Shown: positions 1 to 64,000 of the stretch, piece by piece
How the letters are laid out: every line of letters begins with the position of its first letter
Numbering within the stretch: position 1 is the first letter of the stretch
Source of the DNA: Desulfomonile tiedjei DSM 6799
GTDB taxonomy: Bacteria > Desulfobacterota > Desulfomonilia > Desulfomonilales > Desulfomonilaceae
Length of the DNA stretch: 64,000 nt
Direction of reading: 5' to 3'
NCBI RefSeq assembly: GCF_000266945.1
Contig: NC_018025.1
Coordinates: 806,001-870,000, forward strand
Translations under genes and position numbers: made by a program
The notes under the pieces: model-generated
What the model saw: the letters and a program-made list of their open reading frames with translations, nothing else
Databases searched by the model: none
Told to the model about the DNA's origin: nothing

Positions 1-860
1 CCTGCTCCCGTGAGCAATACCGGTGCACTGAGAACTCCTTCGGAAATATGCATGATTAACTCCCTGAGAACGCACTGAGCGCAGGTTGTGGAGTGTGCTT
101 TGAAAAAGCAAACCGCAGCGACACCCTTGATTGGACCGCACGGAATGCACGGCCAAAATCGAACATCGAATATTTTCCTTCGTTAGAACAACAAAACCCT
201 CTCGCCCAGTGGGCTTGAGGGTCAATCGACGGTACACCCTCTCTCGCCCGCGCAAGAAACATAGGGCACGCGGAAATTCGGGTATTCTGGCTCCCGTTTC
301 TTCCTACTCTCCGTGCCTTCCCGGAGAAAAAACGCTCCAGTGGCTCATTACGGATTTCGTCTACGGTTACAGCTGCGGGGCAGCGACGGCCTTTCACCGT
401 CTTCCCCGAAGATCCGGTTTAGGACAATCTGTTGTTCAACCAGATCGGAGAATAGACGGACCGACCTCACCATGTCAAGGACTTCTCGGTTTGATAATAT
501 GAACTGCTCCTCATCCCACCAAACCGTAAGTTCGATTAGTTCGTTCTTCTTCTCAGAGAAGATGCAATTTGAGGATCATCGTAACGATTCAGTTACTCGG
601 GGTAGAGAGAATCTTTTCTCGGATCACAGTCCTTCCAACTTTCCAAATCCCCCCAAACCCCCCTTTACTAAGGGGGGAATTTCGGGTTGCTTCTTTACCC
701 CCCTTTTATAAAGGGGGGGGAGGGGGGATTTTCCCCACGTATAACTGAATGGATCCGGATCATCACACATTTTACTTGACACGAAAACGAACAAAGTGCT
801 ACGCCAATACTATAATCTTAGAAAATTGTACCTGATTGCATTGTAATAGGAGGACGGACC
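1..860. other. intergenic region, no supported gene
   Basis: No reading frame here has both a convincing start and a recognisable protein. The stretch contains the C/G-run repeat at 646-756. A TATAAT at 811-816 lies upstream of the barrel-protein gene, but the nearest TTGACA (776-781) is 29 bases away, too far for a normal sigma-70 promoter, so the promoter is uncertain. TAGGAGGA at 847-853 is the ribosome binding site of the next gene. Confidence 0.5.
646..756 (+). repeat. C/G-run palindromic repeat, copy 1
   Basis: Alternating runs of C and G flank the core TTTCGGGTTGCTTCTTTA and end in TATAACTGAATGGATCC. The same sequence occurs in reverse orientation at 61553-61658, so the two copies form an inverted pair near the two ends of the window. 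The C-run and G-run arms can fold into hairpins. Confidence 0.8.
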
Positions 861-2612
861 ATGCGAGGGACGAGATGTCTCCTTCCAGTAGTACTTTTCG
901 TGGGTTGTCTCTGTCTTTTTTCTAATCCCCCGGCAATGGCGTGGGAATTCGAGCTGGCGGGATCTTTTAACTGGACGTACGAGTGGTACAATCAGACCGG
1001 TCACAAAGGCTTTTTCGGGCAGTACAATGTGGATAACGGCGGAGCGACCAGAGCCGCCAATCTCAACTTCTGGAATGGCGGCCAGTTCGATACGAATATA
1101 ACCACCTCGGCCGAGGCGAGGTGGTCTTACTTCAATGTGGGATTTCAACCGGTTATCAAGATCAACCCTGCGATAAAGATAACCGGTTTGTACCGATTAG
1201 GGACGTACGGCGACCCGTTTGCTTCCGATTATCACACTCAGGATGCCCCTGGCACGAAAAACGCTTTCAGTGAAGGACAGTGGACACTCTTCTGGGTGAC
1301 AGCGCAGACACCGATCGGTGTATTCGGCATCGGGAAGAGGCCCTGGACCTTCGGAAATGCATTGCAGTACGATGGAGAGGACGCCGCGAGCACCGAATCC
1401 ATATCGCTTACAGTTCCCTATGGGCCTTTGGATATCGGGATCGCTTTTTATCCGTACCGATTTGCAGGAAGCTCCAGCATTCGGGAGGTCGTTGAAAATC
1501 AGGTGTCCCTTGGAGACAATTTCAACCCATACACTATTGCAGTGTACCCCGGCCAGCCTAACGGCGTAAATCCGTACCGACAATATTTCAGTCGTGCTGA
1601 CGGAAGCGGGAGTTTCTCCAAAGACTTCCTGGCATTTGTGATGTATAGCTGCGGGCCGCTAAGAGCCGGCATTCTCGGTTCTTATGGAGCATATCACATC
1701 GGTCCTGAAGCTCAGTTGATTGACCCTGCGGGGATTCCCGCTCAAACCACCTGGGCGGCTCAGGACACGGAACTCTCTCACGGCACCACCTTTCTCAAGT
1801 ACAACAACGGCCGGTTCTTCTTCAATGCGGAGGCAGCGTGGTTATACTGGACGGATCGCTTTGGATCGGACCCCAACGGAGAGGTTACGCCGCCCCATAC
1901 CCGGTATGCGGAGCAGTGGCGCTATATGGTTGAATTGGGGCTGATGGCGGGACCTGCCAAAGTGAGTCTCCTGCATGCCTGGACTCCAGGTCCGGACAGA
2001 AGAGCTGGCACCATTATCGGCAAACAGCCCGCCCTTTTTGTATGGCATGCCGAGTATGATCGGCAACTGGGAAACTTTGATGTGTTCAGGCCCTACAGTT
2101 ATCTTTTCAGCTACAACTACGGCGGAGGACTGAACGCTTATAACCTTTCCGGAGACGGATACTTGAGAGATGCTTCGGTATTTGCAGCCAGAGCCGACTA
2201 TGCCGTTGCATCCAACCTCAATGTCTTTGGAACCTTTTTCTACGCGAACAGGACGTCCAACGGGTATAGCTGGGGTTCACTGGGCCCCAATGCCGGTGTT
2301 GGTGATTTTGGGAACGTTCCTGACGGGAATGTGAGCTTCAATATTAACCGCTATCCGACTTCTCCCAACATCCCCGATACTGCTCTCGGATATGAGATCA
2401 ATGCAGGATTGGATTGGAAGCTTTTGGAGGGGTGGACCGCAGGAGTCGTCTTGGGCTATTGGCAGCCCGGCAAGTGGTTCAATTACGCATGTGCGGATCG
2501 GTCCGTTCCCGGATGGCAAGCAGGGACCGCAGCCAACAATTTTGGAACCAATCCGAACAGAACGATCGATCCCATCATCGGCGGTGAACTCTCGCTGGTA
2601 TTTGAATTCTAA
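861..2612 (+). CDS. outer-membrane beta-barrel protein, porin-like
   Basis: A 583-residue exported protein. Residues 1-27 form a signal peptide (basic start, hydrophobic core, AMA before the mature WEFEL). The mature part is rich in Gly, Asn, Tyr and Trp with alternating hydrophobic strands, and it ends in SLVFEF, the terminal aromatic residue typical of outer-membrane barrels recognised by BamA. No known porin motif was recognised, so the substrate is unknown. The size suggests a large barrel such as the structural porin-like proteins of anaerobic deltaproteobacteria. TAGGAGGA lies 7 bases before the ATG. The gene is followed after 47 bases by another secreted protein, which may be co-transcribed. 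Confidence 0.75.
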   Translation: MRGTRCLLPVVLFVGCLCLFSNPPAMAWEFELAGSFNWTYEWYNQTGHKGFFGQYNVDNGGATRAANLNFWNGGQFDTNITTSAEARWSYFNVGFQPVIKINPAIKITGLYRLGTYGDPFASDYHTQDAPGTKNAFSEGQWTLFWVTAQTPIGVFGIGKRPWTFGNALQYDGEDAASTESISLTVPYGPLDIGIAFYPYRFAGSSSIREVVENQVSLGDNFNPYTIAVYPGQPNGVNPYRQYFSRADGSGSFSKDFLAFVMYSCGPLRAGILGSYGAYHIGPEAQLIDPAGIPAQTTWAAQDTELSHGTTFLKYNNGRFFFNAEAAWLYWTDRFGSDPNGEVTPPHTRYAEQWRYMVELGLMAGPAKVSLLHAWTPGPDRRAGTIIGKQPALFVWHAEYDRQLGNFDVFRPYSYLFSYNYGGGLNAYNLSGDGYLRDASVFAARADYAVASNLNVFGTFFYANRTSNGYSWGSLGPNAGVGDFGNVPDGNVSFNINRYPTSPNIPDTALGYEINAGLDWKLLEGWTAGVVLGYWQPGKWFNYACADRSVPGWQAGTAANNFGTNPNRTIDPIIGGELSLVFEF

Positions 2613-2659
2613 CGCGGCAGCCGCGCTTCGATTAAGCGACTTCTTTGCGGAGTATTATC

Positions 2660-3115
2660 ATGAAAAAACTGTTGTTCATACTGCTGGTAATGGTCCCCCT
2701 GACGGTCGTAGCCGGTCAGGCGTACGGTAGTCATCTGCTTCAAAGTAGTTCACAGATAGGACATAGCATTACATCTGCAAACTTTTCCCATCGATATAGC
2801 GACGGCTCCGGGATTCTTTCCGGGAACGATGCAAAGGCGTCTGTTCGAGTGGCTCATAATGCTCCCGCAAGACCCTTCCCGGATATAAAAGGTGACGACA
2901 AGCCGGGCGAGGATCTTGATCTCAGAATTGTTGATTGGGACAAAGCGAAAACCGACAAGAAGCCCAAAGTGGCTCCGGCTGGAGAGAACGAGAAAGGAGA
3001 TAACGGAGAGGAAAACGGGAACGGAGAAGAAAACGAAGAAGAAAACGGTCAGGACGAAAAAGATGACGGAGTTGGAGGCTGGGACAGACAGTGGGACTGT
3101 CCAAAGCTCGGCTGA
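2660..3115 (+). CDS. secreted acidic Glu/Asn/Gly-rich protein
   Basis: The ATG at 2660 (MKKLLFILL) is chosen over an upstream TTG because it begins a classic signal peptide (cleavage near AYGS) and GCGGAG lies 7 bases upstream. The mature protein has about 130 residues. Its C-terminal part is a low-complexity acidic tract (repeated GEENGNGEEN-like units) followed by a short DGVGGWDRQWDC end. The function is not recognised; acidic tracts like this often bind cations. The gene probably forms an operon with the barrel protein and is followed by a rho-independent terminator. Confidence 0.6.
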   Translation: MKKLLFILLVMVPLTVVAGQAYGSHLLQSSSQIGHSITSANFSHRYSDGSGILSGNDAKASVRVAHNAPARPFPDIKGDDKPGEDLDLRIVDWDKAKTDKKPKVAPAGENEKGDNGEENGNGEENEEENGQDEKDDGVGGWDRQWDCPKLG

Positions 3116-3140
3116 TACCAGCTCGTCTCGAATCGCTTAA

Positions 3141-3186
3141 GAAATCGGGGGAACACGCGTTGAAAGTGGTCCTCCGATTTTTTTTG
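3141..3186 (+). terminator. rho-independent terminator
   Basis: AAATCGGGGGA and TCCTCCGATTT form a stem with one mismatch and a loop of about 17 bases, running straight into a tract of eight T. It sits 26 bases after the acidic-protein stop codon. Confidence 0.75.
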
Positions 3187-3233
3187 TTTAGAGGGATGTG
3201 TGCATACAAGCCGGCAGAATCTATTTATGCCTC

Positions 3234-3338
3234 ATATCAATGAGCGTTCAAAGAAGTAATCCCGCCATCACCGGGAGCAAATCCGGTCCGGCAAATAACA
3301 GGTTTCTCAATATTCCCTCTATGAAAGCACATTGGTAT
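3234..3338 (-). repeat. palindromic MITE-like element (ATACCAATGTGC family), short copy
   Basis: The ends are inverted repeats related to ATACCAATGTGCTTTCA, with GCACATTGGTAT at the right end. The interior contains TCCGGTCCGGCAAATAACAGGTTTCTC. It matches, in reverse orientation, the longer copies at 20839-21014 and 34818-34973. It is too short to code for a protein and is likely mobilised in trans or is a REP-like element. Confidence 0.75.
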
Positions 3339-3795
3339 CAATCTTGACGCATGCATCCGATGCGCGGTCGCAAAATACGTGTTCGATCGACCGCCAATCT
3401 CTCAAAAAATGGAAGTCGACAACATTATATCTTGACGACTGTGCCACGATTTGGCAGTATGTACTACAATGTCCATCTATTTTTGCTCCCAGTATCCTCC
3501 GCGCACAGCAGTAGCTGCGCGGAGGATACTGTCCCAGTGAGTGAATCCGTAATGAAGATGGCAAACGTGAAAATGCGCTTTCTTCGAACGAGGTGATTGG
3601 CTAACGGGATATGGATCTCCTGCCTCCTCGAAGAATCTTGGCATGTGCGGCAGCTTACAATTGAGTTCCAATTCCTGCACGTGTTGCAATGACACCATTT
3701 TGCCGGTCGCGATGGGTAAGCCTTATGCAATTTTAATTTCCACTGCGATCGGCAATTTTTTCGGGAAACAGTTTGATGAGGGACTACTGAGGCTT
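3339..3795. other. intergenic, no supported gene
   Basis: Short open frames exist on both strands but none has a ribosome binding site or a recognisable product. The main feature is a perfect 15-bp stem hairpin at 3491-3530. Confidence 0.5.
3491..3530. other. perfect 15-bp inverted repeat
   Basis: AGTATCCTCCGCGCA (3491-3505) and its exact complement (3516-3530) flank a 10-base loop. No T tract follows, so this is not a standard terminator. The flanking sequence lacks a recognisable gene. Confidence 0.7.
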
Positions 3796-3892
3796 GATAC
3801 GCATTCGCAATCAAAGAGCGAACATCCGGGAAACCCTTCTTAATAAGAAAGGTTCCTGAGATATTACTCCTTTGAAAGCGACTTGATATGAG
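3796..3892. repeat. palindromic repeat related to the TATAC...GCTTTGA family
   Basis: The left end (TTGATACGCATTCGCAATC) and right end (CTTTGAAAGCGACTTGATAT) are imperfect inverted repeats. The right arm, ATTACTCCTTTGAAAGCGACTTG, closely resembles the arm of the near-perfect palindrome at 17871-17961. It lies directly upstream of the gene at 3934. Confidence 0.55.
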
Positions 3893-3933
3893 TCCCCGAA
3901 AAAAGTCTGATTGCCCGAATCTGGAGACAATAA

Positions 3934-4548
3934 ATGAGGTTGACCAAAGTTGGAATGCCGTTCATTCCGGGAGTAAAAAGTCTGCCCGTGGGCATCACTT
4001 ACGACTACACGCCCGGAGGTCATACTCTGACAATGTGCATGGCCGATCCTACGACAGATGACATTTTGGCCGTTAACAAGCACGAGGCAGTTTTTGGGTT
4101 ACTGTTAAGACAGAGCACCCTGTTTGTATTGTCAAAATTTGGGCATTCACCTTGGAAGCAATCATATTACAATTGGTGGATTAATGCGCCGGTAATGCGG
4201 CCGGACCCATGCACCGATTTGCATAGGCTCGAGATGAATGGCGGTATAGTGGCTACTGTGTGTCTGGTAAATGCAGGGAACGGCCTCCTGGAGGCTGTGC
4301 GAGCAGTGAGACTTTCGCTGGCATTTAGCAGGGAATTTCTCCGAGCAGTGTGTGCTCAAACCAAAATTCCATTCGACCCGTGGCGTCATGCGGAAATTGT
4401 GGAGAACGTCCTAGATGACTTTGCATCCGGAGCTGACGTCATGAAAGATGTTCTATGCATCTGCTCGGAGATTCCCGGCGGATTCGACCGTCTCGAAGAC
4501 AGGACTTCGCGAGGATTTGCAGGATCTGCGTTTGTCGGAACCGCCTGA
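3934..4548 (+). CDS. hypothetical protein, 204 aa
   Basis: No family was recognised. The ATG at 3934 is preceded by GGAGA. The protein is soluble, with no signal peptide or membrane segment, and has mixed composition with several Trp and Cys (PWKQSYYNWW near residue 70, a Cys pair near VLCICSE). The N-terminal 100 residues look like a beta-rich domain and the C-terminal half is more helical. It is monocistronic: repeats lie upstream and a convergent small gene downstream. Balanced composition over 204 codons supports a real gene, but its role cannot be inferred. Confidence 0.5.
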   Translation: MRLTKVGMPFIPGVKSLPVGITYDYTPGGHTLTMCMADPTTDDILAVNKHEAVFGLLLRQSTLFVLSKFGHSPWKQSYYNWWINAPVMRPDPCTDLHRLEMNGGIVATVCLVNAGNGLLEAVRAVRLSLAFSREFLRAVCAQTKIPFDPWRHAEIVENVLDDFASGADVMKDVLCICSEIPGGFDRLEDRTSRGFAGSAFVGTA

Positions 4549-4642
4549 GAAGATAACAGACAATTTTCTGAGAAGGCTTCCTCGGTTCCGCTCCTTTGCT
4601 TCAAATTCTCTGCCGGCGCATAGTTAAGCAATTGTAGTTCGG

Positions 4643-4954
4643 CTACTTCTTTTCGTCAGCCATTTTGGGCTCGGCAAAAGCTGAAAATTCTATGGATGTG
4701 TCTACTCTGATGGTGTCCAGGTAAGCGGAATATTCTTTTGCAGACATCAGTTTTTCAATTTGCTTCTTGTGCATATCTATTTCGGACCTGACGAGTTTGT
4801 ATTCCTCGAACAACACTTCAATCAAGTTTTTCAGTTCGCGTTTTCGCCTTCTCGCCTGTTCTACCGCTTTCAACGCCCGCTCGAGCTCTCCCAAGTGCCG
4901 CCACCTCCACGCAAATGCCGATGCAAAAATTGCACTCACAAGACAGACCGGCAT
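4643..4954 (-). CDS. small membrane-anchored coiled-coil protein
   Basis: The 103-residue protein starts with a hydrophobic N-terminus (about residues 1-17, VCLVSAIFASAFAW), followed by a long charged helix (about 20-75) with heptad-like Leu/Ile spacing, predicted to be a coiled coil. The C-terminus is short and polar. It is probably an inner-membrane protein with a cytoplasmic or periplasmic helix. No family was recognised. It is convergent with the preceding gene. Confidence 0.45.
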   Translation of the reverse strand: MPVCLVSAIFASAFAWRWRHLGELERALKAVEQARRRKRELKNLIEVLFEEYKLVRSEIDMHKKQIEKLMSAKEYSAYLDTIRVDTSIEFSAFAEPKMADEKK

Positions 4955-5092
4955 TTTGAGTACCTGTTCTTATACAGATACTGCATCATACATGAATTGT
5001 CGAGAACAATTCCTATAGATATGCTGAAGAATGAAACGGAAAAGACAAGCAAGAAATCCGGCCGAAACATAACAATTATTTTCACCGACCTC

Positions 5093-5232
5093 TCATAGCG
5101 ATTCGCTTTTCTTTTTGTAATCTGGCAGGCTGGAGGTATCCTTCGCTCCGGACGACGCAAAGCCGTCTAATCACTCCGCTCAGAATACCTCAGCCTTCGC
5201 CATCTTATATGCATAATTGCGAAATAGTATCA
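5093..5232 (+). repeat. 140-bp dispersed repeat, copy 1
   Basis: The sequence from TCATAGCGATTCGCTTTT through GGCAGGCTGGAGGTATCC to GCGAAATAGTATCA recurs almost unchanged in the same orientation at 40304-40445. The ends are imperfect inverted repeats (TCATACCGATTCGC against TGATACTATTTCGC). The core has no coding potential; this is a MITE-like element. Confidence 0.8.
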
Positions 5233-5382
5233 AAAGCATTCCCTTTGCACGTGAACAACTCTTTTGCCAAGCTTAGCCCCGTGCTATAGGTTTTCAAAAT
5301 AGTTCCGAGAGGTTTTGAAATCAGCATGTGTAGCGGTATGAAACGTTTTGGGTTAAACTGACTCTGCCAGAGGACCGGTCTT

Positions 5383-5539
5383 ATACCGATGCGCTATCAA
5401 AGAAGTGACAATGCTGAAGCTGGTGCTTCGGTGGGTCTCCGAAACGAAGTCAGGCTGCGCCGTCCGTAACGGAGGAGATCCTCCAGAGCCAGCAACCGAT
5501 CGGCTTTCCGATATTACTCGTATGAAAGCGCATCGGTAT
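5383..5539 (+). repeat. 157-bp palindromic MITE-like element
   Basis: It is bounded by ATACCGATGCGC and its exact inverse GCGCATCGGTAT. The inner arms also pair partly (TATCAAAGAAGTGA against TTACTCGTATGAAA). The ends resemble those of the other intergenic elements in this window. It separates the coiled-coil gene from the histidine kinase. Confidence 0.7.
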
Positions 5540-5672
5540 TGTGCGAGTTCGCAATTAAAGAAGGAAAAATGGTATCATATCAAGAAATTTTCGACTCAAA
5601 CCGGTTTGTGCCGATTTCAGACAGCCATTTCTTATCCCGTGCCAAATCGGCAGGGTACAAGGAGGTTCAGAG

Positions 5673-6935
5673 ATGACTGACCGCATTGATACATCGGCGT
5701 CGCTCTCCTGCTGCGAGCAACCGGAATTGCAGCCACTCATAAAGCGTCTGGAAGAGACTGACGCTGAAATGCGGAAGTACAAAGAGCTATTTGAAGGCCT
5801 TCTGAGCGCCATTGATTCGTCGGCGGATGCAATCATAATTTACGATCTTGAAGGTAATGTTAAATACGTGAGCGATTCCTTTTCTCGGCTGTTCGGTTGG
5901 ACGAAAGAAGAATTGCTGGGGAAGCGAATACCGTTTGTTCCCGAAGCAGAGCAAAACGTCTCACTGGCTCATATAAATCAACTGATCCAAGACGGCATAT
6001 CCGTGAGCGGGTTCGAGACCAGGAGAAGAACAAAGGACGGACTCACCCTGGATGTGAGTATCAGTTCTTCGCGATATCTCGATCACAAAGGAGAACCGGT
6101 TGGGATTCTCGTCATTCTTCGTGACATTACTGCCTGGAAATCCTTACAACGAGCCAGGCAACGGGCCCTCAACCATCTTTCCCATGAGTTGACCACTCCA
6201 CTTGCCATTATTGACGGTTCCTTGGCCAGGTTGGCAAGGCAAAATCTCACGACCGAAGAACGGCTGACATGCTTTCAGAGAATTAAAAGGAACTTGCAGC
6301 GGTTGAAAGAGGTTCACCTGATGGTGCAACAAATTGTTGCTCCCATTGAATACCAGCCACGTCCATTTCCCGTTATACCGTATATTTTGGATATTCTGGA
6401 TACACTTCGGAAGCGAAGCTCTGGGAGATCGGTAGCTGTATTCCAGACATTGGAGCCTGTGGATGCCGACAAAATAGATCCGGACGTGTTGAAGAAGATT
6501 CTGGATACGCTCGTCAAGAACTCTATCGAAAATACTCCGGATGGCGGCACAGTGACCGTTATCCTGGAGAACAGCCCGTTAGGCCCTGTGTTGCACGTAA
6601 GAGATAGCGGTGTCGGCATTTTCCCGGAGGATCAGCCGTTTATCTTTGAAGCTTTTCATCATACCCAGGACACAGAGCACTACTCCACAAAGAATCCCTT
6701 CGATTTTGATGCAGGTGGCAAAGGACTTGAATTGATGCAATTAAAGATGTTTGCAGACGAAGGGTATATCGATATCACATTCAAGACAGGCAGATGCCGG
6801 CATTTGTTGACTCACAAAGAGCACTGTCCCGGCGACATCTCCTCGTGCCCGCATGTCGAAAATGAACAAGGCTGCAGAGAATCCGGAGGGACCAGCTTTT
6901 CCGTTCTGTTCAGAGGTCCTCATATGCAAAACTGA
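5673..6935 (+). CDS. PAS-domain sensor histidine kinase with Cys-rich insert
   Basis: A cytoplasmic kinase of 420 residues with no membrane segment: a short N-terminal helix, a PAS domain (about 45-160, with DLEGNVKYVSDSFSRLFGW), then a HisKA region with the phospho-accepting His in LNHLSHELTTPLAII (about 168). The ATP-binding domain shows the N box (TLVKNSIENTP), G1 (VRDSGVGI) and G2 (GKGLELMQ). Between G2 and the last strand is an unusual insert (about 370-405) with five Cys and several His (CRHLLTHKEHCPGD then SSCPH), possibly a metal or redox site. AAGGAGG precedes the ATG. No response regulator is adjacent, so its partner is unknown. Downstream it converges with the FAEAGE/Usp-like gene. 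Confidence 0.88.
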   Translation: MTDRIDTSASLSCCEQPELQPLIKRLEETDAEMRKYKELFEGLLSAIDSSADAIIIYDLEGNVKYVSDSFSRLFGWTKEELLGKRIPFVPEAEQNVSLAHINQLIQDGISVSGFETRRRTKDGLTLDVSISSSRYLDHKGEPVGILVILRDITAWKSLQRARQRALNHLSHELTTPLAIIDGSLARLARQNLTTEERLTCFQRIKRNLQRLKEVHLMVQQIVAPIEYQPRPFPVIPYILDILDTLRKRSSGRSVAVFQTLEPVDADKIDPDVLKKILDTLVKNSIENTPDGGTVTVILENSPLGPVLHVRDSGVGIFPEDQPFIFEAFHHTQDTEHYSTKNPFDFDAGGKGLELMQLKMFADEGYIDITFKTGRCRHLLTHKEHCPGDISSCPHVENEQGCRESGGTSFSVLFRGPHMQN

Positions 6936-7024
6936 AGTGTGCCGTTATTCTTTGCACGGCTTTTCTTACGCATCCTCTTTGCTCAAGATGCTCAATCTGA
7001 AAAAACCGGGATTCCCGAAGGCCC

Positions 7025-7705
7025 TTATTGTGCCGGCAAGTTTCTTAAAGATTTACTGCCACTTGTTTGCGAAACCTGGACCAGTGGAATCGAGAATTTC
7101 TCCACGATCATTTCAAGTGTTCGCAAGAGCCCGGGGCGATTGCTCTTCTTCTTTCGTTTATGGCGACAACTATCTATTATTGTAACAATTCCTTTGTGTT
7201 TTTGCACGTATGTCACTAAATCTGTTTGGGAATTTCTGGATAAAACGGAAACCGTGCACGAAATTCCATACTGCTTCGCGCATCGCAAGTTCATGATTTC
7301 ATAAGCATTTATATCGGCAGAGCCGTTGTCATCAATGAGCGCGAGCACTTCCAGGGAAGCTTTCATTCTGAGACACAGATTCACGGCATAATCGAAGGCA
7401 TCGGATCCATTTTCAGGATCGTCCAGAACCAATAATACGGCTTTAGAGGGTGTTGATGCAGGGACAATTTCCAGAGCCGTATCGAATTCACCTGCTTCAG
7501 CGAACGCGGCTGCAGCCCAATGAGTCTCTGCTTGGTCTATGAGATCTTCATTTGGCTTGCATTCCAGAGATTCTTGCTCTGGGGCGCGTGCGCTTTGCGC
7601 GCTATCTTCGTTATCGAAATATTCAAGGGCAGTTTCATGCTCGCCGGCTTCTGCAAAAGTAATGGCATTGAGCATTTTTTCCAGCTTCTTCTTCATTCTC
7701 TTCAT
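7025..7705 (-). CDS. FAEAGE-motif protein with C-terminal Usp-like domain
   Basis: The start is set at 7705 (MKRMKKKLEKM) because GGAGG lies 4 bases upstream; a second Met three codons in is an alternative. The N-terminal third contains two copies of a helical motif, AFAEAGE followed by about six residues and ALE (about residues 16-32 and 75-92). A related motif occurs in the 58-residue protein at 13384. Residues about 100-220 resemble a universal stress protein fold (VLLVLDDPENGSDAFDYAVNL and a final PLVQVSQ strand), though no ATP-binding glycine motif is clear. A sigma-54 promoter (7728-7743) and TGTTGC palindromes lie upstream, shared with the divergent kinase-regulator pair, so it is likely a target of that pair. 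Confidence 0.7.
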   Translation of the reverse strand: MKRMKKKLEKMLNAITFAEAGEHETALEYFDNEDSAQSARAPEQESLECKPNEDLIDQAETHWAAAAFAEAGEFDTALEIVPASTPSKAVLLVLDDPENGSDAFDYAVNLCLRMKASLEVLALIDDNGSADINAYEIMNLRCAKQYGISCTVSVLSRNSQTDLVTYVQKHKGIVTIIDSCRHKRKKKSNRPGLLRTLEMIVEKFSIPLVQVSQTSGSKSLRNLPAQ

Positions 7706-7727
7706 GGGGCCTCCTATGCGGAGCTGT

Positions 7728-7743
7728 AACAATTTTCATGCCA
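7728..7743 (-). promoter_or_regulatory. sigma-54 promoter of the FAEAGE/Usp-like gene
   Basis: On the minus strand the sequence reads TGGCATGAAAATTGTT: GG and GT are separated by 10 bases, matching the -24/-12 pattern except GT for GC. Transcription would begin near 7716, just before the ribosome binding site at 7710-7714. Confidence 0.6.
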
Positions 7744-7896
7744 TTTTGGATTTGTTCAGAACATGGCGGAATACGAAGTTTTCTTTAAATCGTCTCATCA
7801 GGTTGGCTGTGTCGGTTTGCAACAAATATCGGCCATCATTCCGAAAACAAACCAAAAATCGGGCAACTGCTCGGATGTTACATGGATGGGCGTTTC

Positions 7897-7913
7897 TGTT
7901 GCAGTATGCAACG
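7897..7913. promoter_or_regulatory. TGTTGC-N5-GCAACG operator
   Basis: The half-sites TGTTGC and GCAACG are separated by five bases (AGTAT). It lies about 155 bp upstream of the leftward sigma-54 promoter, a typical enhancer distance. Sites of the same design occur at 7965, 8147, 13691 and 13783. Confidence 0.65.
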
Positions 7914-7964
7914 CCTGCTTTCCTTTCCGGTGGCAATCATTCACCTGCATGTTACACAAAAGTC

Positions 7965-7981
7965 TGTTGCATAATGAAACG
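7965..7981. promoter_or_regulatory. degenerate TGTTGC-N5-GAAACG operator
   Basis: TGTTGCATAATGAAACG keeps the left half-site and 5-base spacing but has one mismatch to the GCAACA right half. Its central ATAAT is the same as in the site at 8147, read in inverse arrangement. Confidence 0.5.
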
Positions 7982-8146
7982 CCAGAAGTCTTACGCCAGT
8001 CACCAATAGATCTATTTGACTGGGCGGTCCGGTCAGGCACGCCGGACTCTACCATAAACGGTAGCGGCCGATCGGTGCAGACCGAATTAAGGTGAGAAAA
8101 GCGAATTACCACTGAATAGCAGGACGTCTTGCGCGGAGACAGCTTA

Positions 8147-8163
8147 TGTTTCATAATGCAACA
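8147..8163. promoter_or_regulatory. TGTTTC-N5-GCAACA operator
   Basis: One mismatch in the left half-site and a perfect right half-site. It is centred about 100 bp upstream of the rightward sigma-54 promoter at 8256, suggesting positive autoregulation of the kinase-regulator operon. Confidence 0.55.
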
Positions 8164-8255
8164 CAAGGCTTCTTACTTATGCCATTGAAAAAAAGAGATC
8201 ACATCATTATTGCGTGATTACAATATGTTGACCAGTGATCATTTCGTTCGGCATT

Positions 8256-8271
8256 TGGAACGAAAGTTGCT
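8256..8271 (+). promoter_or_regulatory. sigma-54 promoter of the two-component operon
   Basis: TGGAACGAAAGTTGCT has GG and GC separated by exactly 10 bases and a TTGCT end, close to the -24/-12 consensus. Transcription would start near 8283. This rules out the upstream in-frame start at 8235 and supports the ATG at 8328. Confidence 0.75.
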
Positions 8272-8327
8272 CTGAGGAATTATGGGTAGAATCAAGTCAG
8301 GAACTGCGCCAACATTCGGGAGAATCC

Positions 8328-9752
8328 ATGTTCGGGACCTTGTATTCCATAAGTCTCCGCCGCAAAGTCATCATTGGAGCCGCTGTGGTCTATCTCTTCA
8401 TGACGGCAACCATTCTCGGCAGTTATTATTCAATGCGATCCCTGGAAGATAAAATCAGCTACTTAGAAAACGTGAGTAAACTCGAAGAATCGGTTCTGGA
8501 AATTCGCAGATTCGAAAAGAACTATTTTCTTTATGGAAACAAGGACTCCCTGACTACAGCGCTCTATCATCTAAAGAGAGTCGAAGCATTAATCGCCGAT
8601 AATACTGCCAAAATTGAGTCACTCTCATCACCCGGGCAGATTGCCGAATTCAAGGCTTCTCTGGCCGAGTACGGCCAATTGCTGGGTCAATGTTCCAATT
8701 CATTTGTGAAAGATTCCGACGGAAAGCCGGACTGCGAAAGCGCTATGAGAAAAACGGGGAATGCCATGGCACAGTTCGGGGAGACCGTAGCCAAACGGAA
8801 GCGTGACTCTATAAAAGAAACCATGAGAGCCACTGTCACACTGCCGTTATTCGGACTCATTGTCGTGGGATGTGGACTCGTTGCGATCGGGAGCTTTTTG
8901 TTTACCAAAGTCACCCGATCTTTGCTGCTCTTAGAGGACGGGACAACACGGATAGCTCAGGGAGCTTTCAAGCCGATTGAGACTCTACCGGCGGAACGAG
9001 ATATCAGAAACATTCTCATAGCGTTCAACAGTATGGCGCTCCAACTGCAAGACAGAGAAGAACAATTGGTGCAATCGAAGAAGCTCGCCAGTTTGGGCAC
9101 CATGCTGGCAGGGGTAGCTCACGAGGTGAACAATCCCCTTTCGAACATCTCTTCTGCATGTGAGATATTATTGGAAGAATTGGACGAAGCCGACAAGGAA
9201 TTCCAGCGCAAGTTCCTGAAGAATATATTAGTACAGGTGGAAAAGGCACGCACGCTTATTCTGAATCTTCTGGAATTCTCCCGCGCAAAAGAACTCAATC
9301 TGGAAAGCGTGAGTTTGAAGGGAATCGTGGAAAGGACTCTCGAATCGCTCTCTGGAGAAAAGCCGACAGACCTCCGGGTTACCGTGCAGATCGATCCGGC
9401 AATTCGTGTTCACGTCGATCGGGGAAAGATGGAACAAGCCTTCACTAACCTCATTTCTAATGCATTTCAAGCTATAGACGGCGATGGAGAAGTGAAGATA
9501 AGAGCTTTGGCTAAGAAAGACGGGATAGTGAAAGTCAGGATATCTGATTCCGGAAAAGGAATTCCCGAAGAAAATCTCCCCAAAATATTCGATCCGTTCT
9601 TTACGACCAAAGACGTGGGCAAAGGTACGGGCTTGGGACTCTTCATCACTCATGACATCGTCTTGCGGCACAAGGGCATGATCCAGGTCAAAAGTTCACC
9701 GGAAAAGGGGACGACGTTTACTATTCAACTACCGGCAGTGGAGAATTCGTGA
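8328..9752 (+). CDS. membrane sensor histidine kinase (NtrB-like partner)
   Basis: The 474-residue kinase starts at the ATG at 8328, preceded by GGGAGA and downstream of the sigma-54 promoter. Membrane segments near residues 15-35 and 180-200 bracket a helical periplasmic sensor domain of about 145 residues. A HAMP linker follows ([16 protein letters not shown]), then the phospho-accepting His in [15 protein letters not shown] and an ATPase domain with N box ([10 protein letters not shown]), DSGKGI and GKGTGLGLF motifs. This layout is typical of kinases paired with sigma-54 response regulators. Its stop overlaps the next gene's start (TGATG), indicating translational coupling. The ligand is unknown; regulon content (TSUP exporter, Lon) hints at a stress or sulfur-anion signal. 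Confidence 0.9.
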
Positions 9753-11113
9753 TGTATGATCCTCCAAAGATACTTATAGTTGATGATGAGGAAATGGCTC
9801 TGACGAACCTGGAACACGTTCTCAAGAAACAGGGCTACCATATTACGACAGCGGATACGGGACCTAAAGGACTGAATTTCATCAAAACCCAGACCTTTGA
9901 TGTCGTATTGACAGACCTGAAAATGGAAAAGATCGATGGAATGCAGATTTTGGATGAGTGCCGGCAACGACACCCCTGCACTGAAGTCGTCATGATAACG
10001 GGATATGCTACCGTTGATTCAGCGATTGAAGCTATGAAAAAAGGAGCCTATCACTATGTTTCGAAACCGTACAGGATTGACGCTGTTCGCAAAGTCGTGG
10101 CTGAGGCACTGGAAAAGATCCGCTTGCGAGAGGAAAATCTTCAGCTAAAACAAGAGTTGAAAAAGCTTCAAGACGACGGCCGGGTGAAGCTTATAACAAA
10201 AGATGCCGCCATTCTGCGACTCCTTCAGGTGGCAAGGCAGATTGCTCCCACCGACTGTAATGTGCTTATCACTGGAGAATCCGGTACGGGCAAGGAATTG
10301 CTGGCTCGCTTCGTACACGAGCACAGCCACAGAAGTGAAGGCCCGATGATGGCTGTCAATTGCGGGACTTTCAATGAAGAACTGCTGACCAATGAACTTT
10401 TTGGGCACGAAAAAGGGGCTTACACAGGGGCCCACGTCAGTAAACCCGGAATTATAGAGCTCGCCAGTGGCGGCACCCTATTTCTCGATGAAATTACGGA
10501 AATGTCCATAAACATGCAGGCAAAACTGCTCAGGGTGATCCAGGAACGGCAGCTCATGAGAGTTGGTGGGACGGCCAACGTACATATTGATGTCCGTTTC
10601 ATTGCAGCGACCAACAGAAATGTTCACGAAGCGGTTGAGTCCGGTGAATTCCGTAAGGATCTTTACTACAGGCTGAATGTGGTATCCCTGAACCTATCGC
10701 CGCTGGCAGAACGCAAAGGTGACATCCCGCTTCTCGCACAATTCTTCGTGGAAAAACACTCCCGCCTCATGAAGCGGGAAATGCCGGTTCTTTCCAAAGA
10801 GGTGCTCGACATTCTCAAAGATTACGATTTTCCCGGCAATGTGAGAGAACTCGAGAACATAATCGAGCGCGGAATCGCTCTGGCGACTGACGGAGTAATA
10901 GAAGAAAAGCATCTTCCCGACGACATCATAAATCTCAAGATCACAACGTACAGACGTAAGGATGGTACTTTGCCGACTCTGGAAGAACAAGAAATCCGGT
11001 ACATAAAGCAGGTATTGGAGGAAACCGGAGGAAACAAGACTTTAGCTGCAGAGACTCTGGGAATAGACAGAGTGTCGTTGTGGCGGAAAATCAAGCGCTA
11101 TGGACTTGAGTAG
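9752..11113 (+). CDS. sigma-54-dependent response regulator (NtrC family)
   Basis: 453 residues with three domains: a receiver (about 5-120; acidic pocket DDEE, phospho-Asp in VVLTDLKM, Lys in SKPYR), an AAA+ sigma-54 activation domain (about 150-380; Walker A GESGTGKE, the sigma-54 loop GAYTGA in place of the usual GAFTGA, DEITEM Walker B) and a Fis-type helix-turn-helix (NKTLAAETLGIDRVSLWRKI). It is coupled to the upstream kinase. It is the likely binder of the TGTTGC-N5-GCAACA sites at 7897-8163 and 13691-13799, because those sites precede sigma-54 promoters on both sides of it. The receiver is strikingly similar to the one inside the Lon protease at 13965 (TDLKMEKxDGM in both). Confidence 0.93.
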   Translation: MYDPPKILIVDDEEMALTNLEHVLKKQGYHITTADTGPKGLNFIKTQTFDVVLTDLKMEKIDGMQILDECRQRHPCTEVVMITGYATVDSAIEAMKKGAYHYVSKPYRIDAVRKVVAEALEKIRLREENLQLKQELKKLQDDGRVKLITKDAAILRLLQVARQIAPTDCNVLITGESGTGKELLARFVHEHSHRSEGPMMAVNCGTFNEELLTNELFGHEKGAYTGAHVSKPGIIELASGGTLFLDEITEMSINMQAKLLRVIQERQLMRVGGTANVHIDVRFIAATNRNVHEAVESGEFRKDLYYRLNVVSLNLSPLAERKGDIPLLAQFFVEKHSRLMKREMPVLSKEVLDILKDYDFPGNVRELENIIERGIALATDGVIEEKHLPDDIINLKITTYRRKDGTLPTLEEQEIRYIKQVLEETGGNKTLAAETLGIDRVSLWRKIKRYGLE

Positions 11114-11156
11114 CCGGTCTGACACCGTCCCGACCAATAAGTTGTTTCTTAATTTT

Positions 11157-11720
11157 TCAGTTTGTACGTTTTTTGCCGGCGAACTCAGGACTCACTGATT
11201 GCGTTGATGTGCGTCCTCGAGGAACACCACGCAAGAGCGACATCACTCCCGAGCGCACTTTCAACTCGTTACTCCGAGAAGCATTTCCTGTTTTTCTCCG
11301 ATGCGGCTTGTAACCATGAGCCTTCCAGATGCGAGCGACTGTAGCGTTGCTGACACCTTGGGCCTCTGCGAGTGTTCGGGTCGTCCAACGATTGCCGTTG
11401 GGAGGATCTGTGTACAGTGTCGCTTCCATGATGGCTCGGACCTTTTCGCGCGCGATCTTCTTTGGGCTCGGTCCCCGAGGAGCATCTTTGGTCAGCCCGT
11501 CGGGGCCGTGCTTTTCGAAACGTCTTTTCCAGAGCAAGACAGTCGGACGACACGTATTAAGCTCCTGCGCAATTGCCGTATTGGATAAACCGTCTGCAGC
11601 CAGGAGGCAGATGCGTGCTCGAAAGAAAACCCGTTGGGGTATGGTCTTGGCGCGTACCCACGTTTCCAGAAGCTTGCGTTGATTTCTGCTCATGCTCAGT
11701 GGTATTGATTTCCTCGCCAT
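11157..11720 (-). pseudogene. truncated IS630-family transposase
   Basis: The N-terminal 135 residues are typical of IS630 transposases: a helix-turn-helix (NTAIAQELNTCRPTVLLWKRRF), then a winged helix segment (RTLAEAQGVSNATVARIWKAHGYKPH). After that the frame gives sequence unlike the catalytic DDE domain, which is missing, and stops near residue 187 where about 340 are usual. It is therefore a decayed remnant, inserted between the two-component operon and the TSUP operon. No flanking inverted repeats could be defined. Confidence 0.75.
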
Positions 11721-11903
11721 AATGTGTTCAGCGGACCTCCTCTCTATCGGTTAACAGGTGAATGTGTGTGGGTAATGAAAGGAGAGTTAATAGAAGATGG
11801 AGGTTCTCCCCAGGCACTGCGATATTGAAACAACTATATCGGAATTCGCTCGCTCGTGCCAGGGGAAAAATCTAGCATGAATACTCAACCTATCAAAGGT
11901 TCC

Positions 11904-12977
11904 TTATACATGCTCGTAAGTCTCGGCTCCTATCGCAGCAGCATATTCGGCCCGCTTTGCTTTGAACATGCTGCCCAGTATGATAACCGCGCCCACGGCA
12001 AGCGCCAGACACATGGTGATGAAGCTCACTGTATCGAGTAGCGAGAGCATGGATGCATCGGTTGACATGAAGCCTAATTGTGTCAAGTAGCGTGGCATTG
12101 CCAACGCTCTACTCAGAGCGACTATGAGCATAATAGTGCCCATGACCACTTTGATCATGTGTTCCTTAACGAGGGTCGTTCCGATAGCTCCCAATTGTAC
12201 TCCAAGCAAGGAGCCTGCGAGAATGATCAAAGTGAGTCTGATGTCCACCATTCCATGAATAGCCCACTTTACCGATCCACCTAAACCCATGATGAAAGCG
12301 ATGACAAGTTCGGTTGCCGAAGAAATTAGACCGGTTGCTCCCACTACATATATCATACCGGGCACACCCACAAAACCTCCCACAGCGATTGTAGCAGCTA
12401 ACAAACCTGTAAGGAGTCCGACGGGAATTGTGAACCACAGCGAAATGGTCAAATCTGCGGTTTTGAAATGAATCATCGGTGGAAGATTGATCTTCTGAAG
12501 TTTCCGGGCTAAAGCGGAGATCTGATCTTCAGCTCCGGATTTACTTATCTTCCATGCGTCATAGAAAACGTAACCACCAACAACCACCAGGACCAGCACG
12601 AACGATAGGCTGACGTAAAGGTTGGAACCGGCTTCTCCCCACCTGCTCAGGATGTATTCTTGAATTTTTATGCCTATCTGCACACCTACTGAGGCTGAAG
12701 CAGCCATAACAAGTCCAAGTTTGAGATCGACCTGCCCGTACTTGTAGCGTTTGTATGCGCCTACCAAAGCTTTGGGGAATTTATGACACATGTTGCTGGC
12801 CACAGCGACAGCAGCGGGAACCCCCAGGCTCATCATCCCGGGAGTCAGTACGAAAGCTCCACCCGATCCAATGAATCCGCTTACGAGGCCTCCAATAAAC
12901 CCTACTATAAAGAGGAAACTGACGTTCATCCACGTCAAATCTATGAATTTGACGGCCTCTACAGCCTGGTCATGCAT
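11904..12977 (-). CDS. TSUP (TauE/SafE) family permease
   Basis: A 357-residue inner-membrane protein with about eight hydrophobic segments in two repeated halves. The first half carries the family signature GLVSGFIGSGGAFVLTPGMM and the second a matching GLLAATIAVGGFVGVPGMIY. TSUP proteins move sulfur-containing anions such as sulfite, sulfoacetate or taurine-derived compounds; the substrate here is not known. GGAG precedes the ATG by 6 bases. It is the last gene of a leftward operon with the small membrane protein at 13015 and the 58-residue protein at 13384, driven by the sigma-54 promoter at 13604. Confidence 0.88.
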   Translation of the reverse strand: MHDQAVEAVKFIDLTWMNVSFLFIVGFIGGLVSGFIGSGGAFVLTPGMMSLGVPAAVAVASNMCHKFPKALVGAYKRYKYGQVDLKLGLVMAASASVGVQIGIKIQEYILSRWGEAGSNLYVSLSFVLVLVVVGGYVFYDAWKISKSGAEDQISALARKLQKINLPPMIHFKTADLTISLWFTIPVGLLTGLLAATIAVGGFVGVPGMIYVVGATGLISSATELVIAFIMGLGGSVKWAIHGMVDIRLTLIILAGSLLGVQLGAIGTTLVKEHMIKVVMGTIMLIVALSRALAMPRYLTQLGFMSTDASMLSLLDTVSFITMCLALAVGAVIILGSMFKAKRAEYAAAIGAETYEHV

Positions 12978-13014
12978 ATCTCACTCCTTTCAGATGAGAG
13001 AAAGAGGAACGTGT

Positions 13015-13332
13015 TTATACAGACATACGGAGCCGAGGTCGCTCTCTCTTGGTAGCTCTCGGAGCCGACACAGCGGGACGTTTCACTGCCTGCTTGGTTA
13101 CCGCTTCAATGCCGAGTGCCGACCAGAGATTACTGGCAAAAGCTCCATGCGCAAACGAGAACACAAATACCGTCGCTATGGGGAATACTGCGTAGTATCC
13201 CCCTCGTGCAAAGAGTTCCACGACTGTGTTTGCATGGGAGAACACAGCAGCATAGAGGATCGCAGTGACTGCGCCGAGCAGCATTGTTTGGATAACAAGT
13301 TTTTTCTGTGATTTGTCAGTTTTAGCCGACAT
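13015..13332 (-). CDS. small two-TM membrane protein next to TSUP permease
   Basis: 105 residues, with a hydrophobic segment about 14-34 (TMLLGAVTAILYAAVFSH) and a second about 45-68 (YAVFPIATVFVFSFAHGAFASNLW), then a basic, Ala/Pro-rich tail of about 30 residues. GAGGAGT lies 7 bases before the ATG. It is 37 bases upstream of the permease gene and is presumably an accessory subunit. No named family is claimed. Confidence 0.7.
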   Translation of the reverse strand: MSAKTDKSQKKLVIQTMLLGAVTAILYAAVFSHANTVVELFARGGYYAVFPIATVFVFSFAHGAFASNLWSALGIEAVTKQAVKRPAVSAPRATKRERPRLRMSV

Positions 13333-13383
13333 GATTTACACTCCTCACATGAAGATTAGTCAAATAAAAAGGATCGCGAGCCG

Positions 13384-13560
13384 TCAGACGCGGTAAGAAT
13401 GCTCACGCACTCTTATTCCTGGCTGTTTCCGTTTCTGATCCTGCAGTTGCGGTTTCCTCTGGGTCTCATTGAGAATTCCTCGAGCTTCTTGCCATTCGCC
13501 TTCTTCGGCAAATGCCACTGCCGCAGCCATCACTTCAAATCTCTTAAGCCAGTTCCGCAT
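13384..13560 (-). CDS. 58-aa FAEEGE-motif protein
   Basis: The ATG at 13560 (MRNWLKRFEV) is preferred because AAAGGAG lies 7 bases upstream; a longer frame begins before any such signal. The short helical N-terminus contains AVAFAEEGEWQEARGIL, clearly related to the two AFAEAGE motifs of the protein at 7025, and is followed by a basic tail. It is the first gene of the TSUP operon. The shared motif and shared operator type suggest that both proteins serve the same sigma-54 response. Function unknown. Confidence 0.65.
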   Translation of the reverse strand: MRNWLKRFEVMAAAVAFAEEGEWQEARGILNETQRKPQLQDQKRKQPGIRVREHSYRV

Positions 13561-13603
13561 CTTCGTGCTCCTTTCCATCGCGAGAGATGTCACGAATCAA
13601 TAG

Positions 13604-13619
13604 ATCAATTTGCGTGCCA
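13604..13619 (-). promoter_or_regulatory. sigma-54 promoter of the TSUP operon
   Basis: The minus strand reads TGGCACGCAAATTGAT: a perfect TGGCACG -24 box with a TTGA -12 box (GA where GC is usual) at the correct 10-base spacing. Transcription would start near 13592, about 30 bases before the 58-residue gene. Confidence 0.6.
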
Positions 13620-13690
13620 TTCGGGTGCAATGCTGTAATTAGCTAAGAATACATGGTAATATGAATTGGATCTTTCAATGGAGAGTTCAG

Positions 13691-13717
13691 AGTGTTGTTG
13701 CAGTCTGCAACAACACT
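13691..13717. promoter_or_regulatory. 27-bp perfect palindromic operator (TGTTGC-N5-GCAACA)
   Basis: Two 13-base arms beginning AGTGTTGTTGCAG match perfectly around a single central T. It contains the TGTTGC-N5-GCAACA core and lies about 75-100 bp upstream of the sigma-54 promoter at 13604. It also lies between that operon and the Lon gene, so it may serve both. Confidence 0.75.
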
Positions 13718-13782
13718 CATGTCGGAGGAGACTACTTATGAGATTTCAGTTAAATAGAAATTATTGCACCCGGCGTTTCACA

Positions 13783-13799
13783 TGTTGCAACAAGCAACA
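13783..13799. promoter_or_regulatory. TGTTGC-N5-GCAACA operator
   Basis: TGTTGCAACAAGCAACA is a perfect core site with the same 5-base spacing as its neighbours. With the site at 13691 it makes a tandem enhancer between the TSUP operon and the receiver-Lon gene. Confidence 0.7.
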
Positions 13800-13964
13800 C
13801 TGATTTTTCTTCTCCGTTTCAAGCGCGTATACCATGCCTTCGCATTTGAGAAAGCAAAATCCGGGACAAAACTATTCAATCTTACTCTTCGAATTGGAAA
13901 ATGCTAAGATGGCTTCTCGAATAGCTTGTCCCTTATAATTCTTCTCGTTGCAAGGATTCTCAAA

Positions 13965-15977
13965 ATGGCCTTTTTTCGCAAATCCCAAGAAGACGAAAAG
14001 CCTTCGGTCCCGCAGGAGATACTCGATCTGCGCGCAGGAATCGACAAAGCACGGTTGCCCGATCACGTTCGCCCTGCAGCTCAAAAAGAATTGGAGAGAC
14101 TGGAAAGAACGGATCCTTCGCTTCCGGAATACATTATCGGGTTAACCTACCTGGATTATCTGCTGTCTCTTCCCTGGAATCGTTATACGGATGACAATCT
14201 CGATCTTCAACGAGCCGAACAAATTCTGGAGCGTCAACATTACGGGCTGCACCATGCCAAGCAACGAGTGCTCGAATTTCTTGCGGTTCGGACTCTCAGG
14301 AGTCATAGGAAATTTCGCATCCTTATTGTTGATGACGAGGAAATGGCTCGTTCAAACATGGAGCACGTAATCAGCAAAGAAGGTTACGAGGTTCAGACTG
14401 CTGCCAACGGCCTGGAGGCGCTTCATCGTCTGCAAAGTGAGACGTTCGACCTCGTCATCACGGATCTCAAGATGGAGAAGCTTGATGGAATGGAGCTGCT
14501 TCAATCGGCAAAGCAGTCTTCTACGCCTCCGGAAATTATTCTCGTTACAGGGTATGCCACTGTGGATTCCGCTGTTGACGCCTTCAGCAAAGGTGCTGCA
14601 CATTATCTGATAAAACCCTACAAACTTGACGATCTCAGGTCGATTGTGAACCGAACCCTCGATAAGAAGAGACATGCTCAATTCACTCGAGGTCCGATTC
14701 TTTGCTTTGCCGGTGCTCCGGGAACGGGAAAGACGTCAATTGGACAGGCTATTGCCGAATCGATGCAGCGAAAATTCGCACGGATCTCTCTTGCCGGCTT
14801 GCGGGACGAAGCTGAACTGAGGGGACACAGACGGACGTACGTCGGAGCAATGCCCGGGAGAATCATCAGTGAAATCAAGAATCTCAATCTGAAAAATCCG
14901 GTGCTGATGCTGGACGAAATCGATAAGATAGGGCAGGATTTCAAGGGCGATCCGGCTTCCGTCTTATTGGAAATTTTGGACCCGGAACAGAACCACGGGT
15001 TCAGAGATCACTATCTTGATGTTCCTTTTGACCTCTCCGCGGTCATGTTCATTGCAACTGCAAATGTTGTGGATAATCTGCCTTCCGCGCTTTTGGACCG
15101 ACTCGAAGTCATCCAATTTCCGGGTTATACCGAAGCTGAGAAGATGGAGATTTCGGAGCGCTTTCTTATCCCTCGGCAGCTTTCCGACTGTGGACTGAGC
15201 GACCGAGATATCACATTCGAGGATGATGCTATAACTACTATCATCAGGGATTACACTCGAGAAGCCGGGCTGCGAAATCTTGAACGCGAAATCGCCAATG
15301 TGTGCCGCAGGCTCGCGTTTCTTCATCTTCTGCAAGGAGATCGGAACACTCCTGCAATTGTGAATTCTGGTATGGTGGCAGAATTTCTCGGTCCGAGAAA
15401 ATATCGCCATGAAATTGCTGAAGCGAAGGATCGCATTGGCATTGCAACGGGGCTGGTTTGGACCGAATTCGGAGGAGAGATAATTTTTGTTGAAGCTGTG
15501 CGAATGAGAGGAAGTCAGCAGCTTATCCTAACCGGCTCTTTGGGAGATATACTTCGAGAATCGGCTCAGACTGCCTTGAGCTATATCAGGAGCAATGCGG
15601 AAGCACTTGGCATCGATCCGGACTTCTTCCACAATTCGGATATTCATGTCCATATTCCTGCCGGAGCCATACCGAAGGATGGACCTTCAGCCGGTATTAC
15701 CATCTGCATGGCGCTTATATCGCTCCTGACCTCTCGTCCGGCGAAACGTGATATAGCCATGAGCGGCGAGATAACCCTGAGCGGTCGAATCCTTCCGGTA
15801 AGCGGTATCCGTGAAAAGCTGCTTGCCGCACAGCGAGCAGGAATCAAAACAGTGATTTTTCCCGCAAGGAATCAGGCCGATGTTGAGTCGTGTTCCAGTG
15901 AAATTACGAAGAACATCAAAGTCGTTCTGGCTGAAGAGATGATCGAAATTGTAGATCTGGTGCTTCCGGTGATATAG
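13965..15977 (+). CDS. Lon-type ATP-dependent protease with inserted receiver domain
   Basis: The ATG at 13965 is chosen over an upstream TTG because AAGGA lies 8 bases before it. The protein has about 670 residues. It starts with a short version of the Lon N-terminal coiled coil (about 20-110, YLDYLLSLPWNRYTDDN and HYGLHHAKQRVLEFLAVR). A complete response-regulator receiver domain is spliced in at about 117-230 (IVDDEEM, phospho-Asp in VITDLKM, VTGYAT, KPYK). The AAA+ module follows (Walker A GAPGTGKT, LMLDEIDK), then the Lon peptidase with the Ser in PKDGPSAGIT and the Lys in REKLLAAQRAG. The usual LON substrate-binding domain is absent. All catalytic residues are present, so proteolysis is probably gated by phosphorylation. 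The TGTTGC operators upstream tie it to the kinase-regulator pair at 8328-11113. Confidence 0.9.
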   Translation: MAFFRKSQEDEKPSVPQEILDLRAGIDKARLPDHVRPAAQKELERLERTDPSLPEYIIGLTYLDYLLSLPWNRYTDDNLDLQRAEQILERQHYGLHHAKQRVLEFLAVRTLRSHRKFRILIVDDEEMARSNMEHVISKEGYEVQTAANGLEALHRLQSETFDLVITDLKMEKLDGMELLQSAKQSSTPPEIILVTGYATVDSAVDAFSKGAAHYLIKPYKLDDLRSIVNRTLDKKRHAQFTRGPILCFAGAPGTGKTSIGQAIAESMQRKFARISLAGLRDEAELRGHRRTYVGAMPGRIISEIKNLNLKNPVLMLDEIDKIGQDFKGDPASVLLEILDPEQNHGFRDHYLDVPFDLSAVMFIATANVVDNLPSALLDRLEVIQFPGYTEAEKMEISERFLIPRQLSDCGLSDRDITFEDDAITTIIRDYTREAGLRNLEREIANVCRRLAFLHLLQGDRNTPAIVNSGMVAEFLGPRKYRHEIAEAKDRIGIATGLVWTEFGGEIIFVEAVRMRGSQQLILTGSLGDILRESAQTALSYIRSNAEALGIDPDFFHNSDIHVHIPAGAIPKDGPSAGITICMALISLLTSRPAKRDIAMSGEITLSGRILPVSGIREKLLAAQRAGIKTVIFPARNQADVESCSSEITKNIKVVLAEEMIEIVDLVLPVI

Positions 15978-16127
15978 CTTTTTCTTGCAGCACCATGGAT
16001 TTCGGCGGTGCCAGAAATTCTTTACGCTGTTTGATAAAGCTTCTTACGGATAGCTGCTCCCTGATTCTACTTTGGCGATATTATAGTAATTGCCAAAATC
16101 AATGTCCGATTGAGGATTAGGAGTATT

Positions 16128-16213
16128 GGTGGGTGCCGGCCTCCGTGCCGGCACATCTTCAATATGATAAATGATATCGCTAGAATGGACCGGCAGAGAC
16201 GCCGGCCCCTACC
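16128..16213. repeat. GGTGGGTGCCGGC palindromic repeat
   Basis: Two imperfect inverted arms: GTGCCGGCCTCCGTGCCGGCAC on the left folds on itself, and GGACCGGCAGAGACGCCGGCCCC on the right. They flank an AT-rich centre (CAATATGATAAATGATATC). This is a typical non-coding intergenic repeat; nothing else is seen between the Lon gene and the desulfurase. Confidence 0.6.
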
Positions 16214-16272
16214 AAATATCCTGTAATTCACACGCGGGCTAAACGACAGAATTCTTGGCACCGACCATACAT

Positions 16273-17436
16273 TTATCTTGTTGCGACTATTTCCCGCATA
16301 GCACGTAAAACCGCATCCACATCAGGGAGCGTATTGAACGGCCCCAGACTGAAGCGCACTCCACCGGCCGGAGATGTCCCCAGGTCAAGATGTGTTAATG
16401 GAGCGCAATGGAGACCGCTTCGTGTAGCGATGTGAAAGTCGCCATCGAGAATGTCTCCCAGATCTCGAGCATCCATTCCGGCGATATTGCACATAAGCAC
16501 CGCGACATGATTATTCAGATCGTTTGCGCGGTACAGGTGCACTTGATCCATCTCGGCAAATCCATCACGAAGTCGCCTGCAAAGCATCATCTCTTCCCGG
16601 TAAATGTTCTCTATGCCTCGTCTGGTTATATAACGAATCCCGGCAGAAAGCCCGATGATCCCAAGCAGGTTGATCGTTCCGGCTTCCAAGCGGAAAGGGT
16701 AATCGTCCGTCTGAAGCAGACTGCTTGAATCGACACCTGTGCCCCCGAATCGTGTCGGTTGTATTTCCAGGTCCTTTCGCAGCACAAGGCCGCCAATGCC
16801 TGTCGGTCCCATAAGTGCCTTGTGACCTGTGAAGGCCACTGCAGCGACCTCAAGTTCCTTCATGTTTACGGGAACCACGCCCGCGCTCTGGGTGACGTCC
16901 AGAATGAACGGTATTCCACGTTCATTGCACAGAGCGGCAATTTCCGCTATGGGTTGAACCGTTCCGATTACATTGGAAGCATGCGTCAGGACGACCAGTT
17001 GTGTCTCGGGTCGCATCAAATTACGAAAATCCTGAGGGTCCGTAAATCCTTGCTCGTCGAACGGGACGAGGTCGTAAGTAACGATTCCTTCTTGACGCAG
17101 ATAATACAGAGGACGGAGCACGGAATTGTGCTCAAGCCGAGAACTGATGACGTGTCCGCCGGGTTTCGCCAGACCGAGAATAGCAGTATTAAGTGCGTCG
17201 GTCGCATTGTTGGCGAAGATAACGCGATCCGGAGAGTCGCCTCCAAAGAACTGACAAATCTGATTTCTGGTGCGAGATACGATTTCGTCTGCCTGTGACG
17301 CCAAATCGTACGTGCCCCTGCCCGGCGAAACGCCCAACTTTGCGTACACTTCGTGCATTTCCGCGAGCACTTCCGGGGGCTTGGGAAATGTCGTGGCAGC
17401 ATTATCAAGGTAAATGATTCGATCCTCGTCCGTCAT
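16273..17436 (-). CDS. cysteine desulfurase-like class V aminotransferase
   Basis: A PLP enzyme of 387 residues if read from MTDEDRIIYLDNAATTFPKPPEV; a TTG eight codons upstream lies inside a repeat arm. Seen are the N-terminal YLDNAATT, the PLP-binding Lys in AFTGHKALMGPTGIGG, and the catalytic-loop Cys in ATRSGLHCAP near the C-terminus. The combination matches the SufS/CsdA-like group, which takes sulfur from cysteine to form a persulfide. It follows the one-cysteine TusE-like gene (100 bases upstream) and the molybdenum oxidoreductase, all leftward. A plausible job is supplying sulfur through the TusE-like carrier or to the oxidoreductase's molybdenum cofactor. No ribosome binding site stands out. 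Confidence 0.85.
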   Translation of the reverse strand: MTDEDRIIYLDNAATTFPKPPEVLAEMHEVYAKLGVSPGRGTYDLASQADEIVSRTRNQICQFFGGDSPDRVIFANNATDALNTAILGLAKPGGHVISSRLEHNSVLRPLYYLRQEGIVTYDLVPFDEQGFTDPQDFRNLMRPETQLVVLTHASNVIGTVQPIAEIAALCNERGIPFILDVTQSAGVVPVNMKELEVAAVAFTGHKALMGPTGIGGLVLRKDLEIQPTRFGGTGVDSSSLLQTDDYPFRLEAGTINLLGIIGLSAGIRYITRRGIENIYREEMMLCRRLRDGFAEMDQVHLYRANDLNNHVAVLMCNIAGMDARDLGDILDGDFHIATRSGLHCAPLTHLDLGTSPAGGVRFSLGPFNTLPDVDAVLRAMREIVATR

Positions 17437-17535
17437 CGATTCATACCAATGCCCTTTCAAACCAGTAATGTCTGTGAAGGTTCAGGAAACACTTCTTACT
17501 GGAAGTTTCCTCCGGTATCGTCGCTTGATTCCGTA

Positions 17536-17859
17536 TTAGCCGCAGCTCTTGGGATTCGGTAGTCCTGCCAAGCGTCGAGCACCTCGCCTGATTCCTTTCG
17601 GGAAACTTGCTTCAATCTGCGATATAGTCATGCCAGTAGCTTTTTTCAACTCTGAATTCAACGGCGCTCTACCATTGGCGAGGTAGTACTCTCGCAAGAT
17701 GTTTATGATACGCCAATGAACTTCCTGCAACTGAGGCAGCCCATCCTCGAGAGCAAAGCTTTCTGCTACAGCTTCACTCCAGGATTCAGGATGGATAAGG
17801 AAACCCTCCTCATCAAGAAGGACTTCCTCTCCATTTATGCGAATTAACGTCTGGCTCAC
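17536..17859 (-). CDS. TusE/DsrC-family sulfur carrier with one C-terminal Cys
   Basis: 107 residues with the DsrC/TusE fold signature (EEGFLIHPESWSEAVAESFA, LQEVHWRIINILREYYLANGRAP, KKATGMTISQIEASFPKGIRRGARRLAGLPNPKSCG). The penultimate Cys of the swinging C-terminal arm is present. The second Cys that true DsrC has eleven residues earlier is replaced by Arg, so it cannot form the DsrC trisulfide and is better called TusE-like. GTG start. It lies directly upstream of a cysteine desulfurase and downstream of a molybdenum oxidoreductase, consistent with persulfide relay. A near-perfect palindrome abuts its start. Confidence 0.85.
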   Translation of the reverse strand: MSQTLIRINGEEVLLDEEGFLIHPESWSEAVAESFALEDGLPQLQEVHWRIINILREYYLANGRAPLNSELKKATGMTISQIEASFPKGIRRGARRLAGLPNPKSCG

Positions 17860-17870
17860 CCGAGTGCCTC

Positions 17871-17961
17871 ATACCAACTCGCTTTCAAGAAGCAATACTC
17901 GAGGAACCTTTTTTACAAAAAAGGTTCCTCGAGTATTACTTCTTTGAAAGCGAGTTGGTAT
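17871..17961. repeat. 91-bp near-perfect palindrome
   Basis: ATACCAACTCGCTTTCAAG... pairs with ...CTTTGAAAGCGAGTTGGTAT, and the inner arm GAGGAACCTTTTTT with AAAAAAGGTTCCTC, leaving a tiny loop. It lies between the stop of the oxidoreductase (17974) and the start of the TusE-like gene. It could act as a terminator or mRNA stabiliser. The ends match those of the other ATACC-type elements. Confidence 0.8.
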
Positions 17962-17973
17962 AACATGTATCTA

Positions 17974-20631
17974 CTACGGTTTCAAAGCGTCCAAGACTCG
18001 CTGGGGAGTCGCCGGAAGGTTGCAGATGCGAGTTCCTCCCGTGGCATCCTGTATAGCGCTCATTATTGCCGCAGCAGTGGGCAGCAAGACGAACTCTCCT
18101 ACTCCCACAGCGCCGAGTGTTCCTTTCTTTCTTGGTGTCTCGAGCAGTATGATTTCACTCTCGAAAGCGGTTTTCATAGTGGGAAACTTGAGGGAAATCC
18201 AATCAGTGGTTGTGCCGTGAATGTACTCTTCACGGAGGGCCATTCCCGCGCCCATGTCCAACCCACCTTCAATTTGCCCTTCTACGATTGTGGGATTGAT
18301 GACGGTTCCGGGATCTACTGCTGCGGTTATCTTCACCACACGAACTTTTCCTGTTTCAGTGTCGACTTCCACTTCGGCTAATTGAACTCCGTGGACTCGA
18401 GACTCAAAAGGAGCCCCAAGACCGGTCTTGGGGTCCAAAAGAGTCGCATCTTGGATTCTTACTCCAAGATAACGTGTTGGCTTCCCAGCTGCCACAAGAT
18501 CGTCGTATCCTGTTGCTCCGACTTCCGTCATAGCTTGTTTCAGATCTTCAATCGCCTTCACCATGGCTCCGCCGCTCATGTACGTGACCCTGCTTCCCGA
18601 GGCTGTGCTGGCATCAGGAGTCTGGTCGGTGTTCCGCGTGACCAGATGGACCTTTGAAGGCGGGATATTCATGAGATGAGCGGCAATCTGAGTAAGCATC
18701 GCATCATTACCTTCTCCGGGGTCGGATATAGAGCCGTACACAGTAAGTCCACCGTCCGGCATCAGTTCCACTGCTACGTTGGACCTGTCGGCTCCTCCTC
18801 TTCCAATACCAAAGCTTCCGCCCGCGATGCCTACTCCGCGACGATACCGGCTGTTCTTGCTAGCGGCTGCCTCGTCTCGAGCGCGATGGTAATGCGGTCG
18901 CAATGCCTCAAGACATCCCGGATAGGGCCATTCCTCGATCACCTGCCCAGTAGAGATAGATTCCCCCGGTTGAAGTGAATTGAGGAGGCGGAACTCCAAA
19001 GAGTCCATACCCAGACGCTGTGCCATCAGTTCCATCGCAGATTCCAGAGCATAGTTCACCTGAGGTGGCCCTGCTCCTCGAGCAGCTCCTCCCCATGCGC
19101 CGTTCGTGTACACCAGTTGTCCGTGAGCCTCCACGGCAGGAATGTTGTAGGAGCCACTCAGCATGAATAAGCACCTGTTCACGATGGCTTTGCCAACTGA
19201 CATATAAGCCCCATTGTCCAGAGTGAAATCAATCTTGTAGCCCGTCAGTCTCCCGTCCCGATTAGCTCCCAACCTCACCTTCATCTTGAACGGGTGACGT
19301 TTGGTAGTAATCCACATGGATTCCGTAAGGGTGCACACATAGCGAACCGGTCGTTTAAAATGGAGCGCAGCCGCGGCTGCAAGCGCTTCGGCGGTAATAT
19401 CCAGCTTGATGCCGAATTGGCCACCGATGAAGGACTGTTCGTAGCGCATATTTTCCCAGCCCACCGCTCCCTGAAGTACCATCAGGTGATGATGTATATT
19501 GATGCTTCTTCCGACGACTACAAGTTTGGGCTCTTCCTCTTCTTCCGTCGTTTCAAAGTAGGCCAGGGATGCTTCCGGCTCCAACGGAGCCTGATGAATA
19601 AGCTGGGTCGAGAACTCGGCTTCCACAATCTCATCCGATTGGCTAAGTGCAGATGCCGCATCCCCCTTTATCTGCGGGTGCACGTAACAGAGATTCGGCG
19701 AATTTTCGTGTACTCTCACGGCATCGTCTGCAAGCGCCTGGTCGGTTGTTTCAATCACGGGCAAAGGCTCATACTCCACGAGAACCGCTGCCGCGGCAGC
19801 GCGAGCCTGATCTCTGGTTTCTGCGGCAACAAGGGCTATAGCGTCGCCCATGACATGAACTTTTTTGTCACACAACAGAGGCTGATCATCCTGCAATCGA
19901 TTTGACCCCTTGATGTCGCTTGCTACCATAATTCCCACTACTCCCGGCATCTGAGCAGCCGCAGAATAGTCTATTTTCTTGATGATCGCGTGAGCCTGCG
20001 GGCTTCGCGCCACGGCCAATTCCAGGACTCCGTCCTTCTGTATGTCTGCGGCGAATTTTGCGGTTCCGCATGCCAGTGCGAGAGCATTCGGCCTTGGGTG
20101 TGAGACACCGATCATACCCGCGCTCAAATCCGGACGATGTTGTTCGATAGTAGTTTGTCCGTTCAAAACATCGGCAGCCAGGTTCACAGCTTTGATAATC
20201 TTCTTGTATCCGGTACAGCGACAAAGGTTGCGCCTGAGCGCTTCCTTTATGGCATCGTCGTCAGGATGAGGATTCTTGTCGAGCAGAACCTTGGTAGCCA
20301 GAACCATACCCGGAGTGCAAAATCCGCACTGAACTGCGCCGGAAAGCACAAAAGCCTCCTGAATAGGGTGAGGCTTGTCAGGAGTGCCCAGACCTTCTAT
20401 GGTGACAATCTCCGCTTGTTCCAGATCCGCTATCTTGGTCAGACACGAGCGAACCGCTTTGTTGTTTACCAACACGGTGCAGGCCCCGCATTGCCCTTTC
20501 CGATCGCAGGACTGTTTCACGCCTGTGAGCCCCAGATCCTCTCGGAGCACATCGAGCAGTACACGCCGATCGTCGTCACCCACGTGCAGAGTAACCGGAC
20601 TACCGTTCACTTTAAAATCGATTTTCTTCAT
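17974..20631 (-). CDS. Mop-type molybdenum aldehyde oxidoreductase
   Basis: 885 residues of the xanthine oxidase family in one chain without an FAD domain, like the Desulfovibrio aldehyde oxidoreductase. N-terminal [2Fe-2S] domain with Cys in QSCDRKGQCGAC and SCLT; second [2Fe-2S] helical domain with QCGFCTPGM and RRNLCRCTGY. The molybdopterin part includes FIGGQFGIKLD, GAYMSVG, AWGGAARGAGPPQ and the C-terminal catalytic Glu region GAVGVGEFVLLP. It would oxidise aldehydes to acids, passing electrons through the Fe-S clusters to a flavodoxin or ferredoxin. The ATG at 20631 has GGAGG 11 bases upstream. No Moco-sulfuration gene (XdhC type) is adjacent, but a cysteine desulfurase and TusE-like protein follow. 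Confidence 0.92.
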   Translation of the reverse strand: MKKIDFKVNGSPVTLHVGDDDRRVLLDVLREDLGLTGVKQSCDRKGQCGACTVLVNNKAVRSCLTKIADLEQAEIVTIEGLGTPDKPHPIQEAFVLSGAVQCGFCTPGMVLATKVLLDKNPHPDDDAIKEALRRNLCRCTGYKKIIKAVNLAADVLNGQTTIEQHRPDLSAGMIGVSHPRPNALALACGTAKFAADIQKDGVLELAVARSPQAHAIIKKIDYSAAAQMPGVVGIMVASDIKGSNRLQDDQPLLCDKKVHVMGDAIALVAAETRDQARAAAAAVLVEYEPLPVIETTDQALADDAVRVHENSPNLCYVHPQIKGDAASALSQSDEIVEAEFSTQLIHQAPLEPEASLAYFETTEEEEEPKLVVVGRSINIHHHLMVLQGAVGWENMRYEQSFIGGQFGIKLDITAEALAAAAALHFKRPVRYVCTLTESMWITTKRHPFKMKVRLGANRDGRLTGYKIDFTLDNGAYMSVGKAIVNRCLFMLSGSYNIPAVEAHGQLVYTNGAWGGAARGAGPPQVNYALESAMELMAQRLGMDSLEFRLLNSLQPGESISTGQVIEEWPYPGCLEALRPHYHRARDEAAASKNSRYRRGVGIAGGSFGIGRGGADRSNVAVELMPDGGLTVYGSISDPGEGNDAMLTQIAAHLMNIPPSKVHLVTRNTDQTPDASTASGSRVTYMSGGAMVKAIEDLKQAMTEVGATGYDDLVAAGKPTRYLGVRIQDATLLDPKTGLGAPFESRVHGVQLAEVEVDTETGKVRVVKITAAVDPGTVINPTIVEGQIEGGLDMGAGMALREEYIHGTTTDWISLKFPTMKTAFESEIILLETPRKKGTLGAVGVGEFVLLPTAAAIMSAIQDATGGTRICNLPATPQRVLDALKP

Positions 20632-21220
20632 GCAGGTCGTTGCCTCCTTGCCTCTCATTGACCTAACGTCACCAGGACCTCACCTTGGCCGCACGGTTGT
20701 TCCATCCCGGTTCAACCATCACCAGTTCACCGCGATTATCACATTGAGGCGAATCTTTCGCTCGGAATTCCGTCGAAACTCTAATTCTTGCTGAGCACAA
20801 TCCGAGGAAAAATCTGCTGTGGTCCCCCCGCGCCTCTGATACCAATGTGCTTTCATAGAGGGAATATTGAGAAACCTATTATTTGCCGGTCCCGGCAAAT
20901 CTCCTTCGCTACGAACGCCACGCCTTGGCGTGGCTGACTTCGCTTCGGAGGCATGCCGATCCCGGGTTTGCTCCCGTCGGTGGCGGGATTACTTTTCTGA
21001 ACGCACATTGGTATGAGTTCCACGCTCGCTCGGCTCCTGGAATTGCAGGAATCTCTCACAGGAACCAGATGTAGAGACTGCATCTTCCAGTGGCTAGTTT
21101 GCTGTAATGTACGCTGTACGAGCCGTTTGTGTCAAGAGAGACATTAGGTCGCCATATCCGGGAGGGATTTAACAATTCCGGAACCGGTAAATAAGACTTC
21201 CATGCATGCGTTAAGATCCA
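20632..21220. other. intergenic region with a MITE-like element
   Basis: Apart from the ATACCAATGTGC element (20839-21014) no gene or clear promoter was seen here, between the oxidoreductase start and the tonB stop. Confidence 0.5.
20839..21014 (+). repeat. 176-bp MITE-like element (ATACCAATGTGC family)
   Basis: Bounded by ATACCAATGTGC and its exact inverse GCACATTGGTAT. The interior (CATAGAGGGAATATTGAGAAACC, CGGTCCCGGCAAATCTCC, GACTTCGCTTCGGAG) is shared with 34818-34973 and, in part and inverted, with 3234-3338. It contains several small internal hairpins such as GCCACGCCTTGGCGTGGC. Confidence 0.85.
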
Positions 21221-21976
21221 TCATGGGCTTGCAGTAGCCCTTTTTTCTTTGAACCGGATAGGCAGCGTGTAGCTTATACTTTCGCCATCCAGAAATCCAG
21301 GCAATGAAGGGAATTTATCTGAAGCCTTGTACATGATTTCCACAGCCGCATTATCGAGGATTTGACAGCCGGATGTTCCCACCACTTCCACTCTGGCCAA
21401 TTTCCGATCCCTGTCTATTGTGAATGCTACCATTACCTGCCCATGACGTCTTTCTTTGAGGGCCTCCTGCGGAAAAAACGTCGCCTGCCGTATGGCGGCA
21501 AGCAGCAGGGATTCGAAATCCCGCATTGCGTTTCCCAAGGCAGCGCGCCGCATATGGAGCGTGCTGGCTACCTGGGGAAGGCTTGCAGACGACTCCTCTT
21601 TCTCAGGTTCCTTCTTCTTTTCGGGCTCTGCAACACGAGGTTCACTATCAGGCAGCTTTTCTGCGATTGTCTCATTGAAATCCGCGGGAGTTTCCTTGAT
21701 AGTCTGTGCCAGTATTTCAGGACTCTCTTCAGGTTGAGACTTCTCCTCGGCTTTTTCCGACTCCACTGCAGCGGGTGAATCGAACGGTGCAGGCGTGGGG
21801 GCGACAGCAGTCATATCCCGATCCGAGATTACGGAGACAAAGACTCGGTCCGGATCGCCGAAGGGATCGCCCGCTATTCCGGACATTGCAGGAAGCAGCA
21901 TGCCAACGGCAGCGAATCCGCAAAGGTGAACGGCCATTGAAGCGCTGATAAAGGGTATGAATTTCTTTGAAATCAT
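21221..21976 (-). CDS. tonB: TonB energy-transducing protein
   Basis: 251 residues: a single N-terminal membrane anchor (about 8-32), a long periplasmic linker rich in Pro, Glu and Lys (about 55-135), and a C-terminal TonB domain (about 150-250) with the family pattern VMVAFTIDRDRKLARVEVVGTSGCQILDNAAVEI. It links the ExbB-ExbD proton channel to outer-membrane receptors. Its start overlaps the exbD stop by four bases (ATGA). With three TonB-dependent receptors 3-13 kb away, this trio is the obvious energiser of that uptake locus. Confidence 0.92.
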   Translation of the reverse strand: MISKKFIPFISASMAVHLCGFAAVGMLLPAMSGIAGDPFGDPDRVFVSVISDRDMTAVAPTPAPFDSPAAVESEKAEEKSQPEESPEILAQTIKETPADFNETIAEKLPDSEPRVAEPEKKKEPEKEESSASLPQVASTLHMRRAALGNAMRDFESLLLAAIRQATFFPQEALKERRHGQVMVAFTIDRDRKLARVEVVGTSGCQILDNAAVEIMYKASDKFPSLPGFLDGESISYTLPIRFKEKRATASP

Positions 21977-22416
21977 CTCGTTTCCGCCGAATCCGGGCTG
22001 TTAGGTTGATCTTTTTTTCTCTGGGTCAGAATTGCAATTCGATGCAATCCCGCTTGCTTGACCATTCCCAGGATGTCCACCATTTGCCCGTATGCTGTGC
22101 TGCGATCGCCTTTGATGAGAACAGTGGTGTCACGATCTTCACGCGCCCGGGTCAATAATTGTGATAACAGCGATTGGCTGTCTACAGGGTCTTTGTTCAT
22201 ATAGATCGTGCCGGACTGATCCACGGAAACAGTTATCTCTTTCTTCTCCTTGTGAATCTTCTGAGAAGATGCTTCAGGAAGATCGAGCCGAATACCTGGT
22301 GAAACGTTGAATGTCGTCGACAAAAGAAAAAATATGATCAACAGAAATACAAGATCGACTAATGGAGTAATATCCAGCGAACTATTCTTTGATTTTCTTT
22401 TGGTGCTGAGCCACAT
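21973..22416 (-). CDS. exbD: ExbD biopolymer transport protein
   Basis: 147 residues. A short cytoplasmic start (KSKNSSLDITPLVDLVFLLIIFFLLSTTF) carries the conserved membrane Asp (LVDLVFLL) needed for proton translocation; the rest is the periplasmic ExbD domain with peptidoglycan-binding features. AGGAAG precedes the ATG. Middle gene of the exbB-exbD-tonB operon. Confidence 0.93.
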   Translation of the reverse strand: MWLSTKRKSKNSSLDITPLVDLVFLLIIFFLLSTTFNVSPGIRLDLPEASSQKIHKEKKEITVSVDQSGTIYMNKDPVDSQSLLSQLLTRAREDRDTTVLIKGDRSTAYGQMVDILGMVKQAGLHRIAILTQRKKDQPNSPDSAETR

Positions 22417-22456
22417 TTGACTCTTCCTCGTAATGGTATAACAAGTGTTTTTCTCG

Positions 22457-23113
22457 TCAGGTTCTCGAAGGAGTCAAAACCCTCAAAGAAGGAGAGTCCG
22501 GCTGCTGCTTGATAAGGGCTTCGGTTATGGCCACAGCCTTCTTTTCCAGCTCAAGGGAGATATGCTCGGACCGACTCTGAACATACCTATCCATGACCAC
22601 TACTGGAATCGCCACGGCAAGACCCGCGAACGTAGTAATGAGCGCTTCGGAAATTCCCGCTGCGAGAAGTGGCGGGTCCACCACGGTGTGTTTGGATATC
22701 ACGTCGAAGGCCTTGATCATGCCCGAAACAGTTCCAAACAGTCCCAGCAAAGGAGAAATGTATGCGACTGTACCCAGGATCGACTGATATCGTTCAAGCT
22801 CCACAGCTTCCTGCTCACCGATCTCGGATACCATGAATCGGATCATATCGCCTCCCTGATCGTGGTGCGAAAGGCCGGCCCGAGCAATTCGGGAAAGAGG
22901 AGAATTAGGGTGGGCATCGCACAGTGCTGCTGCGTCTTCGGGTCGCCCCTGTTTGATGTGTTCCCGAAAGTTTCGGACGAAACCATTGGGAATCAACTTG
23001 TTGTGGCGAAGACTCCAAAGACGCTCGAGAAATACGGTTACAGCGGCAACGGAACATAATAAAATGGGGTACATCGCTATTCCACCCCGGTGAAACAGGC
23101 CAACGAGATCCAT
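22457..23113 (-). CDS. exbB: ExbB/TolQ proton-channel protein
   Basis: 218 residues with three membrane segments (about 10-33, 110-132, 158-182) and the MotA/TolQ/ExbB signature (YISPLLGLFGTVSGMIKAF, GISEALITTFAGLAVAIPVVV). The ATG at 23113 is preferred over the GTG three codons upstream because GGGAG lies 8 bases before it. First gene of the operon, 41 bases before exbD. Confidence 0.93.
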   Translation of the reverse strand: MDLVGLFHRGGIAMYPILLCSVAAVTVFLERLWSLRHNKLIPNGFVRNFREHIKQGRPEDAAALCDAHPNSPLSRIARAGLSHHDQGGDMIRFMVSEIGEQEAVELERYQSILGTVAYISPLLGLFGTVSGMIKAFDVISKHTVVDPPLLAAGISEALITTFAGLAVAIPVVVMDRYVQSRSEHISLELEKKAVAITEALIKQQPDSPSLRVLTPSRT

Positions 23114-23770
23114 GATATTCACTCCCTGAACGCTAAATTAGTGCGCGACCGCGAACAACATCGCAGGACATATAAACGGAAAAATCGCGCGGATCATAGC
23201 ACAATATGCTCAACTGTGCCACCATGCATTTCTTCTGTCAAGGTGTATCTAGAATGCACGCGGCGCTCCCGCTCTAACGAAAGCTTCTGCTTGGTCGATA
23301 CGAGCTAGCCCGAAACGTAGTGGCCGTTGAAAGCGAAGCGTCCGAAAAAAGAGACGACCATTTCTCTAAATGCATGACGCCGCTTTCGTCCAAACGAACA
23401 ATGAGGATCTGGCGCATTCATCTGCGCAGACGGCCGAGCCCATTCCTTCACGGAATTGCTGAGAGATTTCGGTGAGAATGACGAGGAGAGAACCCCTGAC
23501 CTCCGCGGCTACGGCGGTCAAGGGGCAGGCGGGAATAAGGTCTGTCTTCCCGTTACCTGCATTCTCTTCCATTGCGTTGTTCGCGTCAAGATCTTCTTGC
23601 TATTTATCTCATAGGTTCTCTGCCATCAGCAGATGGGGGTATGAGGTGCCGGTATGAGAGTCGCCTTACAATGACTGTCAAATTTCAGTGTCGCGTTATT
23701 TGGATTCTTCTTCCATCATTTCAGCAACTTTGCATTCAACTCTGGACAGGATTTTCGGCCTGAATAACAG
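23114..23770. other. divergent intergenic region
   Basis: It lies between exbB (leftward) and the riboswitch (rightward). Holds repeat copy A (23491-23561). No convincing open frame was found. Confidence 0.5.
23491..23561 (+). repeat. double-hairpin repeat, copy A
   Basis: First stem CCCCTGACC...GGTCAAGGGG with inner CCG/CGG; second stem GCAGG.GGGAA...TTCCC..CCTGC around TAAGGTCTGTC. Related copies at 24330-24429 and 31465-31564 keep the stems by paired base changes (see findings). Confidence 0.7.
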
Positions 23771-23800
23771 TTGACATCTTGAAAGGACTGTTGGTATCGT
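23771..23800 (+). promoter_or_regulatory. probable sigma-70 promoter of the riboswitch transcript
   Basis: TTGACA at 23771-23776 and TATCGT at 23795-23800, 18 bases apart, just upstream of the cobalamin aptamer. Confidence 0.5.
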
Positions 23801-23804
23801 ATAA

Positions 23805-24056
23805 CCGACTTGTCGGTTCCGAAATCCTACCGACATGCTTTGGGGAAAACGGTGCAAAACCGATGCTGCCCCGCAACTGTAACCGTTGACGAAATCTGCT
23901 TATACCGCTGGAAGAAATTCCGGGAACGTGCGGAGATTAGGTAAAGACGGAAGCCAGAATACCCAAGCATGGAGGTTCACCGAAAAATCCTGCGCGGGCG
24001 GGATGGTGAGAGATAAGGTCAGACCCTCTTTCGCCGCGCGCGGAAGAGGGTTTTTC
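23805..24056 (+). ncRNA. cobalamin riboswitch with terminator expression platform
   Basis: The conserved core is plain: GGGGAAAACGGTGCAAAACC (from 23842), then GCTGCCCCGCAACTGTAACC (about 23865-23884), and the B12-box AGCCAGAATACC at 23952-23963 followed by CAAGCATGG. Downstream, at 24024-24050, is a strong hairpin ending in a T tract, the likely terminator. Cobalamin binding would be expected to favour termination and so repress the Cys/Pro-protein and receptor genes that follow from 24577. The 3' aptamer boundary near 24010 is approximate. Confidence 0.92.
24022..24056 (+). terminator. intrinsic terminator of the cobalamin riboswitch
   Basis: CCCTCTT pairs with AAGAGGG, with a GC-rich inner stem (GCCGCGCGCGG) and a following TTTTT. 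It sits about 60 bases after the B12 box, at the right distance for a riboswitch expression platform. Confidence 0.85.
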
Positions 24057-24060
24057 GTTT

Positions 24061-24576
24061 TCTGACGATGAGTAACGGAAGGCTGTGACGAAAGGGCTAC
24101 AGATGTGAACTGCAGGCTTTCTACACAGTCTGATGAGCCAACGTTTTAGCGATGATCGAATGGACAGAGCCTGGGCTGGCTTTCACCAGCCGAGGCTAGA
24201 CGCTGTGAAAGATCTTGACAAGCTACTGTGCTCAGTAGTACGATTCAGCGTAGCGTGCTACTCCTGCGCCTGACTATAATCTGTTTGATACCGATTATGG
24301 TGACGGTTATCGCGGATACGAGTGCTCGACAGGTTCCCAGGGGGGAATGCTGAAGAGGAAACTCCTGACCTCCGCGGCTACGGCGGTCAGGGGCAGGTGG
24401 GAATAAGGTCTGTCTTCCCGTTTCCCGCCTTCTTCCTCCTTTTTGCAATTCCCGATGCGAAATTGTAGTCGTTAATCGACCACTGTCTCGGTAGCCGGAT
24501 CTGCACCGGCGAGACTGCTGCCACTATTTCCGGGTCAGGTCTCGGCTCCCACTTTCTGCAATAGGAGGATGGATTC
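24061..24576. other. leader region between riboswitch and first gene
   Basis: About 500 bases with no supported gene. It contains repeat copy B (24330-24429). TAGGAGG at 24562-24568 is the ribosome binding site of the next gene. Confidence 0.5.
24330..24429 (+). repeat. double-hairpin repeat, copy B
   Basis: Begins CAGGTTCCCAGGGGGGAATGC, then the stem CCTGACC...GGTCAGG and second stem GGGAATAAGGTCTGTCTTCCC. The upstream CAGGTTCCCAGG part is shared with copy C but not copy A. Confidence 0.75.
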
Positions 24577-25239
24577 ATGTACCGTCTTGCCGTTTTATTC
24601 GGCATCGTCATCTTATCATTTGCATCGATTGCGCCCGGATTCTGCCAGGGAATTCCTGGCCGCTATCCGCAACCTTTTCCTACTATCAATTCTTGTGTAC
24701 CAAGTCGTCCGGCTCCCTCTGTATCCCGGACGATCCAGGTTGATGTACCCGTACCGTGTGCTCCCTTACCATGCGGCCCGACAATGGCCTGCCCACTCAA
24801 TCCTTGCGGTCCGCCAGTGTGCGGAGCACCACCCTGCGCGCCTTCCCAGCCGGTACAGGTACGTGTGGATGTGGTCGTTCGTCCTGAAAACCCTCAGCTG
24901 TGCGTACCACAGAGATTCTGCTGCGAAAATCCTCCTATTTTCGAGCCATTCTTCTGCAAGGCTGCGGGGCTGATCCAATCCTTGATCGTTGCTCCGCTGA
25001 GTATCGGTGAGAGGTTCATGGGGCACCCGGTGCCTGCGCCTTTACCGCCGGCCACTCCGATACCTTGCTGCCATATGCCTGTGGCTAAATGCCCACAGCC
25101 ACAGGCTGCGACTCAATGCATGCTGCCTTGCCCACCTCCGATCAGTTATGCATCACCGGGGCTACAGGCCAAGGTTAAACCTTCCTGTAAGCCAATGCCG
25201 GCCCAAGGGTATCCTTCCTGCAGTCCGTTTTCCAGATGA
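24577..25239 (+). CDS. secreted Cys/Pro-rich protein 1
   Basis: 220 residues with a signal peptide (1-23, cleavage near GFCQG). The mature protein is about one fifth Pro and carries about twenty Cys in short motifs (PCAPLPCGP, NPCGPPVCGAPPCAP, RFCCENPP). A non-repetitive core follows (IFEPFFCKAAGLIQSLIVAPLSIGERFMGHPVP), possibly an amphipathic or membrane-contacting helix. The paralogue at 31711 keeps this core and the Cys pattern. No known family was recognised. It is the first gene after the cobalamin riboswitch and sits directly upstream of a TonB-dependent receptor, so a periplasmic or surface metal/corrinoid-binding role is inferred, not shown. AGGAGG precedes the ATG. Confidence 0.75.
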   Translation: MYRLAVLFGIVILSFASIAPGFCQGIPGRYPQPFPTINSCVPSRPAPSVSRTIQVDVPVPCAPLPCGPTMACPLNPCGPPVCGAPPCAPSQPVQVRVDVVVRPENPQLCVPQRFCCENPPIFEPFFCKAAGLIQSLIVAPLSIGERFMGHPVPAPLPPATPIPCCHMPVAKCPQPQAATQCMLPCPPPISYASPGLQAKVKPSCKPMPAQGYPSCSPFSR

Positions 25240-25352
25240 TGGAGGAGCCTTGCTAGGCTTTTGAAACCCCAGGAGATTACTTTTCTCTATCTCAACAATA
25301 TGTAAGATGTCTTCACGGCATATTACATGCTGCTACATAAGGGATAGGTACT

Positions 25353-27572
25353 ATGAGTCGTTTTCATTCCAAATATAAGAAGCATCTGATTGTAGTCTTT
25401 CTGATCATGGGACTGACTAATCTTGGAGATTTGCTGGTATGGGCTCAACAAGCAGAGCCAGTTCCTCAGCTGGAGCCAGTAGATGTAGAAGCTCCTGAGC
25501 GACGCCCGCAAGCCAGGGGCACTACTGCCCCCAGAGCGGGTGCGGATTACGATGAACCGGTTCCTCCGAGGCCATCGTTTGATGATCGTGGGGGTGTGTC
25601 TCAGGTGTTTTCGGGAAACGCAATGCCTGAGTCCACGAGTTCTTTGGTGACCGGAAAATCGCAAGTATCTCAGAGCGCAACCTCGCTCCCTGCACAAGTT
25701 CAGGTGATCACACCCCAAGACATCCGAGGGCTCAACTACTGGGGTGACAGTTCCAACCTGTTTATGCAAGTGGCCGGAGTCAAAGCCGTAAACTGGGGTC
25801 AAGGCCTGATCGGCAATGGCTTTTCTATGAGGGGTTTTACCACATATGGTTTTACTGGCGTCTTCGTTGACGGGGTGCCTCAGAATTTCCCATCAGCTGC
25901 TGGAGGCTCAGGTGAGTACGATATCACATGGCTTGCCCCGGAGGCGATCGAGAGAGTAGAGATCATCAAGGGTCCTTTTTCCGCTCTGTATGGCGATTAC
26001 GTATTGGCCGGCGTGATCAACATCATCACGAAAAAGAGCGAGCCTTCACCGAGCGTGACTTTTTCCGGAGGCAGCTTCGGCTCTTTTCGCGCCTTTGGGG
26101 TCTTCAGTCGAGAGACATGGGTTCCTACGCCGTATCTCCCGTATGATTACTACAATATCGAGGGTTACAGGGATAATTCTCAGATAAGCTGGGTTAGTCC
26201 CTTCAACAAGATTTCCTTCCCGATTCTGGGAGGAATTCTTTCTGTGCGATACAACTACTTCAGCGCGGATTGGGGTGCGCCCGGGTATTGGCCGATCGAC
26301 TGGGTCAAGGGCGGACTTGTGAAAAGAACTAGCGCTTTTAATACGACAGACGGCGGCTATACGAGAAGACAGGAGTTCGTGCTGAATTATGCTCCGGCGT
26401 GTGGAGAACGAGGGCTGTACGGGACACTGTACGTGGATAGACGGAATACCATCAGGTACTACTCGTTTAACGGTGCGACTTTCGCCACACGCTATGCCCC
26501 CGGTCAATCAGCGCGCCAGGACGACCGCACATACCGGGGAGGCCGCCTATACTACAATTTTGTCTTCGGCGATATGGGTTCACTCATCGTAGGGGGAGAA
26601 ACCAGGCAAGACAGGGGTGAGGCGCAGCAATACGTAACAGTTGACAGGCAAAGGAGAACGACCACCTATGATTACGACATGAGGTTGTCCAACTGGGCGA
26701 TCTTCTTGCAAGGCCAGATCAAACCTGCTGAGTACCTGAAGATTGTCGGTGGCGTGAGATGGGATTATTTCACAGAGGGCTTCGAAAATCTCGGGCGGCC
26801 TCAGAACTCTGGAAAAGGCTTTCCGTTCATCCAGTCCCCGAAGATCGGGTTTGTCATGACACCAACCCCGAATTTTAATATTTTTGGAAATGTCGGCCAA
26901 GGTTTCCGATCACCTACGAACCTGGAGATGTCGACATATAGAGCTAACGCCAGGGCGAACTTCGATCTGGAACCAGCGCAGATCCAGACTTACGACTTGG
27001 GCTTTAATGTCTCCCTCTTCGGCAATCTCTATTTGGCCGCTGATTATTACCACACAAACATGCAGCGAGAAATCAGGACAGTGAACGGCCAGCCGATGGC
27101 CATCGGTGATACGGTGCGCAAAGGCTATGAATTCGAGGCCAGATTCTATCCGACCAACTCCCAGGATTTCAGCGTCTACGGCAATTATGCGTGGGTTGAT
27201 GCGAAGGTGATTGATCCTGTGACCCCGGGGCAATTCCTCGTGCCCGAGGTGTCGGAACATGTGATCAAAGCAGGGGTATCGATGCAGCGGGACTTCAGTC
27301 GAGGTAGAAAAGTGCTCGCGGATCTGTACTACGAATACACCAGCGGCGCTCCGTATTACGGATCCACTACGATCCCCGTCTTTGGGCCGGACTACGATGT
27401 GTACAACTTCAAACTCACTTATACCGGAAATGGATGGTCTTCGTTCCTTTCCATTCGGTGCAAACCACGTGAATACTCTAACGATTTCACATGGGTAATG
27501 AATAACCTTCTGGTGTTTGATCCTCAACCAAAATGGGAGTTGGCCTCGGGGCTCACGTACAGCTTTTGGTAG
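25353..27572 (+). CDS. TonB-dependent receptor 1
   Basis: 739 residues. Signal peptide to about residue 32 (VWAQQ), then a likely TonB-box region LEPVDVEAPERRP (also conserved in the paralogues). The plug domain follows (about 95-215; LPAQVQVITPQDIRG, FSMRGF, VFVDGVPQNFP, ERVEIIKGPFSALYGDYVLAGVINIITKK), then a 22-strand barrel. It ends in LTYSFW, an aromatic C-terminus suited to outer-membrane insertion. It takes up a ligand across the outer membrane using TonB energy. Genetic position after a cobalamin riboswitch and next to DUF4198 proteins suggests a corrinoid, cobalt or nickel complex. Close paralogues lie at 27915-30115 and 32467-34671. Confidence 0.92.
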   Translation: MSRFHSKYKKHLIVVFLIMGLTNLGDLLVWAQQAEPVPQLEPVDVEAPERRPQARGTTAPRAGADYDEPVPPRPSFDDRGGVSQVFSGNAMPESTSSLVTGKSQVSQSATSLPAQVQVITPQDIRGLNYWGDSSNLFMQVAGVKAVNWGQGLIGNGFSMRGFTTYGFTGVFVDGVPQNFPSAAGGSGEYDITWLAPEAIERVEIIKGPFSALYGDYVLAGVINIITKKSEPSPSVTFSGGSFGSFRAFGVFSRETWVPTPYLPYDYYNIEGYRDNSQISWVSPFNKISFPILGGILSVRYNYFSADWGAPGYWPIDWVKGGLVKRTSAFNTTDGGYTRRQEFVLNYAPACGERGLYGTLYVDRRNTIRYYSFNGATFATRYAPGQSARQDDRTYRGGRLYYNFVFGDMGSLIVGGETRQDRGEAQQYVTVDRQRRTTTYDYDMRLSNWAIFLQGQIKPAEYLKIVGGVRWDYFTEGFENLGRPQNSGKGFPFIQSPKIGFVMTPTPNFNIFGNVGQGFRSPTNLEMSTYRANARANFDLEPAQIQTYDLGFNVSLFGNLYLAADYYHTNMQREIRTVNGQPMAIGDTVRKGYEFEARFYPTNSQDFSVYGNYAWVDAKVIDPVTPGQFLVPEVSEHVIKAGVSMQRDFSRGRKVLADLYYEYTSGAPYYGSTTIPVFGPDYDVYNFKLTYTGNGWSSFLSIRCKPREYSNDFTWVMNNLLVFDPQPKWELASGLTYSFW

Positions 27573-27623
27573 AGGCAGCAATTCGTAAGCTACAGGAATT
27601 CAGATGCGTGAAATAAGCGGCAT

Positions 27624-27815
27624 ATGGGGCATCCGGTGCCTTCATGCATTCCGAAGCTGCAGTGCCAGCCGTCCAGCACCCGCGTGCCGCCCTGCTTTTA
27701 CACTGCCTCCATGTATTAGCAAGTGCCGTCAACCTGTTGCCAACTGTGCGACAAATTCCCGGCATTCGATGTCAACGGTTCGATGGGACCATATTATGGC
27801 CCGGTCTCAAGGTGA
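27624..27815 (+). pseudogene. remnant of a third Cys/Pro-rich protein gene
   Basis: Starting at 27624 the frame reads MGHPVPSCIPKLQCQPSS..., matching the conserved GERxMGHPVP core and Cys/Pro tail of the proteins at 24577 and 31711. The 5' two thirds are missing and an in-frame TAG interrupts it after about 31 codons, followed by more Cys-rich sequence to a TGA at 27813. It sits exactly where a Cys/Pro gene is expected, before receptor 2, so the locus once held three Cys/Pro-receptor pairs. Confidence 0.7.
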
Positions 27816-27914
27816 TGGAGAGGTCGGAAGCCACGGAGAATATTTCTTCGACACGAAGTCAGCGAATCCGCTTATTCACGGCAAGCCTCAGGCTGCCATC
27901 AAGGAATACATGCT

Positions 27915-30115
27915 ATGAGAGTATCTTATTTCAACTACAAGGTTTGGCTGTATGCGTTCTTGCTCGCTTTGGGAATGGCTAATGTTGCCGATGTTGTCGC
28001 ATTGGCTCAGGTAACGGAAGAGGTTCCTCAGCTCGAGCGAATCGATATAGAAGCTCCCCAGCGACGTCCAGCAGCCAGGACGGGACTACCCCCAGAGCAG
28101 GGTCTGGTTACGACGAGGGAACACCGTCGACTCCCCAATCATCCGACGATCAGACCTCATTGTCCATGTTTTCTGCAAGCGAGATTCCTGCATCCACCAG
28201 GTCACTGGTAACCGGAAAATCCGAGGTTTCTTTGCGGGCTGAATCAATGCCCGCTCAAGTTTCAGTTCTAACCAGTCAAGATATTCAGCGCCTCAATGTC
28301 CGCAACTATTCAGACTTATTCTCGACCATTCCCGGAGTGAATGCGTACACCATCGGCCAGGGACAGGCCACACACTCATTTTCGTTCAGAGGTTTTTCCG
28401 GTGCGGGCGGAGCTGACGTAGCCATTTTTATCGACGGCGTTCCACAGAACACCCCTTCGACATATCAGGGCTCGACGGGATTGTCGGAGATTTCCTGGCT
28501 ACCCCCGGAGGCCATTGAAAGGATAGAGGTTATTAAGGGACCTTTTTCGGCTCTGTATGGAGATTTTGCCATGGCAGGAGTCATCAACATTATTACGAAG
28601 AAGAGTCAACCTTCGCCCAGCCTCGACTCTTATGGGGGCAGCTTCGGAGCTTTTCGAGCTCTTGGAGTGCTTAGCCGAGATACATGGGTGCCTACTCCTT
28701 ACCTTGTCGACGAGTACTACAGAATCGATGGGTACAGAGATAATTCTCAACTGGGAAGTTTCAGTTCATTCAACAAATTCTCTCTACCAATTGCCGGCGG
28801 AATTCTCTCTTTGCGATACAACTACTACAAGGCGAAGTGGGGAGCCCCAGGATATCTCGTCATCAATGATGTGAAACGAGGCCTCGTGAGCAGAAGGCGC
28901 GCCTACAACGTGACGGATGGGGGCGATCAGAGGCGGCAAGAAATAGTCCTGAATTATGCTCCCCTTTGCGGAGAACGAGGATTGTATGCCACTGCATACG
29001 TGGATATCTGGGACATACTTCGGTTAAACGATCTTCAGTCCACTGGTTATCAGGCAGCCAGGGAGGACAAAAGGACGTACTGGGGTGGCCGTATCTACTA
29101 CAACATGGTCTTTGGGGATGTTGCATCGCTTACAGCAGGAGGGGAAACAAGACTGGACATAGCCTCACCCCAGGACCACAGAACCGATGGTAACAGACAA
29201 TATACCAGTACGAACTACTATTACGATTTGAAGTTGTCCAACTGGGCATGGTTCCTCCAAGGGCAGATCAAACCTGCCGACAAACTGAAGATAGTCGGGG
29301 GAGTGAGAGGCGATTACTTCAAAATGGATGCACAGAATTTAACGCGACCTCAAAACTCCGGAACCGGATTCCCGCAGATCATATCTCCCAAAATCGGAGC
29401 AGTCCTCACGCCCACCAAGGATTTTAATATTTTCGGAAATGTCGGTTTCGGCTTTCGATCTCCATCGTACTTGGAGGTTTCTCCGTATTCAGCAACCAGT
29501 CAGAAGAATTTCGATCTGGAGCCAGCTAAGATAGACACGGGCGATGTGGGCTTCAATGTTGCCCTCTTCGGTAATCTCTACTTTGCAGCCGCTTACTATC
29601 ACACGATCACACAGCGAGAAATCCGGCTCGTAAACAACGTTCCGACGAATATTGGAGATACGTTGCGTAAGGGATACGAGATCGAAGCCAAATTTTACCC
29701 ATCCAGAGATGTAAGCGTCTTTGCAAGTTACGACTGGGTAGACGCAACTGTTATAAATCCTGCCCGGGCCGGTCAGGTTCTCGTAACCCGGGTTCCCGAG
29801 CACATTATCAAAGGAGGTATACAAATTCAGAGAGATTTCGGATTCAGCAGGCGATTAGTCGCTGACGCGTATTACCAATACACCAGCGGATTCCCAAACT
29901 ATTCCGGAACGAGTGCTGTCCCGATATTTGGTCCGGATTACGATGTGTACAATTTCAAACTGACGTACGAGGGAAACGGGTGGTCGTCTTACGCCACCGC
30001 GAGGTATCAGCCGAGAGAATTCTCAGCGCCGATAACTTTCGTACTAAACAATCAAATGACCTTCGGTCCGGAACCAAAATGGGATTTAACTTCGGGGCTT
30101 TCGTACACGTTCTGA
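27915..30115 (+). pseudogene. TonB-dependent receptor 2, frameshifted
   Basis: The first 56 codons encode a signal peptide and the LERIDIEAPQRRPAA box region. Near 28081-28086 (AGGACGGGACTACC) the frame shifts by a missing base. The receptor then continues in another frame (TTPRAGSGYDE..., SALYGDFAMAGVINIITKK, final SGLSYTF) to 30115. The two parts align end to end with receptors 1 and 3. An internal ATG at 28160 would give a protein without a signal peptide or TonB box, so it is unlikely to work. This may be a recent mutation, a switchable frame or a sequencing error. The barrel remains otherwise intact, arguing that loss is recent. Confidence 0.8.
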
Positions 30116-30251
30116 TAGTTCCCCGCAAGCTTTCACTGCTTGATGGTTCATAACTCAGACCTCTACGCTGTCCATCAAGCCACTAGTGTCAGGGTAACAA
30201 TCGGCATTGCTATTACCCGTAGATCAATCGTTTCTATTACAGGAGAAAATC

Positions 30252-30980
30252 ATGTTCAAGAGAGTTCTTTTTACAGCCTTGTGTTTGTTGTCTGCAGCCA
30301 CTCTCGCGGTCGCCCACGACGCTTGGATTGAGAAGCGCGATGGAGAACTGGTGGTGCTCTATGGGCACAGAGAGAGGCACGATCCTTACGATCCGCAAAA
30401 AATCAAAGATCCGAAAGCATATGATCCTAAAGGAGTCGCTGTGCCGGTGGATATCGTAAAACATAAGGAGAATGCGACCCTCGCTCTGAAAGGCAATGCG
30501 GCTATTGTCTCTGTATTCTTTGATAATGGTTACTGGGTAAAGACAACCGATACAACCAACGTGTGGAAGAATCTTCCCAAGCGCGAAGCCCAAAAGCAAT
30601 TTACTGTATTGGATTCATCCAAAGTCCAGAAATACGCAAAAACAATCCTGGCATCCTGCGAGGCATCGACGAAACCCATTGGCCTGCCTTTTGAGATCGT
30701 GCCGGAAAAGGACCCGTTGACCGTAAAGCCAGGGGACATATTGCCGCTCAAAGTTTTGCTAGATGGAAAACCCCTCGAAGGGGTTGTCATAAAGACTGGT
30801 GATTCGAGTCACTCCGAATCCAAGCAAGAAATCAAAACTGATAAGGATGGGAAAGCGAGCGTGCCTATCTCAAAGCCCGGGCCGCAATCCATCAATGTGT
30901 TCCAAAAACTGTCCTTGAAAAACGATCCGGATGCAGATGGTCTTTCTAATTCGGCCAGTCTTACCTTTGAGATCAAGTGA
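30252..30980 (+). CDS. DUF4198-family periplasmic protein 1
   Basis: 242 residues; the ATG at 30252 is preceded by AGGAG, while an upstream in-frame start lacks one. Signal peptide to AHDAWIE (about residue 20); the His after cleavage is typical of this family (COG5266/DUF4198), whose members accompany nickel and cobalt transporters (NikK type). The N-terminal half is beta-rich (HDAWIEKRDGELVVLYGHRERHDPY) and the C-terminal half resembles a carboxypeptidase-regulatory-like or Ig-type domain (VLLDGKPLEGVVIKTG, KTDKDGKASVPI). It probably binds the metal or complex delivered by the receptors. A 240-residue paralogue lies at 34996. Confidence 0.85.
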   Translation: MFKRVLFTALCLLSAATLAVAHDAWIEKRDGELVVLYGHRERHDPYDPQKIKDPKAYDPKGVAVPVDIVKHKENATLALKGNAAIVSVFFDNGYWVKTTDTTNVWKNLPKREAQKQFTVLDSSKVQKYAKTILASCEASTKPIGLPFEIVPEKDPLTVKPGDILPLKVLLDGKPLEGVVIKTGDSSHSESKQEIKTDKDGKASVPISKPGPQSINVFQKLSLKNDPDADGLSNSASLTFEIK

Positions 30981-31710
30981 TGCAAAAGTCTTTTGAGGTC
31001 ATGTTGCTTCCGCTCATGGTACTGACCGGCCGGAAGCCAGTTTCAAAGAACACTCTGGAATGCGTGGTAGCGATGGAAAGGACCGCGTGCTCTTGAATCT
31101 TCGGAACCATGACCTTTATGATTGTCGTTTCATTTTTCATATTTCCGGGTAACTGGCCAACTCTCCGGAAATATGTCTGAAAAGGCTTTAACCTCTTGAT
31201 GCCAAAGAGCGAAGACCACGCACTTTCTTGCTCCCTCGTATGATCGGAGGTTGAGCCTTTTCAATTTCCAGTGAACTCTTCAGTATCAAAGGGCTCTTTG
31301 TAGCACCTCCCGGGGATGACACCAGATACAAATGTCCCAAAAAAGGACTTGACAACTTCGAAACAGTAATAGTACGCTTGTGAGAAACGTGCCACCACAA
31401 TGGTCGCAACAAAAAACCTGTCCGATATCCCATGAAAAGCGTTGTACTCCAGAGTGGGTGTTCTGCAGGTTCCCAGGGGGAATGCTGAGAAGATTCCCTT
31501 GACTTCCGCGGCAACGGAAGCCAAGGGCAAGCGGGAATAAGGTCTACCATCCCCGTTTCCTGCCATTTTCCATCTTCCCACGATCCCCGTCAAGAGGCTT
31601 TTCTTGCGTACAGCCTGTCTGGGGCTGAGCGCTCAGCTACAGGTTGGGCCATTTTTCTTGTATCCGCTTGATGTTTCGATCTTCCGGATCGATTGATGAA
31701 GGAGTATGTC
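30981..31710. other. intergenic region with repeat copy C
   Basis: About 730 bases with no supported gene. Contains the double-hairpin repeat at 31465-31564. The ribosome binding site AAGGAG for the next gene is at 31699-31704. Confidence 0.5.
31465..31564 (+). repeat. double-hairpin repeat, copy C
   Basis: CAGGTTCCCAGGGGGAATGC, then stem CCTTG-A-CTTCCG / CGGAAG-C-CAAGG, then GGGAATAAGGTCTACCATCCCC. Compared with copies A and B the first stem has changed on both sides, keeping base pairs. Like copy B it lies upstream of a Cys/Pro-protein gene. Confidence 0.75.
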
Positions 31711-32364
31711 ATGGTCCGTTGTGCTTTCTTTTTCTCTTTTATCCTTCTTATAGCAAGTGTTACTGTGGGGGCTTCTCAAGGAACACCAGGGGCATATCAA
31801 TGTTCCGTTCCGGTACTCAATCACTGTGCTCCGTCAAGGCCTGCACCTCCCATAACTCGGACAGTGCAGGTCGATGTACCTGTCCCCTGTGTCCCTATTT
31901 GCGGCCCTGCCATGCCGCATCCCTCTCAGCCTTGCGCTCCGCCCGTGTGTGCACTGTCTTGTCCGACTCAACCCGTACAGGTGAGGGTTGACGTTATCGT
32001 CCGTCCGGCAGGACCTCAGCCGTGCCCACCACCGAAGTGTGAGAATCCTCCGGTCTTCGAGCCCTTCTTCTGCCAGGCGGCAGGGATGATTCGATCTTTA
32101 CTCGTCCTTCCGCTTTGCGTGGGTGAACGCCTCATGGGCCATCCGGTGCCTGTGGCTATTCCGGCGCGACCGTGTCCGCCACCAATTCCGGCTTGTGGCT
32201 TAGCGACTTATCCAAACATGAGCAACTGCCCGCCGCATGTCCAACGTGCACCCGCCGCTCGACCGGTTGAGTGTGTGATTCCGGCGCGTCCGGTTTCCAA
32301 GGTGGCACCTTGCGGGCCTGCATTGATCAAGCCGTTTCCGTCTCATGGCAATTCCCTTCGATAA
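31711..32364 (+). CDS. secreted Cys/Pro-rich protein 2
   Basis: 217 residues from the ATG at 31711, chosen because AAGGAG lies 6 bases upstream and the resulting N-terminus is a clean signal peptide (to about VGASQG). Same layout as the protein at 24577: SRPAPxxxRTVQVDVPVPC, PCAPPVCALSC, QPVQVRVDVxVRP, PPVFEPFFCQAAGMIRSLL, GERLMGHPVP and a Cys/Pro tail. The conserved parts and Cys spacing show a true family rather than low-complexity chance. It precedes receptor 3 by 102 bases. Function unknown; a thiol-based metal-binding role is inferred from composition and context. Confidence 0.75.
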   Translation: MVRCAFFFSFILLIASVTVGASQGTPGAYQCSVPVLNHCAPSRPAPPITRTVQVDVPVPCVPICGPAMPHPSQPCAPPVCALSCPTQPVQVRVDVIVRPAGPQPCPPPKCENPPVFEPFFCQAAGMIRSLLVLPLCVGERLMGHPVPVAIPARPCPPPIPACGLATYPNMSNCPPHVQRAPAARPVECVIPARPVSKVAPCGPALIKPFPSHGNSLR

Positions 32365-32466
32365 CCGAAGAGGCCTAATGACAATCACGTGCGGAAGCAT
32401 CGTAAGTCGGGTTGTTTTTTGTTTCTGTACGGCGTTGGCGTACGGCTGTTATGAGGGATATACATC

Positions 32467-34671
32467 ATGAATGCGTTTTGTTCCTGTCGCAAGATCTATT
32501 TGTGTGTGCTCTTTTTGGCTGCAGGGGCGATCATTTTTGCCACTAATTCGGTTTCGATCGCCCAGGAAACTGAATCTTCACGCCCACTCGAACGAATCGA
32601 TATAGAAGCTCCCGAGCGACGTCCCGCAACCAGGGCAACTACCCCGTCCCGGTCTGGTGCGAGTTATGATGAACCCGCTCCAGCGCCACCTTCTTCAACT
32701 GAGGATCGCGGAGGATTGTCCCAGGTGTTTTCCGGAAGCGGAATTCCGACGTCGACCCTTTCCCTGGTGACCGACAAGTCCCAGGTCTCTTTGGGTGCGG
32801 CATCACTTCCTGCTCAGGTTCAGACGATTACTCCGCAAGAGATTCAGCAGCTCAATGTCTGGAGGGAGCCTGCAGACCTGTTCATGAGAATCGCAGGAGT
32901 AAATTCCTATTACTATAATCAAGGGACACTCGGTCTCAGCATCGGCATGCGAGGATTCGCCAGTGCCAATGAAATCGCGTTTTTTGTGGACGGAGTACCT
33001 CAGAATTACCCTTGTCAGGCTGGTCAGGGCAGGGTTCTGATTCAGTGGCTCGCACCTGAGGCAATTGAAAAAATAGAGGTCATTAAGGGCCCGTTTTCAG
33101 CACTGTACGGCGATTTTGCGATGGCTGGGGTGATCAATATCACTACAAAGAAGAGCGATCCTTCTTCGAGCTTGAGTGCCGAAGGGGGGAGCTACGGTTA
33201 TTTTCGCGCATTGGGAATCTTGAGTACTCCGCGGCTGTTCTTCACCCCTTTCCTCGTTCAGGAGTTCGATACTATCGACGGATACAGGGACAATTCGGAA
33301 TTTAAGCAAGGAAGCACGTTCGACAAAGTTTCCTTTCCTGCATTGGGGGGAACTCTTTCCCTACGATACACCTATTATCAATCAACCTGGGGTGGCTCCT
33401 GTTATGTGCCTATCGATCTGATCAGAAACGGGCAATGGAATAGGAGGCGTCCCATCAACCCGACGGATGGCGGTGATGTAAGGCGATCCACCGCGGTGAT
33501 GAACTATTCGCCCATGTGCGGCGAACGGGGGCTCTATGCAACGCTATATGCGGACAGATACCACGGCATGAGATACGACCAGCGTTGGCCCCTCACCAGT
33601 AACCAGATCGGCCGTATGGAAAACACACTCTACTGGGGCGGTCGTGTCTATTATAACCTTGTTTTCGGCGATATGGCCTCCCTCACGATAGGTGGAGAAA
33701 CGAGACAGGATACGGGAGACCAGCAGCAATACAACACCTTTGAGAGGATGTTCAGGTCACTTACGTACAGTTACGATATCTCAATGGCCAATTGGGCTAT
33801 GTTTCTGCAAGGGCAAATTAAACCCCACGAGAGAGTAAAGATTGTTGGGGGCGTGAGATGGGACTACTTCACGCAGCGATTCGATAATTTCACACGCCCT
33901 CAGAACTCCGGTAAAGGATTTCCTTTTATCAGATCTCCGAAAATCGGGTTTGTCATGACTCCTACAGATAATGTCAACATTTTCGGAAACGTAGGTTGCG
34001 GGTTCCGGTCGCCGTCGAACACCGAGGTTTCTCCGTACGGAGCAACCAGCAGATCCAACTTCAATCTAGACCCGGCGATGATTCAGACTTACGATCTCGG
34101 TTTCAATGTAGCCCTCTTCGGTAACCTTTACTTCGCTGCCGACTACTACCACACGTACACCCAGCGGGAAATCAAGACTGTAAACGATCAGCCGGTCAAC
34201 ATAGGCGACACCGTGCGCAAGGGTTATGAGCTGGAGGTTAAATATTACCCATCGTCTGAGATAGATTTTTTCGCCAGTTACGCATGGGTAGATGCAAAGG
34301 TGATTGACCCTACCTATCCGGGACAATACCTCGTAACCTATATCCCGGAACATCTTATCAAAGGCGGGGTGACGATGCAGAGGGATTTCGGCCTTCGCGG
34401 CAGAGTGCTGGCAGACCTGTACTACGAATATCATAGTGGAGCGCCGTTGTACAAGAATTCGACTGCAACGATTCCTCTCTATGCTCCTGACTACGATGTG
34501 TACAATTTTAAGCTCAGGTACTCAGGAAACGGTTGGTCCTCCTGGGTGTCTGCAAGATGCCAGCCAAGGGAGTTCTCTTCATCCTACTTCACCGTCAATG
34601 CCGGCCTTCTCACATGCGATCCTCCACCCAAATGGGAGGTTGCATCAGGTCTTACTTATTCGTTTTGGTAA
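32467..34671 (+). CDS. TonB-dependent receptor 3
   Basis: 734 residues. Signal peptide to about IAQETE, then LERIDIEAPERRP as a probable TonB-box region. Plug motifs LPAQVQTITPQEIQQ, IGMRGF, FFVDGVPQNYP and EKIEVIKGPFSALYGDFAMAGVINITTKK are followed by the barrel, with C-terminal SGLTYSFW. Very similar to receptors 1 and 2 along the full length; differences concentrate in extracellular-loop-like stretches (for example around SYYYNQGTLGLS), which could mean different ligands. Preceded by Cys/Pro protein 2 and followed by the second DUF4198 gene. Confidence 0.92.
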   Translation: MNAFCSCRKIYLCVLFLAAGAIIFATNSVSIAQETESSRPLERIDIEAPERRPATRATTPSRSGASYDEPAPAPPSSTEDRGGLSQVFSGSGIPTSTLSLVTDKSQVSLGAASLPAQVQTITPQEIQQLNVWREPADLFMRIAGVNSYYYNQGTLGLSIGMRGFASANEIAFFVDGVPQNYPCQAGQGRVLIQWLAPEAIEKIEVIKGPFSALYGDFAMAGVINITTKKSDPSSSLSAEGGSYGYFRALGILSTPRLFFTPFLVQEFDTIDGYRDNSEFKQGSTFDKVSFPALGGTLSLRYTYYQSTWGGSCYVPIDLIRNGQWNRRRPINPTDGGDVRRSTAVMNYSPMCGERGLYATLYADRYHGMRYDQRWPLTSNQIGRMENTLYWGGRVYYNLVFGDMASLTIGGETRQDTGDQQQYNTFERMFRSLTYSYDISMANWAMFLQGQIKPHERVKIVGGVRWDYFTQRFDNFTRPQNSGKGFPFIRSPKIGFVMTPTDNVNIFGNVGCGFRSPSNTEVSPYGATSRSNFNLDPAMIQTYDLGFNVALFGNLYFAADYYHTYTQREIKTVNDQPVNIGDTVRKGYELEVKYYPSSEIDFFASYAWVDAKVIDPTYPGQYLVTYIPEHLIKGGVTMQRDFGLRGRVLADLYYEYHSGAPLYKNSTATIPLYAPDYDVYNFKLRYSGNGWSSWVSARCQPREFSSSYFTVNAGLLTCDPPPKWEVASGLTYSFW

Positions 34672-34817
34672 ATGATGGACATGTATGCGGTATGCGCTAG
34701 GACCGACATTCCCGGGGAATAGATTATCATGGCAGCGGGTGAATACGAACGAAAGAACAGAAGAAAAGAACTTCCGTTTCTCTCTTCCAAAGACTGTCAA
34801 TCTGACAAAAGCTTCTT

Positions 34818-34973
34818 ATACCAATGTGCTTTCATAGAGGGAATATTGAGAAACCTGTTATTTGTCGGTCCCGGCAAATCTCCTTCGCTACGAACGGCAC
34901 CGCCTGACTTCGCTTCGGAGACATGCCGGAACCGGGTTTGCCAGATGTTACTTCTTTTGAACGCACATTGATT
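34818..34973 (+). repeat. 156-bp MITE-like element (ATACCAATGTGC family)
   Basis: Same orientation and sequence as 20839-21014 but about 20 bases shorter, with a degenerate right end (GCACATTGATTA). It lies between receptor 3 and the DUF4198 gene, ending 22 bases before that gene's start. Confidence 0.8.
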
Positions 34974-34995
34974 AATCATCGTTTCAGGAGGAAAC

Positions 34996-35718
34996 ATGTA
35001 CAAGCAAATCGTTGTAGCAGTTGTATTTGTGTTGTTTTCGGCTTCTCTCCTATCTGCGCACGAAGGATGGATAGAAAACCGTGACGGCGAACTGGTCTTT
35101 CTTTACGGACATGGCCAGAAGCTCGATCCCTATAAACCCGAATACATAAAGGAAGCCAAAGCGATTGACGCCAGTGGCAAAGCAGTCGCTGTCGAAATTG
35201 TAAGAGGCAAGAATCACGCATCAATTACCCCAAACGGGAATCCGGCGATCGTAACCATGCTTTACGACAGTGGGTACTGGGTCAAGACGACGGATGGATA
35301 CAAGAACATAGGAAAACGAGAAGCTGAGAAGAGCAAGCTCACTGTTGTCGAGGCACAAAAAAGTCGGAAAGATGCCAAATCCATCCTGACTCCTTGTGGA
35401 AAATTCTCCGAACCCGTAGGCATCTTCTTCGAAATCATTCCCGGAAAGGATCCTTTCATGGCTAAGATCGGTGATGCTTTTCCCATTAGGGTATTGATCG
35501 AAGGAAAACCTGTTGAAGGCCTTCCGATCTCTCTGGGAGTCACGGATCATTCCCAGACCAAAGATTTGCCGAAAACCGATAAGGACGGCTGGGCAAACAT
35601 CACAATATCGGAACCCGGATTACAGTTGATAACCACGAAACACACGCTCCCGGTCAGTGGCGATCCCGATGCTGATATTCTTGTAGCGTGCACCAGTCTT
35701 ACGTTTTTGGTGAAATGA
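34996..35718 (+). CDS. DUF4198-family periplasmic protein 2
   Basis: 240 residues with a signal peptide to about residue 20 (SLLSAHEGWIE). Close paralogue of the protein at 30252 over its whole length (HEGWIENRDGELVFLYGHGQKLDPY, GYWVKTTDGYKN, FEIIPGKDPF, VLIEGKPVEG, KTDKDGWANITI). One Cys in the central part (ILTPCGKF, as ILASCEAS in the paralogue) is conserved. Inferred to handle metal in the periplasm, like NikK. AGGAGG precedes the ATG. The next gene begins 7 bases after its stop. Confidence 0.85.
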   Translation: MYKQIVVAVVFVLFSASLLSAHEGWIENRDGELVFLYGHGQKLDPYKPEYIKEAKAIDASGKAVAVEIVRGKNHASITPNGNPAIVTMLYDSGYWVKTTDGYKNIGKREAEKSKLTVVEAQKSRKDAKSILTPCGKFSEPVGIFFEIIPGKDPFMAKIGDAFPIRVLIEGKPVEGLPISLGVTDHSQTKDLPKTDKDGWANITISEPGLQLITTKHTLPVSGDPDADILVACTSLTFLVK

Positions 35719-35725
35719 TCTTTCA

Positions 35726-36211
35726 GTGAGGCGAAAAGTGATATTCAGACTCGTTTGTATCCTGTTGCTGCTTCCGCTCTTCGCTGTCTCTTGGGCGGAA
35801 GCTCATTCCATCGAGTATCAGGTCGAGAACCGTGGAATCAGTGCACGATTCTTCTTCTTGCCCAATGAGCCGGCGAACTACTCCGGGTACGAAATCTTCG
35901 GACCTGGAGATAAGATCCCATACCAGAAAGGCCGTACCGATAAAAACGGAGTCGCTGCTTTCCTGCCGGACAGGCCGGGAAAATGGACGATCAAGGTAAC
36001 AGCCGAATCCGATCATGGAGGACACGCAGCAAGCGTGGATATTGACGTGAAGGAAAGTCTCCTGATGGAATCCTTCAGCAAGCCGCTCGTGGCTCTGCAC
36101 GCGAAATTCTTCATAGGTGCAGGGTTACTGCTTGGAGTGTTCGGCATATGGGCTATGTGGAATGCTCGCCGTCAATATCCCAGATTCAAGGAACACACCT
36201 CAGAGGAATGA
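35726..36211 (+). CDS. NikL-like membrane-anchored periplasmic protein
   Basis: 161 residues from the GTG at 35726; a GTG at 35738 has a better ribosome binding site (GAGG 6 bases upstream) and would give 157. Signal peptide to AEAHSIEYQV, one Ig-like/carboxypeptidase-regulatory-like domain (YEIFGPGDKIPYQKGRTDKNGVAAFLPDRPGKWTIKV), a His-containing stretch (SDHGGHAAS), then a C-terminal membrane helix (about 133-152). This matches NikL-type accessory proteins of nickel/cobalt transporters. The mature N-terminus exposing His is typical. No CbiM/NikM-type permease is seen in this window. Confidence 0.75.
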   Translation: MRRKVIFRLVCILLLLPLFAVSWAEAHSIEYQVENRGISARFFFLPNEPANYSGYEIFGPGDKIPYQKGRTDKNGVAAFLPDRPGKWTIKVTAESDHGGHAASVDIDVKESLLMESFSKPLVALHAKFFIGAGLLLGVFGIWAMWNARRQYPRFKEHTSEE

Positions 36212-36322
36212 ATTTATATTCGTCACGAGCTTTCCTTGAAGATAAAGCGAACTGCCGGGAGCAGGCACCGCAGTCTGGCACGCTGTTCCCGGCAATTCTT
36301 AAGCAATTTGTTCGGTTGGTAT

Positions 36323-36583
36323 CTAGTGGGAATGTTCGTGAAGCTCCGAGCCGTGAGTCGCATGAGCGTGGTCGTGAGAACCATGATCTCCCGCATGATC
36401 ATGGCCGTGCGACATCTGTTCCCCACCATGCTCGTGAGGATGTTTGTGCTCATGGCGGTGTTCGTGAGCGTGTGTGTGAGAGTGCTCGTGAACATGCACA
36501 GTATCTCCGTGGCGATGCTCATGAGTGTGGGAGTGGCCGTGCTCGTGAGAATGCAAATGCTCGTGTTCGTGATTGCCTTCCAT
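36323..36583 (-). CDS. His-rich metal-binding protein
   Basis: 86 residues from the ATG at 36583, preceded by GGAGT 8 bases upstream. Nearly the whole protein is HEH/HSH/HTH repeats with Glu and Gly (MEGNHEHEHLHSHEHGHSH...). No signal peptide, so cytoplasmic. Such proteins store or chaperone nickel, cobalt or zinc. It is convergent with the NikL-like gene, reinforcing a metal theme for the locus. Confidence 0.75.
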   Translation of the reverse strand: MEGNHEHEHLHSHEHGHSHTHEHRHGDTVHVHEHSHTHAHEHRHEHKHPHEHGGEQMSHGHDHAGDHGSHDHAHATHGSELHEHSH

Positions 36584-36625
36584 GTGTATGGACTCCTTTC
36601 GATGATTCTCGGGCTGGTCGCACAA

Positions 36626-36928
36626 TACTCTTTAGTAATAGGCTAAGGCGGCCATCATAAATTGTCAATAAAGTGCCATAGTTAAGTAGCACGTGATACC
36701 ACCGGCATACGTTTGGCTGAAAGGATCGTCGTTCATGACACGTCCTGTCAGGAGGGTCGCAGGAGCAGTATGAGACGCGTATACAGGACATGGGAGCGCT
36801 TGCCGAAAGGCTTGGCTCAAAGATAACGTATTGGCAATAGGAGTGAATCGATCCCCCCGGCAGCGTGAACGGGCTGCTGCGATTGGGCTCTGTGCCAGTC
36901 CGCCGCATGAAACAAATAGGAGAGACGC
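36626..36928. other. intergenic, nothing recognised
   Basis: About 300 bases between the His-rich gene and the small ribbon-helix-helix-like gene, which diverge here. Both promoters must lie in this stretch but no clear element was recognised. Confidence 0.4.
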
Positions 36929-37174
36929 ATGAAGTATCCGGCTTCATTCGAGTGTCCGCCGGCTCCGCCCAGGGAGACAGCACGAATTCGGCAAGCCTTA
37001 TCAGTGAGAGTCGATGCAGGACTCGTACGAGCGTTTTATGAGGCCTGCAAACGTTATGAGCTTAGACACAGTGAAATGATGGAGATCATTTTATGGAATG
37101 CGCTTGAAAAGCCGCCACTGAGTTACCAACCTGAGTCCGGAGCATCCAAAGAAGATTCGGGAAAACCTGAGTAG
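36929..37174 (+). CDS. small ribbon-helix-helix-like protein
   Basis: 81 residues. After a Pro-rich start, residues about 22-60 (QALSVRVDAGLVRAFYEACKRYELRHSEMMEIILWNAL) fit the strand-helix-turn-helix outline of CopG/Arc-type DNA-binding proteins. Basic residues are fewer than usual in the strand, so DNA binding is a guess. AGGAGAG lies 6 bases before the ATG. It is divergent from the His-rich protein gene and might regulate it. Confidence 0.5.
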   Translation: MKYPASFECPPAPPRETARIRQALSVRVDAGLVRAFYEACKRYELRHSEMMEIILWNALEKPPLSYQPESGASKEDSGKPE

Positions 37175-37293
37175 AAGAAACTCATACGATCTCGCAATCA
37201 AAGAAGGAAGATCGGGAGACACTTGCCAATACCAGAAAGGTTCCGCAGATGTAATTGCTTTGGAAACGCTGAAATTCCCGACCTGTGCCATCA

Positions 37294-37908
37294 TTACGGT
37301 CGGAGTGTTTTGACCCAACGTGAGCGTGACAACCTGCGAAATCCGAAGCCGGCATACAGCGATTCCGCTGCCTGATGTTCACTGTCCACTTCCAAATCGA
37401 TTGCAGCGATTCCGAGTTCCCGAGCGTGCTCCAATAGCTTGCTCAAGAGCTCCCTGCCGACTCCCTTGTTCCTGTGCTCCGGAGAGACATAGATCTCTTC
37501 CAACCACCCCACAGGACCCGCATGTTCTATACTGAGAATGGTTGCCAAGTACGCAATGCCGATTACCTGTCCATCGATTCGTGCCAAAAGAAAGAACCCG
37601 AACCGCTCATCTGACAAGATGCGTGCCACGACCTTCGATATCGACTGTGCATCATGCTGAATGCGATGCTCCCGGATTTGGGCGCAAAGCAAACTCACTA
37701 TGGAATTTTCCTCTCCAGCTTGTGGTCTGGTAATGGACAGTTGTTCATGGTCGGATGGCAATGCTGTTGCCTTATTGAGAATGCTCGTATCTCGGCGGTT
37801 CGTTTCACTCCGCCCAAAATGGTACGCTCTGACCCGTTTCCACTCCGGCGTTTTCTTCAGAGCAGCATCTAAATCATGGCTCTCCCGAGATTTCGCGCTC
37901 CAATTCAC
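37294..37908 (-). CDS. GNAT-family N-acetyltransferase
   Basis: The C-terminal 150 residues form a GNAT domain: LSITRPQAGEENSIVSLL, FFLLARIDGQVIGIAYLA, GWLEEIYVSPEHRNKGVGRELLSKLLEHA (acetyl-CoA binding motif A, RNKGVG) and LEVDSEHQAAESLYAGFGF. About 55 residues upstream of the domain do not resemble the family, so the true start may lie further in. Substrate unknown. The far left of its 3' flank holds a partial ATAC...TCGCAATCAAAGAAG repeat arm (about 37180). Confidence 0.8.
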   Translation of the reverse strand: MNWSAKSRESHDLDAALKKTPEWKRVRAYHFGRSETNRRDTSILNKATALPSDHEQLSITRPQAGEENSIVSLLCAQIREHRIQHDAQSISKVVARILSDERFGFFLLARIDGQVIGIAYLATILSIEHAGPVGWLEEIYVSPEHRNKGVGRELLSKLLEHARELGIAAIDLEVDSEHQAAESLYAGFGFRRLSRSRWVKTLRP

Positions 37909-38236
37909 CCAAAGGCGGCAGAAGAGCGGATATCGAATATTTCAATCCAGGAATATCTTTTTCGATGATTAGCCACACTTCTTCCAGATATTCTGATATT
38001 CCGCGCTCCATGTCTTGCAGCAATCTCGAAGATTTCGTTTCGCTTTTCTTTGAGCAGCTCTTCGACTCGCATATGAATTCCCGGAACACCACTGAGAATT
38101 TACCGTCAAAGGCGGAATAATTATAACAGGATTCCTTTATACAGTTGGAAAGCTTTGCAGCCGTCAGGTTCCGTTTTATGAGAACCCCAAAAATAACGGA
38201 CTTATACAACCAAGAAGGACGGCGTGAAGTCGGCAA
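37874..38236 (-). CDS. possible small hypothetical protein
   Basis: A 120-codon open frame overlapping the listed GNAT start by 35 bases. The part from about residue 60 (SETKSSRLLQDMERGISEYLEEVW...) looks helical and protein-like; the N-terminus does not. No ribosome binding site was identified. It might be a short gene starting internally and coupled to the GNAT gene, or not coding at all. Confidence 0.25.
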   Translation of the reverse strand: MPTSRRPSWLYKSVIFGVLIKRNLTAAKLSNCIKESCYNYSAFDGKFSVVFREFICESKSCSKKSETKSSRLLQDMERGISEYLEEVWLIIEKDIPGLKYSISALLPPLGELEREISGEP

Positions 38237-38613
38237 CTCGTGTTACGTCGTATCTCTCAGGGCCATCTCTCTCGACGAGAAGGGCTGGAACAAGAATTCT
38301 TCCAAACTCAACTTCGTTGCGGCTCCTCACGAGTCTTGCGGAGCAGACTGCGCTCATGACCAAGACATCCACAGTAATTGCGAAGTAGATGTCAGAGGCA
38401 ACTACAATCAAGAATGGTCTCAAACTTTGCTTTTGACCCGGTTCGGAACAGTACCTGCTAGTGCTGGCGAAATCTTCCAATTTCATAGCGAAGACCTGCA
38501 ATGACCTGAAGAGAGTGTTTCACCAGGCACATTGAGAGAAAAGCCATATTATATGAGAGGAGGCGAGCTATACGTCCTGGAGCACGAAATTTGATCTTAC
38601 TCGTGATACGAAC
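38237..38613. other. intergenic, no supported gene
   Basis: A leftward open frame with a hydrophobic stretch (PFLIVVASDIYFAITVDVLVM) exists at 38202-38501 but has no convincing start signal. Nothing else was recognised. Confidence 0.35.
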
Positions 38614-39777
38614 ATGGCCGAAGCACGATCATCCGATCAGTCATTAGAAACGTCCCTCATTACCATTTTTTTGGCGGGCGATGTTATGACCGGCAGAGGC
38701 ATCGATCAGGTGATGCCCCATCCGAGCGATCCCACACTCTATGAGCCGTACATAAGAGATGCCAGCGCTTACGTCCACCTTGGCGAACAAGCAAACGGTC
38801 CGATTCCGAAACCGATAAGCCATTCTTATATTTGGGGGGATGCGCTTGGTGAACTGAAAAGGATGTCGCCGCACGTGAGGATCATCAATCTTGAAACAAG
38901 CGTAACCACCAGTGACGACTACTGGGAAGGTAAGGGCATAAATTATCGAATGCATCCGGAAAACGTCCCCTGCATTACTGAGGCCGAGATAGACCTGTGC
39001 GTTCTTGCGAATAACCATACTCTTGACTGGGGGTACTCTGGCCTCATCGAGACGTTGGAGACCCTGAAAAACGCAAAAGTAAAAACCGTCGGAGCCGGCC
39101 GAAACAGAGAAGAGGCTGAAGCTCCAGCCATACTGGAAGTCGGGAAAGAGGCCAGAGTGGTTGTCTTCGCTTTCGGGTTTCCAACGAGCGGCATACCATT
39201 GGATTGGGTTGCCGAGGAAGATAGCCCCGGCGTAAACCTGTTCCATGACCTTTCGGATCAAACAGTCTGCTATCTTGAAGGAAAAGTCCGAGAAGCAAAA
39301 CGGCGGGGCGATCTCGTCATAGCCTCAATCCATTGGGGCGGCAATTGGGGGTACGGAATTCATCCCGAGGAAATTGAATTTGCTCACAATCTCATAGACC
39401 GGGCAGGGATTGACATAATCCACGGACACTCCTCGCACCATGTGAAGGGAATAGAAGTGTACAAAGGCAAACCGATTCTTTATGGCTGTGGTGACTTCCT
39501 GGACGACTACGAGGGTATCAGCGGCTATGAAGAGTTTCGAGACGATCTCGGGCTCATGTTTTTCGTGACTATGGACGCGGGCTCCGGCAGGCTCGTTGGT
39601 ATGCAGATGATCCCAACCCAGATCAGAAATTTCAAGATAAACAGGGCGTCAAGGTCTGATGCATTGTGGTTGAGGGATACTTTGAACCGGGAAGGAGGCC
39701 CATTTGGAACTCTGGCCGACCTGGATGCGGACAATATTTTGAATCTACAATGGGATGAAACTGCTCGGAATCCATAG
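38614..39777 (+). CDS. CapA-family metallophosphoesterase-like protein
   Basis: 387 residues of the CapA/PgsA family (poly-gamma-glutamate capsule biosynthesis protein fold). Motifs: FLAGDVMTGRG (metal-binding Asp), IINLETSVT, VLANNHTLDWG (the Asn-His of the phosphoesterase centre), ASIHWGGNWG and DIIHGHSSHHVKGIEVYKGKPILYGCGDF. No signal peptide, so probably cytosolic. Family members occur in capsule loci but also stand alone, as here, and the substrate is unknown. No strong ribosome binding site is visible before the ATG. Confidence 0.88.
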   Translation: MAEARSSDQSLETSLITIFLAGDVMTGRGIDQVMPHPSDPTLYEPYIRDASAYVHLGEQANGPIPKPISHSYIWGDALGELKRMSPHVRIINLETSVTTSDDYWEGKGINYRMHPENVPCITEAEIDLCVLANNHTLDWGYSGLIETLETLKNAKVKTVGAGRNREEAEAPAILEVGKEARVVVFAFGFPTSGIPLDWVAEEDSPGVNLFHDLSDQTVCYLEGKVREAKRRGDLVIASIHWGGNWGYGIHPEEIEFAHNLIDRAGIDIIHGHSSHHVKGIEVYKGKPILYGCGDFLDDYEGISGYEEFRDDLGLMFFVTMDAGSGRLVGMQMIPTQIRNFKINRASRSDALWLRDTLNREGGPFGTLADLDADNILNLQWDETARNP

Positions 39778-39879
39778 GAAGACCGGAGAAAACTAACCTG
39801 ATTCTCAAATTGGCAGGGCGTGTTCATCGGGGCACGCGTGACTATATTAACCGCAGCTCAGGAAAGAAGGTACACAATC

Positions 39880-40074
39880 ATGATGTGCTCATTTGCAACA
39901 CTGGATCACGAGGCCCTGAAGATTCTGGAAAATGTCGAAGGTGAGACCGGTAAGACGATCTTGGCTTATGACTGTTTCGTTCCCGAAACAATTGGTGAAG
40001 AAGAAATTCACAAAATCAGGGAAGCGGAAAAGAAACTGTGCAGGACTCTCGTAGCCATAAAAACCGAACATTGA
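39880..40074 (+). CDS. small hypothetical protein, 64 aa
   Basis: The ATG at 39880 (second Met at 39883) is preceded by AGGAAAGAAGG. The protein is acidic and helical (ALKILENVEGETGKTILAYDCFVPETIGEEEIHKIREAEKKLC), with two Cys after the N-terminal MMCS. No family was recognised. A long hairpin 95 bases downstream may end the transcript. Confidence 0.5.
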   Translation: MMCSFATLDHEALKILENVEGETGKTILAYDCFVPETIGEEEIHKIREAEKKLCRTLVAIKTEH

Positions 40075-40168
40075 AAGTGCATGTTCATGGAAAATCCCAG
40101 TCAAAGCCATTACCGATGAGGTCCATGAACTGAGAATTACCATTCTTTAATTCCCTGTTTATGAAATG

Positions 40169-40200
40169 AAGATCCTGGATATTGTGCCATCCAGGATCTT
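40169..40200. terminator. 12-bp perfect stem hairpin, possible terminator
   Basis: AAGATCCTGGAT and ATCCAGGATCTT flank an 8-base loop. Downstream is CTCCATG rather than a T tract, so it may be a bidirectional or rho-assisted end for the small gene at 39880. Confidence 0.5.
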
Positions 40201-40303
40201 CTCCATGAAATTCCCATGATGGTGAGAAGGACCAATCAAAGCAGGATCACTTGATTCAGAGGCGAGCACGCTATTCCAATTCTAGCTTTTCCAGATCCAT
40301 CGA

Positions 40304-40445
40304 CTCATACCGATTCGCTTTTTGTTTTTATAATCTGGCAGGCTGGAGGTATCCTTCGCTCCGGACGACGCAAAGCCGTCTAATCACTCCGCTCAGAACA
40401 CCTCAGCCTGCGCTATCTTATATGCATAATTGCGAAATAGTATCA
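40304..40445 (+). repeat. 140-bp dispersed repeat, copy 2
   Basis: Nearly identical to 5093-5232 in the same orientation, including GGCAGGCTGGAGGTATCC, CTCCGGACGACGCAAAGCCG and the GCGAAATAGTATCA end. It lies upstream of the lipoate-ligase-family gene. Confidence 0.8.
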
Positions 40446-40541
40446 CATGATTGAAGAGAAACGCATCGAACATGCTTGCGATGAGAGCTCGACCGGTGGT
40501 AGCATGTCGTCTGCAACATCCGCCCTTGAAGAGCTCTCAGA

Positions 40542-41570
40542 ATGGAACTATATAATCTGGGCAGAGTTCCGTGGGAACAATCGCAACTCATCTACCACGC
40601 TTTGGCGTACCTTGGCCGAGAGGCCATGTGCACGTGCTTTCCCGCTACGCCATATTTCAGCATAGGTTATCACCAGGACATCAGCCAAGAAGTCGATCTG
40701 GATTTCTCCACAGACAATAAAATACCGGTATTTCGGCGGGAAGTTGGAGGCGGAGCTGTATATTTGGACTCAAATCAGGTCTTTTTCCAACTCGTCCTAC
40801 ACCAGAAGAATCCCCATATATCCATGTGCCGCGAAGCATTTTATAGAAAGTTCCTGGAGCCTGTGGTCAAAGTGTATCGCCGCTTGGGCATACCTGCACA
40901 TTACAGAAGAACAGCGGACATAGCGGTAGGAGACCGGAAGATAAGCGGAATCGGAGCAGGCGAGATAGGTGATTGTGCGGTGCTTGTAGGCAACGTCATA
41001 CTGGATTTCGATTTCGACACGATGTGCAAAATGCTTAGAATGCCGGATGAGAGTTTTCGAGCGCGAGTGCGAGCCGCAATGGAAGACAACATGACTACAG
41101 TGCGCCGAGAGATCGGGAACCAAGCCAGCCGGTGGAATCAAGCAGAGATAGCTGGACTCCTGGTGGCAGAATTCGAAAAGCTTCTCGGGTCCTTTGTTCC
41201 ACACGACGTAGACAGTGAACTCCGCTGCAAGATGGAAGAATTGCAGGATCTCATGACAACCCGTGACTGGCTACATCAGAATAACAGACCAGCAGTCGCC
41301 AGAATAGTGACAATTCGTTCCGGCCTGCAACTCTGCCAAGAATCGGTGGAGACGCCTGTAGGGCCAATGTCAATAGAGTTTGAGATCAGGGACGGAGTCT
41401 CGGCTCACGTGTCTATTTCCGGCGAAGCGTGTCAGCATCCTGGCTCGGAATTCGCACGGCTCGAATCGGCACTGATCGGAATCTCTCCGAAGGAAATCCG
41501 TACCGCCGTTTCAGAGCACTTCGCCCCAGTGCAGATGCCAACTCCGATACTCACCGACGAACCTGTCTAA
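40542..41570 (+). CDS. lipoate-protein ligase A family protein
   Basis: 342 residues with the LplA/LipB/BirA fold: RREVGGGAVYLDSNQVFFQLVLH (lipoate/adenylate loop), then TADIAVGDRKISGIGAGEIGDCAVLVGNVILDFDF with the catalytic-type Lys in KISG. The C-terminal 110 residues resemble the LplA accessory domain. It could attach scavenged lipoate, or transfer lipoyl groups between carrier proteins as an amidotransferase. That is notable because a lipoyl E2, a GcvH-like protein and a LipB-LipA fusion lie within 16 kb. Its 3' end overlaps the convergent PTPS gene by 20 bases. Confidence 0.85.
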   Translation: MELYNLGRVPWEQSQLIYHALAYLGREAMCTCFPATPYFSIGYHQDISQEVDLDFSTDNKIPVFRREVGGGAVYLDSNQVFFQLVLHQKNPHISMCREAFYRKFLEPVVKVYRRLGIPAHYRRTADIAVGDRKISGIGAGEIGDCAVLVGNVILDFDFDTMCKMLRMPDESFRARVRAAMEDNMTTVRREIGNQASRWNQAEIAGLLVAEFEKLLGSFVPHDVDSELRCKMEELQDLMTTRDWLHQNNRPAVARIVTIRSGLQLCQESVETPVGPMSIEFEIRDGVSAHVSISGEACQHPGSEFARLESALIGISPKEIRTAVSEHFAPVQMPTPILTDEPV

Positions 41571-41955
41571 AAGCGGCCCACGCGATTTCGTTTTCCCAGA
41601 TTTTGACCTCAAGCGCACTGACGTTGGAAGCTTTGATGCGGTCGGAGAGAGTCGTGCACACAATGCGAGAGAAATGCTCAATGCTCGGGTTAAGACCTGA
41701 AAAATCCGGCACGTCATTCAAAGTCTTATCCCGAAATCGACTGACAATCTCATCCAGCGCGTTTTCCACGTCAACAATGTCAACAAGGTACCCGTGCTGA
41801 TCCAGCGTCTCTCCCTCTAATAACAACTCCACCTCATAGTGATGCGAATGGAGCTGATTTTCCGCTCCCCAGTCTCCCCCGAAAAGATAGTGCTGCGCTA
41901 TAAAGTCCCTCTGCACAGCTATCTTATATCCGGATGAATTTGTAGCAGAACTCAT
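41551..41955 (-). CDS. 6-pyruvoyltetrahydropterin synthase/QueD-like protein, Glu variant
   Basis: 134 residues. Zn-binding His are seen in AQHYLFGGDWGAE and LHSHHYEVE; LVDIVDVENALDEIV and NPSIEHFSR are typical of the family, and the final Glu of the catalytic triad lies in VKIWENE. Where QueD and PTPS-II have Cys four residues before the HxH motif, this protein has Glu (AENQLHSH), the arrangement described for PTPS-III enzymes. It may therefore act in a folate or pterin route rather than queuosine. It lies 45 bases downstream of acoR but probably has a separate role. Confidence 0.8.
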   Translation of the reverse strand: MSSATNSSGYKIAVQRDFIAQHYLFGGDWGAENQLHSHHYEVELLLEGETLDQHGYLVDIVDVENALDEIVSRFRDKTLNDVPDFSGLNPSIEHFSRIVCTTLSDRIKASNVSALEVKIWENEIAWAAFRQVRR

Positions 41956-42000
41956 AGTACCTCCTCACATGCAACGGGACCTGTTCAGTTCTAAAGTACC

Positions 42001-44118
42001 TTACTCTGTGATCTCTGGTGAAACAGTCTCTGAATGCGGCGATCCGAGTGATCGAATTCCGTATTTTTTCATCTTGTCGTACAAGGTGTTGCGCCCGATT
42101 CCCAAGGCATTGGAGACCTTCGTTATGTTACCGCCAAAGTGAATAAGGGCGTCCTCAATAGCCTTCTTCTCGACTAACGCCAGCGGCATGATTTCGGTAT
42201 CCTCAGCCATTGTCCGCACAGGTTCTTTCCTTTTTAGGTGAGGGGGTAGATGAGAGAGTTTCAACTCTTCTCCTTGCAGCAAGTTGACGGCGTACTCGAT
42301 AGCGTTAGCCAGCTCCCGGACGTTCCCGGGCCAGTGGTAAGCCTCGAGAACACCGTAAATCGCGGGCTCCATACTCTCTACATTTTTTCCCACCTTTCGG
42401 GAGATTGTCTCTATGTAATGGTTAGTGAGCAACCTGACATCGCCCTTGCGGTCCCTGAGAGGCGGAATGGTTATGGCTACAACATTCAACCGATAAAACA
42501 GGTCTTCTCTGAATCTGCCTTTCGACACTTCATCATAGAGGCTTCTGTTCGTGGCAGCTATGATTCTCACATTAACAGGGATCATCTTGTTGTCGCCAAC
42601 ACGCACAATTGCCTTCCCTTCGAGAACCCTGAGAAGGTTCACCTGCATCTCTAATGGCATGTCGCCAATTTCATCAAGAAAGATGGAGCCCCCATTGGCC
42701 AATTCGAGTTTGCCGAGGCGGCCGCCTTTTTTTGCACCTGTGAAAGCCCCTTCGACATAGCCGAAGAGCTCACTCTGAATAAGCTCTGCCGGTATGGCTC
42801 CGCAATTCACCGACACGAAAGGGCCGTCTCTTCGGTCACTTGCGTTATGAATCGCCTGTGCGAAAAGCTCCTTTCCAGTTCCGCTTTCGCCAAGAATAAG
42901 GACAGTGGACGGGCTCTTGGCGACCTTCTTTGCCTTTTCCAGGGTGTCCCGCATGGTCAGGCTCTCGCCGATGATGTCCTTGAACATGAATCTTGAGTCG
43001 CTCTCATGTCTGGCGCCTGGTTGGGACGAAGCCTGTCTCACCTTTGTGAAAGTAAAGACCGCTCCCAGTTTTGAACCATCCTCACTAATTATGGAATTTG
43101 CCGACCCGACGCAGCGTACGTACGTCCTTTGCGATTTTAGCAACAACTCTTCCTCTGAGTACTCTCTGCTGCCATGCAGAAAATCATTCAGCTTTCTATC
43201 CATCCTGAGGACATCATCGATCGATCTGCCGACTAAATCCCTCGGGTGCAACATCAGGAGTCTGGCAGCCGGAGCATTGATCCCCGTGATCAGGCCCTTG
43301 TTGTCAATGGTAATCAGTCCCTCTGATACTGAGTTGAAAATAGTCGCGAGATGCTTGCTCACGCTCACGTAATACTTGTGGGACTGCTCCAGTTGTAACC
43401 GCTCTTCTATTGCCCGCACCGCGGCGACCGTGATTCCAAGGCTGTGAAAATGGGCCTTCTCTCGAGGGCCGGACATGTCCAGGCATCCGACGACGCCTCC
43501 TTGGGGGTCCCTTATGGGAGCCGCCGCACAGGTCCACAAATGGTGCGTTTCACAATAGTGCTCTGCGCCGGTCACTTCTATAGGGCATCCTATGGTCAAG
43601 GCTGTGCCAATAGCGTTTGTACCCACACTGTGTTCAGACCAGTTGGCTCCCGGGCCGAAGTTGAGTTTCTCGGCCTGCCTGATTGACACCAGATCGCCAA
43701 GGCTGGCAAGGATGTACCCGTCTGTGTCCACCAAAACGATCACAAAGCCCGAACCGCGGACACATTGATGAAGTGTTTCCATGATGGGTTCTGATATCTC
43801 GCGCAGAAGGCCTTTTCTCTCCTCCAAGTCTCTGTCGGAGATGAAATCCCGGCACTTTCCTTCGTCAAACTCGACGCCTGCATTCTTACATCTTTCCCAG
43901 GATTCGAGGATTGCTCTTCTCACCGGAGGCGTTTCCACCGACCCCTTTCTTACGAAGTCATTCCAGAACTGCCTCTCCATCTGAGTGCACGGACTCCAAA
44001 GCTGGGAAAGTGATTCCTGGAGAACCGGCTCTGACACGTGATTAATCGCGGCTGCATCGGCAGACGCACTTCTCTCGATTACCCGGAACTGATCTTCGAC
44101 TCGGACTAACTTGTACAT
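42001..44118 (-). CDS. acoR: AcoR-type sigma-54-dependent activator
   Basis: 705 residues: an N-terminal GAF sensor domain (about 60-230; LVDTDGYILASLGD, VGTNAIGTALTIGCPIEVTGAEHYCETHH), a PAS domain (about 255-360), an AAA+ domain (Walker A GESGTGKELF, sigma-54 loop GAFTGA, DEIGDMP), and a C-terminal Fis-type helix-turn-helix (GGNITKVSNALGIGRNTLYDKMKKYG). This is the acetoin catabolism activator layout. GGGGGAG lies 7 bases before the ATG. It ends the leftward aco region and is the likely binder of the TGTTCG-N5-CGAACA sites at 57678-57770, next to sigma-54 promoters on both sides. Confidence 0.92.
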   Translation of the reverse strand: MYKLVRVEDQFRVIERSASADAAAINHVSEPVLQESLSQLWSPCTQMERQFWNDFVRKGSVETPPVRRAILESWERCKNAGVEFDEGKCRDFISDRDLEERKGLLREISEPIMETLHQCVRGSGFVIVLVDTDGYILASLGDLVSIRQAEKLNFGPGANWSEHSVGTNAIGTALTIGCPIEVTGAEHYCETHHLWTCAAAPIRDPQGGVVGCLDMSGPREKAHFHSLGITVAAVRAIEERLQLEQSHKYYVSVSKHLATIFNSVSEGLITIDNKGLITGINAPAARLLMLHPRDLVGRSIDDVLRMDRKLNDFLHGSREYSEEELLLKSQRTYVRCVGSANSIISEDGSKLGAVFTFTKVRQASSQPGARHESDSRFMFKDIIGESLTMRDTLEKAKKVAKSPSTVLILGESGTGKELFAQAIHNASDRRDGPFVSVNCGAIPAELIQSELFGYVEGAFTGAKKGGRLGKLELANGGSIFLDEIGDMPLEMQVNLLRVLEGKAIVRVGDNKMIPVNVRIIAATNRSLYDEVSKGRFREDLFYRLNVVAITIPPLRDRKGDVRLLTNHYIETISRKVGKNVESMEPAIYGVLEAYHWPGNVRELANAIEYAVNLLQGEELKLSHLPPHLKRKEPVRTMAEDTEIMPLALVEKKAIEDALIHFGGNITKVSNALGIGRNTLYDKMKKYGIRSLGSPHSETVSPEITE

Positions 44119-44434
44119 GTCTTTGCTCCCCCTGGCAGGCGGCCGTCTTGTGCCTGTAACCTACACACTACCGGTGAGACGGACTGGCGTGTGCGTCCAG
44201 CACTGGTTGTTCAGGCATTCCGGCGTTTATCGCCAATGCGGCAAGCAGCGAAGACAGAGCGTGGGGGAAGAGTCGGGCCGGCACAGAACACCCGACTGAC
44301 AACTGCCGCTTGGCGGAGAGGCGCCTGTATAGAATAATTTCTTTACATGCGAGCCTCCGGGGATTCTGCTATTGCAAACCTTTATATTACGGTACCATAT
44401 CGTGTTCCAAGCTGTCAATCTTGTGGAGACCCCT
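44119..44434. other. intergenic gap before acoR
   Basis: 316 bases between the HdrD-like gene and acoR. No operator of the TGTTCG type and no clear promoter was seen; acoR may have its own weak promoter here. Confidence 0.4.
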
Positions 44435-45646
44435 TCAAGGGGCGCTTCTTTGATCGGGTTTTGGCATCAGCGCCTTGTGTACGAGCTGAGTCAGATCCAT
44501 GACATCTATAGGAACTTTGTTTCTCTTCACATAGGTTGTCATGGTCCGTACGCACTGCTGACAGGTGGTAACCACGGCTTGGGCGCCGGTGCCCAGCGCT
44601 TCCTCTACTTTCTGCCTGGAAATAGCAGAAGAAAGATCCGCGTCAATCATTTCCAGGTTGCCGCCACCTCCGCAGCATTGGCACTTTTCCCGATTCCTTG
44701 GAAGCTCAATCAGCTCCACGCCGGGGATGGACCGAATAACTTGCCTCGGCTCGTCAAAGACATTCGCACCACGTCCCAAATCGCAGGGGTCGTGATAGGT
44801 AACTGTGAGCCGCACTTCTTTCAGCGGGATTCTCTTTGCTTCGAGCAGTTCCATCAGGAACTCGGATGCGTGGAAGATCTCAAACTCGTGAGGATAGTAT
44901 TCGCGCCACATCTGGTAACAGGACGGGCAGGCAAAGACCACTGTTTCGGCACCTTTTCGCCGTATTGCCTCCAAGTTGTGCTTCAGATACTCGTGAAACA
45001 TTTCCCTGAGGCCCGCTCCCAGCAAAGGGAATCCGCAACACCACTCATCTTCTCCCAGCAGCGTGAAGTCTACACCGCTCACGTCAAGAATTTCCGCCAG
45101 GGCAATGGGAATGGTTTGGGCCAATGGGTAATAGGCAGCCACGCACCCGGTGAAATAGACGACTTTGGCCGTGTCCTTCATGTACCTGTGTTCGGGAGGA
45201 TCGCGCATGTCGTCTACCCAATCGGCACGTTCTTCTCCTGGTTCCCCAAAAACATTGCGGCTTTCCTCTAGATTGTCTCTGATCGTTTGGATCTTCTGCG
45301 GATAATGGCCGGAATGAAAGAGATCCTGGCGAATGGAGAGCCACAGATTCTTGAGGTTGATACCAACCGGACAGGCTTCCTGGCAGCCGGCGCAGAGCGT
45401 GCAGCGGAAGACAACACTGCTGAACCGTTTCCACTCCTCCTCGGATATGTCCCTTTTTCTTAAGATTCCACGGAACAACCCTGTACGGCTCTTTAGGACA
45501 TCTCGCAGGCCCTTCATCCGGCATAGCGCTGAAAGCGTGCCGTCCTTTGAAGCAGAAACCGCGGGACAGACATCCCCACAAAGTCTGCATTGGGTACAGG
45601 CATCCATCTCGATGAGCTGTCTGATACTGTAGTCTCGATTGCTCAC
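44435..45646 (-). CDS. HdrD-like Fe-S oxidoreductase (two CCG domains)
   Basis: 403 residues from the GTG at 45646, chosen because GAAGGA lies 5 bases upstream and it starts just after the preceding stop. Two [4Fe-4S] motifs come first (C17xxCxxCxxxCP in CTQCRLCGDVCP, and CTLCAGCQEACPVG), then two CCG domains: FTGC..DEWCCGFPLL..CPSC and DPCDLG..CQCCGGGGN..CQQC. This is the arrangement of HdrD, TmcB and GlpC-like proteins; in HdrD the CCG domains hold the cluster that cleaves or forms a disulfide. It is soluble, with no transmembrane helix, so it would sit on the cytochrome b domain of the upstream gene. Directly coupled (1 base) to the lipoyl GcvH-like gene, which may be its dithiol/disulfide partner. 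Confidence 0.9.
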   Translation of the reverse strand: MSNRDYSIRQLIEMDACTQCRLCGDVCPAVSASKDGTLSALCRMKGLRDVLKSRTGLFRGILRKRDISEEEWKRFSSVVFRCTLCAGCQEACPVGINLKNLWLSIRQDLFHSGHYPQKIQTIRDNLEESRNVFGEPGEERADWVDDMRDPPEHRYMKDTAKVVYFTGCVAAYYPLAQTIPIALAEILDVSGVDFTLLGEDEWCCGFPLLGAGLREMFHEYLKHNLEAIRRKGAETVVFACPSCYQMWREYYPHEFEIFHASEFLMELLEAKRIPLKEVRLTVTYHDPCDLGRGANVFDEPRQVIRSIPGVELIELPRNREKCQCCGGGGNLEMIDADLSSAISRQKVEEALGTGAQAVVTTCQQCVRTMTTYVKRNKVPIDVMDLTQLVHKALMPKPDQRSAP

Positions 45647-45647
45647 G

Positions 45648-46070
45648 CTAGTCCTTCTTGTATCTTGCGATGTCTGCCAGGAGCCACGGCTCCACAGTCT
45701 CTCGTCCATGAATCAGTTTCTGGACTTGCGCTGCGTCCTTTGGACGGATTCTGAACATCCATCCGGCTCCATAGCAGTCTTCGTTGATTAGAGTTGGGAT
45801 AGTAGCCAATTCCTGGTTTGAGGACTCTATCTCTCCATCCACTGGCGCATACACTATGCCCAGCCATTTTCCGGATTCCACCTTGGCGAACTTCTTTCCT
45901 GTCTGAAGAGCCTTTCCCTCGAAGGGAAGTTGAACGTACACGATCATCCCTGCCAATTGTTGGGCAAAATCGTCCATACCCATCACAAGAATGTTCCCGT
46001 CTGTTCTGACCCAAAAGTGGTGTTCCTCGTAGTAAAGGTCATCAGGCATATTGTATCCCTGGATTTCCAT
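45648..46070 (-). CDS. GcvH-like lipoyl-carrier protein
   Basis: 140 residues with the GcvH fold: YYEEHHFWVRTDGNILVMGMDDFAQQLAGMIVYVQLP, then KVESGKWLGIVYAPVDGEI with the lipoylation Lys at 68 in ESGK (ESVK in typical GcvH), then NEDCYGAGWMFRI. The lipoyl loop departs from glycine-cleavage GcvH, and no other glycine-cleavage gene is present here. Similar stand-alone lipoyl proteins (LbpA) work with heterodisulfide-reductase-like complexes in sulfur oxidisers; here it abuts an HdrD-like gene. Options: a dithiol carrier to that protein, or a lipoylation intermediate for E2. AGGA precedes the ATG. Confidence 0.85.
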   Translation of the reverse strand: MEIQGYNMPDDLYYEEHHFWVRTDGNILVMGMDDFAQQLAGMIVYVQLPFEGKALQTGKKFAKVESGKWLGIVYAPVDGEIESSNQELATIPTLINEDCYGAGWMFRIRPKDAAQVQKLIHGRETVEPWLLADIARYKKD

Positions 46071-46126
46071 TACTCTGTTCCTTTCACATCTGAAAGAGCA
46101 TCACATGCGTCGAGCCCTGGATTGGT

Positions 46127-47980
46127 TCACGGGGCCGATCCCTTTACAGGGTTCTTTAAACTGACTGTCACGGCGTTCATGCTGAGGACAACAGGCGCCA
46201 CGATGATGTGGAGCAAATGGCTGAAAGGCAAATAAGCCAGGACAGCCCCTGTTGCGATCGCGTGAAAGTACCAAAGGTACCCGTAAGCGCCTGGAAGCGC
46301 GGAAGTTTGCTCAAACACCCGACTAATGGCATATCCCAGAAATGCATATTCCGATCCGGCCGGACTTCCCTGCATGGCGATGCGTACTCCCTCCAGGACA
46401 AAACCTACGACTACCGTGGCCCCTATCAAGAAGAGCGCCAACCAGTCCTGCTTGGGGATGCCAGCCATGTCTCGATTCGGGACGACAATCCGTCGTAGAG
46501 CGATGAGGATGACACCAAAGAGGATCGACAGGCCACTCGCGTCGAACGACAAAGCCACGGGAGGGTAATCCTTGTCGAGTAACGTCCACGGTAAGGAGGA
46601 TTGCGGTATCCATAGCGAAGTCAGAAGGGCTGTCATGCCCCACAGGAAGCGGAACATGAAGGGGAAGAAGATCAGAGCATGTATGAACCAACGTGTTCTG
46701 GACTGCCGGAAGAGCCTCCTCTGCAAAAGCACATCGAGAGCTATCGTCTTGAGGGCATAGAGCCTTTTGATCACGAAGAAAAACCTTCGTGTATTGCCGG
46801 GAGGCTTGTGCATCCCTCTCTCGATGGTTGATTTTCCCGATGCGGAAACGTTCCCGGAGAACCAGACCGCGGCCAGTCCAATGAGCCCAAACAAGAGCAC
46901 CAGCAGCGATATCATGGATGTTGTGTCCGCTATGGACAGGGTGGCCGCATGACATGGCATGCATATGATGCTTTTTGGGGGAAGAACCATTGCCGCAGCA
47001 CCTATTACGTTTGCACTATTGTGGCAACGTTCGCAGGAGCCCGCGGCGGCCGTCAGAGTCATGTTATGAACATCGATAGGTCTGTCGGTCTTGCGGTCAA
47101 TCTGCCAAAGGATTGTTCCGGATGCGGCATTTTTTACCGGAATGGCGCCCGCGATGTGGCAAGCCTCGCAACTTACCCGGAGGTGGGCATCGTGCGCGAT
47201 TTTCTCATCGTGTCTGTGATGACAGCTCAGGCAAGGGGTCCGTTCTCGCTTTGTATGACCGAACTCTGCAGACTTCGGGTGGCAAACGAGGCATGACAGC
47301 TTGGAATGCGTGGTTGATGTATACGAGTGACTCTCGATAATCGGAACGGTGCCTGTGACGTTTACACGTTCCGTATTCTTTCTATTACTCTCCGTACCGT
47401 GACAGGCAAAGCAGAAGTCGGAGACTTTCCGCACGGTTTCGGCACCTTCTGTCCCGACCGATCGGTGACAGGCCATGCACTTCTCATCTTGAAGAGAAAG
47501 GGTAGGGAGGCTCGTTTGAAGCTTGTGGCATGCTCCACATTGCTGGTTGACAGGTTTTGACGGATCGAAAGATGCCGCGAGATTCTTTGTAGCAAGCTGG
47601 TAATGCGGGTCGTGGCAGTTAACGCAAAAATTGTATTCCTGTCGGTTGTCGACTGGTTTGCCGGCGTGCGTCCCGCTGTCCATTTTAACCACTATATCTT
47701 CGTGACAGCGTGCGCATTTTTCAGTTCGAAAGAAATCGCGCACCGACTTGTTGACATCGGCAGGATTGGGATGCCGCTCCTCCTGCGGGGTTGAGACATG
47801 ACAGTCGGTGCAAGAAATCTGCCCATGGACCGAAACATGGAAGCGACCGGCATCCACAAACCACGAAGCCCCAACATGGGGCGCCACCGCTAACAAGAGC
47901 GCTGCAATCAGCGCTGAGGCGCTCAATCTCCGGCAGAGACTTCGAATCGATGTCCTTGGTGTTTTGTCTACCGAACCCAT
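46127..47980 (-). CDS. 11-heme cytochrome c fused to b-type membrane domain
   Basis: 617 residues. N-terminal export signal (about 18-40), then eleven CXXCH heme c sites (SCTDCH, KCARCH, FCVNCH, QCGACH, KCMACH, FCFACH, SCLVCH, PCLSCH, SCEACH, SCERCH, ICMPCH) to about residue 340. A membrane anchor follows (SMISLLVLLFGLIGLAAVWF), then a four- to five-helix NarI/HdrE/DsrM-like domain with candidate heme b His (WFIHALIFFPF, WYFHAIATGAVLAYLPFSHLLHII). It would carry electrons between the cytoplasmic HdrD-like protein, the quinone pool and periplasmic cytochromes. A fusion of both parts in one chain inside an acetoin operon is unusual. Confidence 0.9.
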   Translation of the reverse strand: MGSVDKTPRTSIRSLCRRLSASALIAALLLAVAPHVGASWFVDAGRFHVSVHGQISCTDCHVSTPQEERHPNPADVNKSVRDFFRTEKCARCHEDIVVKMDSGTHAGKPVDNRQEYNFCVNCHDPHYQLATKNLAASFDPSKPVNQQCGACHKLQTSLPTLSLQDEKCMACHRSVGTEGAETVRKVSDFCFACHGTESNRKNTERVNVTGTVPIIESHSYTSTTHSKLSCLVCHPKSAEFGHTKRERTPCLSCHHRHDEKIAHDAHLRVSCEACHIAGAIPVKNAASGTILWQIDRKTDRPIDVHNMTLTAAAGSCERCHNSANVIGAAAMVLPPKSIICMPCHAATLSIADTTSMISLLVLLFGLIGLAAVWFSGNVSASGKSTIERGMHKPPGNTRRFFFVIKRLYALKTIALDVLLQRRLFRQSRTRWFIHALIFFPFMFRFLWGMTALLTSLWIPQSSLPWTLLDKDYPPVALSFDASGLSILFGVILIALRRIVVPNRDMAGIPKQDWLALFLIGATVVVGFVLEGVRIAMQGSPAGSEYAFLGYAISRVFEQTSALPGAYGYLWYFHAIATGAVLAYLPFSHLLHIIVAPVVLSMNAVTVSLKNPVKGSAP

Positions 47981-48034
47981 TTCCCATAACCGCTTCGAAA
48001 GAGAACGCCGACCGGTGGCGCTCTCAATCAGTCA

Positions 48035-49093
48035 TCACTGTGGCGACACGAGAATCTTGATATGCTGTTCCCTGTTTGCAAGCAGCTCCTTGAAGCCCTT
48101 CTCCACAATATCATCCAACTTGATTTTGGCTGTAATCATGGGCTGAGCGGCGATTCTACCATCTGCCATGAGGGCAATAGCTGTGCTGAACTCACCGTAG
48201 TATGCGAGAGAGCCGACGATTTCCTTCTCAAAGAAGACCAGGTTGTTGAAGTGGATCTCGCTGGGCTTCTCAAAAATCCCCACCAGCACGGTCTTTCCCC
48301 CTTGCCTGGTCAAATCCACGGCAAGCGCACCTGTCTCGCTGCCACCGACACACTCGATGGCCACATCGACCCCGAGTCCGTCGGTCAGTTGACGAACCGC
48401 CTTGATCGCATCCTGTTCCGAAGGATCGATGACGGCAGTGGCCCCGAGCTTCTTTGCGTATTCCTTCCGGGCTTGAGCCATTTCGAGCACGATGACCTTG
48501 CTCGCCCCTGCTGCTTTGGCCGCCTGCAGCGTAACCAGTCCAATGGTACCTGCCCCCACCACCGCAACAGTGTCGCCCTCAAGAACGCGGCCTCTCCGGA
48601 TGGCGTGCACTCCTACCGCAGCCGGCTCCACGACGGCACCGACGTCAGAAGGCATTTCCGGAGGAAGTCTGTAGATGGTGTAAGCGGGAACATTCACGTA
48701 ATCTGCAAAAGCGCCGTTGGCCATGAGCCCCGTGAAGGCCAAGGAACTGCACACGCTGTAGCGGTTCCGTTTGCACATATAGCATTTTCCGCAGTACTGG
48801 CAGGCATCTGCGGTGATTCTCTCCCCAACCTGAATATTCTGGACCCCTTCACCAATTTCAACCACTTCGCCTGAGAACTCATGACCCAGAATCAAAGGTG
48901 CCTGCACACCTGTCAGAGGATGAGGAGCTTCCGCAGGGATGAAGATAGGACCTGCATCGTACTCGTGCAGATCGGAGCCGCAGATGCCGCACCAGTGGAC
49001 TTTTACTTTGACCTGTCCGGGCCCTGGTGCGGGAGGCTCGGGAACATTCTCCACTCGCACGTCCTTCTTTCCGTACCATACAGCCGCTTTCAT
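48035..49093 (-). CDS. zinc alcohol dehydrogenase, (R,R)-butanediol dehydrogenase type
   Basis: 352 residues from the ATG at 49093 (MKAAVWYGKKDVRVE), with AGGAG 8 bases upstream. Catalytic Zn ligands are in CGICGSDLHEY and GHEFSG; structural Zn Cys are in CQYCGKCYMCKRNRYSVC; the NAD-binding motif is GAGTIG. The closest type is (R,R)-2,3-butanediol dehydrogenase, converting butanediol to acetoin, which then feeds the dehydrogenase complex encoded in the same operon. Substrate is inferred from family and context. Confidence 0.88.
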   Translation of the reverse strand: MKAAVWYGKKDVRVENVPEPPAPGPGQVKVKVHWCGICGSDLHEYDAGPIFIPAEAPHPLTGVQAPLILGHEFSGEVVEIGEGVQNIQVGERITADACQYCGKCYMCKRNRYSVCSSLAFTGLMANGAFADYVNVPAYTIYRLPPEMPSDVGAVVEPAAVGVHAIRRGRVLEGDTVAVVGAGTIGLVTLQAAKAAGASKVIVLEMAQARKEYAKKLGATAVIDPSEQDAIKAVRQLTDGLGVDVAIECVGGSETGALAVDLTRQGGKTVLVGIFEKPSEIHFNNLVFFEKEIVGSLAYYGEFSTAIALMADGRIAAQPMITAKIKLDDIVEKGFKELLANREQHIKILVSPQ

Positions 49094-49115
49094 CCCCTGT
49101 TCTCCTTTTCGCTCC

Positions 49116-49436
49116 CTACTTCCCAAATATCTCGTCGCCGCTTTTGAACCCTAACCCAGGATGCATATCGAACCGAACGACTCCCACGGGGATCTGGCCT
49201 CCCACTGCCTCCACCACTTTGGCGGTGCCGACGTTGCCGAATCCTCCGCACAGCTCGATGGCCTGGATTCCAGCAGCAGCCAAGTCTTTTGAAACTCGTG
49301 CCGCGTCTGCATAATCTTTCACGGCGATCGCAAGCAGCTCGACATGAGGGGTCTTTACCCATGATCTGTGCTGGAGCGGATCCCCTTCCGGAGCGATGAA
49401 AATAAACGCCGCCTTGAGCGCTTCATTGGTGGACAT
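49116..49436 (-). CDS. small conserved protein (DUF6506-like)
   Basis: 106 residues from the ATG at 49436, chosen for AGGAG upstream. KAAFIFIAPEGDP starts a beta strand; AARVSKDLAAAGIQAIELCGGFGNVGTAKVVEAVGGQIPVGVVRFDMHPGLG looks like a small alpha/beta domain with a Gly-rich loop and a conserved Cys. I believe it belongs to the DUF6506 family, from memory. It is 22 bases before the butanediol dehydrogenase gene. Role unknown. Confidence 0.65.
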   Translation of the reverse strand: MSTNEALKAAFIFIAPEGDPLQHRSWVKTPHVELLAIAVKDYADAARVSKDLAAAGIQAIELCGGFGNVGTAKVVEAVGGQIPVGVVRFDMHPGLGFKSGDEIFGK

Positions 49437-49520
49437 GATGTTGGTCTCCTTTGAAAGATCGTTTTGACTACATACACCGTAAGTCAGGTACATCAGCGAC
49501 CACGTTTGAGAAACGTCGTG

Positions 49521-50564
49521 CTAATGCCGTTCCATCCTTCCACTCAAACTGCGAGTTAGCTCGCCTCCCATATCGGGGCATTTCTCCCAAGCGAAAACCT
49601 GCCTGGTCATGGCCGCGGACATGGTTCGGGCTACATCCACCACCACAGGGCCGTCCTTCGCAAGATAGATGGCTGCATGTTGGCCGGGACGCACCTCCAC
49701 TTCTCTCTCGCCGTCCAGCGCCAGGACTGACGGCACGGTGCATACCTGCATCTCTTCTCCGACATTCATAACTCTCTCGCTTTTGATGGGGACATCTTCA
49801 ATCAGTCCTGGCGCAACCGCTGCCCTGACAAAACGATCGTCCCCGCCGAGTTCCAGATACAGGCACTGCGGCTGTTCGGCACGGATGCGGTGAAGCTGGC
49901 CTCCGATGGCGGAAAGGCCGATATTGCCTGGTTCCGCCCGATTGAAGAAGACCTGACGAACCTTTCGCATGTCCCAGACCGCTCTGGATGCCACAAAAAG
50001 GTCTTCGCACACAGCTACGTCGATCAAGGCCATATCAACGACTCTTCCGTCCAACTTGACATCCAGTCTGGTAGAGGAAAAGGTGCTTTCTTCCATTGGC
50101 ACAGCCCTGTTTGCAATGAGACCCGCGGCCAACCCTGCTACGGTTGCTTCGATCATGTAAGAAAAGACGTTGTTTGTTCCCGTAGAGATCGGTAGGATGG
50201 GAACCCGTGTGGTTCCTTTGGCTACTACACGGTTGGTCCCATCCCCACCCAAGGTGACAATGCATGTTGCACCTTTTTCTTCCATAATTCTCGCAGCTTC
50301 TACGGAATCTCTCTGGTCGGCTTTAGTGTCGAAGTTTAGAGACGCCACGGAGATGTCGACCTTTAGCCCATCCAGAGCTCTCGGGACAATCCCATAGTAG
50401 TCGGGCATGTAGCAGACCTGATCTACTCCCACTGCCTTCAGCCCGAGCAAGACACGGCGCACAATCCGCACCTTTTCCTGATTGTCAAAGGCGCTGCCGA
50501 ACGCCACAAGCCGGCGGATATCCTTACCCGAGGCCGGATTGGCAATGATTCCCACGAGTGACAA
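49521..50564 (-). CDS. acoX: AcoX, NAD-kinase-like protein of acetoin catabolism
   Basis: 347 residues from a TTG start with GGGAGG 5 bases upstream. N-terminal MSLVGIIANPASGKDIRRLV and TCIVTLGGDGTNRVVAKG give the ATP-NAD kinase-type GGDGT motif. AcoX proteins occur in acetoin operons next to E1 genes, but their reaction is not established. Position between acoB and a small conserved gene agrees with this. Likely cytosolic. Confidence 0.88.
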   Translation of the reverse strand: MSLVGIIANPASGKDIRRLVAFGSAFDNQEKVRIVRRVLLGLKAVGVDQVCYMPDYYGIVPRALDGLKVDISVASLNFDTKADQRDSVEAARIMEEKGATCIVTLGGDGTNRVVAKGTTRVPILPISTGTNNVFSYMIEATVAGLAAGLIANRAVPMEESTFSSTRLDVKLDGRVVDMALIDVAVCEDLFVASRAVWDMRKVRQVFFNRAEPGNIGLSAIGGQLHRIRAEQPQCLYLELGGDDRFVRAAVAPGLIEDVPIKSERVMNVGEEMQVCTVPSVLALDGEREVEVRPGQHAAIYLAKDGPVVVDVARTMSAAMTRQVFAWEKCPDMGGELTRSLSGRMERH

Positions 50565-50613
50565 GTCAACCTCCCCGCCTGTCGCAGGCCTTCGAGGAGA
50601 AAAGCCGCCTGAA

Positions 50614-51591
50614 CTATGATTCCACCACCGTCTTGACCGCCTTGACGATCTTCTCCTCGTTGGGGATGAACTCCCGCTCTAGGACTGGAGAGAAGGGAAC
50701 CGGCACGAAGGGCGCAGCCACTCGTAGGATCGGAGCATCCAGTCTGTCAAACGCTTTTTCGGCAACGAGCGCCGCGATCTCTGCTCCCGGGCCCTGGAAC
50801 TTCACCGCCTCGTGAACAATCACCAGGCGATGCGTTTTGCGGACCGATTCCAGAATGGTGTCTTCATCCAGCGGGCTGAGAGTCCGAGGATCCAACACCT
50901 CTACGCTGATGCCGTCAGCAGCCAGTTTCTCGGCGGCGCCCATCGCAACACGGACCGTTTGGGCTGTGGCAATGACCGTGACGTCCTTTCCTTCACGCTT
51001 GATATCTGCCTTGCCTAACGGAATGGTGTACTCTCCGTCTGGCACATCGCCTTCACTTGCGTAAAGGATTTTGTGCTCCAGAAAGACCACAGGGTTGTCG
51101 TCCCGGATCGCCGAGATAAGGAGCCCTTTAGCATCATGGGGAGTGCTCGGTATCACGACTTTGAGTCCCGGCACGTGCATGAACCAGGACTCCAGGCACT
51201 GAGAATGCTGAGCCGCCGCGCCAATTCCGGCTCCGCATGTGGCCCTCAACACCATAGGGATCTTGGCCTTTCCGCCGAACATGTACTTCATTTTGGCGGC
51301 CTGATTGAAAAGTTGATCCATAGCCACTCCGATGAAGTCGACAAACATCAATTCAACCACCGGTCGCAATCCGCAAGACGCTGCCCCGACTGATGTTCCT
51401 ATGATGGCGCTTTCGGTAATGGGCGTGTCGCGCACCCTCTTCGGCCCAAACTGGTCGAGCAGTCCGGCAGTCACGCCAAAAATTCCACCGTAAACACCCA
51501 CATCTTCACCTGCCACGTAAACATTGGGATCTCGCAGCATCTCGATCTTGTGGGCATCGTTTAAGGCTTGAGCAAATGTCATAGTCGGCAT
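50614..51591 (-). CDS. acoB: acetoin dehydrogenase E1 component, beta subunit
   Basis: 325 residues of the transketolase-like pyrimidine-binding type: GEDVGVYGGIFGVTAGLLDQFG, ESAIIGTSVGAASCGLRPVVELMFVDF, a central HSQCLESWFMHVPGLKVVIPS, and a C-terminal transketolase domain (VLDPRTLSPLDEDTILESV, IVHEA). Forms the TPP-dependent E1 heterotetramer with the alpha subunit encoded 61 bases upstream. GGAG lies 9 bases before the ATG. Assignment to acetoin rather than pyruvate rests on the linked acoX, acoR and butanediol dehydrogenase. Confidence 0.9.
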   Translation of the reverse strand: MPTMTFAQALNDAHKIEMLRDPNVYVAGEDVGVYGGIFGVTAGLLDQFGPKRVRDTPITESAIIGTSVGAASCGLRPVVELMFVDFIGVAMDQLFNQAAKMKYMFGGKAKIPMVLRATCGAGIGAAAQHSQCLESWFMHVPGLKVVIPSTPHDAKGLLISAIRDDNPVVFLEHKILYASEGDVPDGEYTIPLGKADIKREGKDVTVIATAQTVRVAMGAAEKLAADGISVEVLDPRTLSPLDEDTILESVRKTHRLVIVHEAVKFQGPGAEIAALVAEKAFDRLDAPILRVAAPFVPVPFSPVLEREFIPNEEKIVKAVKTVVES

Positions 51592-51652
51592 GTCATCATG
51601 CTCCTTTACTTGGATGGACTATCGTTAAGTTCGCATCTCGCCGACGCTCTCT

Positions 51653-52615
51653 CTATTGCGTGTACAAGTCCTGTGTCAGCTCACTGGGATCGGGATACGG
51701 ACTCTCTTCCGCGAAACGCTCGGCTTCTGCTATCCGCTTCGCTATGGATGCCCTGATTTCATCGATCTCTTGCTGAGTCAGCACTCCCAAATCCAACAGT
51801 TTCTTTTCGAATCGAGGAATCGGATCTTTCTCTTTCCATTCCTGGACTTCTTCCGAGCATCGGTACACGCAGGGGTCACCCTCGAAATGGCCACGATGAC
51901 GGTACGTCTTGCACTCGATCAGCGACGGCCCCAGTCCTTCTCGCGCCCGCTTGATTCCTTCGCTGGCAGCTTCATAGACCGCCATGACATCGTTCCCGTC
52001 CACCACGACTCCAGGCATGTCATACGCACCGGCCCGGTCCGCGATGTTCGGCACGCACATAGAAGTCGTTGTGCAAGAGGATATGCCGTACATGTTGTTC
52101 TCAGCGACAAAGACAACCGGCAGTTTCCAGCATGTTGCGAGATTCATGGCTTCATGGGTTGTCCCCTGGTTGGATGCTCCATCTCCGAAAAAGCAGACGG
52201 CTATGCTCTCCTTTCCCTGGTACTGGCATGCCAGAGCGGCCCCTGTGGCCAGGGGAGGGCCTGCCCCCACAATACCGTTGGCCCCCAGAATCCCAAGGTC
52301 AACGTCGGCAATGTGCATAGAGCCTCCCTTGCCCTTGCAGTACCCATTCTTTTTGCCAAGCACTTCGGCCATCATGCACTTCAAGTCCCCTCCCTTTGCA
52401 ATGAGATGGCCGTGGCCTCGGTGGGTGCTGGTGATGTAGTCGGTGGCAAGCAAATTTGCGCATACGCCTGTTGCCACTGCTTCTTCGCCGACGTAAAGAT
52501 GCACGAACCCCGGGATCTTTCCGGCCGCAAAAAGCTCGCTCACCCGCGTCTCAAACATGCGAATCGTAGTCATGACCGTATACATATCGATCATCTGTTC
52601 CTTGTTGATCTCCAT
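51653..52615 (-). CDS. acoA: acetoin dehydrogenase E1 component, alpha subunit
   Basis: 320 residues from the ATG at 52615 (MEINKEQMIDMY), with GGAGGG upstream; a longer upstream frame is not credible. TPP-binding motif runs from FFGDGASNQGTTHEAMNLA to AENNMYGISS; the phosphorylation-loop region is TYRHRGHFEGD. The shorter N-terminus than pyruvate E1 alpha fits AcoA. Catalyses TPP-dependent cleavage of acetoin to acetaldehyde and an acetyl group passed to the E2 lipoyl domain. TPP supply may come from the co-regulated thiC across the control region. Confidence 0.9.
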   Translation of the reverse strand: MEINKEQMIDMYTVMTTIRMFETRVSELFAAGKIPGFVHLYVGEEAVATGVCANLLATDYITSTHRGHGHLIAKGGDLKCMMAEVLGKKNGYCKGKGGSMHIADVDLGILGANGIVGAGPPLATGAALACQYQGKESIAVCFFGDGASNQGTTHEAMNLATCWKLPVVFVAENNMYGISSCTTTSMCVPNIADRAGAYDMPGVVVDGNDVMAVYEAASEGIKRAREGLGPSLIECKTYRHRGHFEGDPCVYRCSEEVQEWKEKDPIPRFEKKLLDLGVLTQQEIDEIRASIAKRIAEAERFAEESPYPDPSELTQDLYTQ

Positions 52616-52727
52616 CTTTCTGTCCCTCCATGCTGGAAGTGTCGGTGACTGAAATCCTGAAGCCTCCTTCCCGAGTCTGTGAGATGTGCTGCCGGTCCCT
52701 TGAAAACCCTCCTTTCCCCATACTTGG

Positions 52728-53090
52728 TCACCTTTCAATGAGCACTGTCACTGCAGCGTTGGCCACTATGATCTGGTCGCAATCGCTCGCGAATTGCGCC
52801 ACGCAAAGCCCCTTTGTTATCATTCCACCCTCGATGACTCGAGCAGTCTTGCGCCCTATTGGGACCTCGGCCATCACCCGATCGAGGTCGACGTCCCCGG
52901 GCCTGGGCACAGCCACGAGGACCTCTACGTCCAGCGCCAGCAGATCCACCATCCCAAGGATTTCGACAAGCCCGCAGAGACAGCTCCTGGAAATAGCATC
53001 CTTCACGGCGCGACAGGCGGCCTTGGTTACATCCTCGCCATGAAGGTCTATGCCGGTTCCGATCTCCACGATGAAGCGTTGCGCTGCCAC
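52728..53090 (-). CDS. Lin0512-family conserved protein
   Basis: 120 residues from a GTG start whose ribosome binding site (AAGGGG) overlaps the end of the lipoyl synthase frame. RFIVEIGTGIDLHGEDVTKAACRAVKDAISRSCLCGL, then LDVEVLVAVPRPGDVDLDRVMAEVPIGRKTARVIEGGM, fits the small Lin0512/TIGR02058 family, as I recall it. Function unknown; its place between lipBA and E1 genes suggests a role in the complex or its cofactors. Confidence 0.7.
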   Translation of the reverse strand: MAAQRFIVEIGTGIDLHGEDVTKAACRAVKDAISRSCLCGLVEILGMVDLLALDVEVLVAVPRPGDVDLDRVMAEVPIGRKTARVIEGGMITKGLCVAQFASDCDQIIVANAAVTVLIER

Positions 53091-53094
53091 GATT

Positions 53095-54642
53095 TCACCC
53101 CTTTGACTGATAAGATTTGAGTGGTTGTCTCATTGAACAGACCATTTCACCCGCGCGATAAGAACTTCGAACCAGAGGTCCTGCTGCCACTTTCTTGAAT
53201 CCTTCCGATCGAGCGATCTGGGCCCACTCTTCGAATTCGGCCGGAGACACGTAACGACTCACTGGAAAGTGTTCTTTGGAAGGTGCAAGATACTGCCCGA
53301 GGGTGAGAAACGAACAGCCTGTACGGCGAAGGTCTGTAATCGCCTCCAGAATCTCTTGTTCTGTCTCGCCGAGTCCCAGCATGATGCCGGATTTGACGAT
53401 AAGCCCGTGCTTGCCGGCATATTCCAGGATACCCAACGAGCGTTGGTACCTCGCCTTGGGGCGAACGATGGGATAGAGGCGTTTCACTGTCTCTACGTTA
53501 TGGTTGAACACATCCGGACGAATGTCACAGATTCTCTGTAAGGCCTTCAGAGATCCCCTGAAGTCCGGAACAAGAACTTCGACGCTCACATCCGGACAAC
53601 ATTCTCGGACCTTCTCTACAGTTCTTACAAAATGCTCGGCGCCTCCGTCGGGAAGGTCATCTCGCGTCACAGAGGTAATCACGGCGTGTTTGAGTCGAAG
53701 GAGTTGCACTGCTTGAGCTATGCGTTCCGGCTCGCCTCCATCCACAGCGTCAGGCTTGCCTTTGTCTACTGCACAGAACCTGCATGTTCGGGTGCATATG
53801 GTCCCCAGGATCATGAAGGTAGCAGTTCCACGCGCGAAGCACTCGCCCAGGTTAGGACAGCGAGCGCTTTGACAAACAGTACTGAGACGCAGCCAGGAAA
53901 GCACGGACTCCATTCGATCGATGGATTCCGTGCACGAAGGAGAGAGAACTAACCAGGAAGGTCGCTCCGTAGGTCGTTGGCGCACCTCCGGCGGTGTCGC
54001 ATATCCGAAAATGCGGCAAAAAGCTCTCGTGAAACGATCTTTCACCTCAGCCATATCCACTGACTGCCCCAACTCGCGCTCCATGGAGGTGACCTTTCCG
54101 TCCGGATCGCCGCAAGGGTTGATAGATTCGAACCACCGGAGGTCAGCATTCACATTCAACGCAATGCCGTGGTAGGTCACCCATCGTCGGCATGCTACGC
54201 CCACACTCGCAATCTTTGCGGCGCCGGCCCATACACCGGGGTTTCTCCCTCTGAACTCGGAAGCCAATCCGTAGCTCCGGAGTACTGCTGCAACTGTCTC
54301 CAGTAGCATTTGCAGGTACAGCCGTAAGTCTTTGGTCTGGAGCTTAACGATCGGATAAGCCACAAGCTGCCCGGGACCATGAAAAGTGGCCATGCCACCT
54401 CGGTCTACGTGGAATACCGAGGCCCCTTTCCGATTGATTGCTTCTTCAGATTCTCGAAGGTCGTCCAGACTTCCGCTTCGTCCTATGGTCACCACCGGGG
54501 GGTGTTCAACCAAGATCAAGCGGTCCGGAGAAAGTTCTGCAATGCGCTCCGAAACCAAAGCTTCCTGGAGCTTCAAAGCGTCGTCGTATATCAAAAGTCC
54601 CCAGTCCAGGACCTGCAAATGAGAAATTGAGGCATCGGTCAT
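53095..54642 (-). CDS. LipB-LipA fusion: octanoyltransferase plus lipoyl synthase
   Basis: 515 residues from the ATG at 54642 (MTDASISHLQ), with GAGGAGG 8 bases upstream. Residues about 1-225 are LipB: VTIGRSG, GGMATFHGPGQLVAYPI, the Lys in AKIASVGVACRRWVTYHG and the catalytic Cys in INPCGDPDG. Residues about 230-510 are LipA: the auxiliary-cluster motif CQSARCPNLGEC (CX4CX5C), the radical-SAM motif CTRTCRFC, RDDLPDGGAEHF, NVETVKRLYPIVRPKA and a final VRSSYRAGE with the Ser ligand. Both halves keep all key residues. It would make the lipoyl cofactor in place, from octanoyl-ACP, on the E2 and GcvH-like proteins encoded beside it. Separate lipB and lipA genes are the norm. Confidence 0.92.
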   Translation of the reverse strand: MTDASISHLQVLDWGLLIYDDALKLQEALVSERIAELSPDRLILVEHPPVVTIGRSGSLDDLRESEEAINRKGASVFHVDRGGMATFHGPGQLVAYPIVKLQTKDLRLYLQMLLETVAAVLRSYGLASEFRGRNPGVWAGAAKIASVGVACRRWVTYHGIALNVNADLRWFESINPCGDPDGKVTSMERELGQSVDMAEVKDRFTRAFCRIFGYATPPEVRQRPTERPSWLVLSPSCTESIDRMESVLSWLRLSTVCQSARCPNLGECFARGTATFMILGTICTRTCRFCAVDKGKPDAVDGGEPERIAQAVQLLRLKHAVITSVTRDDLPDGGAEHFVRTVEKVRECCPDVSVEVLVPDFRGSLKALQRICDIRPDVFNHNVETVKRLYPIVRPKARYQRSLGILEYAGKHGLIVKSGIMLGLGETEQEILEAITDLRRTGCSFLTLGQYLAPSKEHFPVSRYVSPAEFEEWAQIARSEGFKKVAAGPLVRSSYRAGEMVCSMRQPLKSYQSKG

Positions 54643-54718
54643 TCTGAGCGCCTCCTCTCGTCTCTGAGGGCCAAGAGGACCAGGCTTCAGCGCAAACCGA
54701 GAACGCTCAAGTCTGGAG

Positions 54719-56095
54719 TCAGCGTTTCGGTAGATAGAGTGCCCAACCCGCAGTGTCCTTGGCCGCATCGGCGACTGTCTCCGAGTACGTCGGATGCACT
54801 CGAATACTGCGGGCAAGTTCGTTTACCGTTGCTTCCAGTTGCATGGCGAGGATAGCCTCGCCCACCAGGTCCGTGGCACCAGCTCCCACAATGTGAACAC
54901 CGAGGATTTCTCCGTATCGAGAATCCGACACGACTTTCACGGACCCTTCGACTTCGCCGCGGCTCATAGCCAGGCCGTTGATGGCATAGGGAAGGGTTCC
55001 CACCTCGATTTCCAATCCTCTTTTCTCCGCCTCCTCTTCGGAAAGGCCAACTGCACCCACTTCCGGCGATGTCCAAAGGCCGCGTGGGATCAGATGGAAA
55101 GGATACGTGCTACCTCTCTCCATACAGTTCTCCCCCGCAACGATTGCCATGGAGGATGCGGCATGGCTGAACATCCAGCCTCCAATGACGTCTCCGATGG
55201 CATAAATGCCCTTTACGGAAGTCTCCAACCGGTTGTCCACCAGGATTCCCCCATCCTCATTCAGCTTCACGCCGACCTGCTCGAGCCCCATATTGACCGT
55301 CGCCGGTTTTCTCCATGCAACCAGTACCTTTTGCACTTCAACACTGCGATCTGCGGCCGCCGAGAGCACACACGACCAGCCGGCTCCAGATTCTGCCTTC
55401 GTGATCGATTTGAGCGTGTGACGTGTGAGAACCTCTACTCCTTTCTCCCTGAGGGACTGCGTGATTCTCTGGCTGGTGTCATGGTCTTCGCGAGCGAGGA
55501 CGCGCGACGATTCGGTGGCCAAGACCACCTTGCAGCCGAAAGAGTTGAGGAGAAAGGCCATTTCTACTTCTATATAGCCGGAATCACACACGAGAATTGA
55601 CGACGGGACGTCCGTCATTTCGAAAAGCTGATCCGTAGTGAATGCCGCCTCTTTCAGTCCCGGAATAGGAGGGAACGCCAGGGAGCTTCCGGTAGCGACA
55701 ATTATTGTCTTTGCCTCATAAACCGTGTCTTCCACAGCTATTTCCCGAGGGCCCTTTATCACGGCACGCCCCCGCAAAACCGACACGCCGTTGTTTTGAA
55801 GAAGTGCCTCCATGCCCATCCGGATGTCTGTCGCTACCCCATTTTTGCGATCGACAATAGCTTGCAGGTTTACCTGTTCGATGGCAGCCTGGATTCCGAA
55901 CTCATGACCTTCGCGGATCAAGGCCAGGAGCGCTGCTGCACGCAACCATGTCTTGCTGGGGATGCATCCGGTGTTCACGCACGTGCCACCCATTTGGCCA
56001 CATTCCACGAGGGCCACCTTTCCTCCGAGCTGAGACGCTCTGATAGCTGCTGCGTATCCTCCAGGTCCTCCGCCAATCACAATCACATCATACAT
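54719..56095 (-). CDS. acoL: dihydrolipoyl dehydrogenase (E3)
   Basis: 458 residues: FAD-binding IGGGPGGYAAAIRASQLG, redox disulfide GGTCVNTGCIPSK, NAD domain, second FAD motif GIYAIGDVIGG, and the C-terminal His-Glu pair in HPTYSE. A degenerate spot is the NAD-binding region SSILVCDSGYIEVEMAFLL, where the usual GGGxIGxE is CDSGYIEVE, so NAD binding may be altered. It should reoxidise dihydrolipoyl E2. GAGGGA precedes the ATG. Second gene of the aco operon, 31 bases after E2. Confidence 0.9.
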   Translation of the reverse strand: MYDVIVIGGGPGGYAAAIRASQLGGKVALVECGQMGGTCVNTGCIPSKTWLRAAALLALIREGHEFGIQAAIEQVNLQAIVDRKNGVATDIRMGMEALLQNNGVSVLRGRAVIKGPREIAVEDTVYEAKTIIVATGSSLAFPPIPGLKEAAFTTDQLFEMTDVPSSILVCDSGYIEVEMAFLLNSFGCKVVLATESSRVLAREDHDTSQRITQSLREKGVEVLTRHTLKSITKAESGAGWSCVLSAAADRSVEVQKVLVAWRKPATVNMGLEQVGVKLNEDGGILVDNRLETSVKGIYAIGDVIGGWMFSHAASSMAIVAGENCMERGSTYPFHLIPRGLWTSPEVGAVGLSEEEAEKRGLEIEVGTLPYAINGLAMSRGEVEGSVKVVSDSRYGEILGVHIVGAGATDLVGEAILAMQLEATVNELARSIRVHPTYSETVADAAKDTAGWALYLPKR

Positions 56096-56126
56096 ATCGT
56101 TTCCCTCTATCGTCCCTCGTTGATAG

Positions 56127-57458
56127 TCAGGTCAGAATGAGAGCCGGCTGTTCGAGATAACCCGCGAGCAATCCCAGGAACTCACTTGCGGGTGCGCCAT
56201 CGACGACTCGATGATCGATGGTGAGGCTGAGCCTCATCATGGATCGGATCGTTATCTCACCCTTGAGGACAACCGGCTTTTCCACCACGCGGCCGACTCC
56301 GAGAATTCCCGTCTCGGGCGGTCGCAAGATGGGAGTGAAATTGTCCACGTTCGATGCGCTCAGATTTGTAATCGTAAAGGTCCCGCCAGTCACATCTTCA
56401 ACGCTAAGTGAGCTTGAGCGGGCTTTCTCAACAAGGGTACGCGCCTCTGCGGCAATTTGCAGGAGCCCTTTTTGGTCTGCTTCATGGAGCACCGTCACGA
56501 TCAGACCGTCGGGAATGGCCACAGCTATCCCCATGCCGACTGAGTCGTGCAGGATGATTTCATCACCGATCTGGGTTGAGTTCATGATAGGAAAACGTTT
56601 CAAGGCACGGGAAGTCGCCAGGATGAGAACGTCATTGAGCGAAATCCTGACGGATTCATCCTTCTTGTAGATCTCTCTCACGAGGTTCTGAAAACGCAGC
56701 GAGTCGGTGACATCCACCTCGGTCATTAGAGTGAGTTGTGCAGTGTTCTGCAGGCTGGCGTGCATGTTATCTGCAATGGCTTTTCGCATGCCTGTCAGAG
56801 GAATGGTTTTGCCAGGCCCCGTCTTCTCCTCGATTACCGGCGTCTTCTGCTGGAGAGCTCGTTCCACATTCTCCTTGGTTATCTTCCCACCCTCTCCTGT
56901 GCCGGTGATTGTGGAGATGTCGAGTGCTGCTTGATTCGCCATCGCTTCCGCGAGTGGGGTGATTCTGGGCCTTCGTTGGGCTTCCTCATGATATCGCGTG
57001 ACGTCTGCTTCCTTGATTCGTCCCTCTGCGCCCGTGCCCGTCACTAGGGCCAGGTCTACTCCGAGATCCTTTGCCAGACGCTTTGCTGCAGGGGTTGCCA
57101 GGATATCGCCTTTTTCCTTGGGCTTTTCGGCTTCTACTCTCGATGCGGCGCCGGCATATGCCGCCTTTGTCTCGGTAACATCGCCGGTCTGTGTTCCTTC
57201 CATCCGCTCGGGTTGTTCCCCTGATTCCGCGATCACGGCCACAATGGCGCCAACCGGGACGACCGCACCAGCGGGGACGACGATCTGGAAAAGAATTCCG
57301 GTGACAGGGGCTTCGACTTTGTTGGTGATCTTCTCCGTCTCCACCTCGAAAAGATCTTCGCCTTTCCGCACGTTATCTCCTTCATCCTTGTGCCACTTTG
57401 ACACTTTTCCGGTCTTCATGGTCATACCGAGTTTCGGCATTGTGACGTGAACGCTCAC
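56127..57458 (-). CDS. acoC: acetoin dehydrogenase E2 (dihydrolipoyl acetyltransferase) with two subunit-binding domains
   Basis: 443 residues from the GTG at 57458, chosen for GGGAGG 9 bases upstream; an upstream GTG lacks a signal. One lipoyl domain with the lipoyl Lys at 43 (VETEKITNKVEAP), a first peripheral subunit-binding domain (ATPAAKRLAKDLGVDLALVTGTGAEGRIKEADV), a second one (ITPLAEAMANQAALDISTITGTGEGGKITKENV), and a catalytic domain ending in DHRVVDGAPASEFL with the active His and Asp. Two binding domains in tandem are unusual; E2 normally has one. First gene after the leftward sigma-54 promoter. Confidence 0.9.
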   Translation of the reverse strand: MSVHVTMPKLGMTMKTGKVSKWHKDEGDNVRKGEDLFEVETEKITNKVEAPVTGILFQIVVPAGAVVPVGAIVAVIAESGEQPERMEGTQTGDVTETKAAYAGAASRVEAEKPKEKGDILATPAAKRLAKDLGVDLALVTGTGAEGRIKEADVTRYHEEAQRRPRITPLAEAMANQAALDISTITGTGEGGKITKENVERALQQKTPVIEEKTGPGKTIPLTGMRKAIADNMHASLQNTAQLTLMTEVDVTDSLRFQNLVREIYKKDESVRISLNDVLILATSRALKRFPIMNSTQIGDEIILHDSVGMGIAVAIPDGLIVTVLHEADQKGLLQIAAEARTLVEKARSSSLSVEDVTGGTFTITNLSASNVDNFTPILRPPETGILGVGRVVEKPVVLKGEITIRSMMRLSLTIDHRVVDGAPASEFLGLLAGYLEQPALILT

Positions 57459-57524
57459 TGGTACGGTCCTCCCGTTGGCGTAATCATGTGAAGTCACGGA
57501 TCAAGAGGGAACGCTGCGGTGATT

Positions 57525-57541
57525 TTGCAACTACTATGCCA
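57525..57541 (-). promoter_or_regulatory. sigma-54 promoter of the aco operon
   Basis: The minus strand reads TGGCATAGTAGTTGCAA: GG and GC are 10 bases apart and the -12 box is TTGCA. Transcription would start near 57515, 57 bases before the chosen acoC start. Confidence 0.8.
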
Positions 57542-57677
57542 ACGGACAGAATGCGTAGGTCCGTGGGCAGACGAAGAACACATTTTTCGTCGGGGCACAC
57601 TCCCTGTGACACGAATTGTCTTTCGAAACAGCGATCTTCATGGAGACATAAGAAATCTGATTATCTGCGTGCAGTAC

Positions 57678-57694
57678 TGTTCGATATTCGAACA
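57678..57694. promoter_or_regulatory. TGTTCG-N5-CGAACA operator 1 (probable AcoR site)
   Basis: TGTTCGATATTCGAACA, perfect half-sites. Centred about 145 bp upstream of the aco promoter and about 220 bp upstream of the thiC promoter. Confidence 0.8.
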
Positions 57695-57735
57695 CCCAAT
57701 TTCGACTTAAATGCTTGCTACGCGATAATGGCTGC

Positions 57736-57752
57736 TGTTCGCGTTCCGAACA
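57736..57752. promoter_or_regulatory. TGTTCG-N5-CGAACA operator 2 (probable AcoR site)
   Basis: TGTTCGCGTTCCGAACA, perfect half-sites. Only one base separates it from operator 3, suggesting cooperative binding of two dimers. Confidence 0.8.
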
Positions 57753-57753
57753 C

Positions 57754-57770
57754 TGTTCGCACATCGAACA
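57754..57770. promoter_or_regulatory. TGTTCG-N5-CGAACA operator 3 (probable AcoR site)
   Basis: TGTTCGCACATCGAACA, perfect half-sites. It lies about 137 bp upstream of the rightward sigma-54 promoter at 57907. Confidence 0.8.
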
Positions 57771-57906
57771 CGTATGCTCTGATCATGACGAAGCCCAACC
57801 CCCCTGTTCTCAATTCACAAGGCGTTGACATTTCCGGAGTGCTGGCATTAGCGCGACATCAAGCGCTGAAGATGGATCGGCATGGGACGCTAGAGGGATT
57901 CATATA

Positions 57907-57922
57907 TGGCGTCATTATTGCA
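57907..57922 (+). promoter_or_regulatory. probable sigma-54 promoter of thiC
   Basis: TGGCGTCATTATTGCA has GG and GC 10 bases apart and a TTGCA -12 box; the -24 side (TGGCGT) is weaker than consensus TGGCAC. Transcription would begin near 57933, about 77 bases before the thiC TTG start. Confidence 0.6.
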
Positions 57923-58009
57923 TACCATTCAATTGGGCACGTCCCACCGAGCCTGATAGCTCGCCAGCTTATTTGACAACGCTAATCATGAGAAAGGTAG
58001 AAAGGAGTC

Positions 58010-59245
58010 TTGAACGAACTGCTCAAACAAATCGCTCAAGAAGAGAGCGTCCAAGAGTTGGATCTCCTGACCAGCTTTCAGAACGGACGAGTTGCCGTAT
58101 TCAAGGCCCCTCCCAACGGCAGGGCCTTGGCAGTCGGTGAGAACCTTCGCGTAAAGGTGAACGCTAATATAGGCACTTCCGGTGACATTGCGGACGAGGA
58201 TTTCGAGCTCAAAAAACTGGAAGCCGCTCTCAGTGCCGGCACAGACACGGTTATGGACCTTTCCACAGGTGGGAATCTGAGGGCTGTGCGTCGGAAGATT
58301 GTGGAGGCATCGTCGGTTCCAGTAGGTTCTGTTCCGATTTATGAGGCAATTGTGGACGCTGCTCGCCGGCGAGGGGCCGCCGATAGTATGAACCCGGACG
58401 AAATGTTGGATGCGATCCGGCTCCATGGCGAAGACGGCATAAGCTTTGTGACCGTCCACTGTGGCGTCACACTTTCGGGACTGTCTCAATTGCAGAACAA
58501 TCCAAGAGTCTGCGGCATTGTGAGCAGAGGGGGGAGTTTCCTGGCACGGTGGATGCGGGCGAACAAAAAGGAAAACCCGCTCTTTGAACGATATGACGAG
58601 GTGCTGGACATCTGCAAACAATACGGAATGGTTCTTAGCCTCGGCGACGGTCTCAGACCGGGAGCAATCGCGGATTCAATGGATCAGGCCCAAGTAGATG
58701 AGCTGGTCACTATCGGGCAGCTGTTCCGTAGGGCGAGGCAAAGAGGAGTCCAGGCCATAATCGAAGGGCCGGGCCACGTCACTCTGGATCAGATTCCGGC
58801 GCAGGTGATGATGGAGAAGAGGCTATGCGATGATGCACCATTCTACCTGTTGGGACCTCTCGTGACTGACATTGCCCCCGGATTCGATCACATTACTTCA
58901 GCCATAGGAGCGGCCGTGGCGGCCGCTGCAGGAGCTGATTTCTTGTGCTACGTCACTCCGTCCGAACATCTCGGCCTTCCCGACGCGGACGACGTTCGTA
59001 TCGGTGTTCTTGCCGCTCGTATATCCGGTCACGCTGGTGACCTGGTTCGGCGGCGCCCGGGTGCTCGGGAGTGGGATGAAAAAATGAGCCGGGCACGCAA
59101 AGACCGAAATTGGGGTGAACAGATACGCCAGGCCATAGACCCCGGTTTGGCCCTCAGCATCCGGAGGAAGACGTGCCCCGAGGATCACGAGACGTGCACG
59201 ATGTGCGGTGATCTCTGCGCTTACAAGGCTGACTCCTTGATCTGA
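58010..59245 (+). CDS. thiC: phosphomethylpyrimidine synthase ThiC, short anaerobic type
   Basis: 411 residues from a TTG start with AAAGGAG just upstream. Radical-SAM enzyme converting aminoimidazole ribotide to the pyrimidine precursor of TPP. Family motifs: VKVNANIGTSGDIADEDFELKKLEAAL, TVMDLSTGGNLRAVRR, SVPVGSVPIYEA, VTVHCGV, RGGSFLARWM, LSLGDGLRPGAIADSMDQAQ, VIIEGPGHV-like QAIIEGPGHVTLDQI, GPLVTDIAPGFDHITSAIGAAVAAAAGADFLCYVTPSEHLGLP, and the C-terminal cluster motif CTMCGDLC (CX2CX3C). The BzaF branch (5-hydroxybenzimidazole synthase) is close in sequence and cannot be wholly excluded. No TPP riboswitch is present; instead a sigma-54 promoter and AcoR-type sites lie upstream, fitting TPP supply to E1. 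Confidence 0.88.
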   Translation: MNELLKQIAQEESVQELDLLTSFQNGRVAVFKAPPNGRALAVGENLRVKVNANIGTSGDIADEDFELKKLEAALSAGTDTVMDLSTGGNLRAVRRKIVEASSVPVGSVPIYEAIVDAARRRGAADSMNPDEMLDAIRLHGEDGISFVTVHCGVTLSGLSQLQNNPRVCGIVSRGGSFLARWMRANKKENPLFERYDEVLDICKQYGMVLSLGDGLRPGAIADSMDQAQVDELVTIGQLFRRARQRGVQAIIEGPGHVTLDQIPAQVMMEKRLCDDAPFYLLGPLVTDIAPGFDHITSAIGAAVAAAAGADFLCYVTPSEHLGLPDADDVRIGVLAARISGHAGDLVRRRPGAREWDEKMSRARKDRNWGEQIRQAIDPGLALSIRRKTCPEDHETCTMCGDLCAYKADSLI

Positions 59246-59540
59246 ACTAGTCGCCGCTCGTTATTGTGCGGTCTCACTCCGCTTTTCTAAAAAGGTCGAG
59301 AGATTGTCGAGCATTCCAATATGCCGCAATTCGATATGCTTGATCTCTCTTTTTTTCTTACGGCTCGGAATCGGGAAGAGCAAACATCAACCTACGATAA
59401 TCAAATAACAAATTCTGGAAGGGAGGTGGAATCGCAAGCATTTTGCCGTGATTTTCAGCAAGAGAGACAATATGGCAAAGAGTCGAACACATTCTCCCCG
59501 GGAATTTCTTTCGTCCAATGTACACGAGGAGGGAACATCG

Positions 59541-60572
59541 ATGGCGTCAGAAAGCTCTGCGAAGATCAAGTGTGAAGGAATCAACCAAATAGCAATTGTA
59601 GTCAAGGATCTGGAGACTGTGGCGAAGCACTACTGGAACATCTTGGGTGTCGGACCTTGGTATATTTACGACTGGGAGGCACCGTTAGTCTACGATCGCA
59701 AGTATCACGGCAAAACTGTCTGGGCCAGGGAAAAGATAGCTTTGGCACAGGTCGGAGGTGTGCAACTTGAACTGGTCCAACCGGTTGAAGGCCCTTCTAT
59801 CTATCAGGACTGGTTGGACGAACACGGAGAAGGATTGCACCATTTGAATTTCCTGGTTAACGATGTGGACGAGGCCGCGGGAGTATTGGCAGAACAAGGC
59901 TTCATAAGCATACAAAGCGGGCGTTTCGAACCCAAGGACCAGAAAGGAGCTTACAATTACATTGATATCAAGCCCCTGAGGGCGATCTGGGAACCTGTTC
60001 ACATCGGGGAAGTAATTGGCGGGACGCCCACCATGTTTCCTGCAGCTTCAGAAGAAGGAGCACGCGGCGTGAGCCAGGAAAGCCCCGCGAGGATCACGTG
60101 CAGGGGAATTAACCAAGTCGCAATTGTAGTCAAAGATGTGACGAGCGTGGCGAAACACTATTGGAACATCTTGGGTATCGGGCCCTGGTACATTTACGAC
60201 TGGGAGGCACCGTTAGTCTACGATCGCAAGTATCGCGGCAAAACTGTCTGGGCCAGGGAAAAGATAGCTTTGGCACAGGTCGGAGGTGTGCAACTTGAGC
60301 TGGTCCAACCGGTTGAAGGCCCTTCTATCTATCAGGACTGGTTGGACGAACACGGAGAGGGGTTACAACACTTGAATTTCCTGGTTAACGATGTGGACGA
60401 GGCCGCGGGAATATTGGCAGAACAAGGCTTCATGAGCATACAGAGCGGGCGTTTCGAACCCAAGGACCAGAAAGGAGCTTACAATTACATTGATATCAAG
60501 GCCTTGAGGGCGATCTGGGAACCCGTTCACATCGGGGAAGTAATTGGCGGGACGCCCTCCGTGTTTCCCTAA
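59541..60572 (+). CDS. tandem VOC-domain protein (glyoxalase/epimerase-like)
   Basis: 343 residues from the ATG at 59541, chosen for GAGGAGGG 7 bases upstream. Two near-identical VOC domains, 176 codons apart. Each starts INQxAIVVKD, contains GVQLELVQP, HLNFLVNDVDEAAG and IWEPVHIGEVIGG. By analogy with methylmalonyl-CoA epimerase the metal ligands would be Gln (NQIAI, where His is usual), Gln (VQLEL), His (HLNF) and Glu (WEPVH). Reaction unknown; an isomerase, epimerase or glyoxalase acting on a small ketone or aldehyde is likely. DNA identity between the halves is very high, so the duplication is recent. Lies 295 bases after thiC, with the SDR gene 53 bases downstream. Confidence 0.85.
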   Translation: MASESSAKIKCEGINQIAIVVKDLETVAKHYWNILGVGPWYIYDWEAPLVYDRKYHGKTVWAREKIALAQVGGVQLELVQPVEGPSIYQDWLDEHGEGLHHLNFLVNDVDEAAGVLAEQGFISIQSGRFEPKDQKGAYNYIDIKPLRAIWEPVHIGEVIGGTPTMFPAASEEGARGVSQESPARITCRGINQVAIVVKDVTSVAKHYWNILGIGPWYIYDWEAPLVYDRKYRGKTVWAREKIALAQVGGVQLELVQPVEGPSIYQDWLDEHGEGLQHLNFLVNDVDEAAGILAEQGFMSIQSGRFEPKDQKGAYNYIDIKALRAIWEPVHIGEVIGGTPSVFP

Positions 60573-60625
60573 CCTTCCTTCGCAATCACAATGATTGTGA
60601 ATCTCAGGCTCGAAGGAGGCCCAAG

Positions 60626-61423
60626 ATGGATCTAGGGTTAAAGGGCAAAGTGGCGTTGGTAACAGGAGCCAGCCAGGGCATCGGCAAAGCCTGCGCCCTG
60701 GCTTTGGCCGAGGAAGGTTGCAACTTGGCCGTCTGCGCCCGAAGAAGGGGGCCGCTGGAGCAGGCGGCTGAGGAGATGAAGGCCAAGGGAGTGGAAGTCC
60801 TTTGTGTAGCAGCAGATGTCACCCAACCGGAGGATCTCAAGAGTTTCGTCTCACAAGCCGTCCAGAAGTTTGGTCGTATTGACATCCTTGTCAATAATGC
60901 CGGCACGGGGCGGCTGAGCGACCCCATGGAATTAACTGAAGAGGAGTTCCGATACAACATGGATCTCATGCTGTTCGCACCCATCCAGTGTTCCAGGGCA
61001 GTGATTCCTCTCATGAAAACGCAGGGCGAAGGTCGCATCATCAACATTTCCTCCATATTTGGGAAGCAACCTGGAGGTCTGCTGGACTACGATGCCATCA
61101 AGGCAGCCGTGATCATGTTCACAAAAGACCTGAGCAACTACTTGGCAAAGGACAACATCCTCGTGAATGCTGTATGCCCGGGTCCTATCTGCACGCCGCT
61201 TTGGGAAGGCCCAGGGGCTTTGGGAGATCAACTGGGCCAAGTGCTAGGCACGTCAGGCCAGGAGGCAATCAAATGGTACGCCGGGCAAAACATCCCGCTT
61301 GGACACCACGGTGATGCCGAAGACATAGCCAACATGGTGGCATTCCTGGCATCTGATAGGGCTAAGTTCGTGACCGGCCAAGCGATAAATGTGGATGGTG
61401 GGATGGTGAAGTGCACGGTTTAA
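60626..61423 (+). CDS. short-chain dehydrogenase/reductase
   Basis: 265 residues: NAD(P)-binding TGASQGIG, NNAG, active site Ser (NISSIFG) with Tyr-x3-Lys (YDAIK), and C-terminal TGQAINVDGGM. CARRRGPL after strand 2 suggests NADP(H) preference (Arg instead of Asp). In this context it could reduce acetoin or diacetyl, or a product of the VOC enzyme; the sequence alone does not decide. GGAGG precedes the ATG. Confidence 0.88.
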   Translation: MDLGLKGKVALVTGASQGIGKACALALAEEGCNLAVCARRRGPLEQAAEEMKAKGVEVLCVAADVTQPEDLKSFVSQAVQKFGRIDILVNNAGTGRLSDPMELTEEEFRYNMDLMLFAPIQCSRAVIPLMKTQGEGRIINISSIFGKQPGGLLDYDAIKAAVIMFTKDLSNYLAKDNILVNAVCPGPICTPLWEGPGALGDQLGQVLGTSGQEAIKWYAGQNIPLGHHGDAEDIANMVAFLASDRAKFVTGQAINVDGGMVKCTV

Positions 61424-61552
61424 CGAAGACATTGCTCAAAGGTGATTCAGGCTCGGGATTCTTGCTGTAAGGTTGCACTGAAAGGTTCTCCCAAGAATCG
61501 GTGTAACGGCAGATGAATCGCGCGAAAAGACGAATGCCCGTTTTTCCCCCAA

Positions 61553-61658
61553 GGATCCATTCAGTTATACGTGGGGAAAATCCCCCTACTCCCCTTTATA
61601 AAAGGGGGTAAAGAAGCAACCCGAAATTCCCCCCTTAGTAAAGGGGGGGTAGGGGTAT
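61553..61658 (-). repeat. C/G-run palindromic repeat, copy 2 (inverted)
   Basis: Reverse complement of 646-756, from GGATCCATTCAGTTATACG through AAGAAGCAACCCGAAATTCC to the G run. Only the lengths of the C and G runs differ. Confidence 0.8.
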
Positions 61659-61754
61659 AGGCGTTAAAATAAGAGCATCCTGCTAGGCCCCAGGCCTGAC
61701 CGAAGACGCGTTCACGAATTCACAGGCATAAACCATCAAATAAAACAGATAATT

Positions 61755-61830
61755 GTCATTGCGAGGAGCGCAGCGACGTGGCAATCGCCTGGGACTCAGG
61801 CGCGTAATTTCATGCGATTGCTCCGCTTCG
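61755..61830. repeat. GTCATTGCGAGGAGCG repeat
   Basis: GCGAGGAGCGCAGCGACGTGGCAATCGC pairs with GCGATTGCTCCGCTTCG at the other end, forming an imperfect hairpin. This resembles a repeat widespread in bacterial intergenic regions. Confidence 0.6.
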
Positions 61831-61906
61831 TTCACAGGCATCCTACGCACTCAGATAAAATACCTCTCGAGACTGAAGCCTTGCTCTCCGTAGTGTTATT
61901 TGAGGG

Positions 61907-63391
61907 TCACCAGTCATAAAGGACTTCCCAGTGATCCTGGAAGGATAAGTCGACTTGACTATAGCGATAGATCAACGTCTTGCCTGTACCGGGAGCATTA
62001 CTTGCATCCTCCTTCCAGTATCGTAGCTCGATAGCCGGAAGGAGCCGCTTTCCATTCTTCGAACCAATCCTTTCTGGCGAAACTTCTATCCATTTCTCTT
62101 TTTCTTCTATTATCTTCCATACTGCGCCATCGATCTTGTTTCTTACTCTCTCTCCAACTCTCGGAAGCTTCAGGTCTCCTCTCAGCTCTTTGAATCGATA
62201 CACCGGACGCTCTTCGTAATCGAGCATTCTGTCTCCGAGAATTTTGATGCCTATTGCTCCTAAAGGAGCAGTAATGAGGATCGAAAGGACTGCCACAGCG
62301 AGGATAACATCTCCCGATGCGACGCCCGCAGCCAGAGGAACGGCACCTATAGCAGCCTGGACGGTGGCTTTCGGAATGTAAGCGACAACACAGAAGAGCT
62401 TCTCTTTCCAAGTGAGAGGAGTGCCGAGAAGAGAAACGTAGGTTCCAACGCTGCGGAATACCAGCCCTACGAGGATTACCAGAGTCCCGGTTAAACCGGC
62501 CTGCCATGCCACATGGATGTTTACCTGAGCGCCCACAAGCACGAAGAGAAGAAGTTCCGCTAGCACCCACACTGTTTTGAGTTTATGCGAAATGATGTGG
62601 GCTATGGGTTCCGCTTTCTCAAGGATAATGAATCCTATGGCCATCACTCCGAGAAGCGATGCAATCGGCACAGTCTTTTGAAAAGCATGTTCCAACCAGG
62701 TCAGCAGGATAGCCACCGCAACTACGAGAAGAGTACGCTTAGGGGGTTTCCAGTCGTACCGTTGAAACACTCGAACAAGTGCGTAGCCCGGAATTATGCC
62801 TACAAGAATTCCGAGCCCGATGGACAGAGGAATCTCGGCCAGTTTTGCAGCAACATTGATCTCACCGCCTCCGTACATTCCCAGAAAAATAGTAAACAGT
62901 ACTATTACGAAAACATCGTCAACTGAGGAAGCCCCAAGGAGCAGCGTGGGAATCCCTTTTTTTGTTCCTCGTCCGCGATCCATGAAATCAATCATGAGCG
63001 GAACAACGACTGCCGGAGAAACCGCGGCAAGTATGGAGCCGAGTATGGCTGCTTCAAGATAGGAGATGTGAAGGAGTGAAGGACCTACCAGTACGACTCC
63101 GACGATTTCGAAAACTGCAGGAACAGCGCTCATGGTGAGAGCCGCCCGCCCAACCCGGTTCAAGGTGTCTTTGTGAAGCTCAAAACCCGCTCGAAGCAAG
63201 ATGACGATAAGAGCGATCATCCTGAAATCAGCCGAAACCTGCATCATCTGAGGACTCATGATGTCGAGGATCTGGGGTCCTACGATGAGTCCCACTATGA
63301 GCATGCCAACCAGTCCGGGAAGACTCATGCGACGAAACAGATAATCCCCCATCAGGCCGAGCACAATAATAAGAGCCAAACTGAAAGCCAT
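61907..63391 (-). CDS. cation:proton antiporter with C-terminal soluble domain
   Basis: 494 residues. Residues about 1-390 form 12-13 membrane segments of the CPA/Na-H exchanger fold: FRRMSLPGLVGMLIVGLIVGP, ILLRAGFELH, and the ion-site region ASSVDDVFVIVLF with two adjacent Asp. A hydrophilic tail of about 100 residues follows (FKELRGDLKLPRVGERVRNKIDGAVWKIIEEKEKW...), probably cytoplasmic and regulatory; it does not match TrkA-N or CBS domains. Moves Na or K against protons; the ion is not determinable. Monocistronic, leftward. Confidence 0.88.
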   Translation of the reverse strand: MAFSLALIIVLGLMGDYLFRRMSLPGLVGMLIVGLIVGPQILDIMSPQMMQVSADFRMIALIVILLRAGFELHKDTLNRVGRAALTMSAVPAVFEIVGVVLVGPSLLHISYLEAAILGSILAAVSPAVVVPLMIDFMDRGRGTKKGIPTLLLGASSVDDVFVIVLFTIFLGMYGGGEINVAAKLAEIPLSIGLGILVGIIPGYALVRVFQRYDWKPPKRTLLVVAVAILLTWLEHAFQKTVPIASLLGVMAIGFIILEKAEPIAHIISHKLKTVWVLAELLLFVLVGAQVNIHVAWQAGLTGTLVILVGLVFRSVGTYVSLLGTPLTWKEKLFCVVAYIPKATVQAAIGAVPLAAGVASGDVILAVAVLSILITAPLGAIGIKILGDRMLDYEERPVYRFKELRGDLKLPRVGERVRNKIDGAVWKIIEEKEKWIEVSPERIGSKNGKRLLPAIELRYWKEDASNAPGTGKTLIYRYSQVDLSFQDHWEVLYDW

Positions 63392-63453
63392 GGAGAAGCC
63401 CCCAAATTCGAATGTAAAAAGTTCGTTTCCTGGCGCACAGTTTTTTCAGGACA

Positions 63454-63484
63454 CAAAAAAACCATCCGGTGAATACCAGGATGG
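63454..63484 (-). terminator. rho-independent terminator
   Basis: On the minus strand CCATCC pairs with GGATGG and is followed by eight T. It would end the leftward transcript of the small gene at 63725. Confidence 0.75.
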
Positions 63485-63506
63485 GGCATGATTCTTCGTC
63501 TGTGAA

Positions 63507-63533
63507 GACTCCTACCCCTGAACAGTAGGAGTC
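63507..63533. other. 9-bp perfect hairpin
   Basis: GACTCCTAC and GTAGGAGTC flank a 9-base loop, just upstream (on the minus strand) of the terminator at 63454. No T tract of its own. Confidence 0.5.
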
Positions 63534-63724
63534 ATCAGCCGAATCCGGCTCGGCGGTTAATTAGGCAGACTCCATTGCCTCGTGCGAGAAAATCTAACGA
63601 AAACTTTCCGAATATGCAAGCCTGGACGTTCCGGAAAAATGGGCCTTCCGGAACTCCATTTATTCCTTGCTTCACAAAGTTCGGGAAGGAACTTCTTGTG
63701 AGAAGCTCCTCCCCATAGCTGCAG

Positions 63725-63955
63725 TTATCGGGCGGCATCCGGACAAAAGACTTTGGTGCCGTTAATATCCTTTTTCTTCATCTCGGTGCTTCTTTCAATA
63801 CGCCTCCAGGCCCGATCCTGCTTTTCCTGTTCGTCCTCCATTTGTCTCCATTTCTGATTGATAGTGGCTCGTTGATTTCCACGTGATTGCGCCTGATCGA
63901 CAGAAAACATCAAACCCAGGACAATGGCGATTCCGAAAACGATACACTTCTTCAT
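63725..63955 (-). CDS. small secreted basic protein
   Basis: 76 residues with a signal peptide (1-23, VDQAQS) and a charged, helical mature part (NQKWRQMEDEQEKQDRAWRRIERSTEMKKKD) ending VFCPDAAR. GGAGG lies 5 bases before the ATG. No family recognised; a periplasmic coiled-coil peptide. Confidence 0.6.
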   Translation of the reverse strand: MKKCIVFGIAIVLGLMFSVDQAQSRGNQRATINQKWRQMEDEQEKQDRAWRRIERSTEMKKKDINGTKVFCPDAAR

Positions 63956-64000
63956 AGCATCCTCCTCGAACGCTGATGATTCAGGGACAGAGTCTACGGA

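Follow-up and report, generated by a model that had tools for sequence, protein, structure and literature searches.

A conserved trio of GcvH-like, HdrD-like and cytochrome genes as a probable route for electrons from protein-bound lipoic acid that leads to a membrane cytochrome rather than to NAD

Introduction

Lipoyl dehydrogenase complexes are taught as reducers of NAD. In sulfate reducers, the Tmc, Hmc and Dsr complexes are built from HdrD-like, NarI-like and multihaem cytochrome parts. A GcvH-like lipoyl protein, LbpA, acts with Hdr-type proteins in sHdr-LbpA sulfur oxidation (PMC6067878; PMC10332631; these two papers and PMC13083937 are cited throughout from excerpts), and LbpA, apart from archaeal exceptions, carries conserved cysteines near both its N- and its C-terminus (PMC6067878). 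HdrDE of methanogens joins a two-CCG HdrD-type protein to a membrane cytochrome b and a dithiol/disulfide couple (in part PMC13083937). Mycobacterial EtfD has a membrane haem-b link to menaquinone (PMC13083937; structure 9ojn); its clusters are closed and non-catalytic: a Thr takes the place of one of the CCG cysteines, and a capping His is present (PMC13083937).

Here we compare these systems with three genes (the trio) for a multihaem cytochrome, a GcvH-like protein and an HdrD-like protein, found in a window of 64,000 nucleotides, which is the whole stretch of DNA analysed. The trio resembles sHdr-LbpA in joining a GcvH-like lipoyl protein to an Hdr-type protein, and in the lipoate-assembly genes LplA, LipT-like, LipS1 and LipS2 that lie near many of its relatives, a set that may include the duplicate contigs L160 and L161. 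Unlike sHdr-LbpA, it has a membrane HdrD with a cytochrome and a dehydrogenase complex, and sulfur oxidation is not indicated. Unlike HdrDE, the trio would use protein-bound lipoyl in place of CoM/CoB, and its cytochrome b is fused to 11 periplasmic haems. Judged from its sequence, the conserved trio is probably a route by which electrons on protein-bound lipoic acid reach a membrane cytochrome rather than NAD. It is unreported in the open-access literature searched, a scope outside which subscription journals and preprints lie.

Results

The cytochrome, GcvH-like and HdrD-like genes follow one another, in that order, on the minus strand at 47980-44435 and are the final genes of a same-strand aco gene cluster. 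The features of the region are as follows.

57526..57541, minus strand: TGGCATAGTAGTTGCA, which matches a sigma-54-type promoter with one mismatch and lies 28 bases upstream of the listed acoC start
56127..57497, minus strand: E2 (acoC), one lipoyl domain (Pfam scan)
54719..56095, minus strand: E3, dihydrolipoyl dehydrogenase family; NAD site degenerate, FAD motif, CxxxxC and HPxxxE intact
55514..55588, minus strand: degenerate NAD site of E3, residues about 170-194, CDSGYIEVE ... VVLAT
53095..54816, minus strand: LipB-LipA fusion, lipoate assembly (family scans)
51653-52738, minus strand: acoA, E1 subunit
50614-51591, minus strand: acoB, E1 subunit
49521..50564, minus strand: acoX-like, NAD-kinase-like family (Pfam scan)
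48035..49126, minus strand: zinc-alcohol-dehydrogenase-like, putative butanediol dehydrogenase (named from sequence reading only)
46127..47980, minus strand: cytochrome, 617 aa, 11 CXXCH motifs followed by a NarI-type cytochrome b domain (motif count, Pfam)
45648..46070, minus strand: GcvH-like protein, predicted lipoyl carrier, 140 aa (Pfam GCV_H, E 6.8e-35)
44435..45646, minus strand: HdrD-like protein with two CxxCxxCxxxC and two CCG cysteine sets, GTG start assumed (motifs, fold match)
42001..44118, minus strand: acoR-like sigma-54 activator

The original prediction of this three-gene run agrees with the ORFs and Pfam domains, and its spacing of 56 and 1 bases between the genes is correct provided that HdrD begins at GTG 45646; a longer form of the HdrD-like ORF (45709-44435) from ATG 45709 would overlap gcvH. 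Pfam assigns multihaem families and Nitrate_red_gam (residues 453-599) to the cytochrome, whose H434, H573 and H591 are invariant in 63 aligned rows (duplicates L160 and L161 may be included). The HdrD-like protein matches CCG in two stretches (E 1.5e-34) and Fer4 families, and the lipoyl-site lysine of the GcvH-like protein is Lys68, within VESGKW.

The acetoin operon setting described earlier was also confirmed. As in NAD-dependent AcoABCL, the window holds genes for E1 (acoA, acoB), E2, E3, an acoX-like and an acoR-like protein, together with lipB-lipA and the butanediol-dehydrogenase-like gene. Unlike AcoABCL, the E3 has no NAD site, and the trio and lipB-lipA belong to the same gene run. 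The start of LipB-LipA is likely downstream of 54816, because the listed ORF overlaps E3. One-mismatch sigma-54-type matches number three in the window, including the one upstream of acoC; matches at two mismatches are at chance level (40 found vs 31.7 expected).

Next, we examined the trio in other genomes, where a search for its co-occurrence with acoABC had been proposed. Among the matches listed, 35 of the 41 loci with enough flank hold the complete trio, and chance adjacency of the three genes was rejected on this count. The genome scan covered the best 80 of 113 relatives, and the phylum search covered flanks of 40 places at the top of the list plus three later stretches. Five contigs are duplicates: L149, L150 and L154 were removed before counting, and L160 and L161 only from final counts, so earlier counts and alignments, among them the HdrD alignment with EtfD, may include these two. 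The 49 trio-type loci adjoin a 2-oxoacid/acetoin dehydrogenase in 20 cases, a GlcD/GlcF hydroxyacid dehydrogenase in 21, both in one and neither in seven; the locus with both is L162, where the lipoyl-complex match is E3 alone. The label aco denotes a match to any of E1, E2 or E3 and hence covers other 2-oxoacid complexes, and neighbours were assigned by tblastn with few reference proteins, which distant forms may escape. A 9-kb rule first left 11 of 51 loci in the neither group; after inspection, L095 was reassigned to aco and L050, L098 and L103 to GlcD/GlcF. The original interpretation is partly supported by the sequences, through the conservation of the module, the class of GcvH it contains, the HdrD cysteines and the loss of the NAD site, but its acetoin/lipoyl setting was too narrow: trios found mostly away from such complexes had been named as evidence against it, and this is half the case.

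The GcvH-like protein belongs to a class with Trp after the lipoyl lysine (KW type). Among the matches listed, an Hdr-type gene lies within 4 kb of the KW-type GcvH in 106 of 112 loci, and gcvT or gcvP in none of the 112. Twenty control GcvHs, hand-picked from weaker rows, gave 0/20 with Hdr neighbours and 8/20 with gcvP/gcvT. The genome has a separate gcvT-gcvH-gcvPA-gcvPB set elsewhere, and a glycine cleavage role was rejected on these two grounds. The NCBIfam scores are 125.1 bits for NF002270 (above the 117 cut-off) and 102.2 for TIGR00527 (below 115.85). Identity with LbpA was also rejected: the two conserved cysteines described in the excerpts on LbpA (PMC6067878; PMC10332631) are missing, Cys99 being the sole cysteine among 140 residues. 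The genes adjoining GcvH are aco genes, the cytochrome and HdrD, not an shdr cluster.

GcvH might instead be a lipoyl-relay, assembly or regulatory protein, with the HdrD-cytochrome pair drawing directly on dihydrolipoyl-E2 or E3. The lipB-lipA gene within the operon and the GcvH-based lipoyl relay of Bacillus (PMC6067878, excerpt) would fit such a role; against it, GcvH stays beside HdrD in GlcD/GlcF loci with no nearby E2 match, although its presence per locus is not independent evidence because the loci were found by GcvH. We regard this explanation as unlikely and favour GcvH as the carrier that HdrD oxidises.

All ten CCG cysteines are kept in the window HdrD and in 69 of 70 ungapped relatives, giving the two sets of five that define the disulfide-active Hdr proteins (HdrB/HdrD). 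The best fold match is EtfD (9ojn, Z 31.8), which could speak for a quinone reductase of the EtfD kind, to which a flavoprotein would supply electrons and GcvH would be a passenger. In the trio HdrD, however, Cys replaces the Thr of the first CCG and Ser/Thr occupies the position of the capping His, so that the open-cluster cysteines are retained where EtfD is closed (PMC13083937, excerpt). We consider a quinone reductase of that type very doubtful here, and a dithiol oxidase remains our preferred reading of HdrD. Its scores fall far below the NCBIfam cut-offs of the Tmc, Hmc and Dsr families (TmcB 100.6/735, HmcF 72.2/750, DsrK 93/400 bits). A functionally uncharacterised protein from Helicobacter, 3kwl, is also among the fold matches (Z 23.4). 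In the GlcF-like partner a pattern count had given a single complete CCG motif; the alignment overturned this, because 44 of 45 ungapped rows (42/43 without duplicates) carry the full set of ten cysteines and only the CCG glycine varies.

The altered motif CDSGYIEVE noted earlier in E3 is present in the sequence: the GxGxxG NAD motif and the acid after the second strand are lost, with D/G/E and Thr instead. A broken NAD site, first noticed in this one E3, is shared by 21 of 21 readable acetoin-type E3s of loci with a KW-type GcvH, all of which retain the redox cysteines and the catalytic His-Glu wherever covered. This tally derives from matches with a returned locus in 25 genomes chosen by hand. 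It includes L179 and L185, where the degenerate E3 and KW-type GcvH occur and a cytochrome match is absent, and leaves out L075 (site not covered), L046 (acid position alone covered, Thr) and L189 (GcvH on another contig). In L238 and L249 (family f22) the E3 lacks the third glycine only and keeps the acid. E3-like proteins elsewhere have an intact NAD site in 22 of 24 cases, and in 7 of 7 adjoining an E2 gene; the two others (L118, L207) are homologues about 30% identical. One of the 24, L211, and the E3 of L162 are one gene, which lies in a GlcD locus at a distance of about 8 kb from a trio GcvH; without it the count is 21/23. In L162 and L111, where the context is GlcD, an intact E3-like protein lies near a KW-type GcvH; the partial one of L111 belongs to neither set. 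Of 297 genomes, 10 have an E3 with 48% identity or more; all ten E3s are degenerate and all ten genomes have a KW-type GcvH, in the same locus in eight. The degenerate E3s form one clade (some distant rows were excluded from the tree), and the E3-GcvH association is therefore one old evolutionary event, not many.

Reversed flow, in which electrons would come in from the periplasm through the haems and be used by HdrD to reduce lipoyl-GcvH for a biosynthetic purpose, is highly improbable: the related HdrD/NarI complexes Hmc and Tmc of sulfate reducers are thought to carry electrons inwards, but here the operon is one of breakdown with an acoR-like activator, and the NAD outlet of E3 is lost.

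Discussion

We consider it fairly likely, from the genes and motifs at hand, that the trio works as a membrane-bound dithiol oxidase on a lipoylated GcvH-like carrier, which the NAD-blind E3 of the aco operon would load. Acetoin cleavage by E1/E2 would give dihydrolipoyl-E2; E3, unable to bind NAD, would reoxidise it and, through a dithiol-disulfide exchange, pass both electrons to a lipoyl group predicted on Lys68 of GcvH. The carrier would then dock on HdrD, whose two noncubane clusters would oxidise the dithiol, and electrons may leave outwards through cubane clusters and haem b, with menaquinone, the 11 periplasmic haems or both as final acceptor. Menaquinone has a potential near -0.07 V and NAD one near -0.32 V. 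Lipoamide is at -0.29 V (PMC6067878, excerpt). The step to menaquinone is therefore downhill, by contrast with that to NAD.

As a counterweight, roughly half the trios lack a lipoyl dehydrogenase complex in their vicinity. The GlcD/GlcF contexts point to a wider carrier role for GcvH, and hydroxyacid dehydrogenases elsewhere seem to be served by the same carrier and membrane pair. In its general form the idea could prove right or wrong with equal ease: in Desulfobacterota-type bacteria the KW-class lipoylated GcvH paralogue may be a two-electron dithiol carrier, equivalent to coenzymes M and B but bound to protein. It would receive its electrons from the NAD-blind E3s of 2-oxoacid/acetoin dehydrogenases or from the Hdr-type GlcF of hydroxyacid dehydrogenases, and deliver them to membrane HdrD-cytochrome or cytoplasmic HdrABC. 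Partner switching is likely: in a quick-method HdrD tree the three context labels require 13 changes (minimum 2), aco vs glcD six, with 28 of 70 inner branches open and duplicates L160 and L161 possibly included.

If the proposed route is true, an E3 subfamily without NAD site would, together with the lipoyl carrier and the thiol oxidase of the membrane, couple a lipoyl dehydrogenase complex directly to respiration, and the names dihydrolipoyl dehydrogenase and GcvH would be wrong for some of the sulfate-reducer proteins that now bear them. The window E3 clears the NCBIfam lipoamide dehydrogenase cut-off (TIGR01350, 424.5 bits against 408.8) despite its lost NAD site.

Gene organization in the window

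The window corresponds to bases 806001-870000 of a 6,500,104-base contig (assembly, 6,527,027 bases in two contigs). As the original prediction described, it holds cytochrome, GcvH-like and HdrD-like genes (the trio), and the order on the minus strand is acoC (E2), E3, a lipB-lipA fusion, Lin0512, acoA, acoB, an acoX-like gene, DUF6506, a zinc-alcohol-dehydrogenase-like gene, the cytochrome, the GcvH-like gene, the HdrD-like gene and an acoR-like activator gene. The aco run through the trio is presumably one transcript. The window contains three sigma-54-type matches with one mismatch, and one of these lies 28 bases upstream of the listed start of acoC. Features of the run and the riboswitches of the window are as follows.

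57497-56127, minus strand: E2, with two matches to the E3-binding domain versus the usual one
54816-53095, minus strand: LipB and LipA as a single 573-aa ORF within the operon
53090-52728, minus strand: Lin0512-family protein
49493-49116, minus strand: DUF6506 protein
47980-44435, minus strand: cytochrome, GcvH-like and HdrD-like genes
280-407 (minus strand), 23795-23984 (plus strand) and 63519-63588 (minus strand): three riboswitches, two for cobalamin and one for fluoride

Neither Lin0512 nor DUF6506 is a family of known function; several relatives likewise gave matches to one or both.

Conservation of the trio and its GcvH class

A genome scan was performed with the GcvH-like protein and the best 80 of 113 relatives were kept as loci; searching the phylum (297 genomes) yielded a further list, and 40 places on that list were read. 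After removal of five contigs seen twice there were 115 loci, 86 of them with a GcvH of at least 55% identity. HdrD lies downstream in 78 of these 86 loci and the cytochrome b part upstream in 69, many of the contigs being short. Among the 41 loci with 5 kb or more of upstream and 2.5 kb or more of downstream sequence, the full trio was found in 35 and was incomplete in six (L039, L041, L050, L071, L108, and L159). Where 8 kb or more of upstream sequence was available (49 loci), 2-oxoacid/acetoin dehydrogenase genes are present in 20, GlcD and/or its GlcF-like partner (each identified on one representative) in 21, an E3 plus GlcD in one, and neither type in seven. A lactate-racemase family protein and a TRAP transporter are encoded near some GlcD-type loci.

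Trp directly follows the lipoyl lysine in 112/115 loci, mostly as ESGKW (KW-type). An Hdr-type gene (HdrD, HdrB, HdrC, or GlcF-like) is present within 4 kb in 106 of these 112, and gcvT or gcvP within 4 kb in none. Twenty control GcvHs, drawn from the lower-scoring matches in the phylum, have another residue in 19 cases, gcvP/gcvT alongside in eight and an Hdr-type neighbor in none; the single KW-type control is found with lplA, DUF116, lipT, lipS1, and lipS2. HdrB and HdrC genes occur within 9 kb in 14/29 loci with a GcvH below 55% identity, and in L174 and L177 one GcvH is flanked by an HdrD set on one side and an HdrABC set on the other. GlcD- and HdrD-like genes stand between two GcvHs in L185 and L179, in the same run as acetoin-type and lipoylation genes.

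The genome of the window has six GcvH-family places, with ESGKW in two (the window copy and a copy near 213 kb). The second ESGKW GcvH is located directly behind HdrA-, HdrC-, and HdrB-like genes (locus L031, ∼209-214 kb; locus coordinates 4132-8638). Locus L032 of the same genome (6923-7822) encodes a 299-aa protein with a cysteine-rich N-terminal part followed by a GcvH-like domain without the usual ESxK.

Of the 56 loci with 5 kb of downstream sequence (two duplicates included), 38 gave a match to lplA, lipT, lipS1, or lipS2; in 18/56 lplA was the sole match among the assembly genes looked for. Family scans of representatives back LplA with DUF116, LipS1, and LipS2 (LipS1 and LipS2 scored slightly below their NCBIfam cut-offs), and the LipT label is based on a geranylgeranyl-reductase-family match and gene neighborhood. 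PMC10332631 describes LbpA as lipoylated by a gene set of the same type.

Loss of the NAD site in E3

The altered NAD motif predicted for the window E3 was confirmed: it reads D-S-G-Y-I-E versus G-x-G-x-x-G of NAD-dependent E3s, and Thr replaces the acid after the second strand. None of 21 readable acetoin-type E3s of KW-type loci has an intact NAD site, and the alterations take several forms; the two redox cysteines are present in 20/20 rows covering them and His-Pro-Glu in 21/21. Nineteen of the 21 loci contain the trio (no cytochrome match in L179 and L185). Among 24 other E3-like proteins (23 from hand-chosen genomes and L114), the site is intact in 22, including all seven adjoining an E2 gene. 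L211, counted among the 24, is the gene for the E3 of GlcD locus L162 and lies ∼8 kb from a trio GcvH; an E3-like fragment in L111, also in GlcD context, is intact.

E3s at least 48% identical to that of the window were found in 10/297 genomes. All ten are degenerate, and each of these genomes encodes a KW-type GcvH, in eight cases in the same locus as the E3. At 38-42% identity, the site is intact in 18 of 20 further E3 loci fetched, and the other two (L238 and L249) lack the third glycine only; a KW-type GcvH is likewise present in the L238 genome, at a GlcD locus. In a tree, 20 degenerate E3s fall on one side of a branch versus 20 intact ones (SH-aLRT 96), which argues for a subfamily of one origin rather than many independent losses. 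Superposition of the window E3 model on solved E3s extends over the full length (TM 0.94), so the domain was retained while the NAD residues were lost.

HdrD and cytochrome

The ten CCG cysteines are complete in 69/70 ungapped trio HdrD rows (eight gapped rows left out) and in 42/43 ungapped GlcF-like rows (three left out). The HdrD model (mean pLDDT 87) matches EtfD (Z 31.8), LutA (26.9), and HdrB chains (22.6-23.5), and trio HdrDs have Ser or Thr at the position of the capping histidine of EtfD. As described in PMC13083937, Hdr clusters open for reaction with disulfides, and those of EtfD are kept shut by a histidine together with the loss of a cysteine.

The window cytochrome has 11 CXXCH motifs, a hydrophobic stretch at the N-terminus and several more further on. 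Three histidines are invariant across 63 aligned rows, with a spacing of 18 residues between two of them, as in NarI. Of 60 cytochromes, 37 have 11 haem motifs, 16 have six, four have ten, two have seven, and one has nine.

Proposed electron route

If the window E3 is unable to use NAD, the reduced lipoyl groups of E2 would need another outlet. GcvH is the one among the other products of the run expected to bear a lipoyl disulfide, and its gene adjoins those of an Hdr-type enzyme and a membrane cytochrome. Together these features point to a route in which E2 would pass electrons to E3, E3 to lipoyl-GcvH, lipoyl-GcvH to HdrD, and HdrD to haem b and beyond. Possible alternatives are that HdrD contacts E2 or E3 directly, that the electron flow is reversed, or that GcvH is a passenger. 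The system resembles sHdr-LbpA and should work like HdrDE, but among the features compared it lacks some of those of LbpA, EtfD, and NAD-dependent E3. We call the trio system a form of Hdr-based thiol electron transfer, of which no report was found when an open-access library was searched in full text. Retention of all ten cysteines suggests that the GlcF-like partner, too, may load this carrier in GlcD loci; as a donor to lipoamide, lactate (∼-0.19 V) would be weak.
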